Below, one piece after another: positions 1 through 64,000 of a DNA stretch of 64,000 nucleotides. Both the position numbers and the translations under genes were made by a program. The DNA is from Methylonatrum kenyense (GTDB lineage: Bacteria > Pseudomonadota > Gammaproteobacteria > Nitrococcales > Aquisalimonadaceae). Below the pieces are notes generated by a model, which worked only from the letters and a program-made list of their open reading frames with translations, searched no databases and was not told the origin of the DNA. The stretch lies in the NCBI RefSeq assembly GCF_023195885.1, contig NZ_JALPKO010000002.1, positions 1 to 64,000 of the forward strand, read 5' to 3'. Position 1 is the first letter of the stretch. Each line of letters starts with the position of its first letter.

Positions 1-351
1 GCTGTCCTCTCCTGCCAGTTATCCGATGGATGCACAGTCGCCCGGCGGGCCTGTTGCGTTCATAATAGTAATGCAACGTGAATGCCAAGAAACAAACCAG
101 GCCTCGCACCACCGCCTGGAGCGGTCTGGCAGGCGGCGACCACTCCGGCCTGTCACCGACAAACACCATGTTGACGATGAATCTTGAGACAATGTGTTTC
201 ATTGACGGGACGCGCGGGACAAAGTGTCATACTTGGCCGCACTGCCGTGTTGACGGCATTGTTCCGGTAGACTGCGCATGCAGACGGGGCGCCGTGACGC
301 GCCATCACGGCCTGCCGGCAGGCCCATCGACTCCCAAGGACTGATTACGGC
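1..351. other. Left-edge intergenic region, no gene recognised
   Basis: No reading frame here has convincing codon use together with a ribosome binding site. A possible 88-codon ORF starts at 78 but has no Shine-Dalgarno and a composition unlike the neighbouring genes. The stretch presumably carries the promoter of the regulator that starts at 352 or 424, but no clear -35/-10 pair was found. Confidence 0.4.
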
Positions 352-996
352 GTGACTCAGCGACCACTGAAAATCGAAGACACCAAGACTCTGGCGAATC
401 GGCACTCGCACCAGAACCGCAAGATGGAGTTGGAGCAATACATCGGCAGCGTGCTCCGTGGACGGCGCGTGAATCAGTCACTGACCATCGCCGAGGTGGC
501 AGAACGGGCCGACCTGAGCCGGGGCATGGTCAGCAAGATAGAAAACGGCCAGGTTGCGACAAGCCTGGATTCACTGGCCCGCATTACCGCGGCGCTGGGC
601 ATGACCCTGTCACAGCTGTTCCGCGACTACGATTCCGCGGAAGCTGACGCGCAGCTGGTCAAGGCCGGTTCCGGACTGGAAGTGGTGCGGATGGGTACGA
701 AACGTGGCCACACCTACCACTTGCTGGCGCATCACCGGGGCCACCATAAGAACTTCGAACCATTCCTGATCTCGATGGACGACGAGAGCGAGGCATTCCC
801 GACCTTCCAGCACGAAGGCACCCAGTTGATTCACATACTTCAGGGCCGGATAGACTACCGCCACGGCAAGCGGGTTTACGAACTTGAGGAGGGGGACACC
901 TTCACGTTTGACGCCCGCGTCCCGCATGGCCCGGAACGGCTGGTGCGGGTACCGATTCGCTTTCTGGCCATCACCATTTTCGGCAACGTTGATTAG
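352..996 (+). CDS. XRE-family transcriptional regulator with C-terminal cupin domain
   Basis: Predicted cytoplasmic DNA-binding regulator of the HTH_3 + cupin_2 class (PuuR-like), whose members bind operators through the N-terminal lambda-repressor-like HTH and sense a small ligand through the C-terminal beta-barrel. The HTH is visible at about residues 32-85 (SLTIAEVAERADLSRGMVSK followed by the recognition-helix region). The cupin lies at about 140-210, with HEGTQLIHILQG and later DARVPHG in the metal/ligand positions. The GTG at 352 has AAGGA 11 nt upstream. An ATG at 424 (MELEQYIG) would fit the family's usual short N-terminus but has no Shine-Dalgarno, so the start is uncertain. The gene converges on, and overlaps by 3-4 nt, the EamA permease gene, an obvious candidate target. 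The ligand is unknown. Confidence 0.85.
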   Translation: MTQRPLKIEDTKTLANRHSHQNRKMELEQYIGSVLRGRRVNQSLTIAEVAERADLSRGMVSKIENGQVATSLDSLARITAALGMTLSQLFRDYDSAEADAQLVKAGSGLEVVRMGTKRGHTYHLLAHHRGHHKNFEPFLISMDDESEAFPTFQHEGTQLIHILQGRIDYRHGKRVYELEEGDTFTFDARVPHGPERLVRVPIRFLAITIFGNVD

Positions 997-2069
997 TCCG
1001 ACTCTGCCGGCAAGGCACGCACGACTTCCAGTACCGAATCACGCTCGGTAAACATGACAAAGCCACCGAACACGGCGAGGACCAGGCCAAGCAGAAAATT
1101 CCAGTCGGGCATCTGCAAGGTGAATGCAGCGACGAACAGGACCGTGAACACCGCATACAAATCGCCCACCGCCTGGCCGCGCCCCACGCCGATCAGCGGG
1201 AACGACCGGTACCAGGTCACCTGGCCGAATGCGAAACTGACGCCGGCAAGCAGCAACATTGCCACGGTGGTCGGCGTCGACAGGGCCTGGATGACCAGGC
1301 TCAGAACCGGGAAGTCGGTCAGCAGGATCACCAGCGGCAGTACCAGTACAAGCCAGTAGGCGGCTTCGGCGGTAAAGCGTATCGCCAGGCCTGCATCCGG
1401 GTCCGACACGTCCATGACCCGACCGGCAATGGCACCTTCCACACCCCAGCCAATCGCTGTCATCGCACCGCCAAGATAGCCCAGCCAGGCGCCGGTTCCG
1501 GTACCCGAGAACTCGGCCAGCAAACCGGGACCAAAGATCGTGATGCCGCCTGCAATGATGATGAAGATGCCGATGGCAGCTCGCAGCGTGATCTTCTCGT
1601 GATACCAGAGCCGGGCCAGCACGGCACCAACAATCGGATACATCAGTCCTGCCACCGCGGCGAAAACCGCACCGATGAAACCCATGGCCAGGAAGCCGCC
1701 GAAAAGCGCCATCGGTCCGCCGAAGAAGGCAGCCACCATGTACCAGGAACTGATTGACCGCACCTGGCGCACGGTCCGCCGGTAGTCCGGAATCTTGCCG
1801 AGTACGCCAAGCCACACGAAGGCGAACAACAGCATGGTCAAGGCATTCAGCGCGGCAATCACCGTCGCCGTGAGCAGGAACATCGACACGGTGCCCTCGC
1901 GCCCGCTGGAAAACGCCGGCTCGAACCAAAGGGCGGTGGCCGGGATATACCAGGCACCGGCCAGGACAGCCGACCAGAGCGCCCAGATGAACCCCCAGCG
2001 AATGCGGCCGGCGTGATAGCGGGACCTGGCACCCTGCAGGGCCGCGTCTTCGCCCGACGAGGCGCTCAT
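993..2069 (-). CDS. EamA/DMT-superfamily inner-membrane permease
   Basis: Ten predicted membrane helices in two internally similar halves are typical of drug/metabolite transporters. Helix-rich segments run from about residue 20 to 345, and the charged loop after the fifth helix (WYHEKITLR) matches the EamA pattern. Members export or import small metabolites; the substrate cannot be read from sequence. The ATG at 2069 is preferred. A TTG two codons upstream (2075) would add MA. The 3' end overlaps the stop of the convergent XRE-cupin regulator. The gene follows a winged-helix-like protein and a 36-aa membrane peptide with a 73-nt gap, so the three may form one operon. Confidence 0.8.
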   Translation of the reverse strand: MSASSGEDAALQGARSRYHAGRIRWGFIWALWSAVLAGAWYIPATALWFEPAFSSGREGTVSMFLLTATVIAALNALTMLLFAFVWLGVLGKIPDYRRTVRQVRSISSWYMVAAFFGGPMALFGGFLAMGFIGAVFAAVAGLMYPIVGAVLARLWYHEKITLRAAIGIFIIIAGGITIFGPGLLAEFSGTGTGAWLGYLGGAMTAIGWGVEGAIAGRVMDVSDPDAGLAIRFTAEAAYWLVLVLPLVILLTDFPVLSLVIQALSTPTTVAMLLLAGVSFAFGQVTWYRSFPLIGVGRGQAVGDLYAVFTVLFVAAFTLQMPDWNFLLGLVLAVFGGFVMFTERDSVLEVVRALPAESD

Positions 2070-2142
2070 TGCCAAGCCCTAAGGTTGCCCCGCAAGGCGG
2101 CCGCGCCATCAGCGAGAGGCGGAAGTGCTGCGATACTGAACC

Positions 2143-2253
2143 TCACAGGCGATACGCGAAGGTGCGTGCCTGATACAAGGCCAGGGCGCAGAGTAGTCCG
2201 ATACTGATCACGGCAAGCCAGGGTGCCGCCGGGTAGGCCCAGAATTCGTTCAT
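2143..2253 (-). CDS. 36-residue single-pass membrane peptide
   Basis: A short ORF with a strong Shine-Dalgarno (AAGGAGA, about 7 nt before the ATG at 2253). Its ATG overlaps the TGA of the upstream gene (ATGA), which is typical of translational coupling. The peptide has one hydrophobic helix (about residues 11-28, LAVISIGLLCALALYQ) and a short positively charged C-terminus (ARTFAYRL). It could be an accessory subunit of the permease encoded 74 nt downstream. No family is recognised; the evidence for a gene is the RBS, the overlap and the clean membrane segment. Confidence 0.6.
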   Translation of the reverse strand: MNEFWAYPAAPWLAVISIGLLCALALYQARTFAYRL

Positions 2254-2630
2254 CGTTCCGTCTCCTTGCCTGGCATTCGCGTTCTGGCCAGACCGGTGTC
2301 CAGCAGCCGTTGGCGACCAAAGGCATTCAGGCGAAACCGGAACAGGATACGTCCGCGCCCGAAATGACCATCGTTGTCGATGGCCTCGTCGACACTCTCG
2401 ATCACGCCGCTGGCATGCAGGTCCACCAGTGTCAGCCGGATCACGCCGCGCCAGTAATCCCCCGAAAGCGCGTAATGCCGTTCGGCCAGTCGGGCCAGTT
2501 GCCAGTCCCACAGGCCATGGTCACCGACCTCGTCGATCCGTTGCAGGAGCCAGCCCTTGATATGCAGGTGCGGCACGAAGCCCTCCATTCGCCACTCCGG
2601 CGACGCATCGTTCCCAATCATGCCATGCAT
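2250..2630 (-). CDS. Hypothetical protein, winged-helix-like
   Basis: About 126 residues, not assigned to a named family. The middle reads as helices followed by a basic beta-hairpin (GRGRILFRFRLNAFGRQRL), a layout common in winged-helix DNA-binding proteins. Trp, His and Arg are abundant in the central helices (WDWQLARLAERHYAL). The start is poorly defined: the frame is open to 2813, but codon use looks genuine only from about MHGMIGND (2630) or MIGND (2621), and neither has a clear Shine-Dalgarno. It overlaps the downstream 36-aa membrane peptide by ATGA. The role may be local regulation of the permease operon; this is inference. Confidence 0.55.
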   Translation of the reverse strand: MHGMIGNDASPEWRMEGFVPHLHIKGWLLQRIDEVGDHGLWDWQLARLAERHYALSGDYWRGVIRLTLVDLHASGVIESVDEAIDNDGHFGRGRILFRFRLNAFGRQRLLDTGLARTRMPGKETER

Positions 2631-2815
2631 GGCATGTGCCGACTTCTGGTGCAGAAGGCCGAATCGTACCCGCAAGGCAGATGCATACCGATTCGGACAC
2701 GACGACCGCGAGCAGGTTGCTGTTTCTCTAAAGGCAAGGTTTTTGCACCACAGGAAGCCGTCGTCTCTTTTCTGCACGACAATCCGACTTGCAACAATGA
2801 TCTGGAGGAGCACCG

Positions 2816-3526
2816 ATGAGAAAAAACCACCCGATCCTTACTCGTGGTCGACAGGCCGCCCTGGGCGCGACGCTGCTGCTCGCCGGGACCGGCATCGTTC
2901 AGGCCGAATTCAGTGCCAACATTGGCGTGACCAGCAACTACATCTTTCGCGGCCTGACCCAGACCGACGACGGCGCGGCCGTCCAGGGCGGGCTGGACTA
3001 TGGCCATGAATCGGGCGTCTATGTTGGCGCCTGGGCCTCGAATGTGGATTTCGAAATTGAAGGAAGCAATTTCACCGGTTATGAGCTGGACGGCTGGATC
3101 GGCTTTGCCGGCGCCTTCGAGCAGCTCAACTACGATCTCGGCTACATCTACTACGCCTATCCCGGCAGCCGCGACCTTAAGGACTCGGACTTCGGCGAGA
3201 TCTACCTGAATCTGAACGTCGACATGCTGACTGTCGGCGTGTTCTACGTCACGAACGCGGAAAGTGAGGTGCGCGAGCAGTTCAAGGACGCGGTCTATTA
3301 CTACGCCAATCTCGACGTACCGATCACGGAAGACTGGTCGGCAGGCGCCACGCTGGGCCGCCAGGACTTCCGCAGCAGCGCGCCCGAGGATGACTACACC
3401 CACTGGCAACTCGGCGTGACCCGGCACACCGATATCGGGGATTTCACGTTTGCCTACGATCAGACGGATCTGAGCGGCAACGACGGTGATGCGAAGGTCA
3501 GTGCGAGTTTCGTCATGACGTTCTGA
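2816..3526 (+). CDS. TorF-family putative outer-membrane porin (TIGR02001 type)
   Basis: The product has an N-terminal signal peptide (RR near the start, hydrophobic core, cleavage near VQA-EF at about residue 30). It then carries the family signature FSANIGVTSNYIFRG, and short amphipathic beta strands alternate to the C-terminus, which ends in Phe as outer-membrane barrels do (SASFVMTF). Length (236 aa) is normal for this family, which is often found near systems using methylated or oxidised amines; its pore function is poorly established. AGGAG lies 8 nt before the ATG. A hairpin follows the stop codon. A paralogue lies at 60892-61596. The divergent gene upstream may share its regulatory region. 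Confidence 0.85.
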   Translation: MRKNHPILTRGRQAALGATLLLAGTGIVQAEFSANIGVTSNYIFRGLTQTDDGAAVQGGLDYGHESGVYVGAWASNVDFEIEGSNFTGYELDGWIGFAGAFEQLNYDLGYIYYAYPGSRDLKDSDFGEIYLNLNVDMLTVGVFYVTNAESEVREQFKDAVYYYANLDVPITEDWSAGATLGRQDFRSSAPEDDYTHWQLGVTRHTDIGDFTFAYDQTDLSGNDGDAKVSASFVMTF

Positions 3527-3537
3527 GGAAGATCCGG

Positions 3538-3567
3538 GACTGCGATGGAACCCCTTCCATCGCAGTC
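3538..3567 (+). terminator. Perfect hairpin after the TorF porin gene
   Basis: GACTGCGATGGAA, a CCCC loop and TTCCATCGCAGTC form a 13-bp perfect stem 12 nt after the porin stop codon. There is no T-run, so it may act as a bidirectional mRNA-end stabiliser between this gene and the convergent PAS gene rather than as a classical intrinsic terminator. Confidence 0.6.
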
Positions 3568-3633
3568 TCCAACGCGCTGCCCGTCGCAACACTGCGACCC
3601 GTTGCAGCAAACCGTCCCACGACTGCGACGAGA

Positions 3634-4815
3634 TCAGGTACCGGAGCGACGTTCCAGCACCTCAGTGACATCGCAGACAAAACCCTCAATGGCGATCACC
3701 GAACCGCGCGCGTCGTACACGCCGTTACCCCGGTCCCAGACCCATTTGACGCCGCCATCGGCACCGATGATGCGATAGGTGGAGGCGAACGGCTTTCGGG
3801 CCTGGACGCCCTGTTGTACTTCCTGCCAGACCCGCTCACGGTCCTCGGCGACGATCAGGTCCCCGTAGGCAACGGTTCGGCTTTGCACCAGTTCCGATGA
3901 CAGGTAGCCGGTCAATTCGACACAGCCATCACTGACGAACTCGAACATCCAGTCCGGCTCATTGCGGCAACGATAAGCCATGCCCGGCAGGTTACTGAGT
4001 AGTCGGGCCAGGGCCTGCTGACTTGAACTGAGCGTGTCTTCGGTACGTTTCCGTGCGGTGATATCGGTGATGAACCCTTCCACGGCCACGATCCGGTTGT
4101 CGGCGCCATAGACCCCGACCCCCTGTTCCCAGACCCACTTCTCGGCACCGAGCGCAGTACGAATGCGGTAACTGACCCGAAACGGCCGGAATTCGCGCAG
4201 TGCCTGCTGGATGTCGTTCCAGACGCGGCCCCGATCCTCCGGGTGGATCAGCTCCAGATAGGAGATCTCGCGATCTTCGAGCAACTGGTCCTCGTCGTAG
4301 CCGGTCAACGAGCGACAACCGTCGCTGATGAAACGCATGGTCCAGCTTGGCGTGTTGTCCGACCGGTACAGCACGCTGGGCAGGTGACTCATCAACTCCT
4401 GCAGGCGATGGGCATGTTCAGTGGTTGCTTCGGTGACCAGTGCGCCATCCGGCAGGAGCATCCAGATCTGCGGCCAACGCCGCCCGGGCTCCAGGTTGCG
4501 CACCCGCAGCTCCAGGCGCACCCCCTGGCCGGCAGCGGACCGGCAGCGGACCAGCTTCCGGCTTCCACTGTCCGACAGCGAGGCTTCGGGATCGACCAGG
4601 GGCGCCGACTGCAGGGGCTCGAGAAGCTGATCCGGTTTCCGGCCCCGGATTTGCGCGGCCCGCACCCCGAGCAAGCGGCACGCCGTCTCGTTGCCGGCAA
4701 GAATCCCTTCCGGTCCCACCAGCAATGCCGCCCGCTCCGCCAGATCAAGCAGGGCCAACCGCGGATCCTGTCCGCCTTCAGTGGCTTGCTCACTACGCGC
4801 TCGTTTAACGGCCAT
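3634..4815 (-). CDS. Orphan multi-PAS sensor protein without output domain
   Basis: A 393-aa predicted cytoplasmic protein with one weak N-terminal PAS (about residues 22-75) and two clear PAS/PAC modules (about 140-262 and 265-388). Each module contains F(I/V)SDGC..LTGY, an HPEDR or AEDRE motif, and a PAC end such as GFITDITARKR. The two modules are obviously duplicated from one another. No histidine kinase, GGDEF, EAL, HTH or methyl-accepting domain follows, and the gene stops normally. The signal is therefore presumably passed by protein contact or to a partner kinase elsewhere. No transmembrane segment is seen. The gene is isolated between a convergent porin gene and a repeat element. Confidence 0.8.
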   Translation of the reverse strand: MAVKRARSEQATEGGQDPRLALLDLAERAALLVGPEGILAGNETACRLLGVRAAQIRGRKPDQLLEPLQSAPLVDPEASLSDSGSRKLVRCRSAAGQGVRLELRVRNLEPGRRWPQIWMLLPDGALVTEATTEHAHRLQELMSHLPSVLYRSDNTPSWTMRFISDGCRSLTGYDEDQLLEDREISYLELIHPEDRGRVWNDIQQALREFRPFRVSYRIRTALGAEKWVWEQGVGVYGADNRIVAVEGFITDITARKRTEDTLSSSQQALARLLSNLPGMAYRCRNEPDWMFEFVSDGCVELTGYLSSELVQSRTVAYGDLIVAEDRERVWQEVQQGVQARKPFASTYRIIGADGGVKWVWDRGNGVYDARGSVIAIEGFVCDVTEVLERRSGT

Positions 4816-4936
4816 CGCCCCGTCGACTCACTGTAAACACCCCAGCCGCATGCGTCCGCCGGCACATGGCCGTATCGGCAGCACGATGTCCTCCGGCCCA
4901 GGCAGTCTGACAAATCGGAAAACAATGCGATCCGCC

Positions 4937-5066
4937 AGGGAAACGCTGATTTATTCGCAGACCTGCGTTGAAGTCCGCTTTCTTTCCGAGACAAGGCGCG
5001 CTGCGCAGTACCGTAGTCGTCCTGCGGTCAAACAGCGCAGACACGGGATTAAACCAGCGTTTCCCT
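4937..5066. repeat. MITE-like repeat, family 1, copy 1 (complete)
   Basis: A 130-nt element bounded by AGGGAAACGCTG and its inverse CAGCGTTTCCCT. The inner part (ATTTATTCGC, CTGCGTT, then the CAAGGCGCGCTGCGCAG region and TGCGGTCAAACAGCGC) matches, in inverse orientation, the right arm of the copy at 48365-48642. It lies between the PAS gene and the end of etfA and encodes nothing. Confidence 0.8.
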
Positions 5067-5081
5067 AAATGCCGGCAGCTG

Positions 5082-6047
5082 CTATTCAAAGTGTTGCCGC
5101 AATTCCTTGCTCACTTCAAACATGTCGCCGACGACGCCGTACCGTGCCACGTTGAAGATGCCGGCGTTGGCGTCCGAATTGACCGCAATGATGTTCTCCA
5201 CGTGCTTCATCCCGGCAAGGTGCTGCACCGAACCGGATATCCCGAGGGCCAGATACAGCTTGCAACTGCTCGCCGTCTTGCCCGAGTATCCGACCTGACG
5301 CGCTTTCGGTAGCCAGCCTGCATCGGCAATCGGGCGCGAACAACCAAGCACCGCCTGCATCTGTTCGGCCAGTTCAGCGAACTCCTCGACGTTATCCTCT
5401 TCGCCAACGCCGCGTCCGATGGACAGGATGAACTCTGCGCCGGGAATATCCACGCCCCCCTCGCTGGGCGGATCGATGAACTCCAGGTGACGGCTGCGCG
5501 CCGCGGTTTCGGGGACCGACAATTCGGTCACCGTTGAATCGGCAGCCCCCTCGGCGGCCGGGAAGGCGCTGGGACGCAGGGCGAGAAGAACGCGATCCCG
5601 CCCGGGAAATTCCAGCAGGGCATGGGCCCGTTCGCCGTAGGCGCCGCGAACCGCGGTGACTTCACCAGCGTCCACCTGAATGGCGAACACATCGGTCGCG
5701 AACCCGGCGTCCGCTTGCACGGCGAGTGCCGCAGCATAGCCCCAACCATCAACGCTGTGCGGGGCAAGGATCAAGGAGGGATCTCGCTCGCTGACCGCCT
5801 GCATGGCGGCCGCCACGTGCAGGTCCGGCTGGAACTCGTCGGCCGTCACCGGCAGCAACAGCACCTCGTCCACCCCGTCCAGTCGGGCGCCCTCGGCGAG
5901 CGATGCCGGGTCGCGCGCAATGATTGCCACCGACACGGCACCGCCGACGTCGTTCTTGATCGCCCGCGCCGCGCCGATGAGTTCCTGCGTCACCGGACTC
6001 AGGACGCCGCGCCGTTGCTCTGCAATAACCAGAATTCCCTGTGCCAT
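5082..6047 (-). CDS. etfA: Electron transfer flavoprotein alpha subunit
   Basis: 321 residues, normal for EtfA. The C-terminal FAD-binding domain is evident (GISGSVQHLAGMKHV...AVNSDANAGIF, then VARYGVVGDM). The N-terminal domain I spans about residues 1-190, and SIGRGVG marks the entry into domain II. With EtfB it should accept electrons one at a time from trimethylamine dehydrogenase and pass them to the membrane quinone oxidoreductase of the same operon. It is the last gene of the minus-strand tmd operon, 2 nt after etfB. A family-1 repeat lies 15 nt beyond its stop. Confidence 0.93.
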   Translation of the reverse strand: MAQGILVIAEQRRGVLSPVTQELIGAARAIKNDVGGAVSVAIIARDPASLAEGARLDGVDEVLLLPVTADEFQPDLHVAAAMQAVSERDPSLILAPHSVDGWGYAAALAVQADAGFATDVFAIQVDAGEVTAVRGAYGERAHALLEFPGRDRVLLALRPSAFPAAEGAADSTVTELSVPETAARSRHLEFIDPPSEGGVDIPGAEFILSIGRGVGEEDNVEEFAELAEQMQAVLGCSRPIADAGWLPKARQVGYSGKTASSCKLYLALGISGSVQHLAGMKHVENIIAVNSDANAGIFNVARYGVVGDMFEVSKELRQHFE

Positions 6048-6049
6048 GA

Positions 6050-6847
6050 CTAGCCTCCCATGACCTCTTTGACGATGGCTGCGATCCGCTCGGCCTGCTG
6101 TGCCGGCGTGCCCTCGATCATCTCCGCCTGCCCCTTTTCGGGCAGGTACATTTTGCGAACCCGCGCCCCGCAGGCCTGCTCGCCAACGTCCTGCGCCTCC
6201 AGGCCCAGGTCCTCCGGCGTCAGTTCCTCGACCGGAAGCGAACGCGCCTGCTTGATACCCCGTAGCGACGCATAGCGCGGCGTGTTGATGCCGAGCTGGA
6301 TGGTCAGTACGGCCGGACAGTCGATTTCGAGACGCTGGCGCAAGCCCCCCTCGAGCTCACGCTCCACGGTGGCAGTCGCCGCCCCGGGCGAGTAATCCAG
6401 GGCAACCACCACCGCCGCATGCGGCCAGCCCATGAAGGTCGCCATGGCGACCCCGGTTGCCGAGAACCCCAGATCCGACGACTGCGTGCCGGCAAGCACC
6501 AGGTCAGGAGTCTCGCGCTGGGCAACGGCGGCAAGAACCCGGGCAATGACCACTGGGTCGGCGTCGCCAAGCTCGTCGTCCCAGACACGAATCGCCCGAT
6601 CCGCCCCCTTGGCCAGACAGGTCCGCAGTGCATCCTCGGCGTCGTCATCGCCGACCGTCACGGCAACCACTTCGATACCGTCGTGGGACTCCTTCAACTG
6701 CAGCGCGGTCTCCAGCGAATAGTCATCCCATTCGTTCAATTGCAGGTCGACGAAGTCGGGATCGACATCGCGGCCGTCGTCGCGCAACTCGAAGTCGTCC
6801 TCGACGAGGGCCGCCTGCTTTACGGGTACAAGAATCTTCATGGTCAT
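6050..6847 (-). CDS. etfB: Electron transfer flavoprotein beta subunit (TMADH-type)
   Basis: 265 residues. Start MKILVPVKQ preceded by MT; GGAAGGAG lies 7 nt before the ATG at 6847. The sequence resembles the methylotroph ETF that partners TMADH: GTQSSDLGFSATG in the nucleotide loop, WPHAAVV, and the conserved stretch around LTIQLGINTPRYASLRGIK. In that ETF the beta subunit holds AMP while FAD sits in alpha. The C-terminal segment (about residues 190-230) corresponds to the recognition loop that docks dehydrogenases. It lies between the LRV-repeat gene and etfA and is clearly co-transcribed with tmd. Confidence 0.93.
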   Translation of the reverse strand: MTMKILVPVKQAALVEDDFELRDDGRDVDPDFVDLQLNEWDDYSLETALQLKESHDGIEVVAVTVGDDDAEDALRTCLAKGADRAIRVWDDELGDADPVVIARVLAAVAQRETPDLVLAGTQSSDLGFSATGVAMATFMGWPHAAVVVALDYSPGAATATVERELEGGLRQRLEIDCPAVLTIQLGINTPRYASLRGIKQARSLPVEELTPEDLGLEAQDVGEQACGARVRKMYLPEKGQAEMIEGTPAQQAERIAAIVKEVMGG

Positions 6848-6882
6848 ACTCTCCTTCCGGTCGGCGTCGCCGACGAAATCAA

Positions 6883-8292
6883 TCAATGGCTGGCGGCCAG
6901 GGCCCCCAGCCGCTTCCACGCGATGAAGCGAATCCGCGGCTCGGGGTCGCCGGCCAGCGCCTCCAGGGTCGCGAGGGACAACGCGTCACGCTGCGACACG
7001 ACAAAGCGGTTCAACGGATAGGGGTCTGTCGCCAGCGGTGCGAGTACCGCCGCAGAGGCGGCCGGGTTCTGGGCCACCGCACGCCGGACATCCCGGTCGT
7101 CGTGCATTGCCAGCCCAGCCAGCCGTTCCGCCGGGGTCGACGGGTTTGCGGCGACCGCACCGAGTACATCCACCTCCGTGTCGTCAGCCAGTCGCGCCAG
7201 AACCGACGGGTACAGGTCGGCGCGGCCGGCGGCTCCGGCCCGCACCCAGGGGTCGGCGTCCGCCGCGAGTCGCGCCAGCATGAACGCGGATGTTGCCGGA
7301 TTGCGGCTCACTGCCCGGCGGACCTCGGCTGCCGCGGACTGGGCCAAGCGCTCCAGCATTTGTCGCGGGCAGCACGGATTGCGCGCCACCCAGCGCTGCA
7401 GCCAGGCACCCGGTTGCCGGGCGAGGCTGTCCAGCCAGGACGGGGGCAGATCCTGGCGCCGAGCCAGGGCGATCCGAACGCGTTGCGCCGGATCCGCCTG
7501 GAATCGGTGAAGCAACTCCACCGGCGTGGTTGGTGCTTCCGCCACGGCCGCCCGAACCCTTGCGTCGGAATCCCGGAGCAGGCGCCACCGGACCGGTTCG
7601 GGCAATGCCGGATGGCCAGCAGCGCGGCGTCGCCATAGCGCATGCGGGGCATGCGCTGCCGCCGCCAGCAATTGCCGCGGGCATGTTGCCGCACGCAGCA
7701 GTTCGGCCTGCACGTGCCGGTCACCACGCTCCCAGATCCTGGCAAGCAGCGCCGTGCTCAGATCGGCTCGCGCAGACAGCACGCGCAGCACCGGCATCTC
7801 CCCACGCCCGGCAAGCTCGAGGAGCAGGCCGTGTCCGGCCCCGGGATGACCCGCCGCAGCCACGCGCGTCGCCAGCCTGCCGTCCGCCACCAGGCCCGGA
7901 AGCGCATCCGTCGGTGTACGGACATGCGCCGCCAGCCGCGGACCCACATCGGGGTCGGCGCTACTGTTGTCGAGAAGCCGGGCGATGACCGGTGCCGGCG
8001 TTGCCGGGTTGCCGGCCAGGCGACGTTGAACGGCACTATCCTGCCAGCCTCCGAGCTCTTCCAGCAGGCAAGCCGGCGAGAAGCGCATGCCGGCGAACAC
8101 CAGGCCGGTCGCCCGGTCAGGCAATGCCATTCGCAGCAGACGGTGATCGGCAAAATCCGGATGGGCCGCAAGCAGGCCGGCCGCAGCATAGGCATCCGGC
8201 CTTGCCAGCAGACGCCCGATCAGTGTCTGCGGTTCGACGGTTTCGCCGCCCATGACTGCCTTTCCGGATTCCAGCGCACGGTCCGCACCCAT
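6883..8292 (-). CDS. LRV/HEAT-like repeat protein of the tmd operon
   Basis: 469 residues made almost wholly of about 24-residue helical repeats of the leucine-rich-repeat-variant type (recurring NPATP..LLARLA.D....VR.AVA patterns, for example RRAVSRNPATSAFMLARLA and AVAANPSTPAERLAGLA). It starts at ATG 8292, one nucleotide after the TGA of the preceding gene, with GGAGG inside that gene, so it is translationally coupled. There is no signal peptide. The N-terminal Cys cluster that binds 4Fe-4S in Azotobacter LRV protein is not apparent. Proteins of this kind are scaffolds; here it may assist assembly or docking of the Fe-S/flavin electron-transfer partners. That role is inference. Confidence 0.8.
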   Translation of the reverse strand: MGADRALESGKAVMGGETVEPQTLIGRLLARPDAYAAAGLLAAHPDFADHRLLRMALPDRATGLVFAGMRFSPACLLEELGGWQDSAVQRRLAGNPATPAPVIARLLDNSSADPDVGPRLAAHVRTPTDALPGLVADGRLATRVAAAGHPGAGHGLLLELAGRGEMPVLRVLSARADLSTALLARIWERGDRHVQAELLRAATCPRQLLAAAAHAPHALWRRRAAGHPALPEPVRWRLLRDSDARVRAAVAEAPTTPVELLHRFQADPAQRVRIALARRQDLPPSWLDSLARQPGAWLQRWVARNPCCPRQMLERLAQSAAAEVRRAVSRNPATSAFMLARLAADADPWVRAGAAGRADLYPSVLARLADDTEVDVLGAVAANPSTPAERLAGLAMHDDRDVRRAVAQNPAASAAVLAPLATDPYPLNRFVVSQRDALSLATLEALAGDPEPRIRFIAWKRLGALAASH

Positions 8293-8293
8293 C

Positions 8294-10420
8294 TCAGGCC
8301 GCCTCCGTCGCTTGTTTATCCAATGCGAGTGCTTCGGCGACCAGTTCATTGAGCTCCTTGACCACGAACTGTCCCTCGTAGCCAGCCGTCTTCAGGGCAT
8401 CCTCGAACATGGTCAGGTCCTTCGGGCAGGCGACCACGAACACTTCCAGACCCTCGATCCGTGCTGCCTCATGCATGCGGTTCTCGGCGGGCTTCTCCTT
8501 GCCCGGCGGATCCGCCATCCAGATACGGCCGCCACCGGCTCCGCAGCAGAAGGAGTTCTCGCCGGAACGCTCCATCTCCACCAGATCCAGGCCCAGTGCC
8601 TGCATCACGAAGCGGGGGGCATCGAAGCCGCGGTTGAACCGCCCCAGGTGGCAGGGATCGTGGTACGTCACGCGGTAACCGAGCTGTTTGGAGAACTGCA
8701 AGCGGCCCTGCTCGATCAACTGTTTCAGCAGCGAAGTGTAATGGTAGATCTGGTATTGACCGCCGAACTGCGGGTATTCGTTGCGGATGGTGTTCAGGGA
8801 GTGCGGATCGGTGGTGACCACGCGTTCGAATTCCGCCCCGTCCAGGCTGGCGATATTGTTCTCGGCCAGTAGCTCGTAGAGGCCTTCCTCGCCGACCCGG
8901 CGGACGTCGTTGCCGGCATTCTGCTCGGCGTCATAGAGGATGCCAAAGTCCACCCCAGCGTGCTCCAGGATCCGCGCGAAATCACGGGTCACCGACTGGT
9001 TGCGCGGATCGAACGAGGCGTAGTCGCCGACGAACCAGAGGAAATCCACCGGTTCCTTGCGCGCGTCCTTGACCGGAAAGTCCAGCTCATCGGCCCATTT
9101 TCCGCGCTTGCGCTTGGCCTCGCCGAAGGAATTGCCGCGCTTCTGGATCTTCTGCAGCGTGCCCTGGAGCATCGGATCCATCTCGCCCTGCTCCACCAGC
9201 CAGCGACGCATCTGCACGATGATCGGCACATGCTCGATTGCCACCGGACAGATCTCGACGCAGGCCATGCAGGTGCGGCACGACCACAGGGTCTCCGCCC
9301 GCACCTGGTTGACCCCGTCGCCGTGGACCACCAGGCCGTCGGCGTCGACGGTCCTGCCCTCGATCTGTTCATGCGCGAACTCGCGCAGAGTCAGGATCAG
9401 GTCGCGCGGCGACAGCGGCAGACCGGAGGCATTTGCCGGGCAGGCCTCATGACAGCGGCCGCACTTGGTACAGGCGTCCAGGTGCAGCAGGTGCTTGCGG
9501 CTGAAATCGGTGATCTTTCCGTAGCCGGCGTCCTCGCCGTCTTCCGGCAATTTCGGCAGGCGTTGCGCTGCCAGCGGATCACGCAGCATCAGGGAACCGC
9601 CGGCGGTGAAAATATGCTTGACCTTGGTGAACGGAATGACGGCAATGAAGGCCAGTGCCAGTACCCCGTGGAACCACCAGGTAGCCGTCCGCAGCACACC
9701 GGCGCCTTCGCTGCTCAGGCCCAGCCCCGACAGCATGTAGGCGATGCTGGTCCCGACCGGGGTCCACCAGCGGTAATCCCAGACCAGCGGATCGTCGATC
9801 AGCCACAGCTTGCGGCTGCCGTTCAGCAGAAAGCCGGTGATGCCGATGATCACCAGGGCCCATAGGAAGGCCCAGTCCTCGATCCGGTAACGGCTGCGGT
9901 CGGCGTCCGGCTCACCGGGCTCGCGGTCGGGGCGGCGGTAGTCCAGCTTGGGCGGCTTAATCCAGCCGCGGCGAACCATCATGTAGACGAGGCCGACGAT
10001 CAGCGCCAGGCCGGCGAGGTCCAGCGTGAGCTGGAATAACAGGTAAAACTCGCCGTGCCAGAACGACAGGCCCAGTGGGCCGAGGATGTCGTAGTCGATG
10101 AAAATCAGTGACGTGCCGATGAAAAGCAGCGCGAAACCGAAGAAGATGGCGGCGTGAGCGCGTCCCGCCGCGGCGTCGCGACGACGCAGGGTGCGGTGGC
10201 TGAGCATGGTCACCACCAGGTCGCGGGTGCGTCGCGCCAGATCCGCCCAGGAGCCGTCGGCAACACCTCGGCGGTATTTGCGGATCTGCAGGTAGCAGCC
10301 CCAGGCGAATACACCCAGGGCGAGGAATCCGAATATGTAGAAAAGAACGATGCCGCCGGTAGAAAAGTTCTGGAACAGTTCCCGGGTCACGTCCGTCGAT
10401 TCATGGGCCGGATTGATCAT
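8294..10420 (-). CDS. Membrane-bound Fe-S quinone oxidoreductase, DgcB/EtfD type
   Basis: 708 residues. The N-terminal half has about six membrane helices of the NarI-like/DUF3483 kind (roughly residues 22-45, 90-110, 125-150, 183-200, 220-240, 250-265). Two 4Fe-4S motifs follow (CTKCGRCHEACP at 317-328, CRTCMACVEICP at 381-392). The C-terminal heterodisulfide-reductase-like CCG domain has DPCHLGRFN and FCCGAGGG. Homologues are DgcB of dimethylglycine catabolism and mycobacterial EtfD, which connect ETF to the quinone pool. Here it replaces a classical ETF:quinone oxidoreductase. It follows tmd after 99 nt that include a hairpin. GAGG precedes the ATG. Confidence 0.88.
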   Translation of the reverse strand: MINPAHESTDVTRELFQNFSTGGIVLFYIFGFLALGVFAWGCYLQIRKYRRGVADGSWADLARRTRDLVVTMLSHRTLRRRDAAAGRAHAAIFFGFALLFIGTSLIFIDYDILGPLGLSFWHGEFYLLFQLTLDLAGLALIVGLVYMMVRRGWIKPPKLDYRRPDREPGEPDADRSRYRIEDWAFLWALVIIGITGFLLNGSRKLWLIDDPLVWDYRWWTPVGTSIAYMLSGLGLSSEGAGVLRTATWWFHGVLALAFIAVIPFTKVKHIFTAGGSLMLRDPLAAQRLPKLPEDGEDAGYGKITDFSRKHLLHLDACTKCGRCHEACPANASGLPLSPRDLILTLREFAHEQIEGRTVDADGLVVHGDGVNQVRAETLWSCRTCMACVEICPVAIEHVPIIVQMRRWLVEQGEMDPMLQGTLQKIQKRGNSFGEAKRKRGKWADELDFPVKDARKEPVDFLWFVGDYASFDPRNQSVTRDFARILEHAGVDFGILYDAEQNAGNDVRRVGEEGLYELLAENNIASLDGAEFERVVTTDPHSLNTIRNEYPQFGGQYQIYHYTSLLKQLIEQGRLQFSKQLGYRVTYHDPCHLGRFNRGFDAPRFVMQALGLDLVEMERSGENSFCCGAGGGRIWMADPPGKEKPAENRMHEAARIEGLEVFVVACPKDLTMFEDALKTAGYEGQFVVKELNELVAEALALDKQATEAA

Positions 10421-10476
10421 CTCGCTGCCTCGCCAGGGCCAAGCTCGGACCCTTTGTTCTACTGACTGGCAAAAGG

Positions 10477-10513
10477 CCGCTGCGGGAGGCCGACGGGCGG
10501 CATCCCGCAGCGG
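10477..10513 (-). promoter_or_regulatory. Intercistronic hairpin between tmd and the Fe-S oxidoreductase gene
   Basis: On the minus strand CCGCTGCGGGA, a 15-nt loop and TCCCGCAGCGG form an 11-bp perfect stem, followed by CCTTTTGCC. It starts 7 nt after the tmd stop codon. It may act as a leaky terminator or a 3'-end stabiliser that keeps tmd transcript in excess of the downstream electron-transfer genes. Confidence 0.6.
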
Positions 10514-10519
10514 AACGGC

Positions 10520-12784
<2,265 letters not shown>

Positions 12785-13519
12785 TCAGGACCTGTGCGCC
12801 GGTTGCACCGCCGCCAGGCCTGAGGATGAGTCGGTAACCGGCACCCGCTGCAGCCCGGGCGGCACCTGCACGGGCAGGTAGCGATCCCAGTGCAGCTTGT
12901 CAGCGGACCAGCCAAGCTGAGCGGCCGCATGCAGCAATGCCTCGATGAAAGGAATTGGTCCGGCGCAATAAAGGTGTGCACCCGCCCCCGGTCGGCCGAT
13001 CACGGCGCGCAGGTCCGGCCGGCCCTCCCGCAGCGTGTCGTGGAAACGGACATGCTGTTGCAGTTCCTCCGCCAATTCGGCTTGCAACACGCTGGCAGTG
13101 ATTCCCCGGCCGACCCAGCACATCCGGACGCGGCATTCGGTCGCCAACAGGACGCGCGCCAGCGGCAACAGCGGGGCGATGCCGAGACCGGCACCAATCA
13201 GGCGCACGGATGCCGGCGCCAGATTGAGCGGCATTCCGTTGCCCGGCCCTTCCAGGGTCAACCTTTCATTCAGCCGCGGCGTTCGCTGCTGGTCGGATCC
13301 AGCCGTCCTGTCCGCGACCAGGATCTGGTAGCGCGACACCTGGGGCTGGGCCGCAATGGAAACCGGCACCGCGGGCCCGGCCCTGCGCGATAGGCGAATG
13401 TGGTCGCCAGGACGTACCGCCGGTAACGGCGACAGGTCCGGCTGTTCCAGAGTGAGACGCCGCACCTCGGGCGCAACGCATTCGCTCGCACAGACCTTGA
13501 CGGTGATCGATCCGGGCAT
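12785..13519 (-). CDS. FNR-type flavin/NAD(P) reductase lacking a 2Fe-2S domain
   Basis: First gene of the tmd operon, 244 aa. A GGAGGTGG box 4-5 nt before ATG 13519 fixes the start; an upstream ATG at 13558 has no such signal. The fold is that of phthalate-dioxygenase-reductase/VanB-like enzymes: an N-terminal beta-barrel with RPGDHIRLS, an NAD(P)-binding GAGLGIAPLLPLARVL, and LYCAGPIPFIEALL. Two things are odd. The usual RxYS FAD motif reads AVPVSI, and the protein ends where a C-terminal plant-type ferredoxin domain would begin, with no Cys cluster. It may act with a separate ferredoxin or serve a second amine monooxygenase. Its function in the operon is unknown. Confidence 0.75.
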   Translation of the reverse strand: MPGSITVKVCASECVAPEVRRLTLEQPDLSPLPAVRPGDHIRLSRRAGPAVPVSIAAQPQVSRYQILVADRTAGSDQQRTPRLNERLTLEGPGNGMPLNLAPASVRLIGAGLGIAPLLPLARVLLATECRVRMCWVGRGITASVLQAELAEELQQHVRFHDTLREGRPDLRAVIGRPGAGAHLYCAGPIPFIEALLHAAAQLGWSADKLHWDRYLPVQVPPGLQRVPVTDSSSGLAAVQPAHRS

Positions 13520-13596
13520 GACGCCACCTCCACCTGATGCTGCAACGACCGCCGGCATGCAAGCCGGGGGCGTCTGGCTGGTTTCGGTTGGGAGGT

Positions 13597-13612
13597 AGCA
13601 CCGCCTGTGCCA
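13597..13612 (-). promoter_or_regulatory. Sigma54 promoter of the tmd operon
   Basis: On the minus strand the sequence is TGGCACAGGCGGTGCT. The invariant GG (-24) and GC (-12) have exact sigma54 spacing, with one mismatch to TGGCAC-N5-TTGC (G for the first T of the -12 element). It lies 78 nt before the first start codon of the operon and next to a divergent gene for a sigma54-dependent activator. Confidence 0.75.
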
Positions 13613-13687
13613 GATCAGGGAAATCCGCGCCAGTCAACGGTTCGCGGGTCGTTCGGAAGGAGTGAACCGGGTGTGTCCATGCAGCAG

Positions 13688-13738
13688 ATGTCGCAAAAGA
13701 GGGAATTACCAACTGGAAAAGTCCCACTAATGCGACAT
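13688..13738. promoter_or_regulatory. Likely upstream activator site: inverted repeat
   Basis: ATGTCGCA at 13688-13695 and its exact inverse TGCGACAT at 13731-13738 are 43 bp apart centre to centre, about four helical turns. The near half-site is about 77 bp upstream of the -24 element of the tmd sigma54 promoter, the usual range for an enhancer-binding protein. A partial ATGTCG recurs at 13825. The AT-rich stretch 13776-13815 could aid DNA bending. Confidence 0.55.
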
Positions 13739-13914
13739 TTTCGCGTTCCTGTCGGGAAACGGAATCGTACGACGAAAGTTTTTTGCATATATTGAATATT
13801 GTGTCATATTTGCATGGCAGTGAGATGTCGAAAGCGGGGTGCGATCCACGCGTCCCGAGACAGCGAGGGCGAAACGGCATTCCGCCCTACAACAATCACT
13901 GCGGGTCAACGCCA

Positions 13915-15873
13915 ATGGCAGTCACCGAACAGCGGAAGGACAGCAGTTCCAGCGTCCAGTCGATAAACGGCCGCCGCAGCGCCGCCTGGGTCCGTTGTCG
14001 CGAAGAACTCGGGCTTGAGACGGACATGCGTCCCAGCCAGACCTCGTTGAGCACCGAACAGCTGAAACGCCTGCAGGACCAGTTCGGCGAGATGTTCGAG
14101 GTGGCCAGGGCCGAAATGAACAGTCTGGCCAGGCGGCTGGCAGGAACTCGGTGCGGGGTCGCCATTGCCGATGCGAGGGGTACGGTCCTGCATTATCTCG
14201 GTGATCCCGAGTTCAATGCGCTGGCCGCCCGGGTCGGCCTCCGGCCAGGCACCGACTGGGGCGAAAAAACCCAGGGCAACAATGCCATCGGCAGCTGCGC
14301 CGCAATGCAGCGGTCTGTTTGCGTGAGCGGCGACGAACATTATCTCACCGCCAATCGCTGGATGAGTGGTACCGGAATTCCGGTGTTCAGCGGCGACGGA
14401 CAGCTGGCTTTCGTGCTCGCACTGCTGACCGCGACGAACGAGCACGACAACCGGCAACCCTATGTCACGGCATTACTGGAGATGGCGGCACAGCTGATTG
14501 ATCGCCGTGCATTCCTGAAGCGGTTTGCCAATCGCATGATCCTGCGCTTTCATTCCCGGCCGGATTCCGTTGACACCATCGATGGCGGACTGATCGCCAT
14601 CGGCCGCGAACAACGCGTGCTGGGCATGAGCCAGACTGCCAGGAGCCTGCTCGGAGACGGCGCACCGGACAGTAGTCGCTATGGCGAATTGGGCGAACTG
14701 CTTAACCTGCAGCTTGACGAGCTGCCGGAAGGCAACGAGGAACCGGGCATCGTCTTCGATTCGCGCCAGGGACGACGTTTCTACGTCCTGCTCACCCCTC
14801 CCGCCGATCATCCGCAGGAATCACCAGCAAGCACCCAGACCACCGAAAAACCCGGCGACGATGCGGTCAACGCCGAGGACTACCTGGCATCGCTGGAACT
14901 GGGCGACCCGGCGGTGGCAGGCCATATTCGCCGGGCCAAGCGACTGGCCGGCGAGAATATCCCGATCCTGATCCACGGCGAAACCGGTACCGGCAAGGAG
15001 GTGTTCGCCAAATCCCTGCATCGGGCAGGTAGCCGGCGCGACGGCCCTTTCGTCGCGGTGAATTGCGCATCGATCCCGGAGACGCTGATCGAGAGCGAAC
15101 TGTTTGGCTACAAGGGCGGCGCCTTCACCGGGGCCAGCCGACGTGGCAACACCGGGCGCATCGTCCAGGCCGACGGCGGCACGCTGTTTCTGGACGAGAT
15201 CGGAGACATGCCACTGGCACTGCAGGCGCGCCTGCTGCGTGTCCTGCAGGAGCGCGAAGTCCTGCCACTGGGCGGCGACAAGGCCGTGCCGGTGGATCTC
15301 TGCCTGATCAGCGCGACCCACCGCGACCTGAGAGAATTGATCGCCGAAGGCCAGTTCCGGGAAGACCTGTACTACCGCCTGCAGGGTTTTACGCTGACCC
15401 TGCCGCCACTGCGAGAGCGGCATGACCGCACCGCCCTGATTGAACATCTGCTGGCTTGCAGCAGCGCGCCCGCGCAGCCACCGCGGATTGACCCGGAAGC
15501 CATGCGCTTGCTCGACGGTTACCACTGGCCGGGGAACATCCGCCAGTTGGTGACATGCATCCGCACCATGGTTGCCTTGCAGGAGGGGGGCTGTATCCGG
15601 GTGGACGACTTGCCGGCCGAGATCCGGCTTGGCGAAATCCCGCAGACCGCGAGCCGCCATTACGACGACGGCCTGGAAAGACACCAAGCGGGTGAGGAAA
15701 CAGGGTCGGCATTGCGTCAGGCCGAGCGTGACACCCTTGTCACAACGCTGCGACAGCATCACTGGCACGTCAATGAGGCCGCGGAAACCTTAGCGATCAG
15801 TCGCAGCACGCTGTACCGCAAGATGAAACGCTACGGCATTTACCCGCCGCGCCAGAAGTCCCCGTTTGGTTGA
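13915..15873 (+). CDS. Sigma54-dependent activator, AcoR-like (GAF-AAA-Fis)
   Basis: Enhancer-binding regulator. An AcoR-type N-terminal SAAWVRC...GL...RPS motif comes first, then a GAF-like sensory region (about residues 70-250). The AAA+ domain has Walker A GETGTGKE, the sigma54-contacting GAFTGA loop (exact), Walker B GGTLFLDEIGD and an arginine-finger region. A C-terminal Fis-type HTH follows (LVTTLRQHHWHVNEAAETLA, SRSTLYRKMKRYGI). ATG 13915 is chosen because codon use and the AcoR motif support residues from there. TTG 13783 and ATG 13825 are open in frame but look non-coding, and no start has a clear Shine-Dalgarno. Divergent from the tmd operon, which it probably activates in response to an amine or a product. 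Confidence 0.88.
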   Translation: MAVTEQRKDSSSSVQSINGRRSAAWVRCREELGLETDMRPSQTSLSTEQLKRLQDQFGEMFEVARAEMNSLARRLAGTRCGVAIADARGTVLHYLGDPEFNALAARVGLRPGTDWGEKTQGNNAIGSCAAMQRSVCVSGDEHYLTANRWMSGTGIPVFSGDGQLAFVLALLTATNEHDNRQPYVTALLEMAAQLIDRRAFLKRFANRMILRFHSRPDSVDTIDGGLIAIGREQRVLGMSQTARSLLGDGAPDSSRYGELGELLNLQLDELPEGNEEPGIVFDSRQGRRFYVLLTPPADHPQESPASTQTTEKPGDDAVNAEDYLASLELGDPAVAGHIRRAKRLAGENIPILIHGETGTGKEVFAKSLHRAGSRRDGPFVAVNCASIPETLIESELFGYKGGAFTGASRRGNTGRIVQADGGTLFLDEIGDMPLALQARLLRVLQEREVLPLGGDKAVPVDLCLISATHRDLRELIAEGQFREDLYYRLQGFTLTLPPLRERHDRTALIEHLLACSSAPAQPPRIDPEAMRLLDGYHWPGNIRQLVTCIRTMVALQEGGCIRVDDLPAEIRLGEIPQTASRHYDDGLERHQAGEETGSALRQAERDTLVTTLRQHHWHVNEAAETLAISRSTLYRKMKRYGIYPPRQKSPFG

Positions 15874-15932
15874 TCGGCAGCCGTCGAACAGCGCTTCGAT
15901 GCAAGACGGTGGCGGCCCCCAACCCCGCAACC

Positions 15933-16457
15933 TCAGCGCTGGTGACGCGCTGCCAGTTCCACATAGTGCGCCGCCGAATAACGCAGAAAAACCTTCTCGT
16001 CCTCGGTCAGCGGCCGCTTCTCGCGGGCCGGACTGCCAATGTACAGATGACCGGCGCGAAGGTGTTTGCCCGGCGGCACCATCGAGCCGGCACCGACAAT
16101 CACTTCGTCTTCCAGTACGGCGCCGTCCATGACGGTGGCCGACATGCCGATCAGGCAACGATCACCAATGGTGCAGGCATGGATGACCGCATTGTGGCCG
16201 ATGGTCACGTCTTCGCCGACAAGGGTCGGAAAGCCCTCGGGGTTCATGCCCCCGGCATGCGCAACATGGACGATGGTACCATCCTGCACGTTGGTTCGGG
16301 CCCCGATTCTGATGTAATTGACGTCGCCGCGAATCACCGTCATCGGCCAGACCGAGACCTCCGAGCCAAGCACGACATCCCCTATCACCAGGGCAGCCTG
16401 ATCCACCCAGGCTCCCGCCTTCAGCGTCGGCGATATTCCTTCAAATGCGCGCAGCAT
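15933..16457 (-). CDS. yrdA: Gamma-carbonic-anhydrase-like hexapeptide protein (YrdA/CaiE family)
   Basis: 174 residues of left-handed beta-helix hexapeptide repeats. The family's metal-ligand histidines are visible in TIVHVAHAG and VTIGHNAVIH, and the conserved VWPMTVIRGDVNYIRIG precedes them. Such proteins form trimers and bind zinc or similar metals at subunit interfaces; catalytic activity in the YrdA branch is uncertain. The ATG at 16457 has GGGAGAGAG upstream; an open frame extends to 16517 but without signal. It converges on the sigma54 activator gene with a 59-nt gap. Confidence 0.88.
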   Translation of the reverse strand: MLRAFEGISPTLKAGAWVDQAALVIGDVVLGSEVSVWPMTVIRGDVNYIRIGARTNVQDGTIVHVAHAGGMNPEGFPTLVGEDVTIGHNAVIHACTIGDRCLIGMSATVMDGAVLEDEVIVGAGSMVPPGKHLRAGHLYIGSPAREKRPLTEDEKVFLRYSAAHYVELAARHQR

Positions 16458-16700
16458 GGCTCTCTCCCGTTCCGCGGCACCTGCGCTTGCGCAGGCAACC
16501 ATATCACCTTGGATCATGCCCGATTGATCGTCATTGTAGGGAGAGGGTAACGGCTGCCAGCCGAGAGATGTACCAGCCGGGGCAGGAAACCTGTCGCCGG
16601 CAAGCCGACTCCATTAAGCCGGCACGCCATGGCATCATCATCACAAGGCACTGGCGAACGATGGAATTCGCCGGTAACAGAACGCACAGGAGTTGCAATC

Positions 16701-18743
16701 ATGACCAATCCGCTCCTCGACAACGAGGGCCTTCCGGCCTTTTCCGCGATCCGCCCCGAACATGTGGAACCGGCGATCGACGCGCTGTTGGCCGAGAACC
16801 GGGAGCAACTCGAGGACCTGCTGGCGGGGACCGACGAGCCCAGCTGGGAGACGGTGGTGGAACCGCTAGAGGCAATGGATGACCGCCTGAGCCGGACCTG
16901 GTCGCCGGTCAGCCACCTCAACGCCGTGATGAACAACGACGCCCTGCGCGAGGCCTACAACGCCTGCCTGCCAAAGCTCACCGCATATACCACCGAAATG
17001 GGCCAGAACAGCGCCCTGGCCAAGGCTTACAAGGCCGTGCGCGAACGGGAGGATTTCGCCAGCCTCGGCGCTGCGCAACGCAAGAGCGTGGAAAACGCGA
17101 TCCGCGACTTCCGTCTGTCCGGAGTCGACCTGCCGACCGACAAGAAGGAACGCTACCGCGAGATCGCCAGTCGCCTGTCGGCGCTGTCCGCCAAGTTCGA
17201 AGAAAACGTGATGGATGCCACCAACGCCTGGCAGAAGCACATCCACAACGAGACCGAGCTGGCCGGGCTACCCGAATCGACGCTGGCCGTTGCTCGACAG
17301 GCGGCGGAGCGCGAGGGCACGGACGGCTATTTGCTGACCCTGGATTTTCCCTGCTTCTTCGGCGTGCTCGCGCACTGCGACAACCGCGCCCTGCGCGAGG
17401 AGATGTACACCGCCTTCGGCACCCGCGCCTCCGACCAGGGACCCCACGCGGGCCAGTGGGACAACAGCGCCATCATGGAGGAGATTCTCGCCCTGCGGCA
17501 TGAAAAGGCGCAGTTGCTCGGCTTCTCCAACTACGCGGAACTGTCACTGGCCACCAAGATGGCCGAGTCCACCGATCAGGTGACCGGTTTCCTTGAGGAC
17601 CTGGCAGCGAAGGCCCGGCCCCAGGCGGAACGGGAACTCGCGGCATTGCGCGACTACGCCGCCAGCGAACTGGGCCTTGAGGAGCTGCAACCCTGGGACA
17701 CCACCTGGGCGACGGAGAAATTGCGCCAGGCCCGCTACCAGCTCTCGCGGGAGGACCTGCGACCCTACTTTTCGGCGGACCGGGTCATGGACGGCCTGTT
17801 CCAGGTGGTGGAACGGCTGTACGGCGTGCAGATCGTCGAGAACACCGCCAGGGTCGACACCTGGCACGACGACGTGCGGTTCTACGAAATCCGTGACCCC
17901 GACGGCAGCGTGCGCGGCCAGTACTATACCGACCTGTACGCGCGGGCGAAGAAGCGCGGGGGCGCCTGGATGGACGTCTGCCGCATGCGCCGGGCGCACG
18001 CCGGTAAGACGCAAATACCCGTGGCCTATCTGACCTGCAACTTTACGCCCAGCGTCGCTGGCAAACCCTCGCTGCTGACCCATGGCGAGGTGGAGACCCT
18101 GTTCCACGAGTTCGGCCATGGCCTGCATCACATGCTGACCCGGGTGGACTGCGCCGCGGTCTCCGGCATCGCCGGCGTGCCGTGGGACGCGGTGGAACTG
18201 CCCAGCCAGTTCATGGAGAACTGGTGCTGGGAGCGCGAGGCGCTGGACCTGTTCGCGCTGCACGTCGAGACCGGCGAGCGCATCCCCGATGATCTCTACC
18301 AGCGCATGCAGGCCGCGAAGAACTTCCAGTCCGCAATGCAGATGGTGCGGCAACTGGAATTCTCGCTGTTCGATTTCCGGCTGCATGCCGACTACGATCC
18401 AGCGGCAGGCGCACGGATCTTCGAGACGCTGGATGCCATTCGCGACCAGGTCTCGGTGATGAAACCGCCGGCCTGGCATCGCTTTCCGCACAGCTTCGGC
18501 CATATCTTCGCCGGCGGCTATGCGGCCGGTTACTACAGTTACAAGTGGGCCGAGGTGCTGTCGGCGGATGCCTTCTCCCGATTCGAGGAGGAAGGCATTT
18601 TCAACCAGCAGACCGGGCGGGATTTCCTGGAAAACATCCTGGAGAAGGGCGGCTCCGAGGATCTGATGGACATGTACGTCGCATTCCGCGGGCGCGAACC
18701 GCAGATCGACGCGCTGCTGCGACACAACGGACTGGCCGCCTGA
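16701..18743 (+). CDS. prlC: Oligopeptidase A (M3 family zinc metallopeptidase)
   Basis: 680 aa, the same length as E. coli PrlC/OpdA. The zinc site HEFGH lies at about residue 470 (TLFHEFGHGLHHML), with the downstream Glu ligand in the ENWCWE region. It degrades cytoplasmic peptides, including cleaved signal peptides. AGGAG lies 9 nt before ATG 16701; the frame stays open upstream to 16629 but without support. The HIT-family gene follows 13 nt later and exonuclease III overlaps that, suggesting one transcript. Confidence 0.95.
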   Translation: MTNPLLDNEGLPAFSAIRPEHVEPAIDALLAENREQLEDLLAGTDEPSWETVVEPLEAMDDRLSRTWSPVSHLNAVMNNDALREAYNACLPKLTAYTTEMGQNSALAKAYKAVREREDFASLGAAQRKSVENAIRDFRLSGVDLPTDKKERYREIASRLSALSAKFEENVMDATNAWQKHIHNETELAGLPESTLAVARQAAEREGTDGYLLTLDFPCFFGVLAHCDNRALREEMYTAFGTRASDQGPHAGQWDNSAIMEEILALRHEKAQLLGFSNYAELSLATKMAESTDQVTGFLEDLAAKARPQAERELAALRDYAASELGLEELQPWDTTWATEKLRQARYQLSREDLRPYFSADRVMDGLFQVVERLYGVQIVENTARVDTWHDDVRFYEIRDPDGSVRGQYYTDLYARAKKRGGAWMDVCRMRRAHAGKTQIPVAYLTCNFTPSVAGKPSLLTHGEVETLFHEFGHGLHHMLTRVDCAAVSGIAGVPWDAVELPSQFMENWCWEREALDLFALHVETGERIPDDLYQRMQAAKNFQSAMQMVRQLEFSLFDFRLHADYDPAAGARIFETLDAIRDQVSVMKPPAWHRFPHSFGHIFAGGYAAGYYSYKWAEVLSADAFSRFEEEGIFNQQTGRDFLENILEKGGSEDLMDMYVAFRGREPQIDALLRHNGLAA

Positions 18744-18756
18744 GGGGAGAGCATTG

Positions 18757-19185
18757 ATGGCCGATTATCCGCGCAAGGATGACTGCATTTTCTGCAAGAT
18801 CGTCGCCGGCAACATCCCGGCGGCCGTGATTCACGACGATGACCGGATCATGGCCTTCATGGATGCATTTCCGTCGTCCAGGGGCCACGCCCTGGTGATC
18901 CCGAAGGGCCATTACCAGACCATCCTGGAGATTCCGCCGGATCTGCAGACCGCCTGCAGTCTGATGGCCCAGCGTATCGCCCGCGCCGCCGACCAGGTGT
19001 TCCGTCCGGAGGGCATCAGCATCCTGCAGTTCAACGGCGAGGCTGCCGGCCAGACCGTGTTCCATTACCACCAGCACATCATCCCGCGCTGGCAGGAGAA
19101 GAACTGGAGCGTGCACGGCAAGGAGCAGGCCGATGCCGCCGAGCTAAAGGCCCAGGCCGAACAGCTGCGCGCCGCTCTGGCATGA
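18757..19185 (+). CDS. HIT-family nucleotide hydrolase/transferase (HinT-like)
   Basis: 142 aa. The histidine triad HYHQHIIP lies near residue 100, preceded by the N-terminal CIFCKIVAGNIPA and GHALVIPK segments of the family. Such enzymes hydrolyse AMP-lysine or other nucleoside phosphoramidates and dinucleotides; the exact substrate is not predictable. ATG 18757 is preferred over a TTG one codon upstream, with GAGGGGAG in front. It lies directly after prlC and its stop overlaps the start of xthA (ATGA). Confidence 0.92.
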   Translation: MADYPRKDDCIFCKIVAGNIPAAVIHDDDRIMAFMDAFPSSRGHALVIPKGHYQTILEIPPDLQTACSLMAQRIARAADQVFRPEGISILQFNGEAAGQTVFHYHQHIIPRWQEKNWSVHGKEQADAAELKAQAEQLRAALA

Positions 19186-19949
19186 AGCTCGCGACCTGGA
19201 ACGTCAATTCGCTGAAGGTCCGGCTGCCGCATGTGCTCGACTGGCTGACCAGCGAGCAGCCCGACCTGCTCGGGCTGCAGGAAACCAAGCTCACCGACGA
19301 CAAGTTTCCGCTTGAAGCCATCGAGCAGGCCGGCTACCGGGTCGCGTTCAGCGGCCAGCCCACCTACAACGGGGTTGCGGTGCTGGCCCGCGAGCCACTC
19401 AGCGACATTGTTACCGACATTCCCGGCCTGGATGACCCGCAGCGCCGGGTCCTCGCCGCCACCATCGGCAAGCTGCGCTTCATCAACCTGTATGTGCCCA
19501 ACGGCTCGGAAGTCGGCTCGGACAAGTACGCCTACAAACTGGACTGGCTGGCACGGCTGCGGGACTGGCTGGCCGAGGAGACCATGCGACACCAGCAACT
19601 GGCGGTGGTCGGCGACTTCAACATCGCGCCTGCGGATGCCGACGTGCACGACCCCGAGGAATGGCGCGGCAGGATCCTGTTCAGCGAACCGGAACATGCG
19701 GCGCTGGAGGCCCTGCTGGAGCTGGGGCTGCACGACACCTTCCGGCTGTTTCCGCAGGAGGACGCCGTGTTTTCCTGGTGGGATTACCGGATGAACAACT
19801 TCCGCCGCAATCGCGGCCTGCGCATCGACCTGATCCTGGCCAGCGAGGCATTGAAGGCGCGTTGCGAGGCCTCCTGGGTGGACCTTGGACCACGCCGCCT
19901 GGAACGCCCGTCGGACCACGCCCCGGTAGTGGCCCGCTTCGCCGCCTGA
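19182..19949 (+). CDS. xthA: Exodeoxyribonuclease III
   Basis: 255 aa. Class II AP endonuclease/3'-5' exonuclease of base excision repair. Motifs in order: TWNVNSLKVRL, GLQETKL (metal-binding Glu), NLYVPNGSEVGSDKY, VGDFNIAPAD, WWDYR, LRIDLIL and the catalytic SDHAPV near the C-terminus. Its ATG overlaps the HIT gene's TGA by four bases, implying translational coupling. Confidence 0.95.
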   Translation: MKLATWNVNSLKVRLPHVLDWLTSEQPDLLGLQETKLTDDKFPLEAIEQAGYRVAFSGQPTYNGVAVLAREPLSDIVTDIPGLDDPQRRVLAATIGKLRFINLYVPNGSEVGSDKYAYKLDWLARLRDWLAEETMRHQQLAVVGDFNIAPADADVHDPEEWRGRILFSEPEHAALEALLELGLHDTFRLFPQEDAVFSWWDYRMNNFRRNRGLRIDLILASEALKARCEASWVDLGPRRLERPSDHAPVVARFAA

Positions 19950-20280
19950 CGGCCGGCGGCCTCGCGTTTCCAGGCTGCGGTTCACTGGTGATTCTCGGCA
20001 TCGCCGACTATCCTCAGAAGTGGGGTATCCGTGCCCCGTGCCGCTTCGGGAGGCATGCGTGCGATGCGTATCGTGCCATGTACCGTTGCTCTTCCCCCGA
20101 CGACCGACTCTTCCGAGTCCGCCGCCGATAGGGTCCACTTGGGTCCACGCCGGCAAACGGCCCAGCCACAGGGCCAACCACCCGACCAGCACAGTTCACA
20201 GCACGCTCCGCCGACGTGTGCCTGGGTTCCGCGCAGGGCCGCGGGCTTCCCGACGTTTCGACAACGGTGGAGGGCTTGTC
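19950..20280. other. Intergenic region, no gene seen
   Basis: 331 nt between xthA and the next membrane-protein gene. No ORF with a Shine-Dalgarno was found and no canonical promoter pair could be identified with confidence. The GGAGG at the right end belongs to the following gene. Confidence 0.4.
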
Positions 20281-20850
20281 ATGAGGATGACGCGCTATTT
20301 CTTCATCAGTGACGACCTGGACGATCTGGAGCGCCTGGAAGAGGAACTGGAACGATCCGGCATCGTCACGCCGCAGATTCACCTGCTCACCCTGAACGAA
20401 TCCGGTGCGGAGGACCACCATCACCTGCATCAGGTAACCGCGTTCATGAAGCGCGATGTCGTGCATTCGACCTTGATCGGGGCCGCCATCGGCCTGTGCC
20501 TGGCGACGGCGATCCTTATTACCGCCGGCCTGACCGGCTGGCACCAGACCCCGGCGGGCTGGATACCGTTCGTGTTCCTGGCGGTCATCCTGCTGGGATT
20601 CTGCAGTTGGGAAGGAGGCCTGCGCGGCATCGACACGCCGAATGTGCATTTCCGGCATTTCCAGAATGCGCTGCAGGCGGGTCGGCATGTCTTCTTCGTC
20701 GACCTGGAGGACGGCCAGGAGGCTATCCTGCAGCGACTGGCGAAACGTCACCCGTCGCTGGAGCCGGCCGGCACCGGACCGGCGGCGCCACACTGGGTGG
20801 TGTTCTGGCAACACCGGTTGCAGCGGTTCTTCGCCGACACCTTTCCATAA
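20281..20850 (+). CDS. Two-pass membrane protein of unknown function
   Basis: 189 aa. The N-terminal cytosolic part reads YFFISDDLDDLERLEEELE and HLLTLNESGAEDHHHLHQV. Two hydrophobic helices follow at about 62-85 and 92-112, then a C-terminal soluble domain (RGIDTPNVHFRHFQNALQAG, HVFFVDLEDGQE) that resembles the glycine-zipper/VIT-like stress-protein family widespread in gammaproteobacteria and often mis-annotated as NAD/FAD-utilising enzymes. GGAGG precedes ATG 20281. It sits just upstream of the cytochrome oxidase operon, but no link is shown. Function unknown. Confidence 0.75.
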   Translation: MRMTRYFFISDDLDDLERLEEELERSGIVTPQIHLLTLNESGAEDHHHLHQVTAFMKRDVVHSTLIGAAIGLCLATAILITAGLTGWHQTPAGWIPFVFLAVILLGFCSWEGGLRGIDTPNVHFRHFQNALQAGRHVFFVDLEDGQEAILQRLAKRHPSLEPAGTGPAAPHWVVFWQHRLQRFFADTFP

Positions 20851-20954
20851 AAGCCACCCCGGTTGCCGCGCCGATGCGCGATGACCGGGCTGCCGGGAGG
20901 CGCCGGTAACCGGCTGTCTCCCGGCTTTGACAAGACTGGCGGGGGATTCGACCC

Positions 20955-22145
20955 ATGATCCTGGCAATCGTCCTCGCACTGATCGTCATCGGTTCGGTCG
21001 CGTTCCACTTCGTTACGCCCTGGACCGTGTCCGCGTTGGCGTCCAACTGGAGCTCGATGGACGCCATGCTGCAGGTTTCCTTCGCCATCACCGGCGTGGT
21101 GTTTGTCGCCGTCAGCCTGTTCATGGTGGTAGCGCTGATCCGCTTCCGCCATCGGCCAGGCCACCGGGCGCGTTTCGAGCCGGATAACCGGCGGCTCGAA
21201 TGGTGGCTGTTAGGTGCAACCACCGCTGGAATCGTCGGCCTGCTCGCCCCGGGCCTGATCGTCTACGCAGATTTCGTGCGCGCACCGCCGGACGCCATGC
21301 AGGTCGAGGTGGTCGGCGACCAGTGGCGCTATGGCTACCGCTTTCCCGGCGCAGACGGTCAATTCGGCGCTGCCAACGTACGCCACGTGCGCGGCGACAA
21401 CCCGCTGGGTCTGGACCCGGACGATCCGGCAGGACAGGACGATATCGTGATCCGGGGCGGTGACCTGAGACTTCCGGTGGACCAGCCCGTGGAGGTTCTG
21501 TTGCGCTCCAACGACGTGATCCACGGCTTCTTCGTCCCCCAGTTCCGGGCCAAGATGGACATGGTTCCCGGCATGGTGACGCGATTCTGGTTCACCCCGA
21601 CTCGCACCGGCCGCTTCGAGGTGCTCTGCACACAACACTGCGGCGTCGGCCATTTCAACATGCGTGGCGCGGTGGTGGTGAAGGGGCAGGAAGACTTCGA
21701 CGCCTGGCTGGCAGACCAGCGTACCTTCGGCGAGCAACTGGCGATGCTTGAGGATCCGGAGATCGATGCGCAGGTGATCCGCGGCCGGAACCTCGCCGAA
21801 CAGCACGGTTGCGTCGCCTGTCACAGCGTCGACGGCAGCCGCCAGATCGGTCCCACCTGGCTCAATCTCTACGACAGCGAAGTAACCCTGGCCGACGGGT
21901 CAACCGTTGTCGCCGATGCCGACTACATCCGTCGCTCGATCACCGATCCCGGCGCCGAACTGACTCAGGGCTTCCCGCCGGTGATGCCGGCCTTCGATCT
22001 GGACGACGCCGATCTCGGCGCCCTGGTGTCCTATATCCGCAGCCTGGCGGAGGCACCGGAGGACCGGTCGGAGCCGGAGGAGATGCCACACGAGGCACAG
22101 GCACCGGGTGATGGGGAAGAACCGGCCCGGGGCAACACCGACTGA
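20955..22145 (+). CDS. coxB: Cytochrome c oxidase subunit II with fused cytochrome c domain
   Basis: 396 aa. Two N-terminal membrane helices are followed by the CuA cupredoxin domain, with the His ligand in NDVIHGFF and the loop CTQHCGVGHFNM. A C-terminal class I cytochrome c domain carries CVACH. The loop has Gln where most CuA proteins have Glu (CSExCG). The tail is acidic (EDRSEPEEMPHEAQ). First gene of a five-gene oxidase operon. The GGGGGA box is about 9 nt before the ATG. The fused cytochrome makes this a caa3-like enzyme that accepts electrons from soluble cytochrome c or directly from bc1. Confidence 0.93.
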   Translation: MILAIVLALIVIGSVAFHFVTPWTVSALASNWSSMDAMLQVSFAITGVVFVAVSLFMVVALIRFRHRPGHRARFEPDNRRLEWWLLGATTAGIVGLLAPGLIVYADFVRAPPDAMQVEVVGDQWRYGYRFPGADGQFGAANVRHVRGDNPLGLDPDDPAGQDDIVIRGGDLRLPVDQPVEVLLRSNDVIHGFFVPQFRAKMDMVPGMVTRFWFTPTRTGRFEVLCTQHCGVGHFNMRGAVVVKGQEDFDAWLADQRTFGEQLAMLEDPEIDAQVIRGRNLAEQHGCVACHSVDGSRQIGPTWLNLYDSEVTLADGSTVVADADYIRRSITDPGAELTQGFPPVMPAFDLDDADLGALVSYIRSLAEAPEDRSEPEEMPHEAQAPGDGEEPARGNTD

Positions 22146-22207
22146 CTCCCGTTGCGCCCGTGCGCTGACGCACGGGCGTAGCCTGTCTGGCAACGAGGCA
22201 AGTGGCC

Positions 22208-23971
22208 ATGGCCTACAGCGCAGCAGCCGAGACTCACGAGCATCACGAACCGCAAAGTTTCGTGACCCGGTACATCTGGAGCCAGGACCACAAGGTCATC
22301 GCCATCCAGTATTCCCTGACTGCGATTTCCGTGGGTCTGGTGGCGCTGGTGCTGTCGGGTATCATGCGCATCCAGCTCGGCTTCCCGGATTCCGGCGTAG
22401 TCGATGCCGCGACCTATTACCAGTTCATGACCATGCACGGCATGATCATGGTGGTCTACCTGCTCACCGCCCTGTTTCTGGGCGGCTTCGGCAACTATCT
22501 CATCCCTTTGATGCTGGGCGCGCGGGACATGGTGTTTCCGTACGTCAACATGCTGAGCTACTGGTTTTACCTGCTGTCGGTGATCGTGCTGCTGGCCAGC
22601 TTCTTCGTGCCCGGCGGCCCCACCGGCGCCGGCTGGACGCTGTATCCGCCACAGGCCATCACGCCCGGCACCCCGGGGGCCGACTGGGGCATCATCACCA
22701 TGCTGGTGTCGCTGGCGATATTCATCGTCGCTGCCACCATGGGCGGGCTCAACTACGTGACCACGGTGCTGCAGTGCCGCTGCCCGGGCATGACGCTGAT
22801 GCGCATGCCGTTGTCGATCTGGGGCATCTTCATTGCCTCCATCATGGCCCTGCTGGCCTTCCCGGCCCTGTTCGTGGCCGCCGTGATGCTGATCATGGAC
22901 AACACTCTGGGGACCAGCTTCTTCATGCCGGCGGTCATCGCCATGGGCCAGCAGCTCGACCACGAGGGCGGAAGTCCGCTGCTGTTCCAGCACCTGTTCT
23001 GGTTCTTCGGACACCCGGAAGTCTACATCGTCGCCCTGCCCGCCTTCGGTCTGGTGTCCGACCTCATCAGCACCCACGCGCGCAAGAACATCTTCGGCTA
23101 TCACATGATGGTATGGGCCATTGTTGCCATTGGCGTGCTCAGTTTCTTTGTCTGGGCGCACCATATGTACGTCAGCGGCATGAATCTGTCGTTCGGCTAT
23201 TTCTTCGCCATCTCCACCCTGGTGATTGCCGTGCCCACGGCCATCAAGGTCTATAACTGGATCCTCACGCTGTGGCGGGGCGACATCCACCTGACCGTGC
23301 CCATGCTGTTCGCCGTCGGCTTCATCATCACCTTCGTGGTGGGCGGCCTGACCGGGCTGTTCCTGGGCAACGTGGTGGTTGATATCCCGCTCGCAGACAC
23401 CTACTTCGTGGTGGCTCATTTCCACATGGTGATGGGCGTGGCACCGATCCTGGTGGTGTTCGGCGCCATCTACCACTGGTTCCCGAAGCTCACCGGCCGA
23501 ATGATGAACGAACGCCTGGGCCAGCTGCATTTCTGGATCACCTTCCTCGGCACCTACGCCATCTACTTCCCCATGCACTACCTGGGAGTGCTGGGCATGC
23601 CGCGGCGCTACTATGCCTACGAGGACTACGCGTTCATCCCCCAGTCGGCGCATGATCTGAACACCTTCATCACCGTGGTGGCGCTAGCGGTTGCCATCTC
23701 CCAGGTCCTGTTCCTGGTGAACCTGGTGTGGAGTGCCTTCCATGGCAAGCCGTCCGGCGACAACCCGTGGAACGCCGCCAGCCTGGAGTGGCAGACGCCG
23801 GATACCCCGCCAAAACACGGCAACTGGGGCGCCTCCGTGCCGGTGGTCCATCGCTGGCCCTACGACTACAACGTGCCCGGTGCTCCCCGCGATTTCATTC
23901 CGCAGACCGACCCGCGACCGGAAACCGGTGAACCGCACGGCGGGCCCGGTCCGCAGGAGGGCAAGGCATGA
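22208..23971 (+). CDS. coxA: Cytochrome c oxidase subunit I (A1-type haem-copper oxidase)
   Basis: 587 aa, twelve or so membrane helices. Haem and CuB ligands are present: TMHGMIMV, the FFGHPEVYIV motif (proton-gate Glu and Tyr-linked His, diagnostic of A1 oxidases), WAHHMYVSG, and YFVVAHFHMVMG with the haem a3 and haem a histidines. The N-terminus is His-rich (ETHEHHEPQ). ATG 22208 is favoured over GTG 22202 because GAGG is 10 nt upstream of it. It reduces O2 to water and pumps protons. The stop overlaps the start of the next gene. Confidence 0.96.
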   Translation: MAYSAAAETHEHHEPQSFVTRYIWSQDHKVIAIQYSLTAISVGLVALVLSGIMRIQLGFPDSGVVDAATYYQFMTMHGMIMVVYLLTALFLGGFGNYLIPLMLGARDMVFPYVNMLSYWFYLLSVIVLLASFFVPGGPTGAGWTLYPPQAITPGTPGADWGIITMLVSLAIFIVAATMGGLNYVTTVLQCRCPGMTLMRMPLSIWGIFIASIMALLAFPALFVAAVMLIMDNTLGTSFFMPAVIAMGQQLDHEGGSPLLFQHLFWFFGHPEVYIVALPAFGLVSDLISTHARKNIFGYHMMVWAIVAIGVLSFFVWAHHMYVSGMNLSFGYFFAISTLVIAVPTAIKVYNWILTLWRGDIHLTVPMLFAVGFIITFVVGGLTGLFLGNVVVDIPLADTYFVVAHFHMVMGVAPILVVFGAIYHWFPKLTGRMMNERLGQLHFWITFLGTYAIYFPMHYLGVLGMPRRYYAYEDYAFIPQSAHDLNTFITVVALAVAISQVLFLVNLVWSAFHGKPSGDNPWNAASLEWQTPDTPPKHGNWGASVPVVHRWPYDYNVPGAPRDFIPQTDPRPETGEPHGGPGPQEGKA

Positions 23972-24588
23972 GCTTCTGGGCGCAACACGCCCCGGGAAGG
24001 GGCACCATTGAACCCGCCTGGGGCAACCGCCAGCCCTGGCAAGGACCGGTGGACCGGTCCCGGGTCGCCCTGCGTGGTCTCCTGCTACTGCTGGTGCCGC
24101 TAACCTCCATGTTCGGCCTGGTGGTCAGCGCCTATTTCATGCGCCGTCATATGGGCGACTGGCAGGCGGTGCCGCTGCCCTGGCAGCTCTGGCTCAGTTC
24201 GGCACTGCTGCTGGCCAGCAGCGTGGCCTTCGAGCGGGCACGCCGGATCACGGCCCCTGCCCGGCTTGCCGAGTTGCAGGCAAATCTTGCCGCCGCCGGT
24301 CTGCTGGCGCTGGGTTTTCTTGCCACGCAGGTATGGTCGTGGCAGGCACTGGCCGGCCAGGGATACGCCCTCGCCGGCAGCGCCGGTGGCAGCTTCTTCT
24401 ATCTGATGAGCGGGCTGCACGCGCTGCACCTGGTCTGCGGGATGGTCGCCTGGCTCAAGGTGCGGACCGCCGCGCGGGTCGGCACCGAGTTGGCCACAGT
24501 GCAGCTCTACGTCCGCCTGTGTGCCATTTACTGGCACTTCCTGCTGGCCGTCTGGCTGGTGCTGTTCGCAACCCTGCTGAGCGGGTAG
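23968..24588 (+). CDS. Cytochrome oxidase subunit III-like protein, first copy
   Basis: 206 aa with five predicted membrane helices. The family's LMSGLHALHLVCGMVAW and VRLCAIYWHFLLAVWLVLF segments are near the C-terminus. It begins with ATGA overlap on coxA. Compared with the second subunit III gene downstream it is shorter and more diverged. Paired subunit III-like genes are seen in some gammaproteobacterial oxidase operons; one may be a stabilising or NorE-like subunit. Confidence 0.85.
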   Translation: MSFWAQHAPGRGTIEPAWGNRQPWQGPVDRSRVALRGLLLLLVPLTSMFGLVVSAYFMRRHMGDWQAVPLPWQLWLSSALLLASSVAFERARRITAPARLAELQANLAAAGLLALGFLATQVWSWQALAGQGYALAGSAGGSFFYLMSGLHALHLVCGMVAWLKVRTAARVGTELATVQLYVRLCAIYWHFLLAVWLVLFATLLSG

Positions 24589-24607
24589 CGAGGCGAGGAA
24601 ATCAACG

Positions 24608-25303
24608 ATGACAGACTCGACCGCTCAACAACAGGGAACCAGCGACCCGCCCCGGTCCGGCTGGCAGCGCGTGGTGGACGACTGGTCCGCGGACCGGCAG
24701 ACCTTTCCCCGGGTGTCCTGGGGAAAGACCATGATGTGGATCTTCCTGCTGAGCGACACCTTCGTCTTCGGTCTGCTACTCGTGGGCTACATGGCGGTTC
24801 GCCTGACCACGCCGCAGCCCTGGCCGGACACCAGCGAGGTGTTCGCCCTGACCGTGGCCGGCGTGGAACTGCCGCTGCTGCTGATCGCCATCATGACCTT
24901 TATCCTGATCACCAGCAGCGGCACCATGGCCATGGCAGTGAACTACGGCTATCAGCGCCGCCGAGGGCTGGCGGCTGCGTTCATGGGGCTCACCGCGCTG
25001 CTTGGCCTGAGCTTCGTCGGCATGCAGGCCTTCGAGTGGACCGATCTCATCGGCAAGGGAGTGCGACCCTGGGACAACCCCATGGGCGCGCCCCAGTTCG
25101 GCGCCGCCTTCTTCATGATTACCGGTTTCCATGGCCTGCATGTATCCATCGGCGTGGTGCTGTTGCTGATCATTGCGCGCCGGGTGCTGCGCGGCGACTA
25201 CGACCGCAGCGGCAACTACGAGGCGGTGGAGATCACCGGTCTTTACTGGCATTTCGTGGACCTGGTGTGGGTCTTCATCTTCGCCTTCTTCTACCTGCTC
25301 TGA
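24608..25303 (+). CDS. coxC: Cytochrome c oxidase subunit III
   Basis: 231 aa, seven-helix type but without the first two helices strongly conserved. Characteristic stretches are WIFLLSDTFVFGLLL, ITGFHGLHVSIGVVLLL and GLYWHFVDLVWVFIFAFFYLL. It starts 19 nt after the first subunit III gene with GAGGAAATCAACG before the ATG. It supports proton uptake and stability of subunit I. Confidence 0.92.
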   Translation: MTDSTAQQQGTSDPPRSGWQRVVDDWSADRQTFPRVSWGKTMMWIFLLSDTFVFGLLLVGYMAVRLTTPQPWPDTSEVFALTVAGVELPLLLIAIMTFILITSSGTMAMAVNYGYQRRRGLAAAFMGLTALLGLSFVGMQAFEWTDLIGKGVRPWDNPMGAPQFGAAFFMITGFHGLHVSIGVVLLLIIARRVLRGDYDRSGNYEAVEITGLYWHFVDLVWVFIFAFFYLL

Positions 25304-25312
25304 GGTGGCGTC

Positions 25313-25627
25313 ATGACAACCGCACAGGGACAGCAGCATCCGATCAGCCTCTACCTGCAGGTCTGGGGCTGGCTGTTCGTACTCAGCTTTTTTTCCTACC
25401 TGGTGGACTACAACGACCTGCAGGGCTTCTGGCGCTGGTCACTGGTGCTGCTATTCATGAGCATGAAGGCCACGTTGATCGTGGCGGTGTTCATGCATAT
25501 GCGCTGGGAGCGCTTGTCGCTGATCTACGCCATCCTGGTGCCACCCCTGGCCATGCTTACCCTGATCCTGTTCCTGGCGGCTGAAGGGGGCTATATCAGC
25601 GCGTTGCGCGCCGCCTACCCCGGTTAG
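25313..25627 (+). CDS. Cytochrome oxidase subunit IV-like membrane protein
   Basis: 104 aa with three hydrophobic helices (about 17-35, 43-65, 75-95), matching the prokaryotic COX4_pro family: FFSYLVDY, LLFMSMKATLIVAVFMHMRWE. Ends the oxidase operon, 9 nt after coxC. No cox11, SURF1 or haem A synthase genes follow, so assembly factors must be encoded elsewhere. Confidence 0.88.
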   Translation: MTTAQGQQHPISLYLQVWGWLFVLSFFSYLVDYNDLQGFWRWSLVLLFMSMKATLIVAVFMHMRWERLSLIYAILVPPLAMLTLILFLAAEGGYISALRAAYPG

Positions 25628-25736
25628 TTGACCGTTGTCGACGGTATCCCGCCCCGGCTTGCCACTTGAGTCCGACACCGCATAACGGCAGGCCGGCTCA
25701 GAGGATGAAAGGGCATTGGACTGGTAGGCTTGGGAT

Positions 25737-25895
25737 ATGAACCTTGCCTGCCACGAACGGGACCTGCGTATCGAGCCGACTGCCTTCGGTGAATACCTGA
25801 AAACCGGCCGCGGGAGAGTGCATGCGGCAGTGCCGGCAAGCCGTATCGAGTGGCCGGCGGACCAGCCGCCAATCCTCCCCTGTTGCGACGACTAA
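25737..25895 (+). CDS. Small 52-codon ORF upstream of the ceramidase-like gene
   Basis: MNLACHERDLRIE begins at ATG 25737; a stop codon lies 12 nt upstream in frame, and the TAA at 25893-25895 falls 4 nt before the GTG of the next gene. Composition is protein-like (FGEYLKTGRGRVHAAVP, then PPILPCCDD with two adjacent Cys). The Shine-Dalgarno is weak (TTGGGAT). The tight junction with the following gene suggests translational coupling. No family is recognised, so it could be a leader peptide or a small metal-binding protein. Confidence 0.45.
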   Translation: MNLACHERDLRIEPTAFGEYLKTGRGRVHAAVPASRIEWPADQPPILPCCDD

Positions 25896-25899
25896 GGCC

Positions 25900-26667
25900 G
25901 TGGCCTGGCAGAACACGCCACGGCCCCTGCACCTTGGTCTGCTGATCGCCTTGCCGCTGATCGCGGCCAGTCTCCTGCTTACCGGTCCAATGCCACAGGA
26001 TCCGGGCTATCACGACTTTGCCGACCAACGGCCGGTTCTGGGCATACCCCACGGCCTGAACGTGCTCAGCAACAGCGCCTTCCTGCTGGTTGCGGGCCTC
26101 GGCTTCGCCAGTCTGCGCCGCTGGCACCCGCCCCACGGCAAGGACCGCCTGCCCTACCAGACGCTGTGCGTCGGTCTGATCGGCGTGGCACTGGGCAGCG
26201 GCTACTACCATCTGGACCCGGACACGCCGCGGCTGTTCTGGGATCGCTTGGCCATGGCCGTGACCTTTGCCGCCCTGTTCGCGGCGGTACTCAATGAGCG
26301 CCTGCCGGCCGGCCACGCGCCGAAGCTCGTGGGCGGACTCTGCACGCTGGCCGCACTCTCGGCCGGCTACTGGCTGGTCAGTGAATGGCTGGGACGCGGC
26401 GACCTGCGCCCTTACCTGCTGGTCCAGGGAATCCCGATACTGCTGACGCCGGTACTGGTGCTGTGTTGCCGGTCACGCCATCCCGCCAACGGCTGGCTGC
26501 TGACCGCCGTCGCCCTGTATCTGGTCGCCCTGGCTTTCGATCTGAGCGATGCCGGGGTCTATCAGGCAACCGGCGGCACCGTCAGCGGCCATACGGTGAA
26601 ACACCTGGTGGCGGCGCTGGCCGCATTATGCGTGGTCCTGCGACTGCGACGGCTTCCTTCAGGTTAA
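25900..26667 (+). CDS. Ceramidase/CREST-family integral membrane hydrolase
   Basis: About 255 aa with seven predicted membrane helices. Family motifs: [35 protein letters not shown], and near the C-terminus [12 protein letters not shown]. The Ser, Asp and three His residues are placed as in alkaline ceramidase/PAQR-like zinc hydrolases. Bacterial members are of unknown substrate, often lipid amides. GTG 25900 with TAAGG just upstream and coupling to the small ORF at 25737-25895 is the preferred start. ATG 25822 has GGGAGAG but only 3 nt spacing and would add an atypical basic leader. Confidence 0.72.
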
Positions 26668-26731
26668 CAACGGAAGCCAACCACCCATCGTTCTGACATC
26701 ATTGTCACCCTCGAAAACCCGGGAGACAGGC

Positions 26732-28204
26732 ATGGCGGCAGTACAATATCGGGATCTAAGGGACTTTCTGACGATGCTGGAGCAACGCGACGAGCTGCAC
26801 CGGGTCAGGGTGCCGGTCAGCCCGCGTCTGGAGATGACCGAAATCTGCGATCGCGTGCTGCGCAGCGGTGGTCCGGCGGTGCTTTTCGAGAAACCGGACG
26901 GCTACAGCATGCCGGTACTCGGCAACCTGTTCGGCACGCCGCATCGGGTCGCGCTGGGCATGGGTGCCGACAGCACCGATGCGCTGCGCGATATCGGCAA
27001 GCTGCTGGCCTTCCTGCGCCAGCCGGAGCCGCCCAAGGGCTTTCGCGATGCCTGGGATCAACTGCCGGTGTTCAAGAAGGTACTGAGCATGGCGCCGAAG
27101 ACGGTGCGCAAGGCGCCGTGCCAGGACATCGTGCTGGAAGGCGATCAGGTCGACCTGGGCCAGATCCCGGTGCAGACCTGCTGGCCCGGCGATGCCGGAC
27201 CGTTGATCACCTGGGCGCTGGTAATCACGCGCGGGCCGCACAAGTCGCGGCAGAACCTGGGTATCTACCGCCAGCAGGTGATCGGCCGCAACCGGGTCAT
27301 CATGCGCTGGCTGGCCCATCGCGGCGGGGCACTGGATTTCCGCGAATGGCAGCAGGCCCATCCGGGCAAGCCGTTTCCGGTGACCGTGGCCCTGGGCGCC
27401 GATCCGGCCACCATCCTCGGTGCCGTGACACCGGTGCCGGACAACATCTCGGAATACGCCTTCGCCGGGCTGCTCCGCGGTAGCAAGACCGAACTGGTGG
27501 CCTGCCAGGGCTCGGATCTGCAGGTGCCGGCCAGCGCCGAAATCGTGCTGGAGGGCCATATCCATCCGGACGATATGGCGCCCGAGGGTCCGTTCGGCGA
27601 CCACACCGGCTACTACAACGAGGTGGACCGCTTCCCGGTATTCACCGTCGAGCGCATCACCCACCGACCAGACCCGATCTATCACAGCACCTACACCGGT
27701 CGGCCGCCGGATGAGCCGGCAATCCTCGGGGTCGCGTTGAACGAGGTGTTCGTGCCGATCCTGCAGAAGCAGTTCCCCGAAATCGGGGACTTCTATCTGC
27801 CACCGGAGGGCTGCTCCTACCGCATGGCGGTGGTCAGCATGAAGAAGCAGTACCCGGGCCACGCCAAGCGCGTGATGCTCGGCGTCTGGTCGTTCCTGCG
27901 CCAGTTCATGTACACAAAGTTTGTGATCGTGGTCGACGAGGACGTCGACGCCCGCTCCTGGGAGGACGTGATCTGGGCCATGACCACGCGCATGGACCCG
28001 GCCCGCGACACGGTGATGATCGAAAACACCCCGATCGACTACCTGGACTTCGCCTCGCCGGTCTCCGGCCTGGGTTCCAAGGTCGGCTTCGACGCCACCA
28101 ACAAGTGGCCCGGCGAGACCCGCCGGGAATGGGGCCGGCCGATCGCGATGGACGACGAAACGAAGGCGCTGGTCGACCGGCGTTGGGGGGAATACGGAAT
28201 TTAG
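26732..28204 (+). CDS. ubiD: UbiD-family prenylated-FMN decarboxylase
   Basis: 490 aa, the length of E. coli UbiD (3-octaprenyl-4-hydroxybenzoate decarboxylase of ubiquinone synthesis). Conserved segments are [27 protein letters not shown], the prFMN/metal-binding region [21 protein letters not shown] and WKP-like [17 protein letters not shown] precedes ATG 26732. A GC hairpin starts at its stop codon. UbiX, which supplies the cofactor, is not in the window. Confidence 0.94.
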
Positions 28205-28322
28205 CGGGCCGTTGGGCCCGCGTGTTACGTGTTACGTGTTACGTGTTACGTCAAAAGCGTCGTGTTCCTCGCGCCTCGTTAAACGTAAAACGTAACACCT
28301 AAAACGCGCTGTAAATCAGCGC
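28204..28322. repeat. Convergent-junction hairpin/heptamer array, copy 1
   Basis: Between the convergent ubiD and hvfC genes. GCGGGCC-GTT-GGCCCGC-like hairpin starts at the ubiD stop (28204-28221). Four tandem GTTACGT heptamers follow, then inverted heptamers (ACGTAAAACGTAACACC). Finally GCGCTG-TAAAT-CAGCGC overlaps the hvfC stop (28306-28322). The right segment ACACCTAAAACGCGCT recurs in the array at 51150-51261. Confidence 0.75.
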
Positions 28323-29077
28323 TGCGCCAGGACCACGCCGCGCTGGCAGAGGTCGCGTAGGGTTGCCATGCCGCCGGCGATGACTTGTTCGGTTTGCGCA
28401 TGCCCGAGTGTCTCAGCGATCGCGGCGAGGTGTTCGTCGGCACGCAGCGACGGCGCCTTGTCGATGTGCTCGAGCAGCATCGCGGTCACGGCATTCATCT
28501 GCATGACCCGCACCGCCTCTTCCCCGGCCAGTTCCCGATAGACGATCAGGAAGGTCGGCGCTGCCGGCTCGGCAGGGAGTTCTCCGGGCGTCAACGCATG
28601 CACCGGGTACTGGTAACTGAGCGGATAGGCCAGCGGGGAGACAAGCAGCCGCCGGGGGCCGATCGCCTGGTTGTCGGGCGCTCCGGCGGCCGAAAGGTCA
28701 GGATCCGACTGCACATACAGCATCATGCGCAGCCATTCGAAATGCGCGAGCTCCAGCAGGAACTGCGCCAGGGGCTCGCCGTGCGCATCGCGGGCCTCGG
28801 TCTGCAGATAGTCGAGGAACTCCTCCGCCGACTCGAAGAACTGCGGTTTCCGGCAGCGATGCAGGACGAAGAAACCGCGGACCAGGGCGTGCCATTCCGC
28901 CTCGCCGAAAAACGCGCGAACCGCGGAGAAGGCACGCGACATGTAGCTGTCGATATTGTTGAACACCAGCCGCTGGTAGACCGCCATGCGCGAGGGGTCG
29001 ACATCCGGCGGGGATGCCACCCGTTCCGGATCGCGAATATTGGCGGTGAACGCGTGCTGCAGGCGACGAAAATCCAT
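28316..29077 (-). CDS. hvfC: HvfC/BufC-type DUF2063 protein (RiPP maturation partner)
   Basis: 253 aa. The N-terminal DUF2063 helical domain spans about residues 5-95 (LQHAFTANIRDP, YQRLVFNNIDSYMSRAF, FFVLHRCRKPQFFESAEEFLDYL). A C-terminal ferritin-unlike mixed domain follows (ELAHFEWLRMMLY, then beta-rich). In Hvf, Buf and gig clusters this protein binds the precursor leader and recruits it to the DUF692 oxidase. It lies 5 nt downstream of hvfB and is the last gene of the minus-strand cluster. Confidence 0.88.
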   Translation of the reverse strand: MDFRRLQHAFTANIRDPERVASPPDVDPSRMAVYQRLVFNNIDSYMSRAFSAVRAFFGEAEWHALVRGFFVLHRCRKPQFFESAEEFLDYLQTEARDAHGEPLAQFLLELAHFEWLRMMLYVQSDPDLSAAGAPDNQAIGPRRLLVSPLAYPLSYQYPVHALTPGELPAEPAAPTFLIVYRELAGEEAVRVMQMNAVTAMLLEHIDKAPSLRADEHLAAIAETLGHAQTEQVIAGGMATLRDLCQRGVVLAQR

Positions 29078-29082
29078 CGCCG

Positions 29083-29940
29083 TCAGCGACCTCCGGCGCC
29101 GGCCGTCGCGGTGCCCTGCGCCTGCGCCTGGATCGCCTTGATCCGGGACACTTCCTGCAGCAGGACCGGCAACGGCGGGAAATTGAAATCCCGCTCCAGC
29201 ACGGTGGGAAAGACCCCGAAGCGCCGGTAGGCCTGCTGCAGCAGGCCCCAGACCGGGTCGATCACGTCGGAACCGTGGGTGTCGATGCGCAGTCCGTCGT
29301 CCTCTTCGTGATGGCCGGCGATGTGCGCATAGGCAATGCGCTCGCCCGGGATCCGGTCGAGGAACTCGATCGGGTCATAGCTGAAATTAATGCTGTTGAC
29401 GAAGATGTTGTTGACGTCGAGCAGCAGTTCGCAGTCGGCCTCGTCGAGGACCGCGCAAACGAAATCGATCTCGCTCATCTCGGCGCCGGGCGTGGCATAG
29501 CAGGAGACGTTCTCTACCGCGATGCGCCGCCCGAGGATGTCCTGCGCGCGCCGGATGCGGCGGGAAACGTAATCGACCGCCTCTTCGGTAAACGGGATCG
29601 GCAGCAGATCGTACAGCGCGCCATCGTCTCCGCAGTAGGACAGGTGTTCCGAGTAGTAGCGGATACCGAACGCGTCAAGGAAATCCCGCACCTGCACCAG
29701 GAACGCCTCGTCCAGCGGCGCCGGCCCGCCAAGCGACAGCGACAGACCATGGGAGACGAACGGGTACTGCTCGGTCAGGGCCCGGAAGCGCTTCGCACGC
29801 GCGCCACCGATACCGATCCAGTTCTCGGGCGCAACCTCGAGAAAGTCCGGCCGATCGGATCCGCCCTGCGCCAGCGGCGCCATCAGTGCCCGCCGCAGTC
29901 CAAGACCCGCGCCATGCACGGGATACTGCCTGTCGTGCAT
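29083..29940 (-). CDS. hvfB: HvfB/BufB-type DUF692 multinuclear non-haem iron oxidase (MNIO)
   Basis: 285 aa TIM-barrel of the DUF692/MNIO family. Metal-ligand type residues are visible in [45 protein letters not shown], and [18 protein letters not shown]. These enzymes rearrange Cys residues of a precursor peptide into oxazolone/thioamide or thiooxazole copper ligands. [12 protein letters not shown] at 29940 is taken as the start. The frame is open far upstream through hvfA, and the Shine-Dalgarno (AAGG) is weak and distant, so translation may be coupled to hvfA, 16 nt upstream. Confidence 0.92.
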
Positions 29941-29956
29941 GGCGCGGCGTGTAGCC

Positions 29957-30193
29957 TTAGCCGTTGCCACAGCTTCCTTCACCACAGCTACCCTCGGCGT
30001 CCTTGTCATCATCGCCGCCGCAGCTCCCCTCGCCACAATTGCCCTCGGCCAACTGATCATAACTGCTCGGGTTCTTCAACTCGTCGGCCTGGAACGGATT
30101 GCCGTCAGCCATTGCAGTGGCGGCGAACGAGCAGGCCGCGAAAGCGGTCCCCAGCGCGATGGCCAGCGGTTTCTTCGTTGCCTTGGTTCCCAT
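29957..30193 (-). CDS. hvfA: HvfA/BufA2/GigA-type precursor peptide with EGxCG repeats
   Basis: 78 aa. A signal peptide ([23 protein letters not shown]) covers residues 1 to about 29, followed by a short spacer. The Cys motif is then repeated: [11 protein letters not shown], an acidic DDDKDAEG spacer, and [12 protein letters not shown], giving four EGxCG units. EGxCG is the site modified by the partner MNIO in the Haemophilus oxazolin and related copper-binding RiPPs. GGAGG lies 7 nt before ATG 30193. The mature product should be exported through Sec to the periplasm and bind copper. No DoxX-type HvfD gene follows. Confidence 0.9.
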
Positions 30194-30270
30194 GCTGTCC
30201 CTCCTCGGGTTTTCGGTCACGTGGTCCACGAACATCGTGAACGTCTCAATCCCGGTGCCTCGTCCATTTG

Positions 30271-30298
30271 TCTACGCGGAGCGACGAGGATTGGTTGC
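30271..30298 (-). promoter_or_regulatory. Possible ECF-sigma promoter of hvfABC
   Basis: On the minus strand GCAACC, 16 nt, CGTAGA. The AACC core and CGT box with 16-nt spacing are typical of ECF promoters, and Buf/gig clusters in other bacteria are ECF-controlled. It would give a 5' leader of about 70 nt before hvfA. No ECF sigma gene is in the window. Confidence 0.35.
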
Positions 30299-30410
30299 AT
30301 ATTTGCTTCAGGTTTACGCTAGTCCGGCCACCGTCACCTCACCATTGGTGATAGTACGTAGGCGCCAGGTTACGCGTCTGGCCAGAAGCAGGTTGCCCTG
30401 GGTAGTGGAG

Positions 30411-30490
30411 CTACCGAACCGGCACCGCGCCTTGCCAGATGACCAAAACCGGTCTCGGGTGCAGACGCGGGAATAAGTCAGCGTTTCCTT
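30411..30490. repeat. MITE-like repeat, family 1, copy 2 (partial)
   Basis: Reverse complement reads AAGGAAACGCTGACTTATTC, then CCGCGTCTGC, GACCGGTTTTGGTCATCTGG and CAAGGCGCGGTGCCGGTTC, matching the left arms of the copies at 48365 and 55125. Only one terminal end is present. The region 30194-30516 otherwise holds the hvfA upstream sequence and a short TCACC-ATT-GGTGA palindrome. Confidence 0.7.
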
Positions 30491-30501
30491 CAGTATGACC
30501 C

Positions 30502-30507
30502 TATAAT
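30502..30507 (+). promoter_or_regulatory. Perfect -10 box (TATAAT) before the CopL-like gene
   Basis: TATAAT lies 9 nt before ATG 30517, directly after the end of a family-1 repeat. No good -35 element was found at 16-18 nt. If used, the transcript would start only a few bases before, or at, the ATG, which also lacks a Shine-Dalgarno: a possible leaderless mRNA. Confidence 0.4.
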
Positions 30508-30516
30508 CGCCATACC

Positions 30517-30915
30517 ATGATCCGGTTTGTCCACCTCCATCGCTGGTCCATGCGTTGCCTGTTGCTGGCGGCTCTGGCCTTCGTGTTGCAGCCTTTGGCG
30601 CATGCAGAGCATCGGCTGCTTATGGCCTTTCCGGAGTTGGGCGCCTGTCCGTCGGAAAGCGCCGCTCACGGGGCGCACGACGATCATGACCATCATGCAC
30701 ACGCAGATCATGCCCAGCATGACCTGACGCCGATGCCGATCTGCTGTGACTGCACCTGCTGCAAGCTCAGCGAGACGGTCGCCGAACCAACCTCCGGGCT
30801 ACCGCCGACACTGGCGGCGGCGCAATCGGCGATGCCGGCGCCGAGCCGAAACGAACCGCTGCCGCCGGACCCGTCGTTCCTGCGCCCCCCGAGCCAGGCC
30901 TCACCGCTCTCCTGA
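30517..30915 (+). CDS. Exported His/Cys-rich protein, CopL/DUF2946-like
   Basis: 132 aa. A signal peptide (about residues 12-30, LLLAALAFVLQPLAHA) is followed by a His/Asp-rich stretch (HGAHDDHDHHAHADHAQHD), a compact Cys motif (CCDCTCC) and a Pro-rich tail. This arrangement resembles CopL/DUF2946 proteins encoded beside copper receptors and copper-resistance genes, so periplasmic copper binding is likely but not proven. There is no Shine-Dalgarno; the second ATG (30550) is an alternative start. It is followed after 131 nt by the TonB receptor. Confidence 0.75.
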   Translation: MIRFVHLHRWSMRCLLLAALAFVLQPLAHAEHRLLMAFPELGACPSESAAHGAHDDHDHHAHADHAQHDLTPMPICCDCTCCKLSETVAEPTSGLPPTLAAAQSAMPAPSRNEPLPPDPSFLRPPSQASPLS

Positions 30916-31046
30916 CGGACGTCGTCGTCCGGCCCGCCTCGTGCCAACAACGGCCCTGAGCGCCCGCGCTACCCAGCGGCGGGTGTTCTGCGCCTGTCGG
31001 GGTCATTGGCGGGTCGCGGATAGCCCGTTTCAGGAGAACACCAACA

Positions 31047-33089
31047 ATGAACGCTCATCGTTACGTGAGCCTGTTGCTCGCCGGCGCCCACCTGGCGCTG
31101 TCACAGGCCGTCACGGCCGACACCCATCACCTGCAGCTCTCGCCGCTTGCCGTGGAGTCGACCGGACCACTCGGCACCCTGCCGAGCGAGCAGGACACCG
31201 CCCGCGAGCTGCGCACGATCCCCGGCGGCGCGACCCTGGTTGACGAAGACCGGATCCGGCGTGGCCGCGCCGCCAACCTCGCCGACGCCATTGGTGACAC
31301 CCCGGGTGTGTTCGCCCGCTCCCGCTTCGGCGCCGACGAACTGCGCCTGTCGATCCGTGGCTCGGGCATCTCGCGCACCTTCAACACCCGCGGCATTCGC
31401 CTACTGCGCGACGGCCTGCCGGTGACCGAGGCCGATGGCAACACCCGCACCCAGCTCATCGACCCGCTGACCGCCCAGCACCTCGCCGTCTACCGTGGCG
31501 CCAATGCCCTGGGTTTCGGTGCCTCGACCCTGGGCGGTGCCATCGACCTGGTCTCGCCCACCGGCTACAGCGTGTCGCCGCTGAGCCTGCGCGCCGAGAC
31601 CGGTTCCTTCGGCTATGCCCGCGCCCAGGCCCGGGCCGGCTGGATCGCTGAGGACGGGCTGGACGGCGTCGCCGCGCTGACCGTCGGCCGCGATGACGGG
31701 TTTCGCAGCCAGGGTGGGCAGCAAACGCTGCGCCTTTACAGCAATCTGGGGATCCAGCACGACGAGGACCGGCAGACCCGTTTCCACCTGGACCTGCAGG
31801 ACAGCCGGGTCGACCTGCCTGGCTCATTGACCCGCGCCGAGTTCCGGGACGACCCGCGCCAGGCCGATCCGGCGAATCGCGACGTGGATGCCGCCCGCGA
31901 CCTGCGCCTGGGCCGGCTGGCGGTGCAGCGCGGTATCCGCACCCGCGGCGATGACACGCTGACCCTGGGGGCCTTCGTCCAGCACCTGCGCATGGACCAT
32001 CCGCTGCCGTTCGCGCAGATCGACAGCAGCCAGGACGATGTCGGGCTCAGCCTGCGGCATCGCCTGCACGGCCAGCTGCTGGGACTCGACAATCGCTTCA
32101 CCTGGGGCGCGCTGGCGGTCACGGGCCGTGAACGCAACGAGCAGGAGAATCGTTTTTCCGGTGTCGTGACACGGCGGCTGAACAGCGCGTCGACGCTGGA
32201 ACTCTATGCCGACAACCAACTGGCCCTTACCGCCCGCACCACGCTGGTGACGAGCCTGCAGGCGAGCTGGGCCGATCGCGAGGAGGATGTGCGCACTGAC
32301 AACGCCGCTGAAGGACGCCGCATCTACCGTGGCCTGAGCCCGCGCGTCGGCCTGCTGCACCGGATCAGTGACGACATCCAGCTGTTCGGCAACCTGAGCC
32401 GCAGCCTGGAGCCGCCGATCAACGGCGAGCTGGTCAGCGAGGACGGCTCGCTGGTGCGTCAGCAACGGGCCGATACCGCCGAGATCGGCCTGCGCGGCGC
32501 GACCGCCCGCGCGTCCTGGGAAGCGGTGGCCTACCGCGCCTGGCTGCGCGATGAAATCCTGGTCTTTCAGGATCCGGACAACCCCGGCGACACGCTGACC
32601 AGCAACGCCAACCGCACCATCCACCAGGGCCTGGAACTGGCCGTCCGGTGGCGGACGCCACTGGCGGCGCTGGGTCGGCCCGACGATCGGCTGACCACCT
32701 CGCTCAACTACACGCTGAACGATTTCCGCGGCCGCAACGATTCGCTTTGGAACAACAACCGCATCCCCGGGGTGCCCCGCCACGTCGGCCGTATCGGCCT
32801 CGAATACCGGCATGCGGGCGGCTTCCATATCGGCCCGAATGTGCAGTTCACGAGCCGGAATCTCGTCGATTTCGCGACTAGCCAGAGTGCGTCCTCCTAT
32901 GCCCTGCTCGGCATGCTCGCCGGTTACGACAGTGGCGACGGCTGGCGACTGTTCCTGGAAGGACGCAACCTGACCGATCGCCGGCATGCCGAGACCACCA
33001 GCATCGTCGCCCGGGCGGACAACGACGACCGGCTCTACAATCCGGGCACGCCGCGCGCCGTCTATGGAGGTGTGCAATGGGACTGGTAA
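31047..33089 (+). CDS. TonB-dependent outer-membrane receptor, probably for copper or a metal chelate
   Basis: 680 aa. A signal peptide ends near VTA-DTHHLQ. The plug domain follows (IPGGATLVDEDRI, NLADAIGDTPGVFAR, RGSGISRTFNTRGI, VYRGANALGFGASTLGGAID) and then a 22-strand barrel closing with VYGGVQWDW, whose terminal Trp/aromatic residue suits the BAM signal. There is no N-terminal signalling domain, so it is not FecA-type. Substrate is inferred from neighbours only: the CopL-like gene upstream and, further, the copper RiPP cluster. AGGAG precedes the ATG. The 3' end overlaps the lipoprotein gene by 13 nt. Confidence 0.88.
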   Translation: MNAHRYVSLLLAGAHLALSQAVTADTHHLQLSPLAVESTGPLGTLPSEQDTARELRTIPGGATLVDEDRIRRGRAANLADAIGDTPGVFARSRFGADELRLSIRGSGISRTFNTRGIRLLRDGLPVTEADGNTRTQLIDPLTAQHLAVYRGANALGFGASTLGGAIDLVSPTGYSVSPLSLRAETGSFGYARAQARAGWIAEDGLDGVAALTVGRDDGFRSQGGQQTLRLYSNLGIQHDEDRQTRFHLDLQDSRVDLPGSLTRAEFRDDPRQADPANRDVDAARDLRLGRLAVQRGIRTRGDDTLTLGAFVQHLRMDHPLPFAQIDSSQDDVGLSLRHRLHGQLLGLDNRFTWGALAVTGRERNEQENRFSGVVTRRLNSASTLELYADNQLALTARTTLVTSLQASWADREEDVRTDNAAEGRRIYRGLSPRVGLLHRISDDIQLFGNLSRSLEPPINGELVSEDGSLVRQQRADTAEIGLRGATARASWEAVAYRAWLRDEILVFQDPDNPGDTLTSNANRTIHQGLELAVRWRTPLAALGRPDDRLTTSLNYTLNDFRGRNDSLWNNNRIPGVPRHVGRIGLEYRHAGGFHIGPNVQFTSRNLVDFATSQSASSYALLGMLAGYDSGDGWRLFLEGRNLTDRRHAETTSIVARADNDDRLYNPGTPRAVYGGVQWDW

Positions 33090-34273
33090 CACGACTGCTA
33101 CTACTGCTGGCACTGGCACTTGCCGGCTGTCAGCAGACGGCCGAGCCACCCGAGCCGGATCTCCACCATCTGGCGGAAACCGACCATCCTGTGGTCAGCC
33201 TGGCCGTTACCGCCGATCGCGACCGGCTGCATGTGGCATGGGCCGAGGAACAAGCCGACGGCGCGTATTTCGCACGCCACAGTCACAGTGAGGACGGTGG
33301 CGGGAGTTGGAGCGACCCGGTGACCATCGACACCGATCAGCGCGCCCCGAGTCGTGTCCATCGAAGCAATGATTTGCGCATTGCCGCGCACGGAGATCAC
33401 CTGCTTGTAGTCTGGCAAACCCGTGGCGACGGCTTCGCCGACAGCGGTCCGATGGTGATGGCCGAATCAGAGGATGCGGGCCAAAACTGGATGGCGACTC
33501 CGCCACCGGCCAACGAGGAGGACAGCCAGGCCCACGGATTCTTCGGCCTGCATGCCGACGCTGAGGGAACCTGGCACCTGGCCTGGCTGGACATGCGCAA
33601 TGGGGCGCAGGGGCTGCGCTATGCCCAACGCCCGCCAGACCTGCAAGACTGGAATCTGACCCACACGCTGGATCCCGCCACCTGCCAGTGCTGCTGGAAC
33701 ACTGTTGCGTCGGCCGATGACCGACTCTGGGTGCTGTACCGGGCGCTGGACCCGCGCGACATGGCGCTGGCGAGATCCGAGGACGGCGGCGGATCCTGGC
33801 AGCTCGATGGCGTGGTCGGCGGGTTCGACTGGGACGTGGACGCCTGCCCCCATGTTGGCGGTGACCTGGCGCTCGACAATGGCACGGATCCACGGCTGCA
33901 TGCGCTGGTCTGGACCGGGGAGGAGCAGGCTGCGGGCGTGCATTACCTGCACGCCCCGGCCGACAACACCACGAGTTGGTCCAGCCCCCGCCGCCTCGGC
34001 GGCACCGAGGCCGGGAACCCGGCCCTGGTCTCGACGGACGCTGGCAGTCTGCTGGCAGCCTGGGACGAGCACAATCGCATCCATGTCGCCACCAACAATA
34101 ACGGTGACTGGCTTGAAGCGACTGTGAGCAGCGAGGACCGACGCGCCAGCCATCCCTTGCTGACCACGACCCGACACGGCACGCAGGTCTTCTGGACCGA
34201 ACGCGATGCGGACGGCCAGCGGCGCTGGGCCATGGCCCGGCTGCCGGCCGAGCGGACACGTGAAGCCGAGTGA
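33077..34273 (+). CDS. Asp-box (sialidase-like) beta-propeller lipoprotein with CQCC motif
   Basis: 398 aa. Lipobox LAGC at residues about 16-19 marks a lipoprotein. Three classical Asp boxes (SEDGGGSWSDP, SEDAGQNWMATP, SEDGGGSWQLDG) define a BNR beta-propeller, but the catalytic arginine triad of sialidases is not evident. A striking TCQCCWN lies near residue 203, with further CPHVGG. It overlaps the end of the TonB receptor gene and has GGAGGTG before the ATG, so it is translationally coupled. It probably forms a surface or periplasmic partner of the receptor, with CxCC and His residues as metal ligands. The function is not known. Confidence 0.78.
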   Translation: MGLVTRLLLLLALALAGCQQTAEPPEPDLHHLAETDHPVVSLAVTADRDRLHVAWAEEQADGAYFARHSHSEDGGGSWSDPVTIDTDQRAPSRVHRSNDLRIAAHGDHLLVVWQTRGDGFADSGPMVMAESEDAGQNWMATPPPANEEDSQAHGFFGLHADAEGTWHLAWLDMRNGAQGLRYAQRPPDLQDWNLTHTLDPATCQCCWNTVASADDRLWVLYRALDPRDMALARSEDGGGSWQLDGVVGGFDWDVDACPHVGGDLALDNGTDPRLHALVWTGEEQAAGVHYLHAPADNTTSWSSPRRLGGTEAGNPALVSTDAGSLLAAWDEHNRIHVATNNNGDWLEATVSSEDRRASHPLLTTTRHGTQVFWTERDADGQRRWAMARLPAERTREAE

Positions 34274-34400
34274 GTCCAGACCAGTGCGAGCCACGTCACT
34301 GGTTGGGCTTCGAGTCTGGGGGCGGGAGACGCAGTCGCGGGACCGCCATGAACGCATCCATTCGCGCATGACGGCCGTCATGGCGGTTGGCACCGAGTGC

Positions 34401-34477
34401 CGGGGGAGGAGAAGGTTTTTCATCGGACCTGTTGAACCGCAGGTTCGTCAGTCCGAGGAAAAGCTTGTCCTCCCCCG
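34401..34477. repeat. Long imperfect hairpin, family 2, copy 1
   Basis: Outer arms CGGGGGAGGA / TCCTCCCCCG, middle arms with G-G mismatches, inner TCGGAC / GTCCGA and an apex CTGTTGAAC-CGCAG-GTTCGTCA. The apex and the mismatch layout are repeated in the copy at 55392-55465, although the stem bases differ, so structure rather than sequence is conserved. Lies between the lipoprotein gene and the reductase gene at 34543. Confidence 0.65.
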
Positions 34478-34542
34478 CCATGGGGTCGGAAGAATAGGTG
34501 CCTCTCCTTAAACACCTCGCCGAAATCAGCGACAATCACGAA

Positions 34543-35574
34543 ATGAGCTACCGCATACGAATAGAACCTAGTGGCCACGCCTTTCTCGCCGAAGCCGGCG
34601 AGTCGGTGCTCACCGCGGCCTTGCGCCACGGACTGGCGATCCCCTATAGCTGCCGCGGTGGCACCTGCACCACCTGCATGGGCAAGGTTGTGGAGGGTGA
34701 GATCCGTTACCCGGGAAACCGTCTGCCGGAGGCACTGGACGAAAAGGAGGATGCCGTCGGCCAGGCGCTTTTCTGCCTGGCCGAGCCCGCCAGTGATCTG
34801 GTGATCGAAGTCCGCGAAGTGCGGGATACCGTGGACATCACGCCGCGCAAGCTCCCCTGCCGTGTGGCAGACATGACCCAGCTCAATCACGACGTGATGC
34901 GTCTGTTGCTGAAGCTGCCGGATCAGGACCGGCTGCAGTTCCTCGCCGGACAATATGTGGACATCCTGCTGCGGGACGGCCGCCGCCGCAGTTACTCGCT
35001 GGCCAACGCGCCACACGACGACGCGCTACTGGAACTCCATGTACGCAATGTCGGCGAGGGCGCCTTCAGCGGCCATGTCTTCGGGGAAATGCAGGAAAAA
35101 GCGCTGTTGCGGCTGGAAGGACCGTTCGGCCGCTTTTTCCTGCGCGAGGATTCCGACCGACCGGCATTGTTCGTCGCCGGCGGCACCGGCTTCGCACCGA
35201 TCAAGGGCATTCTCGAACATGCCTTCGCGGCAAACCTTTCGCGCCCACTGCACCTCTACTGGGGCGCGCGGACCCGCCAGGATCTGTATCTGCCGGATCT
35301 TCCGGGCCGCTGGCAGGCCGAGCACCCGAACTTCAGCTACACGCCCTGCTTGTCTGAACCGACACCGGACGACAACTGGGACGGCCGGATCGGACTGGTG
35401 CACAATATGCTGCTGGCGGATTACCCGTCGCTGGCCGACTACGATGTTTACATGGCCGGTCCGCCCGGCATGATCGCGGCGGCCCGCCGGGATTTCATGG
35501 ACCACGGCCTGGACCCGGAACACCTGTTCGCCGACCCCTTCGATTACGCGCTGGACGGCGAGCTACCCGCATGA
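34543..35574 (+). CDS. 2Fe-2S/FAD NAD(P)H reductase (CDP-6-deoxyglucoseen reductase-like)
   Basis: 343 aa. An N-terminal plant-type ferredoxin domain has CRGGTCTTC and a fourth Cys in FCLAEP. The FAD domain has the RSYSLANAP motif and the NAD-binding domain has FVAGGTGFAPIKGIL and YMAGPPGMI. This AscD/Fre-like family is a general electron donor; many members are annotated from ubiquinone or deoxysugar contexts without proof. ATG 34543 has no strong Shine-Dalgarno. The stop overlaps the squalene synthase start (ATGA), so an isoprenoid-related role is suggested. Confidence 0.85.
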   Translation: MSYRIRIEPSGHAFLAEAGESVLTAALRHGLAIPYSCRGGTCTTCMGKVVEGEIRYPGNRLPEALDEKEDAVGQALFCLAEPASDLVIEVREVRDTVDITPRKLPCRVADMTQLNHDVMRLLLKLPDQDRLQFLAGQYVDILLRDGRRRSYSLANAPHDDALLELHVRNVGEGAFSGHVFGEMQEKALLRLEGPFGRFFLREDSDRPALFVAGGTGFAPIKGILEHAFAANLSRPLHLYWGARTRQDLYLPDLPGRWQAEHPNFSYTPCLSEPTPDDNWDGRIGLVHNMLLADYPSLADYDVYMAGPPGMIAAARRDFMDHGLDPEHLFADPFDYALDGELPA

Positions 35575-36626
35575 CGCCGGAGTCGCTCGCCCTGCAGGAC
35601 CGGCTGCTGCCCGGTGTCTCGCGCACCTTCGCGCTGACCATTCCCCAGCTTCCCGAGGAGCTGCGGCCCGCCATCACCAATGCGTATCTGCTTTGCCGGA
35701 TCGCCGACACCGTCGAAGACAGCACTGAAATGGCGCCCGATCAAAAGGAACTCCATTACGGGCGCCTGCTGACGGCGCTGGACGATGATAGGACCGCGGA
35801 CGCCTTCGCCAACGCCCTGCTTGAAACCGGCATGATCCGGGATCCGCTGGAGCGGGAGCTGATCGGCGAAACCAGGGGCGTGCTGACCGCCCATCGCGAG
35901 CTGCCGCAGCCGCAGCAAGATGCGCTGCGAACCTGCCTGCGGACCATGTGCCACGGGATGGCCCGGTTCGAACACGAAAAGAATCCCAACGGCCTCGCCG
36001 ATCGGGCCCTGTTGCGGGATTACTGCTACGTGGTGGCCGGCTGTGTCGGTGAAATGCTGACCGAGCTGTTCGTCGACGCAAATCCACGGCTGGCGCCACA
36101 GCGTCGGGAATTGCGGGACCTGGCCGTTGCCTTCGGCCAGGGTCTGCAAATGACTAACATCCTGAAGGATGTCTGGGATGACCGCCGTCGCGGCATCTGC
36201 TGGTTGCCCCGTGACGTGTTCCGGGCGCACAGCCTGGATCTGGAAACAGCGGAGCGCTGGCACACGCTGGAATCGTACCGTGACGGCATCCGCTTCCTGG
36301 TTGCGGTTGCCTACCGGCACCTGCAATGTGCCCGGGATTACACCTTGCGGATTCCAGCGGAGGAGACTGGTATCCGACGATTCTGCAGCTGGGCCATCGG
36401 CATGGCGCTCTACACCTTGCGCAATATTGCTGCAAACACCGGCTTTACCACCGGCGAGCAGGTCAAGATCTCGCGCCGGCGGGTGCGTCTGATCGTGGCA
36501 ACGTGCAATCTGTCCGCCAGCAGCGATAGGCTGTTGCAACTGGCCTTCCAGATCGGTAGCCGAGGCCTGCCTCAGGTCAAAGAACAAGAAATCGGCCGCT
36601 TGCGAGCCGGGGAGAATCACGCATGA
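35571..36626 (+). CDS. Squalene/phytoene synthase family protein
   Basis: 351 aa, closer in length to eukaryotic-type squalene synthases than to HpnC/HpnD. The two aspartate-rich motifs RIADTVED (about residue 43) and NILKDVWDD (about 200), which bind Mg-diphosphate, are intact. The C-terminus (LVATCNLS) lacks a clear membrane anchor. Predicted to join two C15 (or C20) prenyl diphosphates. It overlaps both neighbours by ATGA, coupling a reductase, this synthase and mlaA. No hopene cyclase is present. Confidence 0.88.
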   Translation: MTPESLALQDRLLPGVSRTFALTIPQLPEELRPAITNAYLLCRIADTVEDSTEMAPDQKELHYGRLLTALDDDRTADAFANALLETGMIRDPLERELIGETRGVLTAHRELPQPQQDALRTCLRTMCHGMARFEHEKNPNGLADRALLRDYCYVVAGCVGEMLTELFVDANPRLAPQRRELRDLAVAFGQGLQMTNILKDVWDDRRRGICWLPRDVFRAHSLDLETAERWHTLESYRDGIRFLVAVAYRHLQCARDYTLRIPAEETGIRRFCSWAIGMALYTLRNIAANTGFTTGEQVKISRRRVRLIVATCNLSASSDRLLQLAFQIGSRGLPQVKEQEIGRLRAGENHA

Positions 36627-37372
36627 ACTCTATCGGTCGCGCCCCGACTGCGCTCCGTCTGTTACTCGTGATCGTTGCCATGACGATGATCACCGCCTGC
36701 GCCAGCACGCCGCCAACGCCCAAGGAAGAGGTGTACGACCCGCTGGAGCCGATGAACCGCAGCATCTACAGCTTCAACCAGCGTCTCGACCGGTTCGTGG
36801 CCGCACCGCTGGCAAGGGGTTATGTGCGGGTAACACCCGAATTCATGCGCGACGGGGTAACCAACTTTTTCCGCAACGCCCGCTATCCGGGAACAATCGT
36901 CAACGGGATGTTCCAGGGCAAGTGGGGGCAGAGCGGCCGTGACTCGGGACGCTTCCTGATCAACTCCACGGTAGGCGTACTCGGTCTGTTCGACGTCGCC
37001 CAGCATGTTGGCCTGGAGCGCAACCAGGAGGATTTCGGCAAGACCCTGGCCGGCTGGGGCGTCTCCGAGGGCGCACACCTGGAGATTCCCGCGCTGGGGC
37101 CGAGCAACACCCGAGACGTGCACGACATTCCGGTGAGCACGGCCACCAATGTCATCACCTATCTGGGCGGCTGGACCGTGGTGCTGCCGTTCTACGTACT
37201 GGAGGCGGTTAACACACGCGCCCGCCTGGACACCGCAGCCCGCTTCCGCAGCGAAGCCGCCCTGGATGAATACGTGTTCACCCGCGGCGCCTACCGCAGC
37301 CACCGCAACAACGTGATCTTCGAAGGCAGCCCGCCGGAAGTGGATCCGTTTGATGAGTTGGAGGATTGGTAA
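36623..37372 (+). CDS. mlaA: MlaA/VacJ outer-membrane lipoprotein
   Basis: 249 aa. Lipobox ITAC near residue 26, then the family motifs YDPLEPMNRSIYSFN, FFRNARYPGTIVN, FGKTLAGWGV and the GP(S/Y).RD.. segment. MlaA sits in the outer membrane with porins and removes mislocalised phospholipids from the outer leaflet for retrograde transport by MlaC and MlaFEDB (not in the window). Coupled to the squalene synthase gene. A GC hairpin follows its stop codon. Confidence 0.93.
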   Translation: MNSIGRAPTALRLLLVIVAMTMITACASTPPTPKEEVYDPLEPMNRSIYSFNQRLDRFVAAPLARGYVRVTPEFMRDGVTNFFRNARYPGTIVNGMFQGKWGQSGRDSGRFLINSTVGVLGLFDVAQHVGLERNQEDFGKTLAGWGVSEGAHLEIPALGPSNTRDVHDIPVSTATNVITYLGGWTVVLPFYVLEAVNTRARLDTAARFRSEAALDEYVFTRGAYRSHRNNVIFEGSPPEVDPFDELEDW

Positions 37373-37482
37373 CGCGGCCTTTTGGCCGCGAGTTTTCAGT
37401 GTTCAGACTTCAGTTTTCAGACGGGGGGTTGGCCCTATCTGAAAACTGAACACTGAACACTGAACACTGAAACCTGAACACT
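37373..37482. repeat. Convergent-junction hairpin/heptamer array, copy 2
   Basis: Begins just after the mlaA stop with CGCGGCC-TTTT-GGCCGCG (37373-37390). It continues with AGTTTTCAGTGTTCAGACTT type units, a short GC spacer, and the inverted series of AACACTG/AACACTGA repeats. Lies between mlaA and the convergent kinase gene. Sequence differs from the other two arrays but the architecture is the same. Confidence 0.7.
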
Positions 37483-37487
37483 CCTCA

Positions 37488-38357
37488 TCAAATCTCCGCC
37501 AATAATCTCCCGACCATCCCCTCCGCCTGCCGGAAATACCCCCCGCCAAACAGATTGCCGTGGTTCAGCACATGGTAGAGCTGGTACAGGTCGCGACGGA
37601 CCGGATAGCCGGGGTCGACGGGCCAGGCACTTGCGTAGGCCTGGTAGAACGGATCGGGAAAGCGGCCGAACAGTTCGCTCATGGCCAGATCGCACTCACG
37701 GTCACCGTAGTGGGTGGCCGGATCGAAGAGTACGCCGTTGCCGGCGGGGTCGAAGGCCACATTGCCGGACCAGAGATCGCCATGCAGCAACGAGGGAACC
37801 GGCCGGTAGCCATTGAACAGGGCGGGCAGTTGTTCCTGCAGTCGACGGCCTGCGTCGATTAGCTGGCGGTTGCCCCCGCCGCCTGCCGCCAGATCGAGCT
37901 GGAAGCCCAACCGCTGGTCCGCAAAGAAGCGGCACCAATCCGCGTCCTGGCGGTTGGGCTGGGGCGTCGAACCGATGGTGTTGTCTCGATGCCAGCCGTG
38001 GGTGTCGGCCGTCTGCCGGTGCATTTGCGCCAGACGCTCCCCGAGGCCAGCCCAGTCACCGCGGCCGCGCAGATCGATCCACTCCAGCGCGATATAGCTC
38101 TTGCCATCGGCCAGGCCGTGCGTGATCACCTGCGGCACCCGGATACCGTTGGCGTCGGCCATCGCGGTCAGGCCTTCGGCTTCGGCCTCGAACATGTCCA
38201 GGGCATCGGACCGATTGGTTTTCACAAAGACCGCGTCATCGCCGGATTCGAGTCGCCAGGCCGCATTGATGCTGCCCCCGGAAACCGGTGTCGGACGAGC
38301 TGCGCGGAAATCCCTGCCCAGTGCCTCGCCGATCCGCTGTTCGATCTCAGACCACAT
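37488..38357 (-). CDS. Fructosamine kinase family protein
   Basis: 289 aa. Aminoglycoside-phosphotransferase fold: N-terminal PVSGGSINAAWRLESGDD nucleotide loop, VFVKTN, the catalytic loop LLHGDLWSGN and the metal-binding FDPATHYGDRECDLAM. It phosphorylates ketosamines (glycated amines) to trigger deglycation; the exact substrate is not predictable. Its start overlaps the end of the exonuclease gene by 11 nt. Confidence 0.92.
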   Translation of the reverse strand: MWSEIEQRIGEALGRDFRAARPTPVSGGSINAAWRLESGDDAVFVKTNRSDALDMFEAEAEGLTAMADANGIRVPQVITHGLADGKSYIALEWIDLRGRGDWAGLGERLAQMHRQTADTHGWHRDNTIGSTPQPNRQDADWCRFFADQRLGFQLDLAAGGGGNRQLIDAGRRLQEQLPALFNGYRPVPSLLHGDLWSGNVAFDPAGNGVLFDPATHYGDRECDLAMSELFGRFPDPFYQAYASAWPVDPGYPVRRDLYQLYHVLNHGNLFGGGYFRQAEGMVGRLLAEI

Positions 38358-39267
38358 GGCCTGCCGTCTCCTCTACTGGCTGCCGCGCGACCCGTTGCAC
38401 CCAGGCCAGGGCCCGTCGCCGCAAGGCGGTCGGCAGGCAAAGCGCGTCGATCCTCTCGGGCGCGGGCGGCGCAAGTTCTATCGACCGCTGCTGCGACCAG
38501 TCCACCGGCACCTGGCAGTGAATCGTCGCCAGGCGCCGCGACAGATAGGCCTGATCCCGATGCGCCTCGAGCAGCCGGGCAGCGCGGGCCGCACCGCGCA
38601 TCGGCAGGCCCGGCACCTGATCCAGTCGGGCATAGATCCCGTCCAGGCTGCCCAGCTCCCGCAACAGCACGGTTGCCGTGCGCGGGCCGATGCCCGGCAC
38701 TCCGGGGATGTTGTCCACGCTATCACCGGCCAGCGCCAGCAGGTCGGCGACCTGGTCCGGACGCACGCCAATCTCCCGGAGAACGCCATCGCAGTCCAGA
38801 TTACGCCGGCCGCCGGCGTCCCAGAGCCGATCACCCGGCTCCAGCAGCTGCGCGTAATCCTTGTCCGAAGTGAGAAACCGCATGGCGAAGCCGTGTCGGC
38901 GAAAATGCCAGGCCGCGCTGCCGATCAGGTCATCCGCCTCGTAACGCTCGCTGCGCAAGGCCGGCAGGCCGAGCGCGCGCGTCAGTTCCTGACAGATCTT
39001 AATCTGGCGTTTCAGGTCTGCCGGCGCCTCGAGCCGGTTGGCCTTGTAGGCCGGGTAGAAGTCATTGCGAAAACAGGTGCTCAGACTCTCGTCGAAAGCG
39101 GCCAGGGCGTGGGACGGCCGCGAGCCGTCAAGCAGGTCGAGCAGGAAGCGCCCATAGCCGTAAACGGCATTGGCCGGCCGACCTGCCTCGTCCCGCAGAC
39201 TGTCATCCACCGAAAACCAGGCGCGGAAGATATAGATGCTGGCGTCGATCAGGAAAAGCGGCGGCAT
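38347..39267 (-). CDS. xni: 5'-3' exonuclease/flap endonuclease (Xni-like)
   Basis: 306 aa. Corresponds to the 5'-nuclease domain of DNA polymerase I as a free protein: FLIDASIYIFRAW, AFDESLSTCFRNDFYPAYKANR, YEADDLIG, TSDKDYAQLL, and the helix-hairpin-helix LAGDSVDNIPGVPGIGPRTA. All acidic metal ligands appear present. Acts in repair or removal of primers and flaps. MPPLFLID at 39267 is chosen although no strong Shine-Dalgarno is seen; the open frame upstream runs into the leuA end. Confidence 0.88.
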   Translation of the reverse strand: MPPLFLIDASIYIFRAWFSVDDSLRDEAGRPANAVYGYGRFLLDLLDGSRPSHALAAFDESLSTCFRNDFYPAYKANRLEAPADLKRQIKICQELTRALGLPALRSERYEADDLIGSAAWHFRRHGFAMRFLTSDKDYAQLLEPGDRLWDAGGRRNLDCDGVLREIGVRPDQVADLLALAGDSVDNIPGVPGIGPRTATVLLRELGSLDGIYARLDQVPGLPMRGAARAARLLEAHRDQAYLSRRLATIHCQVPVDWSQQRSIELAPPAPERIDALCLPTALRRRALAWVQRVARQPVEETAGHVV

Positions 39268-39295
39268 GGGGGAATTAAGCCACGACTGATCAGCC

Positions 39296-41014
39296 TCAAG
39301 CGGTTTCCTCGCGTGCCGCCTGCAGCCCGGTATCAGCGGCATCCTCCAGCACACTGCGGCCGGTCAGCCGGTTCACGGCGCTGAGTACGGCCCGCAGCGA
39401 GGCAGTGACGATATTGGCGTGCCGCCCCACCCCGTAAAGCGACGTACCGTCCGGTCCGCGCACCTGAACATAGGCGACCGCTTCGGCGCTGTCACCGGCG
39501 TTAACCGCATGCTCGTTGTAGTCGGTGACGTGCAACTCGCAGCCCGTGTGCGTGCGCAAGGCCTGCATGAAGGCGTCGATCGGCCCGGTGCCCTGCCCGG
39601 CAACGTGATGCTCGTGCTCGCCGTCTCGCAATGTCGCAGTCAGCGTATCCTGACCCTCGGCCTCGGAACTCTCACTGTAGTTGACCAGGGACAGCGGGCT
39701 GGTGACTTCGATGTATTCGGCGCGGAACGCATCCCAGATTTCGGCAGCGGTGAGCTCGCGACCCGTACGGTCGGTGACCTTCTGAACCACCTGGCTGAAC
39801 TCGATCTGCAGCCGCCTCGGCATGACCATGCCGTAGTCCCGCTCCATCAGATAGGCGATGCCGCCCTTGCCGGACTGGCTGTTGATCCGGATTACGGCCT
39901 CGTAGTCGCGCCCCACGTCCTTGGGGTCAATGGGCAGGTACGGCACTTCCCAGATGTCCTGCGTTTCCTGAGCCGCAAAACCCTTCTTGATCGCGTCCTG
40001 ATGCGAGCCGGAAAACGCGGTGAACACCAACTCGCCGGCGTAGGGATGCCGCGGGTGCACCGGCAACTGGTTACAATACTCGGCCAGTTGCACCACCTTG
40101 TTGATATCCGAGAAATCCAGTCCCGGATCGATGCCCTGGGTGTAGAGATTCATCCCCAGGGTGACGATATCCACGTTGCCGGTGCGCTCGCCGTTACCGA
40201 ACAAGGTTCCCTCGACCCGGTCCGCACCCGCCATCTGGGCAAGTTCCGCGGCCGCCACCGCCGTGCCCCGATCGTTGTGCGGGTGCACTGACAGGATGAT
40301 GCCGTCTCGCCCGGCAACATGCCGACCAAACCACTCGATCTGGTCGGCATAGACATTCGGCGTGGCCATCTCCACGGTGGCCGGCAGGTTGATGATCGAA
40401 CGCTGGTCAGGCGTGGGTTCCCAGACCGCGTTCACCGCGTCGACAATCTCGACCGCGAAATCCAGTTCCGTGCCGGTGAAACTCTCCGGCGAATATTCGA
40501 ACTGCCACTGCGTCTGCGGCTGCGCCTGCGCCAGTTTCCGGACCAACTCCGCACCGCGCACCGCGATGTCGACGATCCCGGGCTCGTCCATGCGGAACAC
40601 GACCCGCCGCTGCACCGTCGATGTCGAGTTGTACAGGTGCATGATCACCGATGGGGCACCACGCACTGCCTCGAAGGTACGCCTGATCAATTCCGGACGC
40701 GCCTGGGTGAGCACCTGGATGCTGACACCCTGCGGAATCATGTCCTGTTCGATCAATTCGCGGCAGAAATCGAAATCAGTCTGCGAGGCAGCCGGGAAGC
40801 CGACCTCGATCTGGGTAAAGCCCATCTCCACAAGGGCCCGGAACATGCGGCGCTTGCGCTCGCCGGTCATCGGCTCGATCAGGGCCTGGTTGCCGTCCCG
40901 CAGATCGACCGAGCACCAGATCGGCGGCTTCTCGATACGCACGCCGGGCCAGCGGCGATCCGGCAGATCGATGGGCGGAAAGGCCCGGTACTTGGTATGC
41001 GGCTGCTTCAACAT
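39296..41014 (-). CDS. leuA: 2-isopropylmalate synthase (long LeuA type)
   Basis: 572 aa. First committed step of leucine synthesis: acetyl-CoA plus 2-oxoisovalerate. HMGL-like TIM barrel with SVDLRDGNQALIEPMTG (metal-binding Asp, Arg), the HxH pair SVHPHNDRGTA and GNGERTGNVD. The C-terminal LeuA dimer/regulatory domain spans about residues 440-560, with GTGPIDAFMQAL. GGAGGA precedes ATG 41014; the frame stays open to 41062. Feedback control by leucine through the C-terminal domain is expected. Confidence 0.95.
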   Translation of the reverse strand: MLKQPHTKYRAFPPIDLPDRRWPGVRIEKPPIWCSVDLRDGNQALIEPMTGERKRRMFRALVEMGFTQIEVGFPAASQTDFDFCRELIEQDMIPQGVSIQVLTQARPELIRRTFEAVRGAPSVIMHLYNSTSTVQRRVVFRMDEPGIVDIAVRGAELVRKLAQAQPQTQWQFEYSPESFTGTELDFAVEIVDAVNAVWEPTPDQRSIINLPATVEMATPNVYADQIEWFGRHVAGRDGIILSVHPHNDRGTAVAAAELAQMAGADRVEGTLFGNGERTGNVDIVTLGMNLYTQGIDPGLDFSDINKVVQLAEYCNQLPVHPRHPYAGELVFTAFSGSHQDAIKKGFAAQETQDIWEVPYLPIDPKDVGRDYEAVIRINSQSGKGGIAYLMERDYGMVMPRRLQIEFSQVVQKVTDRTGRELTAAEIWDAFRAEYIEVTSPLSLVNYSESSEAEGQDTLTATLRDGEHEHHVAGQGTGPIDAFMQALRTHTGCELHVTDYNEHAVNAGDSAEAVAYVQVRGPDGTSLYGVGRHANIVTASLRAVLSAVNRLTGRSVLEDAADTGLQAAREETA

Positions 41015-41302
41015 GTCGCGGGTCCTCCCTGCTGCAGGTTCCCGTCGACGCGAATTGCGCAACCGGGGAGCGCCGCACGGCGTCCGGCCACGCTGTACCT
41101 CGGGTCAAGGGCCCGGGTCACAGCGAAAACAGTCAGGTTCAGGTGTTTCATCTGGGGCAGATCCGTGTTCGGAAAAGAAAACGAGTGCGAACGAAATGGC
41201 GGCCCGACCTCCCTCAGGAAGCCGGGTGAGTCAGTCGCAGAAGCTCGTTCAAAAACACGGACATAATCATGTTCTCAAAGTACGCCTCGCAATGGTGCGT
41301 GG

Positions 41303-41917
41303 TCAAGCGTAAGGCTCGGCCGCCTCGACCACGAAGCGATCCCGCAGGCGACTGCTGCGCGGGAAATGGGCGCGCAGAAATTCCATCTGGTCGGCCAGGA
41401 TACGACGGCCCTTCAGATACACGTACTCGGCGTGGGTCGGCGTGAACGGCACCGCCAGCAGTGCCATACCGGCCTGTTCAGGGGTGCGTCCGGCCTTGTC
41501 GTTGTTACACCGCTTGCAGGAAGTCACCACGTTGTTCCAGGTGTCCTGACCACGCTGGGAGATCGGCGTCACGTGATCCCGCGACAACTGGCTGTTGCCG
41601 AAGCGTTCACCGCAATAGAGGCAGATGTGGTCATCGCGGCGGAACAACGCCTTGTTGTCCAGCGGCGGCGTGTAGCCGGCATGGCCCTTCAAGCGGGCCT
41701 GCATTGCGCCCTCGGTGGCGATGATCGAATTGAGGTCAACGATACTGCGGAGACCGGTCCGAGCGGAATAGCCACCACGCATGCGATAGAGCAACGTTCC
41801 GCAGGTGTAAACAACCTGGCCCAGATGATAGAGACGGACTGCCTCCTCGCAGTTGATCCATTCCAGCGGCATGCCGGAAATGTCCGTTCGCAAGATCTGG
41901 TTGCTGGTAAGAATCAC
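41303..41917 (-). CDS. HNH endonuclease family protein
   Basis: 204 aa. A zinc-HNH core is clear: CLYCGERF, then LSRDHVTPISQRG, NNVVTSCKRCNNDKAGRTPEQAG, with two CxxC pairs and the DH..N..N layout. The N-terminal part (ILRTDISGMPLEWINCEEAV) is the conserved start of this stand-alone family found in many gammaproteobacteria. GTG 41917 with AGGAG upstream is preferred over upstream codons. Biological role unknown; it is not next to a restriction system or an intron. Confidence 0.85.
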   Translation of the reverse strand: MILTSNQILRTDISGMPLEWINCEEAVRLYHLGQVVYTCGTLLYRMRGGYSARTGLRSIVDLNSIIATEGAMQARLKGHAGYTPPLDNKALFRRDDHICLYCGERFGNSQLSRDHVTPISQRGQDTWNNVVTSCKRCNNDKAGRTPEQAGMALLAVPFTPTHAEYVYLKGRRILADQMEFLRAHFPRSSRLRDRFVVEAAEPYA

Positions 41918-42325
41918 GCCTGGCTCTCCTGTCTCGCAGCGCATCGCCACCTGGCGCCTGCGCCCTGTCCGGGGGAGCCCGCATCCTCCGACGTCCTGTC
42001 AGATACCGACTCCGTTATTTCCCCATCGCCTCGTTGCGTTACCCCGTGTTGATTTCTAAACCCTTTTATTCCAGAACCCTTTATAAAACGCAATTTTTTC
42101 AATGTGATGACCGCTGCAGCAGGAGCGCTGCCGGAACCGGCGCATGGGCACCGGCTTTGAAAATTCGACCGCCGCTTTTATTCTAAGTGCCGTGCCGCGG
42201 TGCAGCATACGTTTTTTCTGCCACGCTCGCCGGATATTGTCCGTCTTGGCCACCGGGACGACATTCACCTCGCTCCGCCCTACACTGAGGCGGTGCGTGC
42301 CAACAACAACTCCGGAGGACTGCCG
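41918..42325. other. Intergenic region upstream of pnt and the HNH gene
   Basis: Divergent spacer of about 400 nt. It has an AT-rich block (42050-42110) that may hold the HNH-gene promoter on the minus strand, a GC-rich imperfect dyad around 42115-42155, and the probable pnt promoter. No ORF with support was found. Confidence 0.4.
42157..42184 (+). promoter_or_regulatory. Probable sigma70 promoter of pntAA-pntAB-pntB
   Basis: TTGAAA, 16 nt, TATTCT. The predicted transcript start near 42191 gives a leader of about 135 nt before the pntAA ATG. Confidence 0.45.
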
Positions 42326-43459
42326 ATGCCGATCACAGTCGCCGTACCCAAGGAAAGCATGCAGGGCGAGCGCCGTGTCGCGCTGGTCCCCAGCCTGCTC
42401 AAGCAGTATGAAAAACTCGATGTACAGCTGGTTCTGGAAAGCGGTGCCGGTGTGGAAAGCGGCTTCGACGACGCCGATTACGAAGGCGTGAAGATCGTCA
42501 AGTCGAGCGACCAACTGTTCAAGAAAGCGGATGTGATCCTGAAGGTTCGGCCACCGACCGTGGAGGAGGCAGGCAAGTTGCCGGAAGGGGCCGTGCTGAT
42601 GGGCTTTCTTGCACCCCATGAGGGCGACACCCGGATCAAGGCGTTGCAGAAGAACCGGATCACCGCCTTCTCGATGGAACTGGTTCCTCGCATATCGCGC
42701 GCCCAGGCCATTGATGCACTCTCCTCGCAGGCCTCGATCTCGGGCTACAAGGCGGTGCTGCTGGCAGCCAATCTGAGCCCGCGGCTATTCCCGATGTTGA
42801 CCACCGCAGCCGGCACCATCAAGCCGTCCCGGGTGGTCGTGGTTGGCGCCGGGGTCGCCGGGCTGCAGGCCATCGCCACAGCCAAGCGCCTGGGCGCCAT
42901 CGTCGAGGCCTACGACGTGCGCAGCGCCACCAGGGAGCAGGTGCAATCGCTGGGTGGCAAGTTCATCGATACCGGCGTCAAGGCCGAGGGCGAGGGTGGC
43001 TACGCCCGCGAACTGACCGAGGACGAGCGGAAGCAGCAGGCCGAGGTGCTGGCCAACCACATCGCCAAGGCGGATGCGGTCATCACCACCGCCGCGATCC
43101 CGGGCCGCGAGGCACCGAAGATCATCGACAAGGCGACCGTCGAGCGCATGAAGCGCGGCGCAGTGATTGTCGATCTGGCTGCCGAAACCGGCGGCAACTG
43201 CGAGTTGACCAAGGCGGGTAAGGACGTGGATCACAACGGCGTGATCATCCACGGGCCGAAGAACGTACCCAGCGCCCTGTGTCAGCATGCCAGCGAAATG
43301 TACGCCCGCAATCTCTACAACCTGCTGACGCTGATCGTGAAGGACGGCGAACTGGCGCTGGACTGGGAGGACCAGGTCCAGGCCGACAGCTGCCTGACCC
43401 ATGATGGCGAGGTCAAGCACGGCCCCACGCGTGAACGCCTGGAAGGAGACAAGAAATGA
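42326..43459 (+). CDS. pntAA: NAD(P) transhydrogenase subunit alpha part 1 (soluble dI)
   Basis: 377 aa. NAD(H)-binding domain I of proton-translocating transhydrogenase: VAVPKESMQGERRVALVPS, VVVVGAGVAGLQAIATAKRLGA (Rossmann loop), the mobile loop around TTAAIPGREAPKI, and AETGGNCELT. CCGGAGGA lies 6 nt before ATG 42326. The membrane part is on separate genes, so this is the three-polypeptide (Rhodospirillum-type) enzyme. It makes NADPH from NADH using the proton gradient. Confidence 0.95.
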   Translation: MPITVAVPKESMQGERRVALVPSLLKQYEKLDVQLVLESGAGVESGFDDADYEGVKIVKSSDQLFKKADVILKVRPPTVEEAGKLPEGAVLMGFLAPHEGDTRIKALQKNRITAFSMELVPRISRAQAIDALSSQASISGYKAVLLAANLSPRLFPMLTTAAGTIKPSRVVVVGAGVAGLQAIATAKRLGAIVEAYDVRSATREQVQSLGGKFIDTGVKAEGEGGYARELTEDERKQQAEVLANHIAKADAVITTAAIPGREAPKIIDKATVERMKRGAVIVDLAAETGGNCELTKAGKDVDHNGVIIHGPKNVPSALCQHASEMYARNLYNLLTLIVKDGELALDWEDQVQADSCLTHDGEVKHGPTRERLEGDKK

Positions 43460-43749
43460 TTGAGGGATTCACGGCGCTCTATATCTTCATGCTGGCCGCG
43501 GTGGCCGGCTATGAGGTCATCTCCCGGGTACCGGTGATTCTGCACACACCGCTGATGTCCGGCTCCAACTTCATCCACGGCATTGTCGTGATCGGCGCGA
43601 TGATCGCGTTGGGTCATGCCGACACACCGCTGGAACAGCTGATCGGCTTCATTGCCGTGCTGCTGGGCGCGGGCAATGCGGTGGGTGGCTATGTGGTCAC
43701 CGAACGCATGCTCGAGATGTTCAAGAGCAGCAAGTCGGAAGCCAAATAA
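43456..43749 (+). CDS. pntAB: NAD(P) transhydrogenase subunit alpha part 2 (membrane)
   Basis: 97 aa with three membrane helices: FTALYIFMLAAVAGYEVI, SGSNFIHGIVVIGAMIALG, and LIGFIAVLLGAGNAVGGYVV. ATGA overlap with pntAA. Forms the proton channel domain with PntB. Confidence 0.94.
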   Translation: MIEGFTALYIFMLAAVAGYEVISRVPVILHTPLMSGSNFIHGIVVIGAMIALGHADTPLEQLIGFIAVLLGAGNAVGGYVVTERMLEMFKSSKSEAK

Positions 43750-43761
43750 GGGGGGCCGGGC

Positions 43762-45171
<1,410 letters not shown>

Positions 45172-45197
45172 ACGCCTGCTCGTTCCCGCGACATACG

Positions 45198-45229
45198 ACG
45201 CCCGACGGCAATCCGTCGGGCGTTTTTTT
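45198..45229 (+). terminator. Intrinsic terminator of the pnt operon
   Basis: Arms ACGCCCGACGG and CCGTCGGGCGT with loop CAAT, followed by seven T. It lies 27 nt after the pntB stop. Confidence 0.92.
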
Positions 45230-45284
45230 CGCCAACCACCCAACCGCCAGGGAACCCCTGACGCAGGTGCGCTGGTGCGAGTGC

Positions 45285-45842
45285 TCAGCCCACACGTAGG
45301 GCCAGGTCGAAACTGCGGATGATATCCAGGCCATCGTAGTCCGGCAGCGCCGCACTCAGGATCGCGCAGAGACGTTGCCGGCTCTCGATATCCGGTGAAC
45401 ATGGCAGGGCGAGGAGGTAACGCGCCAGGGCCGAACTGGCATCCGCCAGTGGGTCGGAGGCAGGCACCCGCGCTCCCGGTCTGTCCGCAAGGGCGAGCAC
45501 CAGGCGTTGCTCGATGCGCTCGGCATCCAGTTCCCGCGCCAGCAGGCCTGTCCGCAGTTCGGCCAGACCCGGCACCGGATCAGTCCGCAGTCGCGCCTTC
45601 AGGGCATCGCGTGCCTGTCGCAGCGGACGTAGAACGTCCACCTGCCAGCGCCCGGATTCAGCCGCAATTTCCGCCGCCGCGGACGGCCGGATGGCGCCAC
45701 GGCCATCGACGGCCAGCAGGATCAGACTCAGCATTGCGGTCACACTCAGACCCAGCCGGTCCTGGCAGAGCAGACAATGTTCGGCCATGCCAGGCTGCTG
45801 ATACAGGTCGACCATTTCCTGCCAAATACCGTCGTCTGCCAT
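45285..45842 (-). CDS. TIGR02444/DUF2390 family protein
   Basis: 185 aa, all-helical and cytoplasmic. It has the family's N-terminal motif VDLYQQPGMAEHCLLCQDRLGLSV, then MLSLILLAV and W..DVLRPLRQARDALK. Function is not known in any organism. Start is either MADDGIW (45842) or MRTCETV (45863); neither has a clear Shine-Dalgarno. It converges on pntB across the terminator. Confidence 0.75.
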   Translation of the reverse strand: MADDGIWQEMVDLYQQPGMAEHCLLCQDRLGLSVTAMLSLILLAVDGRGAIRPSAAAEIAAESGRWQVDVLRPLRQARDALKARLRTDPVPGLAELRTGLLARELDAERIEQRLVLALADRPGARVPASDPLADASSALARYLLALPCSPDIESRQRLCAILSAALPDYDGLDIIRSFDLALRVG

Positions 45843-46049
45843 TACCGTTTCGCAAGTCCGCATGTTGGGTTATTCACACAGCCGGTTCGGGTACGCAACC
45901 TTGCGTGGCGACGCGAACCTAATCAATACGCAGAAACGAACCCGAAACTGTTGTTTTAATAACCTTTTTTCGACACGCACGGTCAAACCGGAGATCCATG
46001 CCTGACAGGATGCCGTTGCGGGCATCGGGGCTGAATTTCTTCCACAGAC

Positions 46050-46058
46050 TTATCCACA
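46050..46058 (+). promoter_or_regulatory. Perfect DnaA box upstream of priA
   Basis: TTATCCACA is an exact consensus DnaA box, 68 nt before the priA start, with a degenerate TTCCACAGA 9 nt upstream. Two boxes do not make an origin, but DnaA could modulate priA. Confidence 0.5.
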
Positions 46059-46125
46059 GGCATGCGCGCGACGAGGCCGATGGCCGACATCCAGTCCACA
46101 AACACAATCGGTTAGGCTGCACGGC

Positions 46126-48327
46126 GTGAGCAAACCTTCATCCATTCTACAGGTCGCCGTCCCCGGCCCCTTTAGCGGCCCGCTGGACTATCTGCCGCCA
46201 TCAGGCGATGGCCCCGGCCCGTTGGCCGGTGCCCGCGTTCGCGTACCCCTGGGGTCGCGTCGCGAGGTCGGCGTCATCACTGGATTATCCGAATCAAGCG
46301 ATCATCCGCGAAAGCGGTTGCGGCCGGCGATTGAGATCCTCGACCAGAGACCATTGCTGGACGCGCCCACGCTGGGCCTGGCGCAGTGGGCCGCCCGCTA
46401 TTATCACCACCCGATCGGCGAGGTCCTGGCCGGCTGCCTTCCCACCAGCCTGCGGCGCGGCCAGTGGCCGTCGGCGCCATCAGTCAGTGCCTGGCGCATC
46501 AACGACGATATTCCGGAAGAACAATGTGCACGGCAGGTGCAACGGTCGCCGCGTCAGGCCCAGGTGCTGGCCCGCGTGACTGCCTGCGGCGGCGCGGCGA
46601 CTATCGGGGACTTGCAGGATCTTGATGGCGACTGGCGTGGCGCCATTCGACATCTGGTGGACAAGGCGCTGCTTGAGCCGATAAGCGAGTTCGAGGCCGC
46701 GACATACCCCACCGAGGCGCCTGAGCTGAACGATGAGCAGCATGCGGCAGTCACGGCAATCTGCGCCGCACTGGATAAACACGCGGTTTTCCTGCTTGAC
46801 GGCATCACCGGCAGTGGCAAGACCGAGGTTTACCTGGCAGCGCTGCAGGCAACGCTGCGCGCTGGCCGCCAGGCCCTGGTGCTGGTGCCGGAGATCGGTC
46901 TGACACCGCAACTGGTGCAGCGCTTCCGTCAGCGGCTGGGTACCCGCCTGGCGGTGATGCACTCCGGTCTTTCCGACGGTGATCGCGCAAGGGCCTGGCT
47001 GGCCGCCCGGGACGGTACCGCGGACGTGGTCATTGGCACCCGTTCGGCACTGTTCACGCCGCTGGCGCGGCCCGGCCTGCTGATCGTCGACGAGGAGCAT
47101 GATCTGTCGTTCAAGCAACAGGACGGCTTCCGTTATCACGCCCGGGATCTGGCGGTGGTCCGCGCGCACCAGCTTGGTGTTCCGCTGGTGCTCGGTTCTG
47201 CCACGCCGTCACTGGAAAGCCGGCACAACGCGCAGCAGAGACGTTATCGGCATTTGCAGCTGAACCGCCGTGCCGGAACGGCCAAACCGCCTGCAGTCCA
47301 TCTGCTGGATCTGCGCGGCCAGCCTCTGCAGGCCGGGCTATCGCCGGAACTGATCCGCCAGATGCACCGGCACCTGAACGACGACGGCCAGGTGCTGCTG
47401 TTCCTCAACCGGCGTGGCTACGCGCCGGTGCTGCTCTGCCACGACTGCGGCGGTATCGCCGAATGCAGCCGTTGTGATGCGCGGCTGACGTACCACCGCG
47501 CGGCCAGCCGCCTGCGCTGCCATCACTGCGGCTATGAGCGGCCGGTGGACACCCGTTGCGGGGACTGTGGCAGCACCACGCTGCAATCAGTCGGTCAGGG
47601 CACCGAGCAGCTGGAGTCCATGTTGCAGACCCTGTTTCCGGAACATGCAGTCAGCCGGATAGATCGCGACACCACGCGCCGCCAGGGCGCGATGGAGGCG
47701 CTATTGGACGACGCGCACAGCGGCCGCTCCCGCATCCTGCTTGGCACCCAGATGCTGGCCAAGGGCCATGACCTGCCGGATGTCAGCCTGGTCGGCATCC
47801 TCGATTGCGATCAGGGCCTGTTCGGTGCCGACTTTCGCGCCACCGAACGCATGGCACAGCTCATCGTTCAGGTGTCCGGCCGCGCCGGACGCGCGGAACG
47901 CGCCGGCGAGGTCCTGCTGCAAACGCATCACCCGGAACACCCCTTGCTGGTGCGTCTGCTACGCGACGGTTATCGCGCCTTTGCCGACGATGCGCTGAAG
48001 GAACGGCAGTTGATGGGTCTGCCACCCTGCGGCCATCTGGCCCTGCTGCGGGCCGAAGCACCAACAGCCGGGCCACCGCGCGCCTTTCTCGAGCAGGCCC
48101 GGGGCCTTGGCGTTGGACTCGCGGGTCCCGGTCTGTCACTGCTCGGGCCGGTGCCGGCGCCGATGGAACGGCGGGCCGGCCGCTTCCGGGCCCAATTGCT
48201 GGTGCAATGTGGCGACCGCCCGACCATGCAACGCTTCCTGTTCAGACTGCGACCAGGGCTCGCCGATCTGCCGCTGGCACGCAAGGTCCGCTGGTCGCTG
48301 GACGTGGATCCGCAGGACATGCTCTGA
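46126..48327 (+). CDS. priA: Primosomal protein N' (replication restart helicase PriA)
   Basis: 733 aa. N-terminal 3'-DNA-binding domain; Walker A GITGSGKTEVYL; Walker B DEEHD; the zinc-binding region with CHDCGGIAECSRCDARL and CHHCGYERPV...CGDCG (eight Cys); helicase motifs GTQMLAKGHD and QVSGRAGRAER. It reloads the replicative helicase at stalled forks. GTG start at 46126; Shine-Dalgarno is weak. The argS gene follows after a 276-nt repeat element. Confidence 0.95.
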   Translation: MSKPSSILQVAVPGPFSGPLDYLPPSGDGPGPLAGARVRVPLGSRREVGVITGLSESSDHPRKRLRPAIEILDQRPLLDAPTLGLAQWAARYYHHPIGEVLAGCLPTSLRRGQWPSAPSVSAWRINDDIPEEQCARQVQRSPRQAQVLARVTACGGAATIGDLQDLDGDWRGAIRHLVDKALLEPISEFEAATYPTEAPELNDEQHAAVTAICAALDKHAVFLLDGITGSGKTEVYLAALQATLRAGRQALVLVPEIGLTPQLVQRFRQRLGTRLAVMHSGLSDGDRARAWLAARDGTADVVIGTRSALFTPLARPGLLIVDEEHDLSFKQQDGFRYHARDLAVVRAHQLGVPLVLGSATPSLESRHNAQQRRYRHLQLNRRAGTAKPPAVHLLDLRGQPLQAGLSPELIRQMHRHLNDDGQVLLFLNRRGYAPVLLCHDCGGIAECSRCDARLTYHRAASRLRCHHCGYERPVDTRCGDCGSTTLQSVGQGTEQLESMLQTLFPEHAVSRIDRDTTRRQGAMEALLDDAHSGRSRILLGTQMLAKGHDLPDVSLVGILDCDQGLFGADFRATERMAQLIVQVSGRAGRAERAGEVLLQTHHPEHPLLVRLLRDGYRAFADDALKERQLMGLPPCGHLALLRAEAPTAGPPRAFLEQARGLGVGLAGPGLSLLGPVPAPMERRAGRFRAQLLVQCGDRPTMQRFLFRLRPGLADLPLARKVRWSLDVDPQDML

Positions 48328-48364
48328 ACCATCCTCGCGAGCACCCGACGCTCATTGGATGGGG

Positions 48365-48642
48365 CTAGGGAAACACTGATTTATTCCCGCGTCTGCGCCC
48401 GAGACCGGTTTTGGTCATCTGGCAAGGCGCGGTGCCGGTTCGGTAGCCGTCGCTACCGGGCCGGGGACGCAACGCCGCCAGGGGCCAAAACCGGCCGGGC
48501 CCTTCGGGTTGGGCCGCATTTTTCCCGAAGGCTGCGTTGCGCTGCTTGACCGCAGAATCACTGCGGCGCTGCGCAGCGCGCCTTGCCTCGGAAAAAATGC
48601 GGACTCCAACGCAGGCGTGCGAATAAATCAGTGTTTCCCTAG
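48365..48642. repeat. MITE-like repeat, family 1, copy 3 (full, composite)
   Basis: About 276 nt bounded by CTAGGGAAACACTG and CAGTGTTTCCCTAG. The left arm carries the GACCGGTTTTGGTCATCTGG type and the right arm the type seen at 4937 (rich in GCGCTGCGCAGCGC). The element thus joins two subtypes around a GC-rich middle (48440-48530). It fills most of the priA-argS gap and encodes nothing. Confidence 0.82.
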
Positions 48643-48716
48643 GCGGCCGCCCCTTGAATCCGCCTGTTCACAACGGATAATACCGGTCCACATCCGCTAC
48701 CGATCCCGCCACATTC

Positions 48717-50477
48717 ATGAAAAATCAGATTCACGACCTGCTGCACGGTGCAGTCCAGCAACTGACCCGCGATGGCCTATTGCCTGAAGACACGCAGGTC
48801 GCGATCCAGGTGGATCGGACCAAGGACAAGGCCCACGGCGACTTCGCCGCCAATACAGCGCTGATGCTGGCGAAACCCGCGCGGCGCAAGCCCCGGGAGA
48901 TTGCCGAAGCGCTGGTTGCCGCGCTGCCGGAGAGTACGGCGGTGGACCGCGTCGAGATTGCCGGCCCGGGGTTCATCAATTTCTTCCTCAGCAGGGATGC
49001 CGCGTTCCAACCGGTGCGTGACGCGCTGGACCAGGCCGAACATTACGGCCATGCCGAACCGGGCAGTGGCCAACGGATGCTGGTGGAATTCGTCTCCGCC
49101 AATCCCACCGGCCCGTTGCATGTCGGCCACGGTCGTGGCGCGGCCTTCGGTGGGGCGCTGTGCAATCTGCTCGCCGCCGCCGGGCATAGGGTGCACCGCG
49201 AATACTATGTAAACGATGCCGGTCGGCAAATGGACATCCTGGCCACCAGCGTCTGGTTGCGGTACCTGGAAGCCCGTGGTGAATCGATTCGCTTTCCGGA
49301 CAATGGCTATCGCGGCGATTACGTGCGCGGGATCGCAACCGCGCTCGCTGCCAGCGACGGGGACCGCCTGCGGCACCCCGCAGCCACTGTAATGGCCGAT
49401 TTGCCGGCCGATGCCGCCGACGGTGGCGACAAGGAAACGCACATCGATGCACTGGTTGACCGCTGTCGCGGCCTGCTGGGCGAGGAGGCCTATCGACAGG
49501 TCTTCGACCGCGCGCTGGACACGGTGCTGGACGACATCCGCGACGATCTGGCCGGCTTCGGCGTCACCTATGACGAATGGTTTTCCGAGCGTTCGCTGAC
49601 CAGCAACGGCGCCGTCGACCAGGGGCTGCAGCGGCTACAGGATCGGGGCGAACTATACGAGCAGGACGGCGCAATCTGGTTCCGTTCCAGCACCTATGGC
49701 GACGAGAAGGACCGCGTTGTCCGGCGCGACAACGGCGCTATCACCTACTTTGCCTCGGACATCGCCTACCATCTGAACAAACTGGACCGGGGTTTCGACC
49801 AGATCATCGACATCTGGGGCGCTGATCACCACGGCTACGTGCCCAGGGTCAAGGCCGCATTGACTGCGAGCGGCGCTGATGCCGGCAGGCTGGACGTTCG
49901 GCTGGTCCAGTTCGCGATCCTGTATCGCGGCAGCGAGCGCATGCAGATGTCGACCCGCTCCGGCCAGTTCGTGACACTGCGTGAGCTGCGTGATGAAGTA
50001 GGTACGGACGCGGCCCGGTTCTTCTACGTCATGCGCAAGCCCGAGCAACACCTGGATTTCGACCTGGAGCTGGCGAAGTCGCGCTCGGCGGAGAATCCCG
50101 TTTACTACGTGCAATACGCCCATGCCCGGATCTGCAGCGTGTTCCGGCAACTCTCGGAAAAGGGCCTGCAGCACGACGAGGCGCAGGGCCTCGCCAACCT
50201 CGAGCGACTGGACAATGAACGCGAGCAGGCCCTGGTGACCGCGGTCGGCCAGTATCCGGAACTGATTCGCACGGCCGCGCTGGCTCGTGAACCGCACCAA
50301 CTGGCCCACTACCTGCGTGAACTCGCCAACGCCGTGCATACCTATTACAACGCGCATCAGTTCATCGTCGACGACGCGGCACTGCGTGACGCCCGGCTTT
50401 GCCTGGTGGCATCTGCGCAACGGGTGCTGCGAAACGGCCTCGGCGTACTCGGCGTCAGTGCCCCCGAGGCAATGTGA
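48717..50477 (+). CDS. argS: Arginyl-tRNA synthetase
   Basis: 586 aa. An N-terminal ArgRS additional domain is followed by the class I signature [11 protein letters not shown] (HIGH equivalent), [10 protein letters not shown] and WGADHHGY. The KMSKS site is degenerate (MQMSTRSG), as usual for ArgRS. The C-terminal DALR anticodon-binding domain includes [12 protein letters not shown]. Directly followed, without gap, by the SPOR-domain gene. Confidence 0.96.
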
Positions 50478-51164
50478 ATGGCGGCAAGCAAACGAAGAAA
50501 ACCGGCGAAACGCGGTGCGCAGCCCCGCCGCAAGTCACGCAGTCGCGGCAGCGCACCCGCCTGGTTCTACATGCTGCTGGGGTTCGTTCCCGGGCTGGTG
50601 ATCGCCTGGATGGTGCACAACTACCATGTCGGCGAGGATCCTGAGCAGCTCGCGGACAGCGAGCCGGTCACCCAGGCCGACGACGTGGCCACCAGCCGCG
50701 ATGATGACGACCGCCCCCGGTTCGAGTTCTACAAGCTGCTTTCGGAATCGGAGGTCGTGGTGCCGGACGAACCGGTGGAATTGCGGCGACGGCCCGACGA
50801 AGAGGAAGAGACAAGTCTCGGCCTGGAAGAGCAACCGGTTCCCGAACCACCGACGGCGGAGACGGACGACGATCCACCCAGCGAGGAACGCGAAACGGCC
50901 GAGGCCCAACCGGAAGCCGAGGACGTCATCCAGTACCTGATCCAGGCCGGCTCGTTCCGAAACCAGGAAGACGCGGACCGGCTGCGCGCCCGGATGGCGC
51001 TGATGGGGGTCGAGGCCGAAATCCAGAGCGTGCAGATCGAGGGCGGCGAAACCTGGCATCGCGTGCGCGTCGGCCCGATCACCGACCGCGACCGCGCCGA
51101 CCGCGTCCGCGCCCGCCTGGAAGAGGAAAACGTCAGTAGTATTTTGTTGCGTACCCGCGGTTGA
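50478..51164 (+). CDS. SPOR-domain cell-division protein, FtsN-like
   Basis: 228 aa bitopic membrane protein. A basic cytoplasmic N-terminus (KRRKPAKRG, RRKSRSRG) comes first, then one membrane helix (about 30-46) and a long acidic, disordered periplasmic linker. The SPOR domain spans about residues 148-226 (YLIQAGSFRNQEDADRLRARMALMG, VRVGPITDRD), which binds denuded septal peptidoglycan. The argS-SPOR order is conserved in gammaproteobacteria, where hslVU usually follows; hslVU is missing here. The last codons and stop form one side of a large palindrome. Confidence 0.88.
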   Translation: MAASKRRKPAKRGAQPRRKSRSRGSAPAWFYMLLGFVPGLVIAWMVHNYHVGEDPEQLADSEPVTQADDVATSRDDDDRPRFEFYKLLSESEVVVPDEPVELRRRPDEEEETSLGLEEQPVPEPPTAETDDDPPSEERETAEAQPEAEDVIQYLIQAGSFRNQEDADRLRARMALMGVEAEIQSVQIEGGETWHRVRVGPITDRDRADRVRARLEEENVSSILLRTRG

Positions 51165-51261
51165 ACCGCGGGTACGCGTTTTACGTTTAATGTTTAAGGT
51201 TTTACGTTGCTTAAAACGTTAAACGTTACACCTAAAACGCGCTCTGCCATCCGTCAGAGCG
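51150..51261. repeat. Convergent-junction hairpin/heptamer array, copy 3
   Basis: GCGTACCCGCGGTT and AACCGCGGGTACGC flank a single G and span the SPOR gene's TGA. AT-rich units follow (TTTTACGTTTAATG, TTTTACGTTGC, TTAAAACGTTAAACGTTACACC), then AAAACGCGCT shared with the array at 28204. CGCTCTG/CAGAGCG overlaps the stop of the convergent dehydrogenase gene (51240-51261). Confidence 0.75.
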
Positions 51262-52138
51262 ATTTAATATTTCCATTCTCGAACAGCGCGCGCTTGGCCC
51301 GGAACAGCGCCGAGATGTCCTCCTCGCCGAAGCCTGCCTCCAGCAACCGTTCGTAGTGCTTCAGGGTCATTTCGATGACCGGCAGCGCAACGCCCAGGTC
51401 GGCGGCCATGCGCTTGCAGATGGACAGGTCCTTGTGATGCAGGGCCAGCTTGAACCCCGGTTCGAATACGCCGTCGACCATGCTTGCGCCGCGTTTTTGC
51501 AGGAACCAGTTGCCGGCCGCGCCGCCGCCGACCACCTCAATGACCTTGGCCATATCCAGGCCCGAGGCCTGACCGAAGGCCAGCGCCTCGGTCACCGCCT
51601 GGTTGATCCCGGCGGCCATGATCTGGTTCACCGCCTTGGTCGCCTGGCCGCTACCCGCCGGCCCCATGTGCGTGGTCTGCTTGCCCATGGCCCGGAACAC
51701 CGGCATCAGTTCCTCGACCACCGCCGCCTCGCCGCCCACCATGAACACCAGTTGACCGGCCTCGGCCCCCTCCCGGCCGCCGGAAACCGGCGCATCCAGG
51801 AACCGTGCACCGGCACCGCCAACCATTGCCGCCGCCTGTCGCGCGCTGTCGACGGCAATGGTGGAGCAATCGACAACGGCCTTGCCCGCGGAAAGCCCCG
51901 GTTGCAGCGACTGGATCACCTCCAGTACATCGGCATCCCGGGACACACAGGTCAGGATTACCTCGCAGCGGCGGGCAAGGTCGGCAGGGTCGGCGGCCGG
52001 CGTGACGCCGAGTTCTGCGGCCAGTGCCTCAGCTCGCGCCCCGGTCCGGTTCCAGACCGCGGTGAGCAGGCCGTTGGCGGCCAGATTGCGCACCATGCCG
52101 GTGCCCATGGCACCGAGACCGATCACTCCCGTTTTCAT
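51254..52138 (-). CDS. Beta-hydroxyacid dehydrogenase (HIBADH/tartronate semialdehyde reductase family)
   Basis: 294 aa. N-terminal NAD(P) loop GVIGLGAMGTGMVRNL, substrate motif DAPVSGGREGAEAGQL, catalytic Lys in GQATKAVNQI, and cofactor/substrate segment FKLALHHKDLSICK. Acts on a 3-hydroxyacid; the exact substrate (hydroxyisobutyrate, tartronate semialdehyde or another) cannot be decided. GGAG precedes ATG 52138. Its stop lies in the hairpin shared with the SPOR gene junction. Confidence 0.9.
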   Translation of the reverse strand: MKTGVIGLGAMGTGMVRNLAANGLLTAVWNRTGARAEALAAELGVTPAADPADLARRCEVILTCVSRDADVLEVIQSLQPGLSAGKAVVDCSTIAVDSARQAAAMVGGAGARFLDAPVSGGREGAEAGQLVFMVGGEAAVVEELMPVFRAMGKQTTHMGPAGSGQATKAVNQIMAAGINQAVTEALAFGQASGLDMAKVIEVVGGGAAGNWFLQKRGASMVDGVFEPGFKLALHHKDLSICKRMAADLGVALPVIEMTLKHYERLLEAGFGEEDISALFRAKRALFENGNIKSL

Positions 52139-52164
52139 TGCCAACTCCGTATTGCTTGTGACTC

Positions 52165-52231
52165 AGGGAAACGCTGATTTATTCGCACGCCTGCGTTGGA
52201 GACCGGTTTTGGCCCCTGGCAGCGTTTCCCT
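52165..52231. repeat. MITE-like repeat, family 1, copy 4 (mini)
   Basis: 67 nt with both ends: AGGGAAACGCTG at left and CAGCGTTTCCCT at right. The inside is cut down to ATTTATTCGCACGCCTGCGTT, GGAGACCGGTTTTGG and CCCCTGG. Lies between the dehydrogenase start and the speA end. Confidence 0.8.
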
Positions 52232-52249
52232 CGGATTTCAGGGACGTGT

Positions 52250-54136
52250 TTAGGGCGTTGCCAGGTAGGTGTAGGCGTCCAGGCCCGCCTCCAGTTCTGC
52301 GAAAAACGCCTCCTGCTCCTCGGCTGTCAATTCGGCCGCCTGCACCCGTCGCCGGTAGCCGTCCAGCAAGGCATCACGCTCGAAATGTACATAGCGCAAC
52401 ACCGAGGCGACCGTGTCACCGCGGGCCGGTTCGCTCAGCCGGTAGCCATCGGCGCTGAGTTCCAGGTTCACTGAATCGGTGTCGCCGAAAAGATTGTGCA
52501 TATCGCCCAGGATCTCCTGATAGGCGCCAACCAGGAAGATGCCCAGTCGATAGGGCTCGCCCGGTCGATAGGGCGGCAACGGCAGTGTGCTCTCCACACC
52601 CTCGCCATCCACATAGTGGCGAATGCAGCCGTCCGAATCGCAGGTCAGATCCTGCAGCACGGCGCGACTCTCGGGGCGCCGGTCCAGCCCGGCCAGCGGC
52701 AGGATCGGGAAGACCTGGTCGATGGCCCATACATCCGGCATGGACTGGAAGATCGAGAGATTGCAGAAGAGCTTGTCCGCCAGCTTCTCGTTGAGTTCGT
52801 CCATGACCTCGCGGTGATTGCGGGCCCTGGGATTCAGCAACGGCTGCACGCGCCAACAAGCCAGGCGATAGAACTGCTCGGCCTGGGCCCGCTGCGGCAG
52901 GTCCAGTACACCGTGCACATACATGTCCTGGGCATCCTGCAGGCCGTGCACGGCGTCATGATAGAGCTCCAGCGGCGAACCGCTGTGCTCGCCCCGGGCA
53001 CAGCGCCAGAGATCCTGCAGGATCTGCGGTGCATCGGGTGCCGGGGCCACCGGGTCGCCGTCACTGCCACCGCTGTCGTGATCGATGACATTACTGATCA
53101 GCACTGCATGATGGGCAGTGAGGGCACGGCCCGACTCGGAGATCAGGTCCGGTTGCGGCAGGCCCTGTTCGGTGCACAGCTCCCAGACTGCATGCACGAT
53201 GTTGTTGGCGTACTCGCCGACGCTGTAGTTCATCGAGCAGTAATTGCGTGACCGCGTGCCCTCGTAATCAACGCCCAGGCCGCCGCCGACATCGAGCACC
53301 TGCACCGGCACGCCCAACCGATGCAACTCGGCATAATAGCGCGCGGCCTCGCGCATGCCGCGGCGGATATCCCGAACGTTGGGGATCTGGGAGCCCAGAT
53401 GGAAATGCAACAGGGTCAGGGTGTCCAGCGCATCCTCGGTCCGCAAGCGCTCGACCACCGACAGCGCCTGCGCCGCGGTCAGGCCGAATTTCGATTTCTC
53501 GCCACCGGTGTTCTGCCACTTGCCGGCACCAATCGAGGCAAGCCGCAGACGCATGCCGAACCGGGGCCGAACACCCATGGCCCGCGCCTCCCGCAACACC
53601 AGGTCCAGCTCGGAGCGTTTCTCCAGCACGATGAAGACCCGCAGACCCAGCCGCTGGGCCAGCAGCGCCAGGCGAATATAGCCACGATCCTTGTAGCCAT
53701 TGCAGACCACCAGCGAGTCGGGCGCAGCCATCGCCAGCACCGCCATCAGCTCCGGCTTGCTGCCGGCCTCGAGTCCCACCCGCTGGCCACCGTGGTGCAG
53801 GATGTCCTCGACCACGCGGCGCTGCTGATTGACCTTTATAGGGTAAACGGCCGTGTAGCTACCCCGGTAGTCATGCCGACTGATGGCCTCGGCGAAGGCA
53901 TTGCAGAGGGTATCCACCCGGTCACGGAGCACGTCGGTGAAGCGCACCAGTACCGGCAGGGAGAGCCCCTGCTGCTGGAGCTTATCGGCGAGATCGGAAA
54001 GCACGATGCCGGACCGCCCCGCGTCCCGATCGGGATACGCGACGATGCGGCCCTGCTCGTCGATATCGAAATAACCGCCACCCCAGCGACGCACATTGTA
54101 GATACCGCGTGCCTGCGCAACGTCCCAGTCAGCCAT
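52250..54136 (-). CDS. speA: Biosynthetic arginine decarboxylase
   Basis: 628 aa, fold-type III PLP enzyme. The PLP lysine is in YPIKVNQQR, and the glycine-rich PLP-phosphate loop and VLDVGGGLGVDYEGT lie near the middle. SESGRALTAHHAVL and the catalytic Cys/Asp in CDSDGCI lie near the C-terminus. Makes agmatine from arginine for putrescine and spermidine. ATG 54136 is in agreement with the family's start (MADWDVAQARGIYNVRRW). Divergent from speE across 125 nt. Confidence 0.95.
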   Translation of the reverse strand: MADWDVAQARGIYNVRRWGGGYFDIDEQGRIVAYPDRDAGRSGIVLSDLADKLQQQGLSLPVLVRFTDVLRDRVDTLCNAFAEAISRHDYRGSYTAVYPIKVNQQRRVVEDILHHGGQRVGLEAGSKPELMAVLAMAAPDSLVVCNGYKDRGYIRLALLAQRLGLRVFIVLEKRSELDLVLREARAMGVRPRFGMRLRLASIGAGKWQNTGGEKSKFGLTAAQALSVVERLRTEDALDTLTLLHFHLGSQIPNVRDIRRGMREAARYYAELHRLGVPVQVLDVGGGLGVDYEGTRSRNYCSMNYSVGEYANNIVHAVWELCTEQGLPQPDLISESGRALTAHHAVLISNVIDHDSGGSDGDPVAPAPDAPQILQDLWRCARGEHSGSPLELYHDAVHGLQDAQDMYVHGVLDLPQRAQAEQFYRLACWRVQPLLNPRARNHREVMDELNEKLADKLFCNLSIFQSMPDVWAIDQVFPILPLAGLDRRPESRAVLQDLTCDSDGCIRHYVDGEGVESTLPLPPYRPGEPYRLGIFLVGAYQEILGDMHNLFGDTDSVNLELSADGYRLSEPARGDTVASVLRYVHFERDALLDGYRRRVQAAELTAEEQEAFFAELEAGLDAYTYLATP

Positions 54137-54261
54137 GGCCAAGACCCCCCCTGTTCGCGGCCGCACATGGTATCACCGGCCACGGGTAGACAACGGGTGA
54201 CAGGGCCCACCGGGCTTGGCGATAATCCGCCGCGTTCAATTCCATTCGGCGGAGCAGGTAC

Positions 54262-55137
54262 ATGGCACTGGATGACAGGCACTGGTTCAGCGAGCCGTTC
54301 GGCGACGAGGGCATCGCCTTCTCGCTGAAGATCCGGCGCAAGCTGCACGAGAAGCAGACCCCGTTCCAGAAGATCGAGGTGTTCGAAACAGAACGCTGGG
54401 GCAATCTGCTGGTGATCGACGGCTGCATGATGCTGACCAGCCGGGACAATTTCACCTATCACGAGATGATGTCGCACCCGGTGCTGTTCACCCATCCGGC
54501 GCCGAAGCGGGTGCTGATCATCGGCGGTGGGGACTGTGGCGTGCTGCAGGAAGTGCTCAAGCACCCCGGGGTCGAGCAATGCGTGCAGGTGGACATCGAC
54601 GAGGGCGTGACGCGTGCGGCGCTGCAGTACTTTCCGGAGCTTTGCACGGCCAACGACGACCCGCGCGCCGAGCTGCGCTTCGAGGACGGGCTGCAGTACC
54701 TGAAGGACTGCGCCGTCGGCTCGCTGGACGTGGTCATCGTCGACAGTACGGACCCGGTCGGCCCCGCCGAGGGGCTGTTCGGCGAGAGCTTTCTGCGTGA
54801 TGTCCATCGCGCGCTGACCGACGACGGCCTGCTGGTGCAACAGAGCGAGTCACCGATCCTGCATGTGGACAGCCTGATCCGCGATCTGCACCAGGCCATG
54901 CGTGGCGCCGGCTTCACGCGTCTGGCGACGCTGCAGTTCCCGGTGGTGAGCTATCCCACCGGCTGGTGGTCGGCCACCATGGCCAGCAAGGGTGCTGACC
55001 TGACCCGCTTTCGCGAGAACGACGCCCGCGAGGCAGATCTGGGGACGCACTATTACAGTGCAGACATGCATCGCGCAGCCCTGACCGCACCGCCGTTCTG
55101 CCAGCACCGCTTTACCGAGCAGTTAAGGAAACGCTGA
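54262..55137 (+). CDS. speE: Spermidine synthase (polyamine aminopropyltransferase)
   Basis: 291 aa. N-terminal beta domain, then IIGGGDCGVLQEVLKH (dcSAM loop), DIDEGVTRAALQYF, the catalytic DSTDPVGPAEGLF and the gatekeeping YPTGWWSATMASKG. Transfers aminopropyl from decarboxylated SAM to putrescine. The last three codons (AGG AAA CGC) and the TGA lie inside a family-1 repeat end, so the C-terminal RKR is repeat-encoded. GGAG precedes the ATG. speD and an agmatine hydrolase are not in the window. Confidence 0.95.
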   Translation: MALDDRHWFSEPFGDEGIAFSLKIRRKLHEKQTPFQKIEVFETERWGNLLVIDGCMMLTSRDNFTYHEMMSHPVLFTHPAPKRVLIIGGGDCGVLQEVLKHPGVEQCVQVDIDEGVTRAALQYFPELCTANDDPRAELRFEDGLQYLKDCAVGSLDVVIVDSTDPVGPAEGLFGESFLRDVHRALTDDGLLVQQSESPILHVDSLIRDLHQAMRGAGFTRLATLQFPVVSYPTGWWSATMASKGADLTRFRENDAREADLGTHYYSADMHRAALTAPPFCQHRFTEQLRKR

Positions 55138-55205
55138 ATTATTCCCGCGTCTGCGCCCGACACCGGTTTTGGTCATCTGGCAAGGCGCGGTGCCGGTTCG
55201 GTAGC
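55125..55205. repeat. MITE-like repeat, family 1, copy 5 (partial, ends speE)
   Basis: Starts AAGGAAACGCTGA and continues ATTATTCCCGCGTCTGCGC, ACCGGTTTTGGTCATCTGG, CAAGGCGCGGTGCCGGTTCG, matching the left arm at 48365. No matching right end is seen; a second fragment (ACTGAATTATTCCCGCGTCC) is at 55366-55385. Confidence 0.78.
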
Positions 55206-55208
55206 GAC

Positions 55209-55237
55209 GTAGGGTGGGTCAAGCGAAGCGGACCCAC
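55209..55237. repeat. GTAGGGTGGGT-type dyad
   Basis: GTAGGGTGGGTC, AAGCGAAGCG, GACCCAC. This small REP-like dyad (GTAGGGTGGGTnA...) is known from many proteobacterial genomes. It lies inside the repeat-rich spacer 55138-55494, where no gene is seen. Confidence 0.6.
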
Positions 55238-55391
55238 GCGGTGTGATCTGTTGGCGGGACAACCAAGGTTTTCGGACAAGGAAGGTGCTCGGACACACCA
55301 AGGCCGGGATGCGCATTGGCGGCGGCGGTAACCGAGCGCGGGTGACCACCATGGTAGCGGATCACACTGAATTATTCCCGCGTCCCAGTAA

Positions 55392-55465
55392 GGGGCAGTG
55401 GAAGCTTTCGGCTGGCCCTGTTGAACGGAACGTTCGTCAGGCCAGACGAAACCTTGCACTGGCCC
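55392..55465. repeat. Long imperfect hairpin, family 2, copy 2
   Basis: Outer arms GGG(G)CAGTG / CACTG(G)CCC, middle arms GAAG(C)TTTCG / CGAAA(C)CTTG, inner CTGGCC / GGCCAG, apex CTGTTGAAC-GGAAC-GTTCGTCA. Mismatched pairs fall at positions equivalent to those of the copy at 34401-34477. Confidence 0.65.
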
Positions 55466-55494
55466 GGCAGCTATCGGAACGGCCACGAAAAATT

Positions 55495-56298
55495 CTAAGA
55501 AACCGTGTGCAAACGATCCGTACGCAGGCGCTCGCGTTCATCGAACAGGCGGCGACTCCCCGCCATCACCGCGGCCACCGTGCCGAAGCCCGTGCCCACG
55601 GTGATCGTGAACATCACCAGGATCTGATATTTCACCGCCAGCGCCGGCGGGCTGCCGGCCAGGATCTGACCGGTCATCATCCCGGGCAGGCTGACCACAC
55701 CTGCCGCGGCCATGGCGTTGATGATCGGGATCATGCCGCTGCGCATCGCATCGCGGCGGATATCGGCAATCGCCTGGCTCCAGCTCTCGCCCAGCATCAG
55801 CCGATTCTCGATTAACTGCCGCTGGCGCCAGACGCCGTCGGTCAGACGATCTAGGCCAAGGGCGACACCGGTCATCGTGTTGCCGAGCATCATGCCCAGC
55901 AGCGGGATCGCGTACTGCGGAGTGAACCAGGGATCCGGACCGATGATGACGGTCAGCGTCAGCACGGTCACCGTGAACGATGACAGGAACATGGACACGG
56001 TACCGATACCGAAGGCCCAGCCACCGGACAGGCGCCGCTTCTGCCGTGCCATGACCTCGCGGCCGGCGATCAGCAGCATTGCCAGCGCCATCAAAGCCAC
56101 CCAGTGCAGGGAACCCACCGAGAACAGGGCCTCGAGCACCAGTCCGATCAGCGCCAGTTGCAGCACCGTGCGCGCTGCGGCAATCAGAATGTCCTTGCCC
56201 AGACCAAGGCGCGCCAGATGGGCGACCGCGGCCAGCGCCACCACCAGCAGCGAGGCCAGTCCCAGCTCCCACCAGCTCAGCTCGATGACATCCATCAA
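55495..56298 (-). CDS. fetB: FetB-family ABC transporter permease
   Basis: 267 aa with about six or seven membrane helices. UPF0014/YbbM motifs: ARTVLQLALIGLVLEALF, IPLLGMMLGNTMTGVALGLDRL, IINAMAAAGVVSLPGMMTGQILAG. With FetA it is linked to iron efflux and oxidative-stress tolerance in E. coli. Its start overlaps the fetA stop (ATGA). It ends in a Ser-rich tail near the repeat-rich spacer. Confidence 0.88.
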   Translation of the reverse strand: MMDVIELSWWELGLASLLVVALAAVAHLARLGLGKDILIAAARTVLQLALIGLVLEALFSVGSLHWVALMALAMLLIAGREVMARQKRRLSGGWAFGIGTVSMFLSSFTVTVLTLTVIIGPDPWFTPQYAIPLLGMMLGNTMTGVALGLDRLTDGVWRQRQLIENRLMLGESWSQAIADIRRDAMRSGMIPIINAMAAAGVVSLPGMMTGQILAGSPPALAVKYQILVMFTITVGTGFGTVAAVMAGSRRLFDERERLRTDRLHTVS

Positions 56299-56897
56299 GC
56301 CTGCTCCAGCGTGCCGTTACGGAGACGGAAGTGGCGCCGTCCGACACGCTCGATCTGCGCCTGATCATGGGCCACCCAGAGTACCGGCAGGCGACGCTCC
56401 CGAATCAGCTCCTGCAACCAGGTTTCCACCCGCCGGATACTGTCCGCGTCGAGGTTTGCGGTGGGCTCGTCCAGGAGCAGGGCTTCCGGTTGTCGGGCAA
56501 CGGCCCGGGCCAGTGCCAGGCGCTGCTTTTCTCCGGAAGACAGTCGGCTGACCGACCAGCCCATGACGGCATCGTCAAAGCCGATCGGCGTCAGATCCAG
56601 TCGGTGCTCCGGGGGGAAGTGGGCGACCACGGTCTCGGCCCACCATTGGCTCTCGGCGGGCACCAGCATCACCGCGGCGCGCCAGCGGTGACCCGGAACC
56701 CGGCCCTGGACCAAGTCTCCGAGAGTGACTTCGCCATCATGGGGCTCGAGGTCGGCTACCGCCCGCAGCAGACGGCTCTTGCCGGAGCCGGAGGCCCCCG
56801 AAAGGCAGACGATCTCCCCGGGAGCCACGGTCAGGTCGACGCCATGCAGGCTCCCAATCCCGAGGTTGTGCAGGCGAAGCGGCGTTTTGGCGGGCAC
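56295..56897 (-). CDS. fetA: FetA-family ABC transporter ATP-binding protein
   Basis: 200 aa. Walker A SGASGSGKSRLL, signature motif RLSSGEKQRLALARAV, Walker B ALLLDEPTANLD, switch His WVAHDQ. GTG start at 56897 with AGGGATGG upstream. Short ATPase typical of the FetAB pair. Confidence 0.88.
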   Translation of the reverse strand: MPAKTPLRLHNLGIGSLHGVDLTVAPGEIVCLSGASGSGKSRLLRAVADLEPHDGEVTLGDLVQGRVPGHRWRAAVMLVPAESQWWAETVVAHFPPEHRLDLTPIGFDDAVMGWSVSRLSSGEKQRLALARAVARQPEALLLDEPTANLDADSIRRVETWLQELIRERRLPVLWVAHDQAQIERVGRRHFRLRNGTLEQA

Positions 56898-56971
56898 GGA
56901 ACCATCCCTGGTGAAGAAAGACCCCGCATTGTAGGGGAGGCGGCCCGAAGCGGGAACCGGACAACAAGAAA

Positions 56972-56991
56972 GGGGCGCCCGTGGGCGCCCC
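56972..56991 (-). terminator. Hairpin terminator downstream of amtB
   Basis: Minus-strand arms GGGGCGCCC and GGGCGCCCC around CAC, followed by TTTCTTGTTG. It lies 30 nt after the amtB stop and before fetA. Confidence 0.75.
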
Positions 56992-57020
56992 TGGGTTTTC
57001 CACCTGTCAGAACCGGGGGA

Positions 57021-58268
57021 TCAGCTCTGCTTGGTGAATTCCGGATAGGCTTCCATCCCGCATTCGGAGATGTCCATGCCCTGTGCTTCTTCCTCGTCGC
57101 TGCAACGCAGGCCCATGGTGGCCTTGATGATGCCCCAGACGATGAAGCTGACCACGAACATCCAGAGGAAGATCGCGACGATACCCGTGATCTGGCCGAC
57201 GAAGGTGGCATCGCCGTTCCACAGCAGGACTGCCAGCACGCCCCAGATACCGCAGGTACCGTGCACAGAGATGGCACCGACCGGGTCGTCGAGCTTCAGC
57301 TTGTCCAGGAACACGATGGAGAACACCACCAGGACGCCACCAACGGCACCGATCAGGATCGCCAGGAATGTCGAGCCGACATCAGGACCCGCGGTGATGG
57401 ACACCAGGCCGGCGAGGGCGCCGTTCAGCAACATGGTCAGGTCGGACTTGCCGAACATGGCACGCGATACCAGCAGCGCGGCCACCAGGCCACCAGCGGC
57501 AGCGAGGTTGGTATTCGCGAACACCAGCGCCACGGCGTTGGCCGAATCCACATCGGACATCTTCAGCTCGGAACCGCCGTTGAAGCCGAACCAGCCCATC
57601 CAGAGGATGAACATGCCCAGGGTTGCCAGCGGCAGATTGGCACCTGGAATTGCGCGAACCTCACCGTTCGGGCCGTACTTGCCCTTGCGCGGTCCAAGCA
57701 GAATGACACCGGCAAGCGCTGCGGCGGCGCCAGCCATGTGCACGATGGCGGAACCGGCATAGTCGGAGTAGCCCAGCGCGTCCAGCCAGCCTTCGCCCCA
57801 GCTCCAGTAACCCTGGAACGGATAGATGAAGCCGGTCATGACCACCGCGAAGGCCAGGAAGCTGAACAGCTTCATGCGTTCGGCGACGGCCCCGGAAATG
57901 ATGGACATGGTCGCGGCGGCGAACACCACCTGGAAGAAGAAGTCGGACGTGTTCGAGTAGTAGATGTCGCCATCACTTCCCAGCACCTCGGCCACCGTGT
58001 TCTCGGCGTCCAGGCCAAGGGCAAAGCCGGGGATGAATCCGGTGGCGCCGCCCGCGTACATGATCTGGTAACCGACAAGGAAATACATGATGCAGGCGAT
58101 GGAATACAGGGCCACGTTCTTGGTCAGTATTTCCACCGTGTTGCGGGATCTCACCAGCCCGGACTCAAGCATGGTGAAGCCCGCGGCCATCCACATGACC
58201 AGGGCGCCGGACATCAGGAAGTAGAACGTATCTAGTGCGTATGCAATTTCGATGGTTGCGTCATTCAT
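57021..58268 (-). CDS. amtB: Ammonium transporter
   Basis: 415 aa, about eleven or twelve membrane helices, starting without a long signal peptide. Family motifs: MWMAAGFTMLESGLVRSRN, DYAGSAIVHMAGAAAALAG (first pore His), and SVHGTCGIWGVLAVLLW (second pore His). Imports ammonium and is blocked by PII. GAGGACT precedes the ATG. It follows glnK by 30 nt. Confidence 0.94.
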   Translation of the reverse strand: MNDATIEIAYALDTFYFLMSGALVMWMAAGFTMLESGLVRSRNTVEILTKNVALYSIACIMYFLVGYQIMYAGGATGFIPGFALGLDAENTVAEVLGSDGDIYYSNTSDFFFQVVFAAATMSIISGAVAERMKLFSFLAFAVVMTGFIYPFQGYWSWGEGWLDALGYSDYAGSAIVHMAGAAAALAGVILLGPRKGKYGPNGEVRAIPGANLPLATLGMFILWMGWFGFNGGSELKMSDVDSANAVALVFANTNLAAAGGLVAALLVSRAMFGKSDLTMLLNGALAGLVSITAGPDVGSTFLAILIGAVGGVLVVFSIVFLDKLKLDDPVGAISVHGTCGIWGVLAVLLWNGDATFVGQITGIVAIFLWMFVVSFIVWGIIKATMGLRCSDEEEAQGMDISECGMEAYPEFTKQS

Positions 58269-58298
58269 CGTTGAGTCCTCTCAGAGAGCCAGTGCCCC

Positions 58299-58700
<402 letters not shown>

Positions 58701-58808
58701 CTACAAGTGGGGACTACCACCCCCTCCAGCTTGATCGGGCTCTCGCCTATCTCCCAGGAGCTATTCAGGCATCATGGGACGTCGCGGGAGCCGACTCGGG
58801 GGAGCAAA

Positions 58809-58824
58809 AGCACGAGCTGTGCCA
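58809..58824 (-). promoter_or_regulatory. Sigma54 promoter of glnK-amtB
   Basis: Minus strand TGGCACAGCTCGTGCT, with exact -24 GG and -12 GC spacing. It shows the same single deviation (GTGC) as the tmd promoter at 13597. Leader to glnK about 160 nt. The region 58638-58957 holds no gene. Confidence 0.75.
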
Positions 58825-58832
58825 CTTGTTGT

Positions 58833-58846
58833 TTTTATCGATAAAA
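58833..58846. promoter_or_regulatory. AT-rich perfect palindrome between glnK and ubiK
   Basis: TTTTATCGATAAAA, 14 nt, lies about 10 nt upstream of the -24 element and about 110 nt before ubiK. It may be an operator or simply promoter DNA of the divergent ubiK-yifB side. Confidence 0.35.
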
Positions 58847-58957
58847 CATGATGTTATCGGATTATCCGGGTCGCTCTAGCAGACCCTTTCCGCAAAAGAT
58901 GCACCGCCATGGTGCGTACCGCGCAATCGCGGTGCAGCGTATCAACGAGGAGCCGAC

Positions 58958-59224
58958 ATGCTTGATCCGAAAACCCTGGATGATCTGGCACGCCGTTTTA
59001 GCGAGAGCCTGCCGGAGGGCGTCCGTGAACTGCAGCAGGAGGTGGAACGCAATGTCCGCAGCAGCCTGCAGAGCACATTCAACCGGCTGGACCTGGTGAC
59101 GCGTGAGGAATTCGACGCGCAAAGCAAGGTGCTGGCGCGCACCCGCAATCAGTTGGAGGCGATGGAAGCGCGGCTGAGGGCACTGGAAGGATCTGCCGAC
59201 GGCGAGCAGACTGAGGAAAACTGA
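58958..59224 (+). CDS. ubiK: Ubiquinone biosynthesis accessory factor UbiK (YqiC)
   Basis: 88 aa. Mostly coiled-coil: DDLARRFSESLPEGVRELQQEVE, then TREEFDAQSKVLARTRNQLEAMEARL. Helps the UbiJ-UbiK lipid-binding complex in aerobic ubiquinone synthesis. GAGGAG-like signal before the ATG. Divergent from glnK as in many gammaproteobacteria. Confidence 0.9.
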   Translation: MLDPKTLDDLARRFSESLPEGVRELQQEVERNVRSSLQSTFNRLDLVTREEFDAQSKVLARTRNQLEAMEARLRALEGSADGEQTEEN

Positions 59225-59229
59225 ATCAA

Positions 59230-59275
59230 ATGCGAACGCCAACACAGGCGTGCGAATAAATCAGTGTTTCCTTAA
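59230..59275. repeat. MITE-like repeat, family 1, copy 6 (right half)
   Basis: GCGAACGCCAACACAGGCG, TGCGAATAAATCAGTGTTTCCTT. This corresponds to the right 45 nt of the copy at 48365-48642. It begins 6 nt after the ubiK stop. Confidence 0.75.
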
Positions 59276-59305
59276 CGATCACCATGAGGCCAGGGAGGGC
59301 GACTC

Positions 59306-60805
59306 ATGGCACTTGCGATTACGCTTGGCCGAGCCGAATACGGCATACAGGCGCCACTTGTTACCATCGAAACCCATCTTGCCAACGGCCTGCCCGCATT
59401 CTCGATCGTCGGACTTGCCGAGACGGCGGTCAAGGAAAGCCGGGACCGGGTGCGTAGCGCCATCGTCAACAGTGGCTTTGAATTCCCGGCCCGACGGATC
59501 ACGGTCAACCTGGCGCCGGCGGATCTGCCGAAACACGGCGGCCGTTTCGATCTGCCCATCGCGCTGGGCATTCTTGCAGCCTCCGGCCAGGTGCCGGCGG
59601 ATGACCTGGAGCGCGTGGAGCTGGCCGGGGAACTAAGCCTTGGCGGACGCCTTCGTGGTGTATCCGGGATTTTGCCGGCGGCGGTCCAGGCCCGCGCTGC
59701 AAATCGCGAGCTGATCCTGGCGGAGCCCAATGCCGGCGAGGCCTCGCTGGTTCATCCGAATGGTTGTCGCGCGGCATCGCACCTGCTGGAAGTGTGCGGA
59801 CATTTCGCAGGAGAAAATCCCCTACCGGTTACACCGCATTCCCGAATCGAGCCATCACCATCGAACGCCCCGGACCTGGCCGATGTGCGCGGACAGAGCC
59901 GCGCCCGGCGGGCGCTGGAGATCGCTGCCGCCGGCCGCCACAACCTGCTGCTCGCCGGACCTCCCGGCACCGGGAAAAGCATGCTCGCGGCGCGCCTCGC
60001 CGGCATCCTGCCAACGATGTCCGAGGTCGAACGCCTCGAGACTGCTTCTGTACATTCCCTCTCGCACGAGGGCTTTGCCGCATCTCGCTGGGGCTGGCGG
60101 CCATTCCGGGCTCCACACCATTCCGCATCGCACGTCGCCCTGGCCGGTGGAGGACGTCAGCCTCGACCCGGTGAAATCTCCTTGGCGCACAACGGGGTGC
60201 TGTTCCTCGACGAACTGCCCGAATTCAGCCGTCAGTCGCTGGAAATCCTTCGCGAGCCACTGGAGTGCGGAGAGGTCACCATCTCGCGGGCCGCGAACCA
60301 GGTGATTTATCCGGCCCGATTCCAGTTGATCGCCGCCATGAACCCCTGCCCATGCGGCTTTCTGGGTGATCCGGTCGAGAATTGCCGCTGCGCGCCGGAA
60401 CAGATCAGCCGGTACCGCAGTCGCCTCTCAGGTCCATTGCTTGACCGCATCGATCTGCATGTCGAAGTCAATCGGTTGCCGGCTGAAGCGCTCCAGGACG
60501 CCAGTCCCGCAGAGCCCTCGAACACGGTTGCAGAGCGCGTTCGCGCTGCATATCAGCGGCGGATGACGCAATCGGGCAAGCCCAGCGCGGACCTGGGCGC
60601 GAAACAGCTGGAATCCGCCTGTGCCCTGGGACCGGCGGAAACGCAGTTCGCCCGGGGCGCACTGGAACAGATGCGACTGTCGGCCCGCGGCTACCACCGC
60701 TTGCTGCGAGTAGCACGGACGATTGCTGACCTTGGGGGAGAGGCACGTGTCAGCACGGAATCCCTGTCGGAGGCATTGAGCTATCGCCGCCTGCCGATGT
60801 CCTGA
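59306..60805 (+). CDS. comM: YifB/ComM-family AAA+ ATPase (Mg-chelatase-like)
   Basis: 499 aa. N-terminal Lon-like ChlI domain (FSIVGLAETAVKESRDRVRSA, then DLPIALGILAA). Walker A AGPPGTGKSML, sensor/Walker B LFLDELPEF, the zinc-like CPCGFLGDPVENCRC loop, and RYRSRLSGPLLDRIDLHVEV. ComM is a helicase promoting branch migration during natural transformation; YifB homologues without competence are of unclear role. GGGAGGG precedes the ATG. Confidence 0.92.
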   Translation: MALAITLGRAEYGIQAPLVTIETHLANGLPAFSIVGLAETAVKESRDRVRSAIVNSGFEFPARRITVNLAPADLPKHGGRFDLPIALGILAASGQVPADDLERVELAGELSLGGRLRGVSGILPAAVQARAANRELILAEPNAGEASLVHPNGCRAASHLLEVCGHFAGENPLPVTPHSRIEPSPSNAPDLADVRGQSRARRALEIAAAGRHNLLLAGPPGTGKSMLAARLAGILPTMSEVERLETASVHSLSHEGFAASRWGWRPFRAPHHSASHVALAGGGRQPRPGEISLAHNGVLFLDELPEFSRQSLEILREPLECGEVTISRAANQVIYPARFQLIAAMNPCPCGFLGDPVENCRCAPEQISRYRSRLSGPLLDRIDLHVEVNRLPAEALQDASPAEPSNTVAERVRAAYQRRMTQSGKPSADLGAKQLESACALGPAETQFARGALEQMRLSARGYHRLLRVARTIADLGGEARVSTESLSEALSYRRLPMS

Positions 60806-60826
60806 GCCAACATCTGCCGAAAGGAA

Positions 60827-60860
60827 AACGGACCATTGGCCTCCATGCCGCCGGTCCGTT
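60827..60860 (-). terminator. Terminator between yifB and the second TorF porin gene
   Basis: AACGGACC and GGTCCGTT arms with an 18-nt loop that itself contains GGC/GCC pairs. On the minus strand the stem runs into TTTTCCTTT, as expected for the porin transcript. Confidence 0.7.
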
Positions 60861-60891
60861 AAGGGAGGAGCAGAACTGCGTCAAAGCTGGC

Positions 60892-61596
60892 TTAGAAATC
60901 CGCACCGACCATAAAGGCGAAACGACGACGGCTTTCAAGGTCCTGATCGGTGTACATGACGCTGAAGTCAAGGCCGACAACCTCGACACCGGCGCCGAAT
61001 TCCCAGTACCAGTAGTCGTTGGTGTCGAACTCATCGCGCAGTGCATTCCATTTCGTGTAACCCGTGTTACCGAACAGGTAGACGTCGCTGTCCGGCACGT
61101 TGTAGGTGACGAACAGTTCCGGAATCGAGGCCGAGTCGCCGGACTTCAGGTAGTCATTGGCGTAGCTGTAATACAGTTCGACGTCGAAATCGTAGAAGCT
61201 GGTACCAAGACCGACGTAATACTCGTTGAAGTCCTCGTTACTCTCGGTCCGCGGGAAGATGTAGCGATAGATCCCGATATCAAAGGTCAGTCCGGGGTAG
61301 AACTCAACTTCGTAACCACCATAGACACTGGTTTCCAGACCATTGCCATCGTCACCGGAGGCAAGACTCGAACTCCAGGAGCCGAGGTAAAAGCCGGTTT
61401 CGTGCTCGACGGCGAACTCACCTTGCACGGCCGGACCCGCATCGGATTCCGTGAAACCCCGGAATAGGTAATCGGAGGTGAAGGTCAGGTTCCCGCTCCA
61501 GCTGAGACCTCCGCCAATTTCGTTGGCAGTGGCAGTCGTCGGGACGGCGGCGGCGATCAGGCCGGCGGCAGCAAGAGCAGAGAGCGTCTTTTTCAT
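60892..61596 (-). CDS. TorF-family putative outer-membrane porin, second copy
   Basis: 234 aa. Signal peptide MKKTLSALAAAGLIAAAVP with cleavage near ATA-NE. Then the family signature LTFTSDYLFRGFTESDAGPA, alternating aromatic beta strands (ELYYSYANDYLKSG, YWYWEFGAGVEV), and a C-terminus FAFMVGADF ending in Phe. The mature protein is strongly acidic. GAGGAAAC precedes ATG 61596. Paralogue of the porin at 2816-3526. The 335-nt upstream region has an AT-rich core (61698-61735) likely to be its promoter. Confidence 0.88.
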   Translation of the reverse strand: MKKTLSALAAAGLIAAAVPTTATANEIGGGLSWSGNLTFTSDYLFRGFTESDAGPAVQGEFAVEHETGFYLGSWSSSLASGDDGNGLETSVYGGYEVEFYPGLTFDIGIYRYIFPRTESNEDFNEYYVGLGTSFYDFDVELYYSYANDYLKSGDSASIPELFVTYNVPDSDVYLFGNTGYTKWNALRDEFDTNDYWYWEFGAGVEVVGLDFSVMYTDQDLESRRRFAFMVGADF

Positions 61597-61878
61597 CTGA
61601 AGTTTCCTCTTCACGGATCGTGGACGGTTCAAGACTGTGCCGTTGTACGGATACAACGGCTGCCCCGTCGGTCTCTGCAGATGCCATGCCAGAACCCTAA
61701 TTAATATAAAAAACATATTGTTATGAATTTTTAAGCTGTTGCTCAAACGCCACGCCCCGGAAACAACGCACCATCAGGGAGCGACCGGGTCGAACCCGCA
61801 CCGTTGCAGCGCAACATGCCAAGTCGGTGTAACGGAATGGGTCAGGGCAGAGGGGCGACGCGAGGAGCCATCAGGCAA

Positions 61879-61903
61879 GAAAAAAGCCGGCGAGCAGCCG
61901 GCT
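61879..61903 (-). terminator. Intrinsic terminator of the cytochrome c5 gene
   Basis: Minus strand AGCCGGC-TGCTC-GCCGGCT followed by TTTTTTCTT. Lies 29 nt after the cytochrome gene's stop codon. Confidence 0.9.
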
Positions 61904-61931
61904 TTGGAAAACCGCCAGGAAGGGGTGCCAT

Positions 61932-62522
61932 TCAGTCGTCTGCGACGTCCAGTCCGGCCTCTTCAAGCATGTAGACCACCGCAGCCCGCACTTCCTCATC
62001 CGACAGGTCACTGTCGCCACCACGCGCGGGCATGCCGCCAATGCCGGTGATGGCATTCTCGACCAGCTCATCGAGACCGCCACGTTCGTCCATCAGCTCG
62101 ACCCAACCGTCCTCGTCATCAAGGCGCAGCGCGTCCATCAAGCCGGCGTCGTGACAGGCCATGCAGACCGCAGCGTACACATCCTCGCCGCGCTGCACGT
62201 CGTCCGCCTCGTCCTCTTCGGCGACGTCGGTGTCGACATCCACGTCCTCGGCTTCTTCCGCCGCCGCTACAGCGGCTTCAGGATCTTCCTCGGCCTCCAG
62301 TGATACGTCGGCGGCGTCTTCATCGACCCGGACGGCACCGACACTCTGCAGCCGGCGCTCAAGCTGCTGCCGTTCAAATGCCTCACGGGCCTCGCGGGTA
62401 GAGGTATCAAAGGTGCCCATGAACATGGCCAGCGAAAACACGATCACGGTGCCGATCGTGAGCAGCACGCCGGCGATGATAAACTTACGAATTGTTGCGG
62501 ATTCGTCTTCGGCCTGGCTCAC
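61932..62522 (-). CDS. Membrane-anchored c5-type cytochrome c
   Basis: 196 aa. N-terminal helix (about residues 12-33, FIIAGVLLTIGTVIVFSLAM) anchors it in the inner membrane. A long very acidic linker (EAEEDPEAAVAAAEE, DVAEEDEADD) is followed by a class I cytochrome domain with CMACH and axial Met in IGGMPARGG. GTG 62522 with GGGAGAG upstream is the start; the frame is open to 62648. Probable electron carrier between bc1 and oxidase. Confidence 0.87.
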   Translation of the reverse strand: MSQAEDESATIRKFIIAGVLLTIGTVIVFSLAMFMGTFDTSTREAREAFERQQLERRLQSVGAVRVDEDAADVSLEAEEDPEAAVAAAEEAEDVDVDTDVAEEDEADDVQRGEDVYAAVCMACHDAGLMDALRLDDEDGWVELMDERGGLDELVENAITGIGGMPARGGDSDLSDEEVRAAVVYMLEEAGLDVADD

Positions 62523-62703
62523 GAGATCTCTCCCTTCATTATTGGTCACCGGCAATTGCCGACGGTAAACGGAAATCAGCGGCGAAGTATAGCCGCAAAG
62601 CCTTGTCCGGCAAAGCGAACCAGGCACATGCACCGCTGCCAGAACCACCCACCATCATGGACGCGAGCCCTCGATCAGGCTATCCTTGCGGCGTTTTTTC
62701 AAA

Positions 62704-62780
62704 GCGCCCGTAGCTCAGCTGGATAGAGTATCGGCCTCCGAAGCCGAGGGTCGCAGGTTCGAATCCTGCCGGGCGCGCCA
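62704..62780 (+). tRNA. tRNA-Arg (anticodon CCG)
   Basis: 77 nt including encoded CCA. Acceptor arms GCGCCCG / CGGGCGC; D arm with AGCTCAGCTGGATAGAG; anticodon stem TCGGC / GCCGA with loop CTCCGAA (anticodon CCG at 62738-62740); T arm with GGTTCGAATCC. Reads codon CGG. Confidence 0.97.
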
Positions 62781-62789
62781 GATTTATTG

Positions 62790-63229
62790 GGGTCTGTACC
62801 GGACACATGGGTTACAGATCATACCGAGCACATCGGTAACACTTTTGGCCCGAAGGGATTCTCGGCGGGTTCGACGCGATCCGCGTCCTCGTCGAAGAAT
62901 CCCAGGTCATACTGCATGAAGCTGACGAGCCAGATCCTGTCAGCGACCTCTCGAATGCCCACGTGCTGTCCTGCGAATACGGTGCTCAGGCTGATTTTGC
63001 GTCTGCCGATGCAAAGCTGTCCGCACCGCGTCACCAGGATGGTGCGCTCGTGGAACGGGTACTCAGGCACGTTCGGCGGCGCGCAGGGACAACGCCGGAG
63101 CGGATCGAGGGCGGCCCGCAGGGCGAGGCGAAGCCGAGTCATCCTGCCGGGCACGCCACCCTCACGAAGTTGCGTTTCCTCAAGTTCTTCGATCTGCCGC
63201 CGATAGCCCAGTGAAAACCCATAAAGCAA
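62790..63229 (-). pseudogene. 3' remnant of an IS481-like transposase/integrase
   Basis: The minus-strand frame 62819-63229 ends with EYPFHERTILVTRCGQLCIG, RRKISLSTVFAGQHVGIREV, ADRIWLVSFMQYDLGFF and NPFGPKVLPMCSV, the conserved C-terminal end of this DDE transposase group. The catalytic core is absent; upstream residues do not look like transposase. The outer sequence GGTCTGTACCGGACACATGG (62790-62810), near the tRNA end, is probably the element's terminal repeat. An inactive element next to tRNA-Arg. Confidence 0.75.
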
Positions 63230-63239
63230 TGGAACTGCC

Positions 63240-63443
63240 GTGTATTTCTTCGATTTCGACTGGGCATTCGCCCTCGCCGGCCTGGCCTGGGGCCTGACGC
63301 TGCTACTGTCACTCCGTCTGTCGGACCTGTTCTGCGGGGTAATCCTGGTGGGTTGCCTGCTGGGGGGAATTTCCCTGTATCAGGATGCGGTGCATCACTT
63401 TGGTGACCGACTGGCCAGTGAAATCCGCGCGTCGCTCGGCTAA
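63240..63443 (+). CDS. Small two-pass membrane protein, hypothetical
   Basis: 67 aa from GTG 63240. Two hydrophobic stretches (about 8-25 FALAGLAWGLTLLLSL and 29-46 LFCGVILVGCLLGGISL) and a short C-terminal amphipathic segment. Weak Shine-Dalgarno (GGAAC). Starts right after the transposase remnant. Codon use is native-like. Not assigned to a family. Confidence 0.5.
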   Translation: MYFFDFDWAFALAGLAWGLTLLLSLRLSDLFCGVILVGCLLGGISLYQDAVHHFGDRLASEIRASLG

Positions 63444-63530
63444 CGGACTCCCCTCTGCCCCCGTTCCATGCCATTCTGGTGTCTTTATGTTCACACGGTG
63501 CCAGCCGCTCCAACCCGGGGGTTGAGATTC

Positions 63531-64000
63531 GTGAAAAAGCAGCAGCTTGCAGCGCGCCTGCAACAGGCCCTCGCTGGCTGGGAAGGGGCCGAGGACGAGC
63601 GGATTAAGCGCCTTGCCGGCGATATCGGCGTAACAGACCGGATGGTCCGGCGCTGGCTCGAGCGGGGAGAGATCACGCCGCTAATGCTGGCGGAAGTGGC
63701 CCAGGCCCTGGACGTCAGCAGCCATTGGCTGCTGGCCGGCGATGCACCCCAGGCCCTTGCCGTCTACGATGGCCTTGAAGCCATAGCGTGTCCGGGCCTG
63801 CCGCGCTGGTCGATGCAGCACCCTCCAATCACCGCCACCGGAGTGTTCGGCATGCGTTTGGATACCAGCCTGTACGAACCCCGTTATCGGCACAGCGAGC
63901 TGATTCTTCTCGACCCGCTGGCGACGATTTATCCCGGCGATGATGTGCTGTTGCTGCTGCAGGGCGAGGATGTGCCGGTCTTGATGGAAATGATTGGCTC
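63531..64000 (+). CDS. HTH repressor-like protein with S24/LexA-like C-terminus (cut by window edge)
   Basis: 156 codons visible, no stop. The N-terminal HTH (about 26-70, IKRLAGDIGVTDRMVRRWLE, then LAEVAQALDVSSHWLLAG) resembles phage CI-type regulators. The C-terminal part has beta-rich LDTSLYEPRYRHSELILLDP and YPGDDVLLLL, similar to the S24 fold around the catalytic Ser/Lys. No Ala-Gly/Cys-Gly cleavage site or Ser is securely seen in the visible part. GTG 63531 is preceded by a weak GTTGAG. Could mark the edge of a prophage or island beyond the window. Confidence 0.65.
   Translation, partial: MKKQQLAARLQQALAGWEGAEDERIKRLAGDIGVTDRMVRRWLERGEITPLMLAEVAQALDVSSHWLLAGDAPQALAVYDGLEAIACPGLPRWSMQHPPITATGVFGMRLDTSLYEPRYRHSELILLDPLATIYPGDDVLLLLQGEDVPVLMEMIG

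Follow-up and report, generated by a model that had tools for sequence, protein, structure and literature searches.

The window analyzed here, a stretch of 64,000 nucleotides of Methylonatrum kenyense (contig NZ_JALPKO010000002.1), contains a small gene cluster that was originally predicted to be of the HvfABC copper-RiPP type; the question raised by this locus is which modified peptide it specifies, and for which function, when the repeated cysteine motif of its precursor lacks the lysine that characterizes the "Lys-Cys" group. The reading favored here, with a probability of roughly 0.83, is that of a minimal EGKCG-type captophorin operon (oxazolin/fontiphorin/HvfA-type) for an exported peptide that is predicted to carry four thiooxazoles and to buffer Cu(I).

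Layout and family assignment of the cluster

The three open reading frames were found at 28316-30193 in the predicted order A, B, C, all on the minus strand:

29957-30193, minus strand: hvfA, 78-aa precursor with a signal peptide at about residues 1-29 (by eye), a leader-like segment and four EGxCG units
29083-29940, minus strand: hvfB, MNIO (DUF692) RiPP maturase, 285 aa from its own ATG
28316-29077, minus strand: hvfC, partner protein with DUF2063 and NGO1945_C (PME type 1; RRE-like), 253 aa
30194-30516: divergent intergenic region of 323 bp, with the presumed promoters of hvfA and of a DUF2946 operon

The gaps between hvfA and hvfB (16 nt) and between hvfB and hvfC (5 nt) are so short that the three genes are likely to form one operon; a longer open frame of hvfB reaches position 30060 and overlaps hvfA. 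No sigma-70-like promoter was found in 30194-30516 by consensus scan, and no copper regulator site was identified; both results count against the favored reading. Positions 28150-31100 gave no Rfam match at the gathering threshold, and comparison of the region upstream of hvfA with that of a congener (locus L002) yielded short matches only, the best at E 0.15 and one located at the ribosome-binding region.

The HvfABC-type assignment held, since both hvfB (419.5 bits against NF003818, the HvfB family MNIO; cut-off 360) and hvfC (244.3 bits against NF050145, the PME type 1 partner; cut-off 142) exceeded their NCBIfam equivalog cut-offs, and since the same gene combination recurs elsewhere: hvfC was present at 80 of 80 hvfB loci (the best 80 of at least 547 confirmed relatives), and a recognizable EGxCG-type precursor at 66 of 82 loci examined (79 of the 80 nearest, L014 being a duplicate of L002, together with L002, L008 and the window). 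The 16 loci without a recognizable precursor include one where an array is present and was missed by the length filter (L068), one that was masked (L078) and one that starts inside hvfB (L044). In Pfam, hvfB matched PF05114 with 336.9 bits (cut-off 25), and hvfC matched PF09836 and PF22106 with 81.2 and 85.6 bits, both over the cut-off. By sequence, the nearest solved structures are PDB 3bww for hvfB (E 2.7e-70) and PDB 3dee for hvfC (E 7.1e-14), which PMC13097082 identifies as an MNIO and a partner protein encoded in clusters of this kind. With one PF05114 match and one precursor-repeat match, the genome carries a single locus of this kind. Within the order, a match to hvfB was found in six of 54 genomes and exceeded the cut-off in two (the window genome and the metagenome-assembled congener G011); with hvfB so rare, conservation within the order says little.

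In the fontiphorin enzyme FonB, Arg15, Arg16 and Phe250 are described as substrate contacts and Asp249 as the proposed base (PMC13097082). Matched by motif, their counterparts in hvfB are R16 and R17 (Arg in 84 and 79 of 89 aligned rows, respectively), F252 (78 of 89) and D251 (89 of 89), so that hvfB has RR, and DF within ERDFNFP, at the corresponding places; among the 89 rows, four MNIOs of the order that scored under the cut-off appear twice each (L004-L007, L010-L013). The DVNN and DTHG stretches, together with the presumed iron-binding H, E, D and N, fall in columns that are at least 97% conserved across the 89 rows. For Haemophilus HvfB, activity was lost when N175, D242 or H244 was changed, and the mixed-valent diiron site required HvfC (PMC13419390).

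Among the closest characterized systems is fonABC of Fontimonas thermophila, which likewise consists of only three genes, for a Cys-repeat precursor, an MNIO and a DUF2063 partner (PMC13097082), and whose catalytic and substrate-contact residues agree with those of the window by motif position; it differs in its longer precursor with seven modified Lys-Cys sites, whereas the window precursor has four sites, no lysine before cysteine, and an acidic spacer. The hvfABC genes of Haemophilus influenzae also share the precursor, HvfB and HvfC with the window, where B and C match at equivalog level; the Haemophilus system has six cysteines in three AEGKCGEGKCG motifs and the DoxX-like HvfX (PMC13419390), in contrast to four cysteines, Asn or Ser at the lysine position, and no adjacent DoxX in the window. 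This last difference had been singled out in the original prediction; indeed no DoxX gene adjoins the cluster, yet its absence is ordinary, because the characterized fontiphorin cluster comprises three genes only (PMC13097082) and because a DoxX-like gene on the same strand lies within 3 kb at only 20 of the 59 related loci with enough flanking sequence, leaving 39 that lack one. This count covers 79 loci (L015-L093) and is based on a profile built up from a single DoxX protein, which may miss distant members; a DoxX-like reading frame anywhere in the locus was found in 31 of the 79. The window genome has two DoxX matches on other contigs (C13 and C1), one of which is 36% identical over 112 aa to the DoxX protein that is encoded upstream of hvfA in the congener G009.

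Bufferins Buf1 and Buf2 share with the window an MNIO, a DUF2063 partner, a signal peptide and the thiooxazole chemistry (PMC12452194), the latter being a prediction for the window, but the window precursor has neither DUF2282 nor a Cys-Lys motif. The length comparison with BufA2 proteins in the original prediction was not apt, as the window cluster belongs to the EGKCG/oxazolin group and Buf2 is a different precursor group, with 6 or 12 cysteines (PMC12452194) and a Cys-Lys motif (PMC13097082). Bufferin 1 was rejected (no Pfam match in hvfA at E <= 0.1, thus no DUF2282, and 256.5 bits against the BufB equivalog NF050167, cut-off 310), as was Bufferin 2, given glycine after every repeat cysteine and Phe, not Asp, at the site of FonB Phe250. 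Methanobactin was also rejected, based on a score of 42.9 bits against the MbnB model TIGR04159 (cut-off 325) and on a partner with DUF2063, not MbnC.

The precursor array and its missing lysine

The 78-aa precursor was confirmed, with its signal peptide (by eye) and two EGxCG doublets around the acidic spacer GDDDKDA. The signal peptide seems to end at ...TAMA|DG (by eye), leaving a mature HvfA of 49 aa with a calculated pI of 4.05 and a leader-like segment, NPFQADEL...YDQLA; many relatives show the NPF...L...Y pattern of this segment as well. The array is not a chance arrangement, because four EGxCG units appeared in 0 of 20000 shuffles of the letters of mature HvfA and because HvfA reached 34 bits against NCBIfam KCGExKCG_twice (NF050137; cut-off 19.5), to which it is the only match in the genome (E <= 0.001). 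With 28.9 bits, HvfA remained under the cut-off of 95 for the full-length HvfA equivalog NF050188, so that it is filed in the wider family only and not as an HvfA equivalog. At 78 aa it is short but within the range of EGKCG/oxazolin-group precursors, 31-506 residues (PMC12452194). A fifth cysteine, C21, is unlikely to be a lipobox or a modified site, since it lies inside the signal peptide and is replaced by Ser in the congener L002.

Position 3 of the four HvfA motifs is occupied by N, S, S and S, and lysine never precedes cysteine. Among 66 precursors, the window included, 30 have lysine at every unit and seven at none: those of the window, L002 (T, N, A, S), G009 (L008), Thioalkalivibrio denitrificans (L018, Arg/Ser), L038, L043 and L084. 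In 369 sampled genomes of the class, Ser/Thr-like doublets were detected in four (among them the window genome), EGKCG doublets in 79, and both in one; the Ser/Thr-like count is rough, because codons for Arg, Cys and Trp fit the pattern too and because a match requires two units side by side. On a tree of hvfB (83 rows: 12 Lys-poor, 55 Lys and 16 unlabeled, excluding sub-cut-off MNIOs and rows of less than 200 aa such as the G009 hvfB piece), Lys-poor precursors (<30% Lys) require at least seven changes, four of them forced by supported branches, which means more than one loss, or gain, of lysine. FonBC accepts Ala, Arg and Thr at motif position 3 and performs poorly with Phe and Glu (PMC13097082), and therefore Asn and Ser are expected to be tolerated as well; Ser and Asn are not among the position-3 variants reported in the part of PMC13097082 drawn on here, which counts against the favored reading. 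When enzyme positions were searched for co-variation with lysine loss (11 Lys-poor versus 48 Lys-rich rows), only one conservative I/V column emerged at the thresholds used. The literal motif EGSCG had no match in a full-text literature search that covered article text apart from supplementary tables.

Several of the Lys-poor rows carry isolate names that presumably denote soda-lake or salt-lake samplings. The idea that lysine loss reflects adaptation to salt and goes with acidic spacers was considered and is not established: the correlation (Spearman 0.42, p 0.0005, 66 precursors) takes no account of kinship, and the tree leaves three independent pairs on supported branches, a number without power.

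Serine-type arrays were also seen in other settings. Locus L142 (G219, C19:1-9000) has a long EGSCG array at 3520-3969 with a signal-peptide-like start and an anti-sigma-like reading frame upstream (by eye); tblastn (E <= 1e-10) found no MNIO in the 9 kb around it, and the array could be an orphan precursor. Genome G148 contains both EGSCG and EGKCG arrays (L139, L140), and at L139 hvfB (60% identity) comes after the array, along with an hvfC-like frame (by eye). At L141 (G190; 2349-3619), ECF sigma and anti-sigma-like frames (by eye) are divergent to a Ser-type precursor and hvfB.

Neighbors, repeats and congeners

On the other side of the 323-bp intergenic region, a divergent group of genes lies outside the RiPP cluster:

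30517-30915, plus strand: CruR-like (DUF2946) protein with the Cys motif CDCTCCK (alignment of five proteins)
31047-33089, plus strand: TonB-dependent receptor (PF00593 121.6 bits, PF07715 55.4 bits)
33077-34273, plus strand: BNR-repeat protein with a lipoprotein-like start by eye (PF13088 32.2 bits, cut-off 31.4)

In Bordetella, CruR (DUF2946) is a copper-sensing leader ORF that switches off a TonB-receptor operon (PMC9426467). The layout in the window is similar: the DUF2946-like gene comes first, followed after a gap of 131 nt by the receptor gene, and the receptor and BNR genes share 13 nt (co-transcription is predicted). The CDCTCCK motif, which contains the CXXC expected of a CruR, aligns with CDCLLCK and CECLLCK in relatives, and CDCTCGK in G009 keeps part of it only. 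The C terminus, SQASPLS, does not contain the RAPP arrest motif, as opposed to GRAPPLT in G011 and TRAPPALLS in G014; for this reason "CruR-like" denotes resemblance and not membership. The DUF2946 profile PF11162 gave 19.9 bits for the window protein, under the cut-off of 23.7; among relatives, G014 passes (25.3), G011 is under (23.1) and G009 has no match. None of the models matched in the NCBIfam search names the TonB receptor a copper receptor, and the operon serves perhaps in copper uptake. These genes were rejected as part of the RiPP system, since none of the three had a blastp match (E <= 1e-4) at the other hvf loci compared, many of them short, and since G010 and G009 have the operon but no hvf beside it. 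The receptor gene adjoins the BNR gene in six relatives (G002, where the receptor is split over several frames, G007, G009, G010, G011 and G014); a DUF2946-like gene beside them was matched by blastp in three of the six, and by Pfam in G014. For the BNR protein, 14 of the order's 54 genomes gave a match (E <= 0.001). Elsewhere in the window, 25822-26667 encodes a multi-pass membrane protein whose ceramidase and DUF6962 matches are weak and under the cut-off; it lies next to reading frames at 22202-25627 that resemble a cytochrome oxidase cluster (by eye).

Comparison with congeners places the hvf genes on a segment without counterpart in the nearest of them; this segment and the repeats near its edges are as follows:

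28219-28308: imperfect inverted repeat with 32-nt arms, 84% complementary, composed of 7-bp units similar to ACGTGTTACG and located where ubiD and hvfC converge with their 3' ends
28251-30534: inserted piece with no match in the nearest congener, G010, which has 119 bp instead
30410-30490: copy of a dispersed repeat of about 80 bp, near the right edge of the inserted piece

In G010, whose ubiD is 95.7% identical and whose genome has no hvfB match, the DUF2946 operon follows directly after ubiD; window positions 26597-28250 align to 187-1848 there, and 30535-33923 to 1968-5362 (86.7% and 85.8% identity), so that 2.28 kb of the window and the 119 bp of G010 have no counterpart. G009 shows the same arrangement of ubiD and DUF2946 without hvf at this site. 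Since G010 has the same flanks and no hvf genes, the simplest reading is that the cassette was probably gained in the lineage of the window; loss from the other congeners is an alternative that the same flanks also allow. The inverted repeat probably predates the insertion, as a similar element follows ubiD in G010. A 17-mer from it occurs in the genome, with up to two mismatches, at 16 + 6 sites (several overlapping), compared to 0 + 1 for the reversed control. The dispersed element recurs within the window at 48369-48447, 55125-55205 and 52161-52221 (79-96% identical) and in at least 40 copies each in G000, G009 and G010, with two weak copies in G011; the copy at 30410 had no Rfam match.

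The congeners L002/L014 (MAG Ectothiorhodospiraceae CSSed165cm_602R1, G011) and G009 share the Lys-free EGxCG arrays and differ in their surroundings, with a DUF427 gene next to hvf in L002 and a DoxX gene upstream of hvfA in G009. In G011, hvf and the DUF427 gene lie on a contig of 3.3 kb, and the contig with the DUF2946 operon ends just upstream of the DUF2946-like gene. Between the window and L002, hvfB is 81% and hvfC 53% identical; the G009 hvfB fragment is 51% identical over 47 aa. In the hvfB tree, the window and L002 group together (100/98), followed by Methylohalomonas lacus (98/86), and this grouping with related bacteria suggests that the genes, if they moved, probably moved among relatives. 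A plasmid origin was rejected: hvfA had no match in 72,556 plasmid records (E <= 0.001), and the matches of hvfB in 349 records were all below 60% identity. The hvf contig of L002 (G011 contig C78) has a 120-bp repeat at both ends (1-120 and 3156-3275) and a partial inverted copy between hvfA and hvfB (1265-1332); this repeat has 53 matches in G011 and none in G000, G009 and G010.

Function and competing readings

By analogy with relatives, which inform the predicted modification chemistry, the export after modification, the copper binding and the function of HvfA, the precursor would be made with its Sec signal peptide and leader segment and recognized by HvfC through the RRE-like domain; HvfC would bring it to the iron enzyme HvfB, which with O2 would convert each of the four EGxCG cysteines to a 5-thiooxazole (-4 H each). 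The modified, acidic 49-residue peptide would then be exported, bind Cu(I) and buffer periplasmic copper. In fontiphorin, oxazolin and gonophorin, 5-thiooxazole at the repeat cysteines, the loss of 4 H per cysteine and copper binding have been described (PMC13097082). As a caveat, proteins of a Microbulbifer relative were undetected with added copper, and its authors hesitated to assign a protective role (PMC12538549).

The same modified peptide could instead serve as a chalkophore that acquires copper through the divergent TonB receptor operon, as opposed to buffering an excess. The shared 323-bp region between hvfA and the CruR-like, receptor and BNR genes invites this reading, as does the position of CruR at the head of a copper-repressed TonB-receptor operon in Bordetella (PMC9426467); yet the receptor operon stands at the same place without hvf in G010 and G009, its genes went unmatched at the other, often short hvf loci, and neither a protease nor an outer-membrane exporter was noted adjoining hvf, so that this reading appears unlikely. 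A role of HvfA with another metal or in oxidative stress is quite unlikely: gold and other metals are mentioned for the family (PMC12452194), but characterized members commonly bind copper (PMC13097082, PMC12538549).

It is very unlikely that the cluster is decaying or inactive, with short, Lys-less arrays that make poor substrates and an HvfA that is no longer modified at all sites. The missing lysine at position 3, the degenerate stretch AQANYGED where the first unit might be in L002, the low identity of hvfC between congeners and the report that FonBC left a single-repeat substrate unmodified (PMC13097082) point in this direction; against them stand the open state of all frames, the high identity of hvfB between congeners with its catalytic positions kept, and the several changes that Lys-poor arrays require on the hvfB tree, which suggest tolerance.

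The captophorin operon thus remains the favored reading, and the window cluster is a sound, ordinary member of an already described family. A broader proposal is rather doubtful, namely that an acidic captophorin subtype without lysine recurs among halophilic and natronophilic gammaproteobacteria on small cassettes that change place between close relatives, and here stands back to back with a CruR-like copper-uptake operon; if true, a single stretch of 323 bp would control the genes for importing copper on one side and those for capturing it on the other. With this cluster, a populous family of copper peptides reaches into a genus akin to soda-lake bacteria, whose habitat the organism of the window may share, judging from these relatives. 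Because a close congener has both flanks intact and the site between them empty, the locus offers a clean case of cassette gain (or loss) at a defined place. Since the enzyme keeps its substrate-contact residues and the substrate has no lysine there, the locus provides a natural test of the importance of lysine in the "Lys-Cys" motif, for which the short, four-site HvfA would be a convenient substrate.
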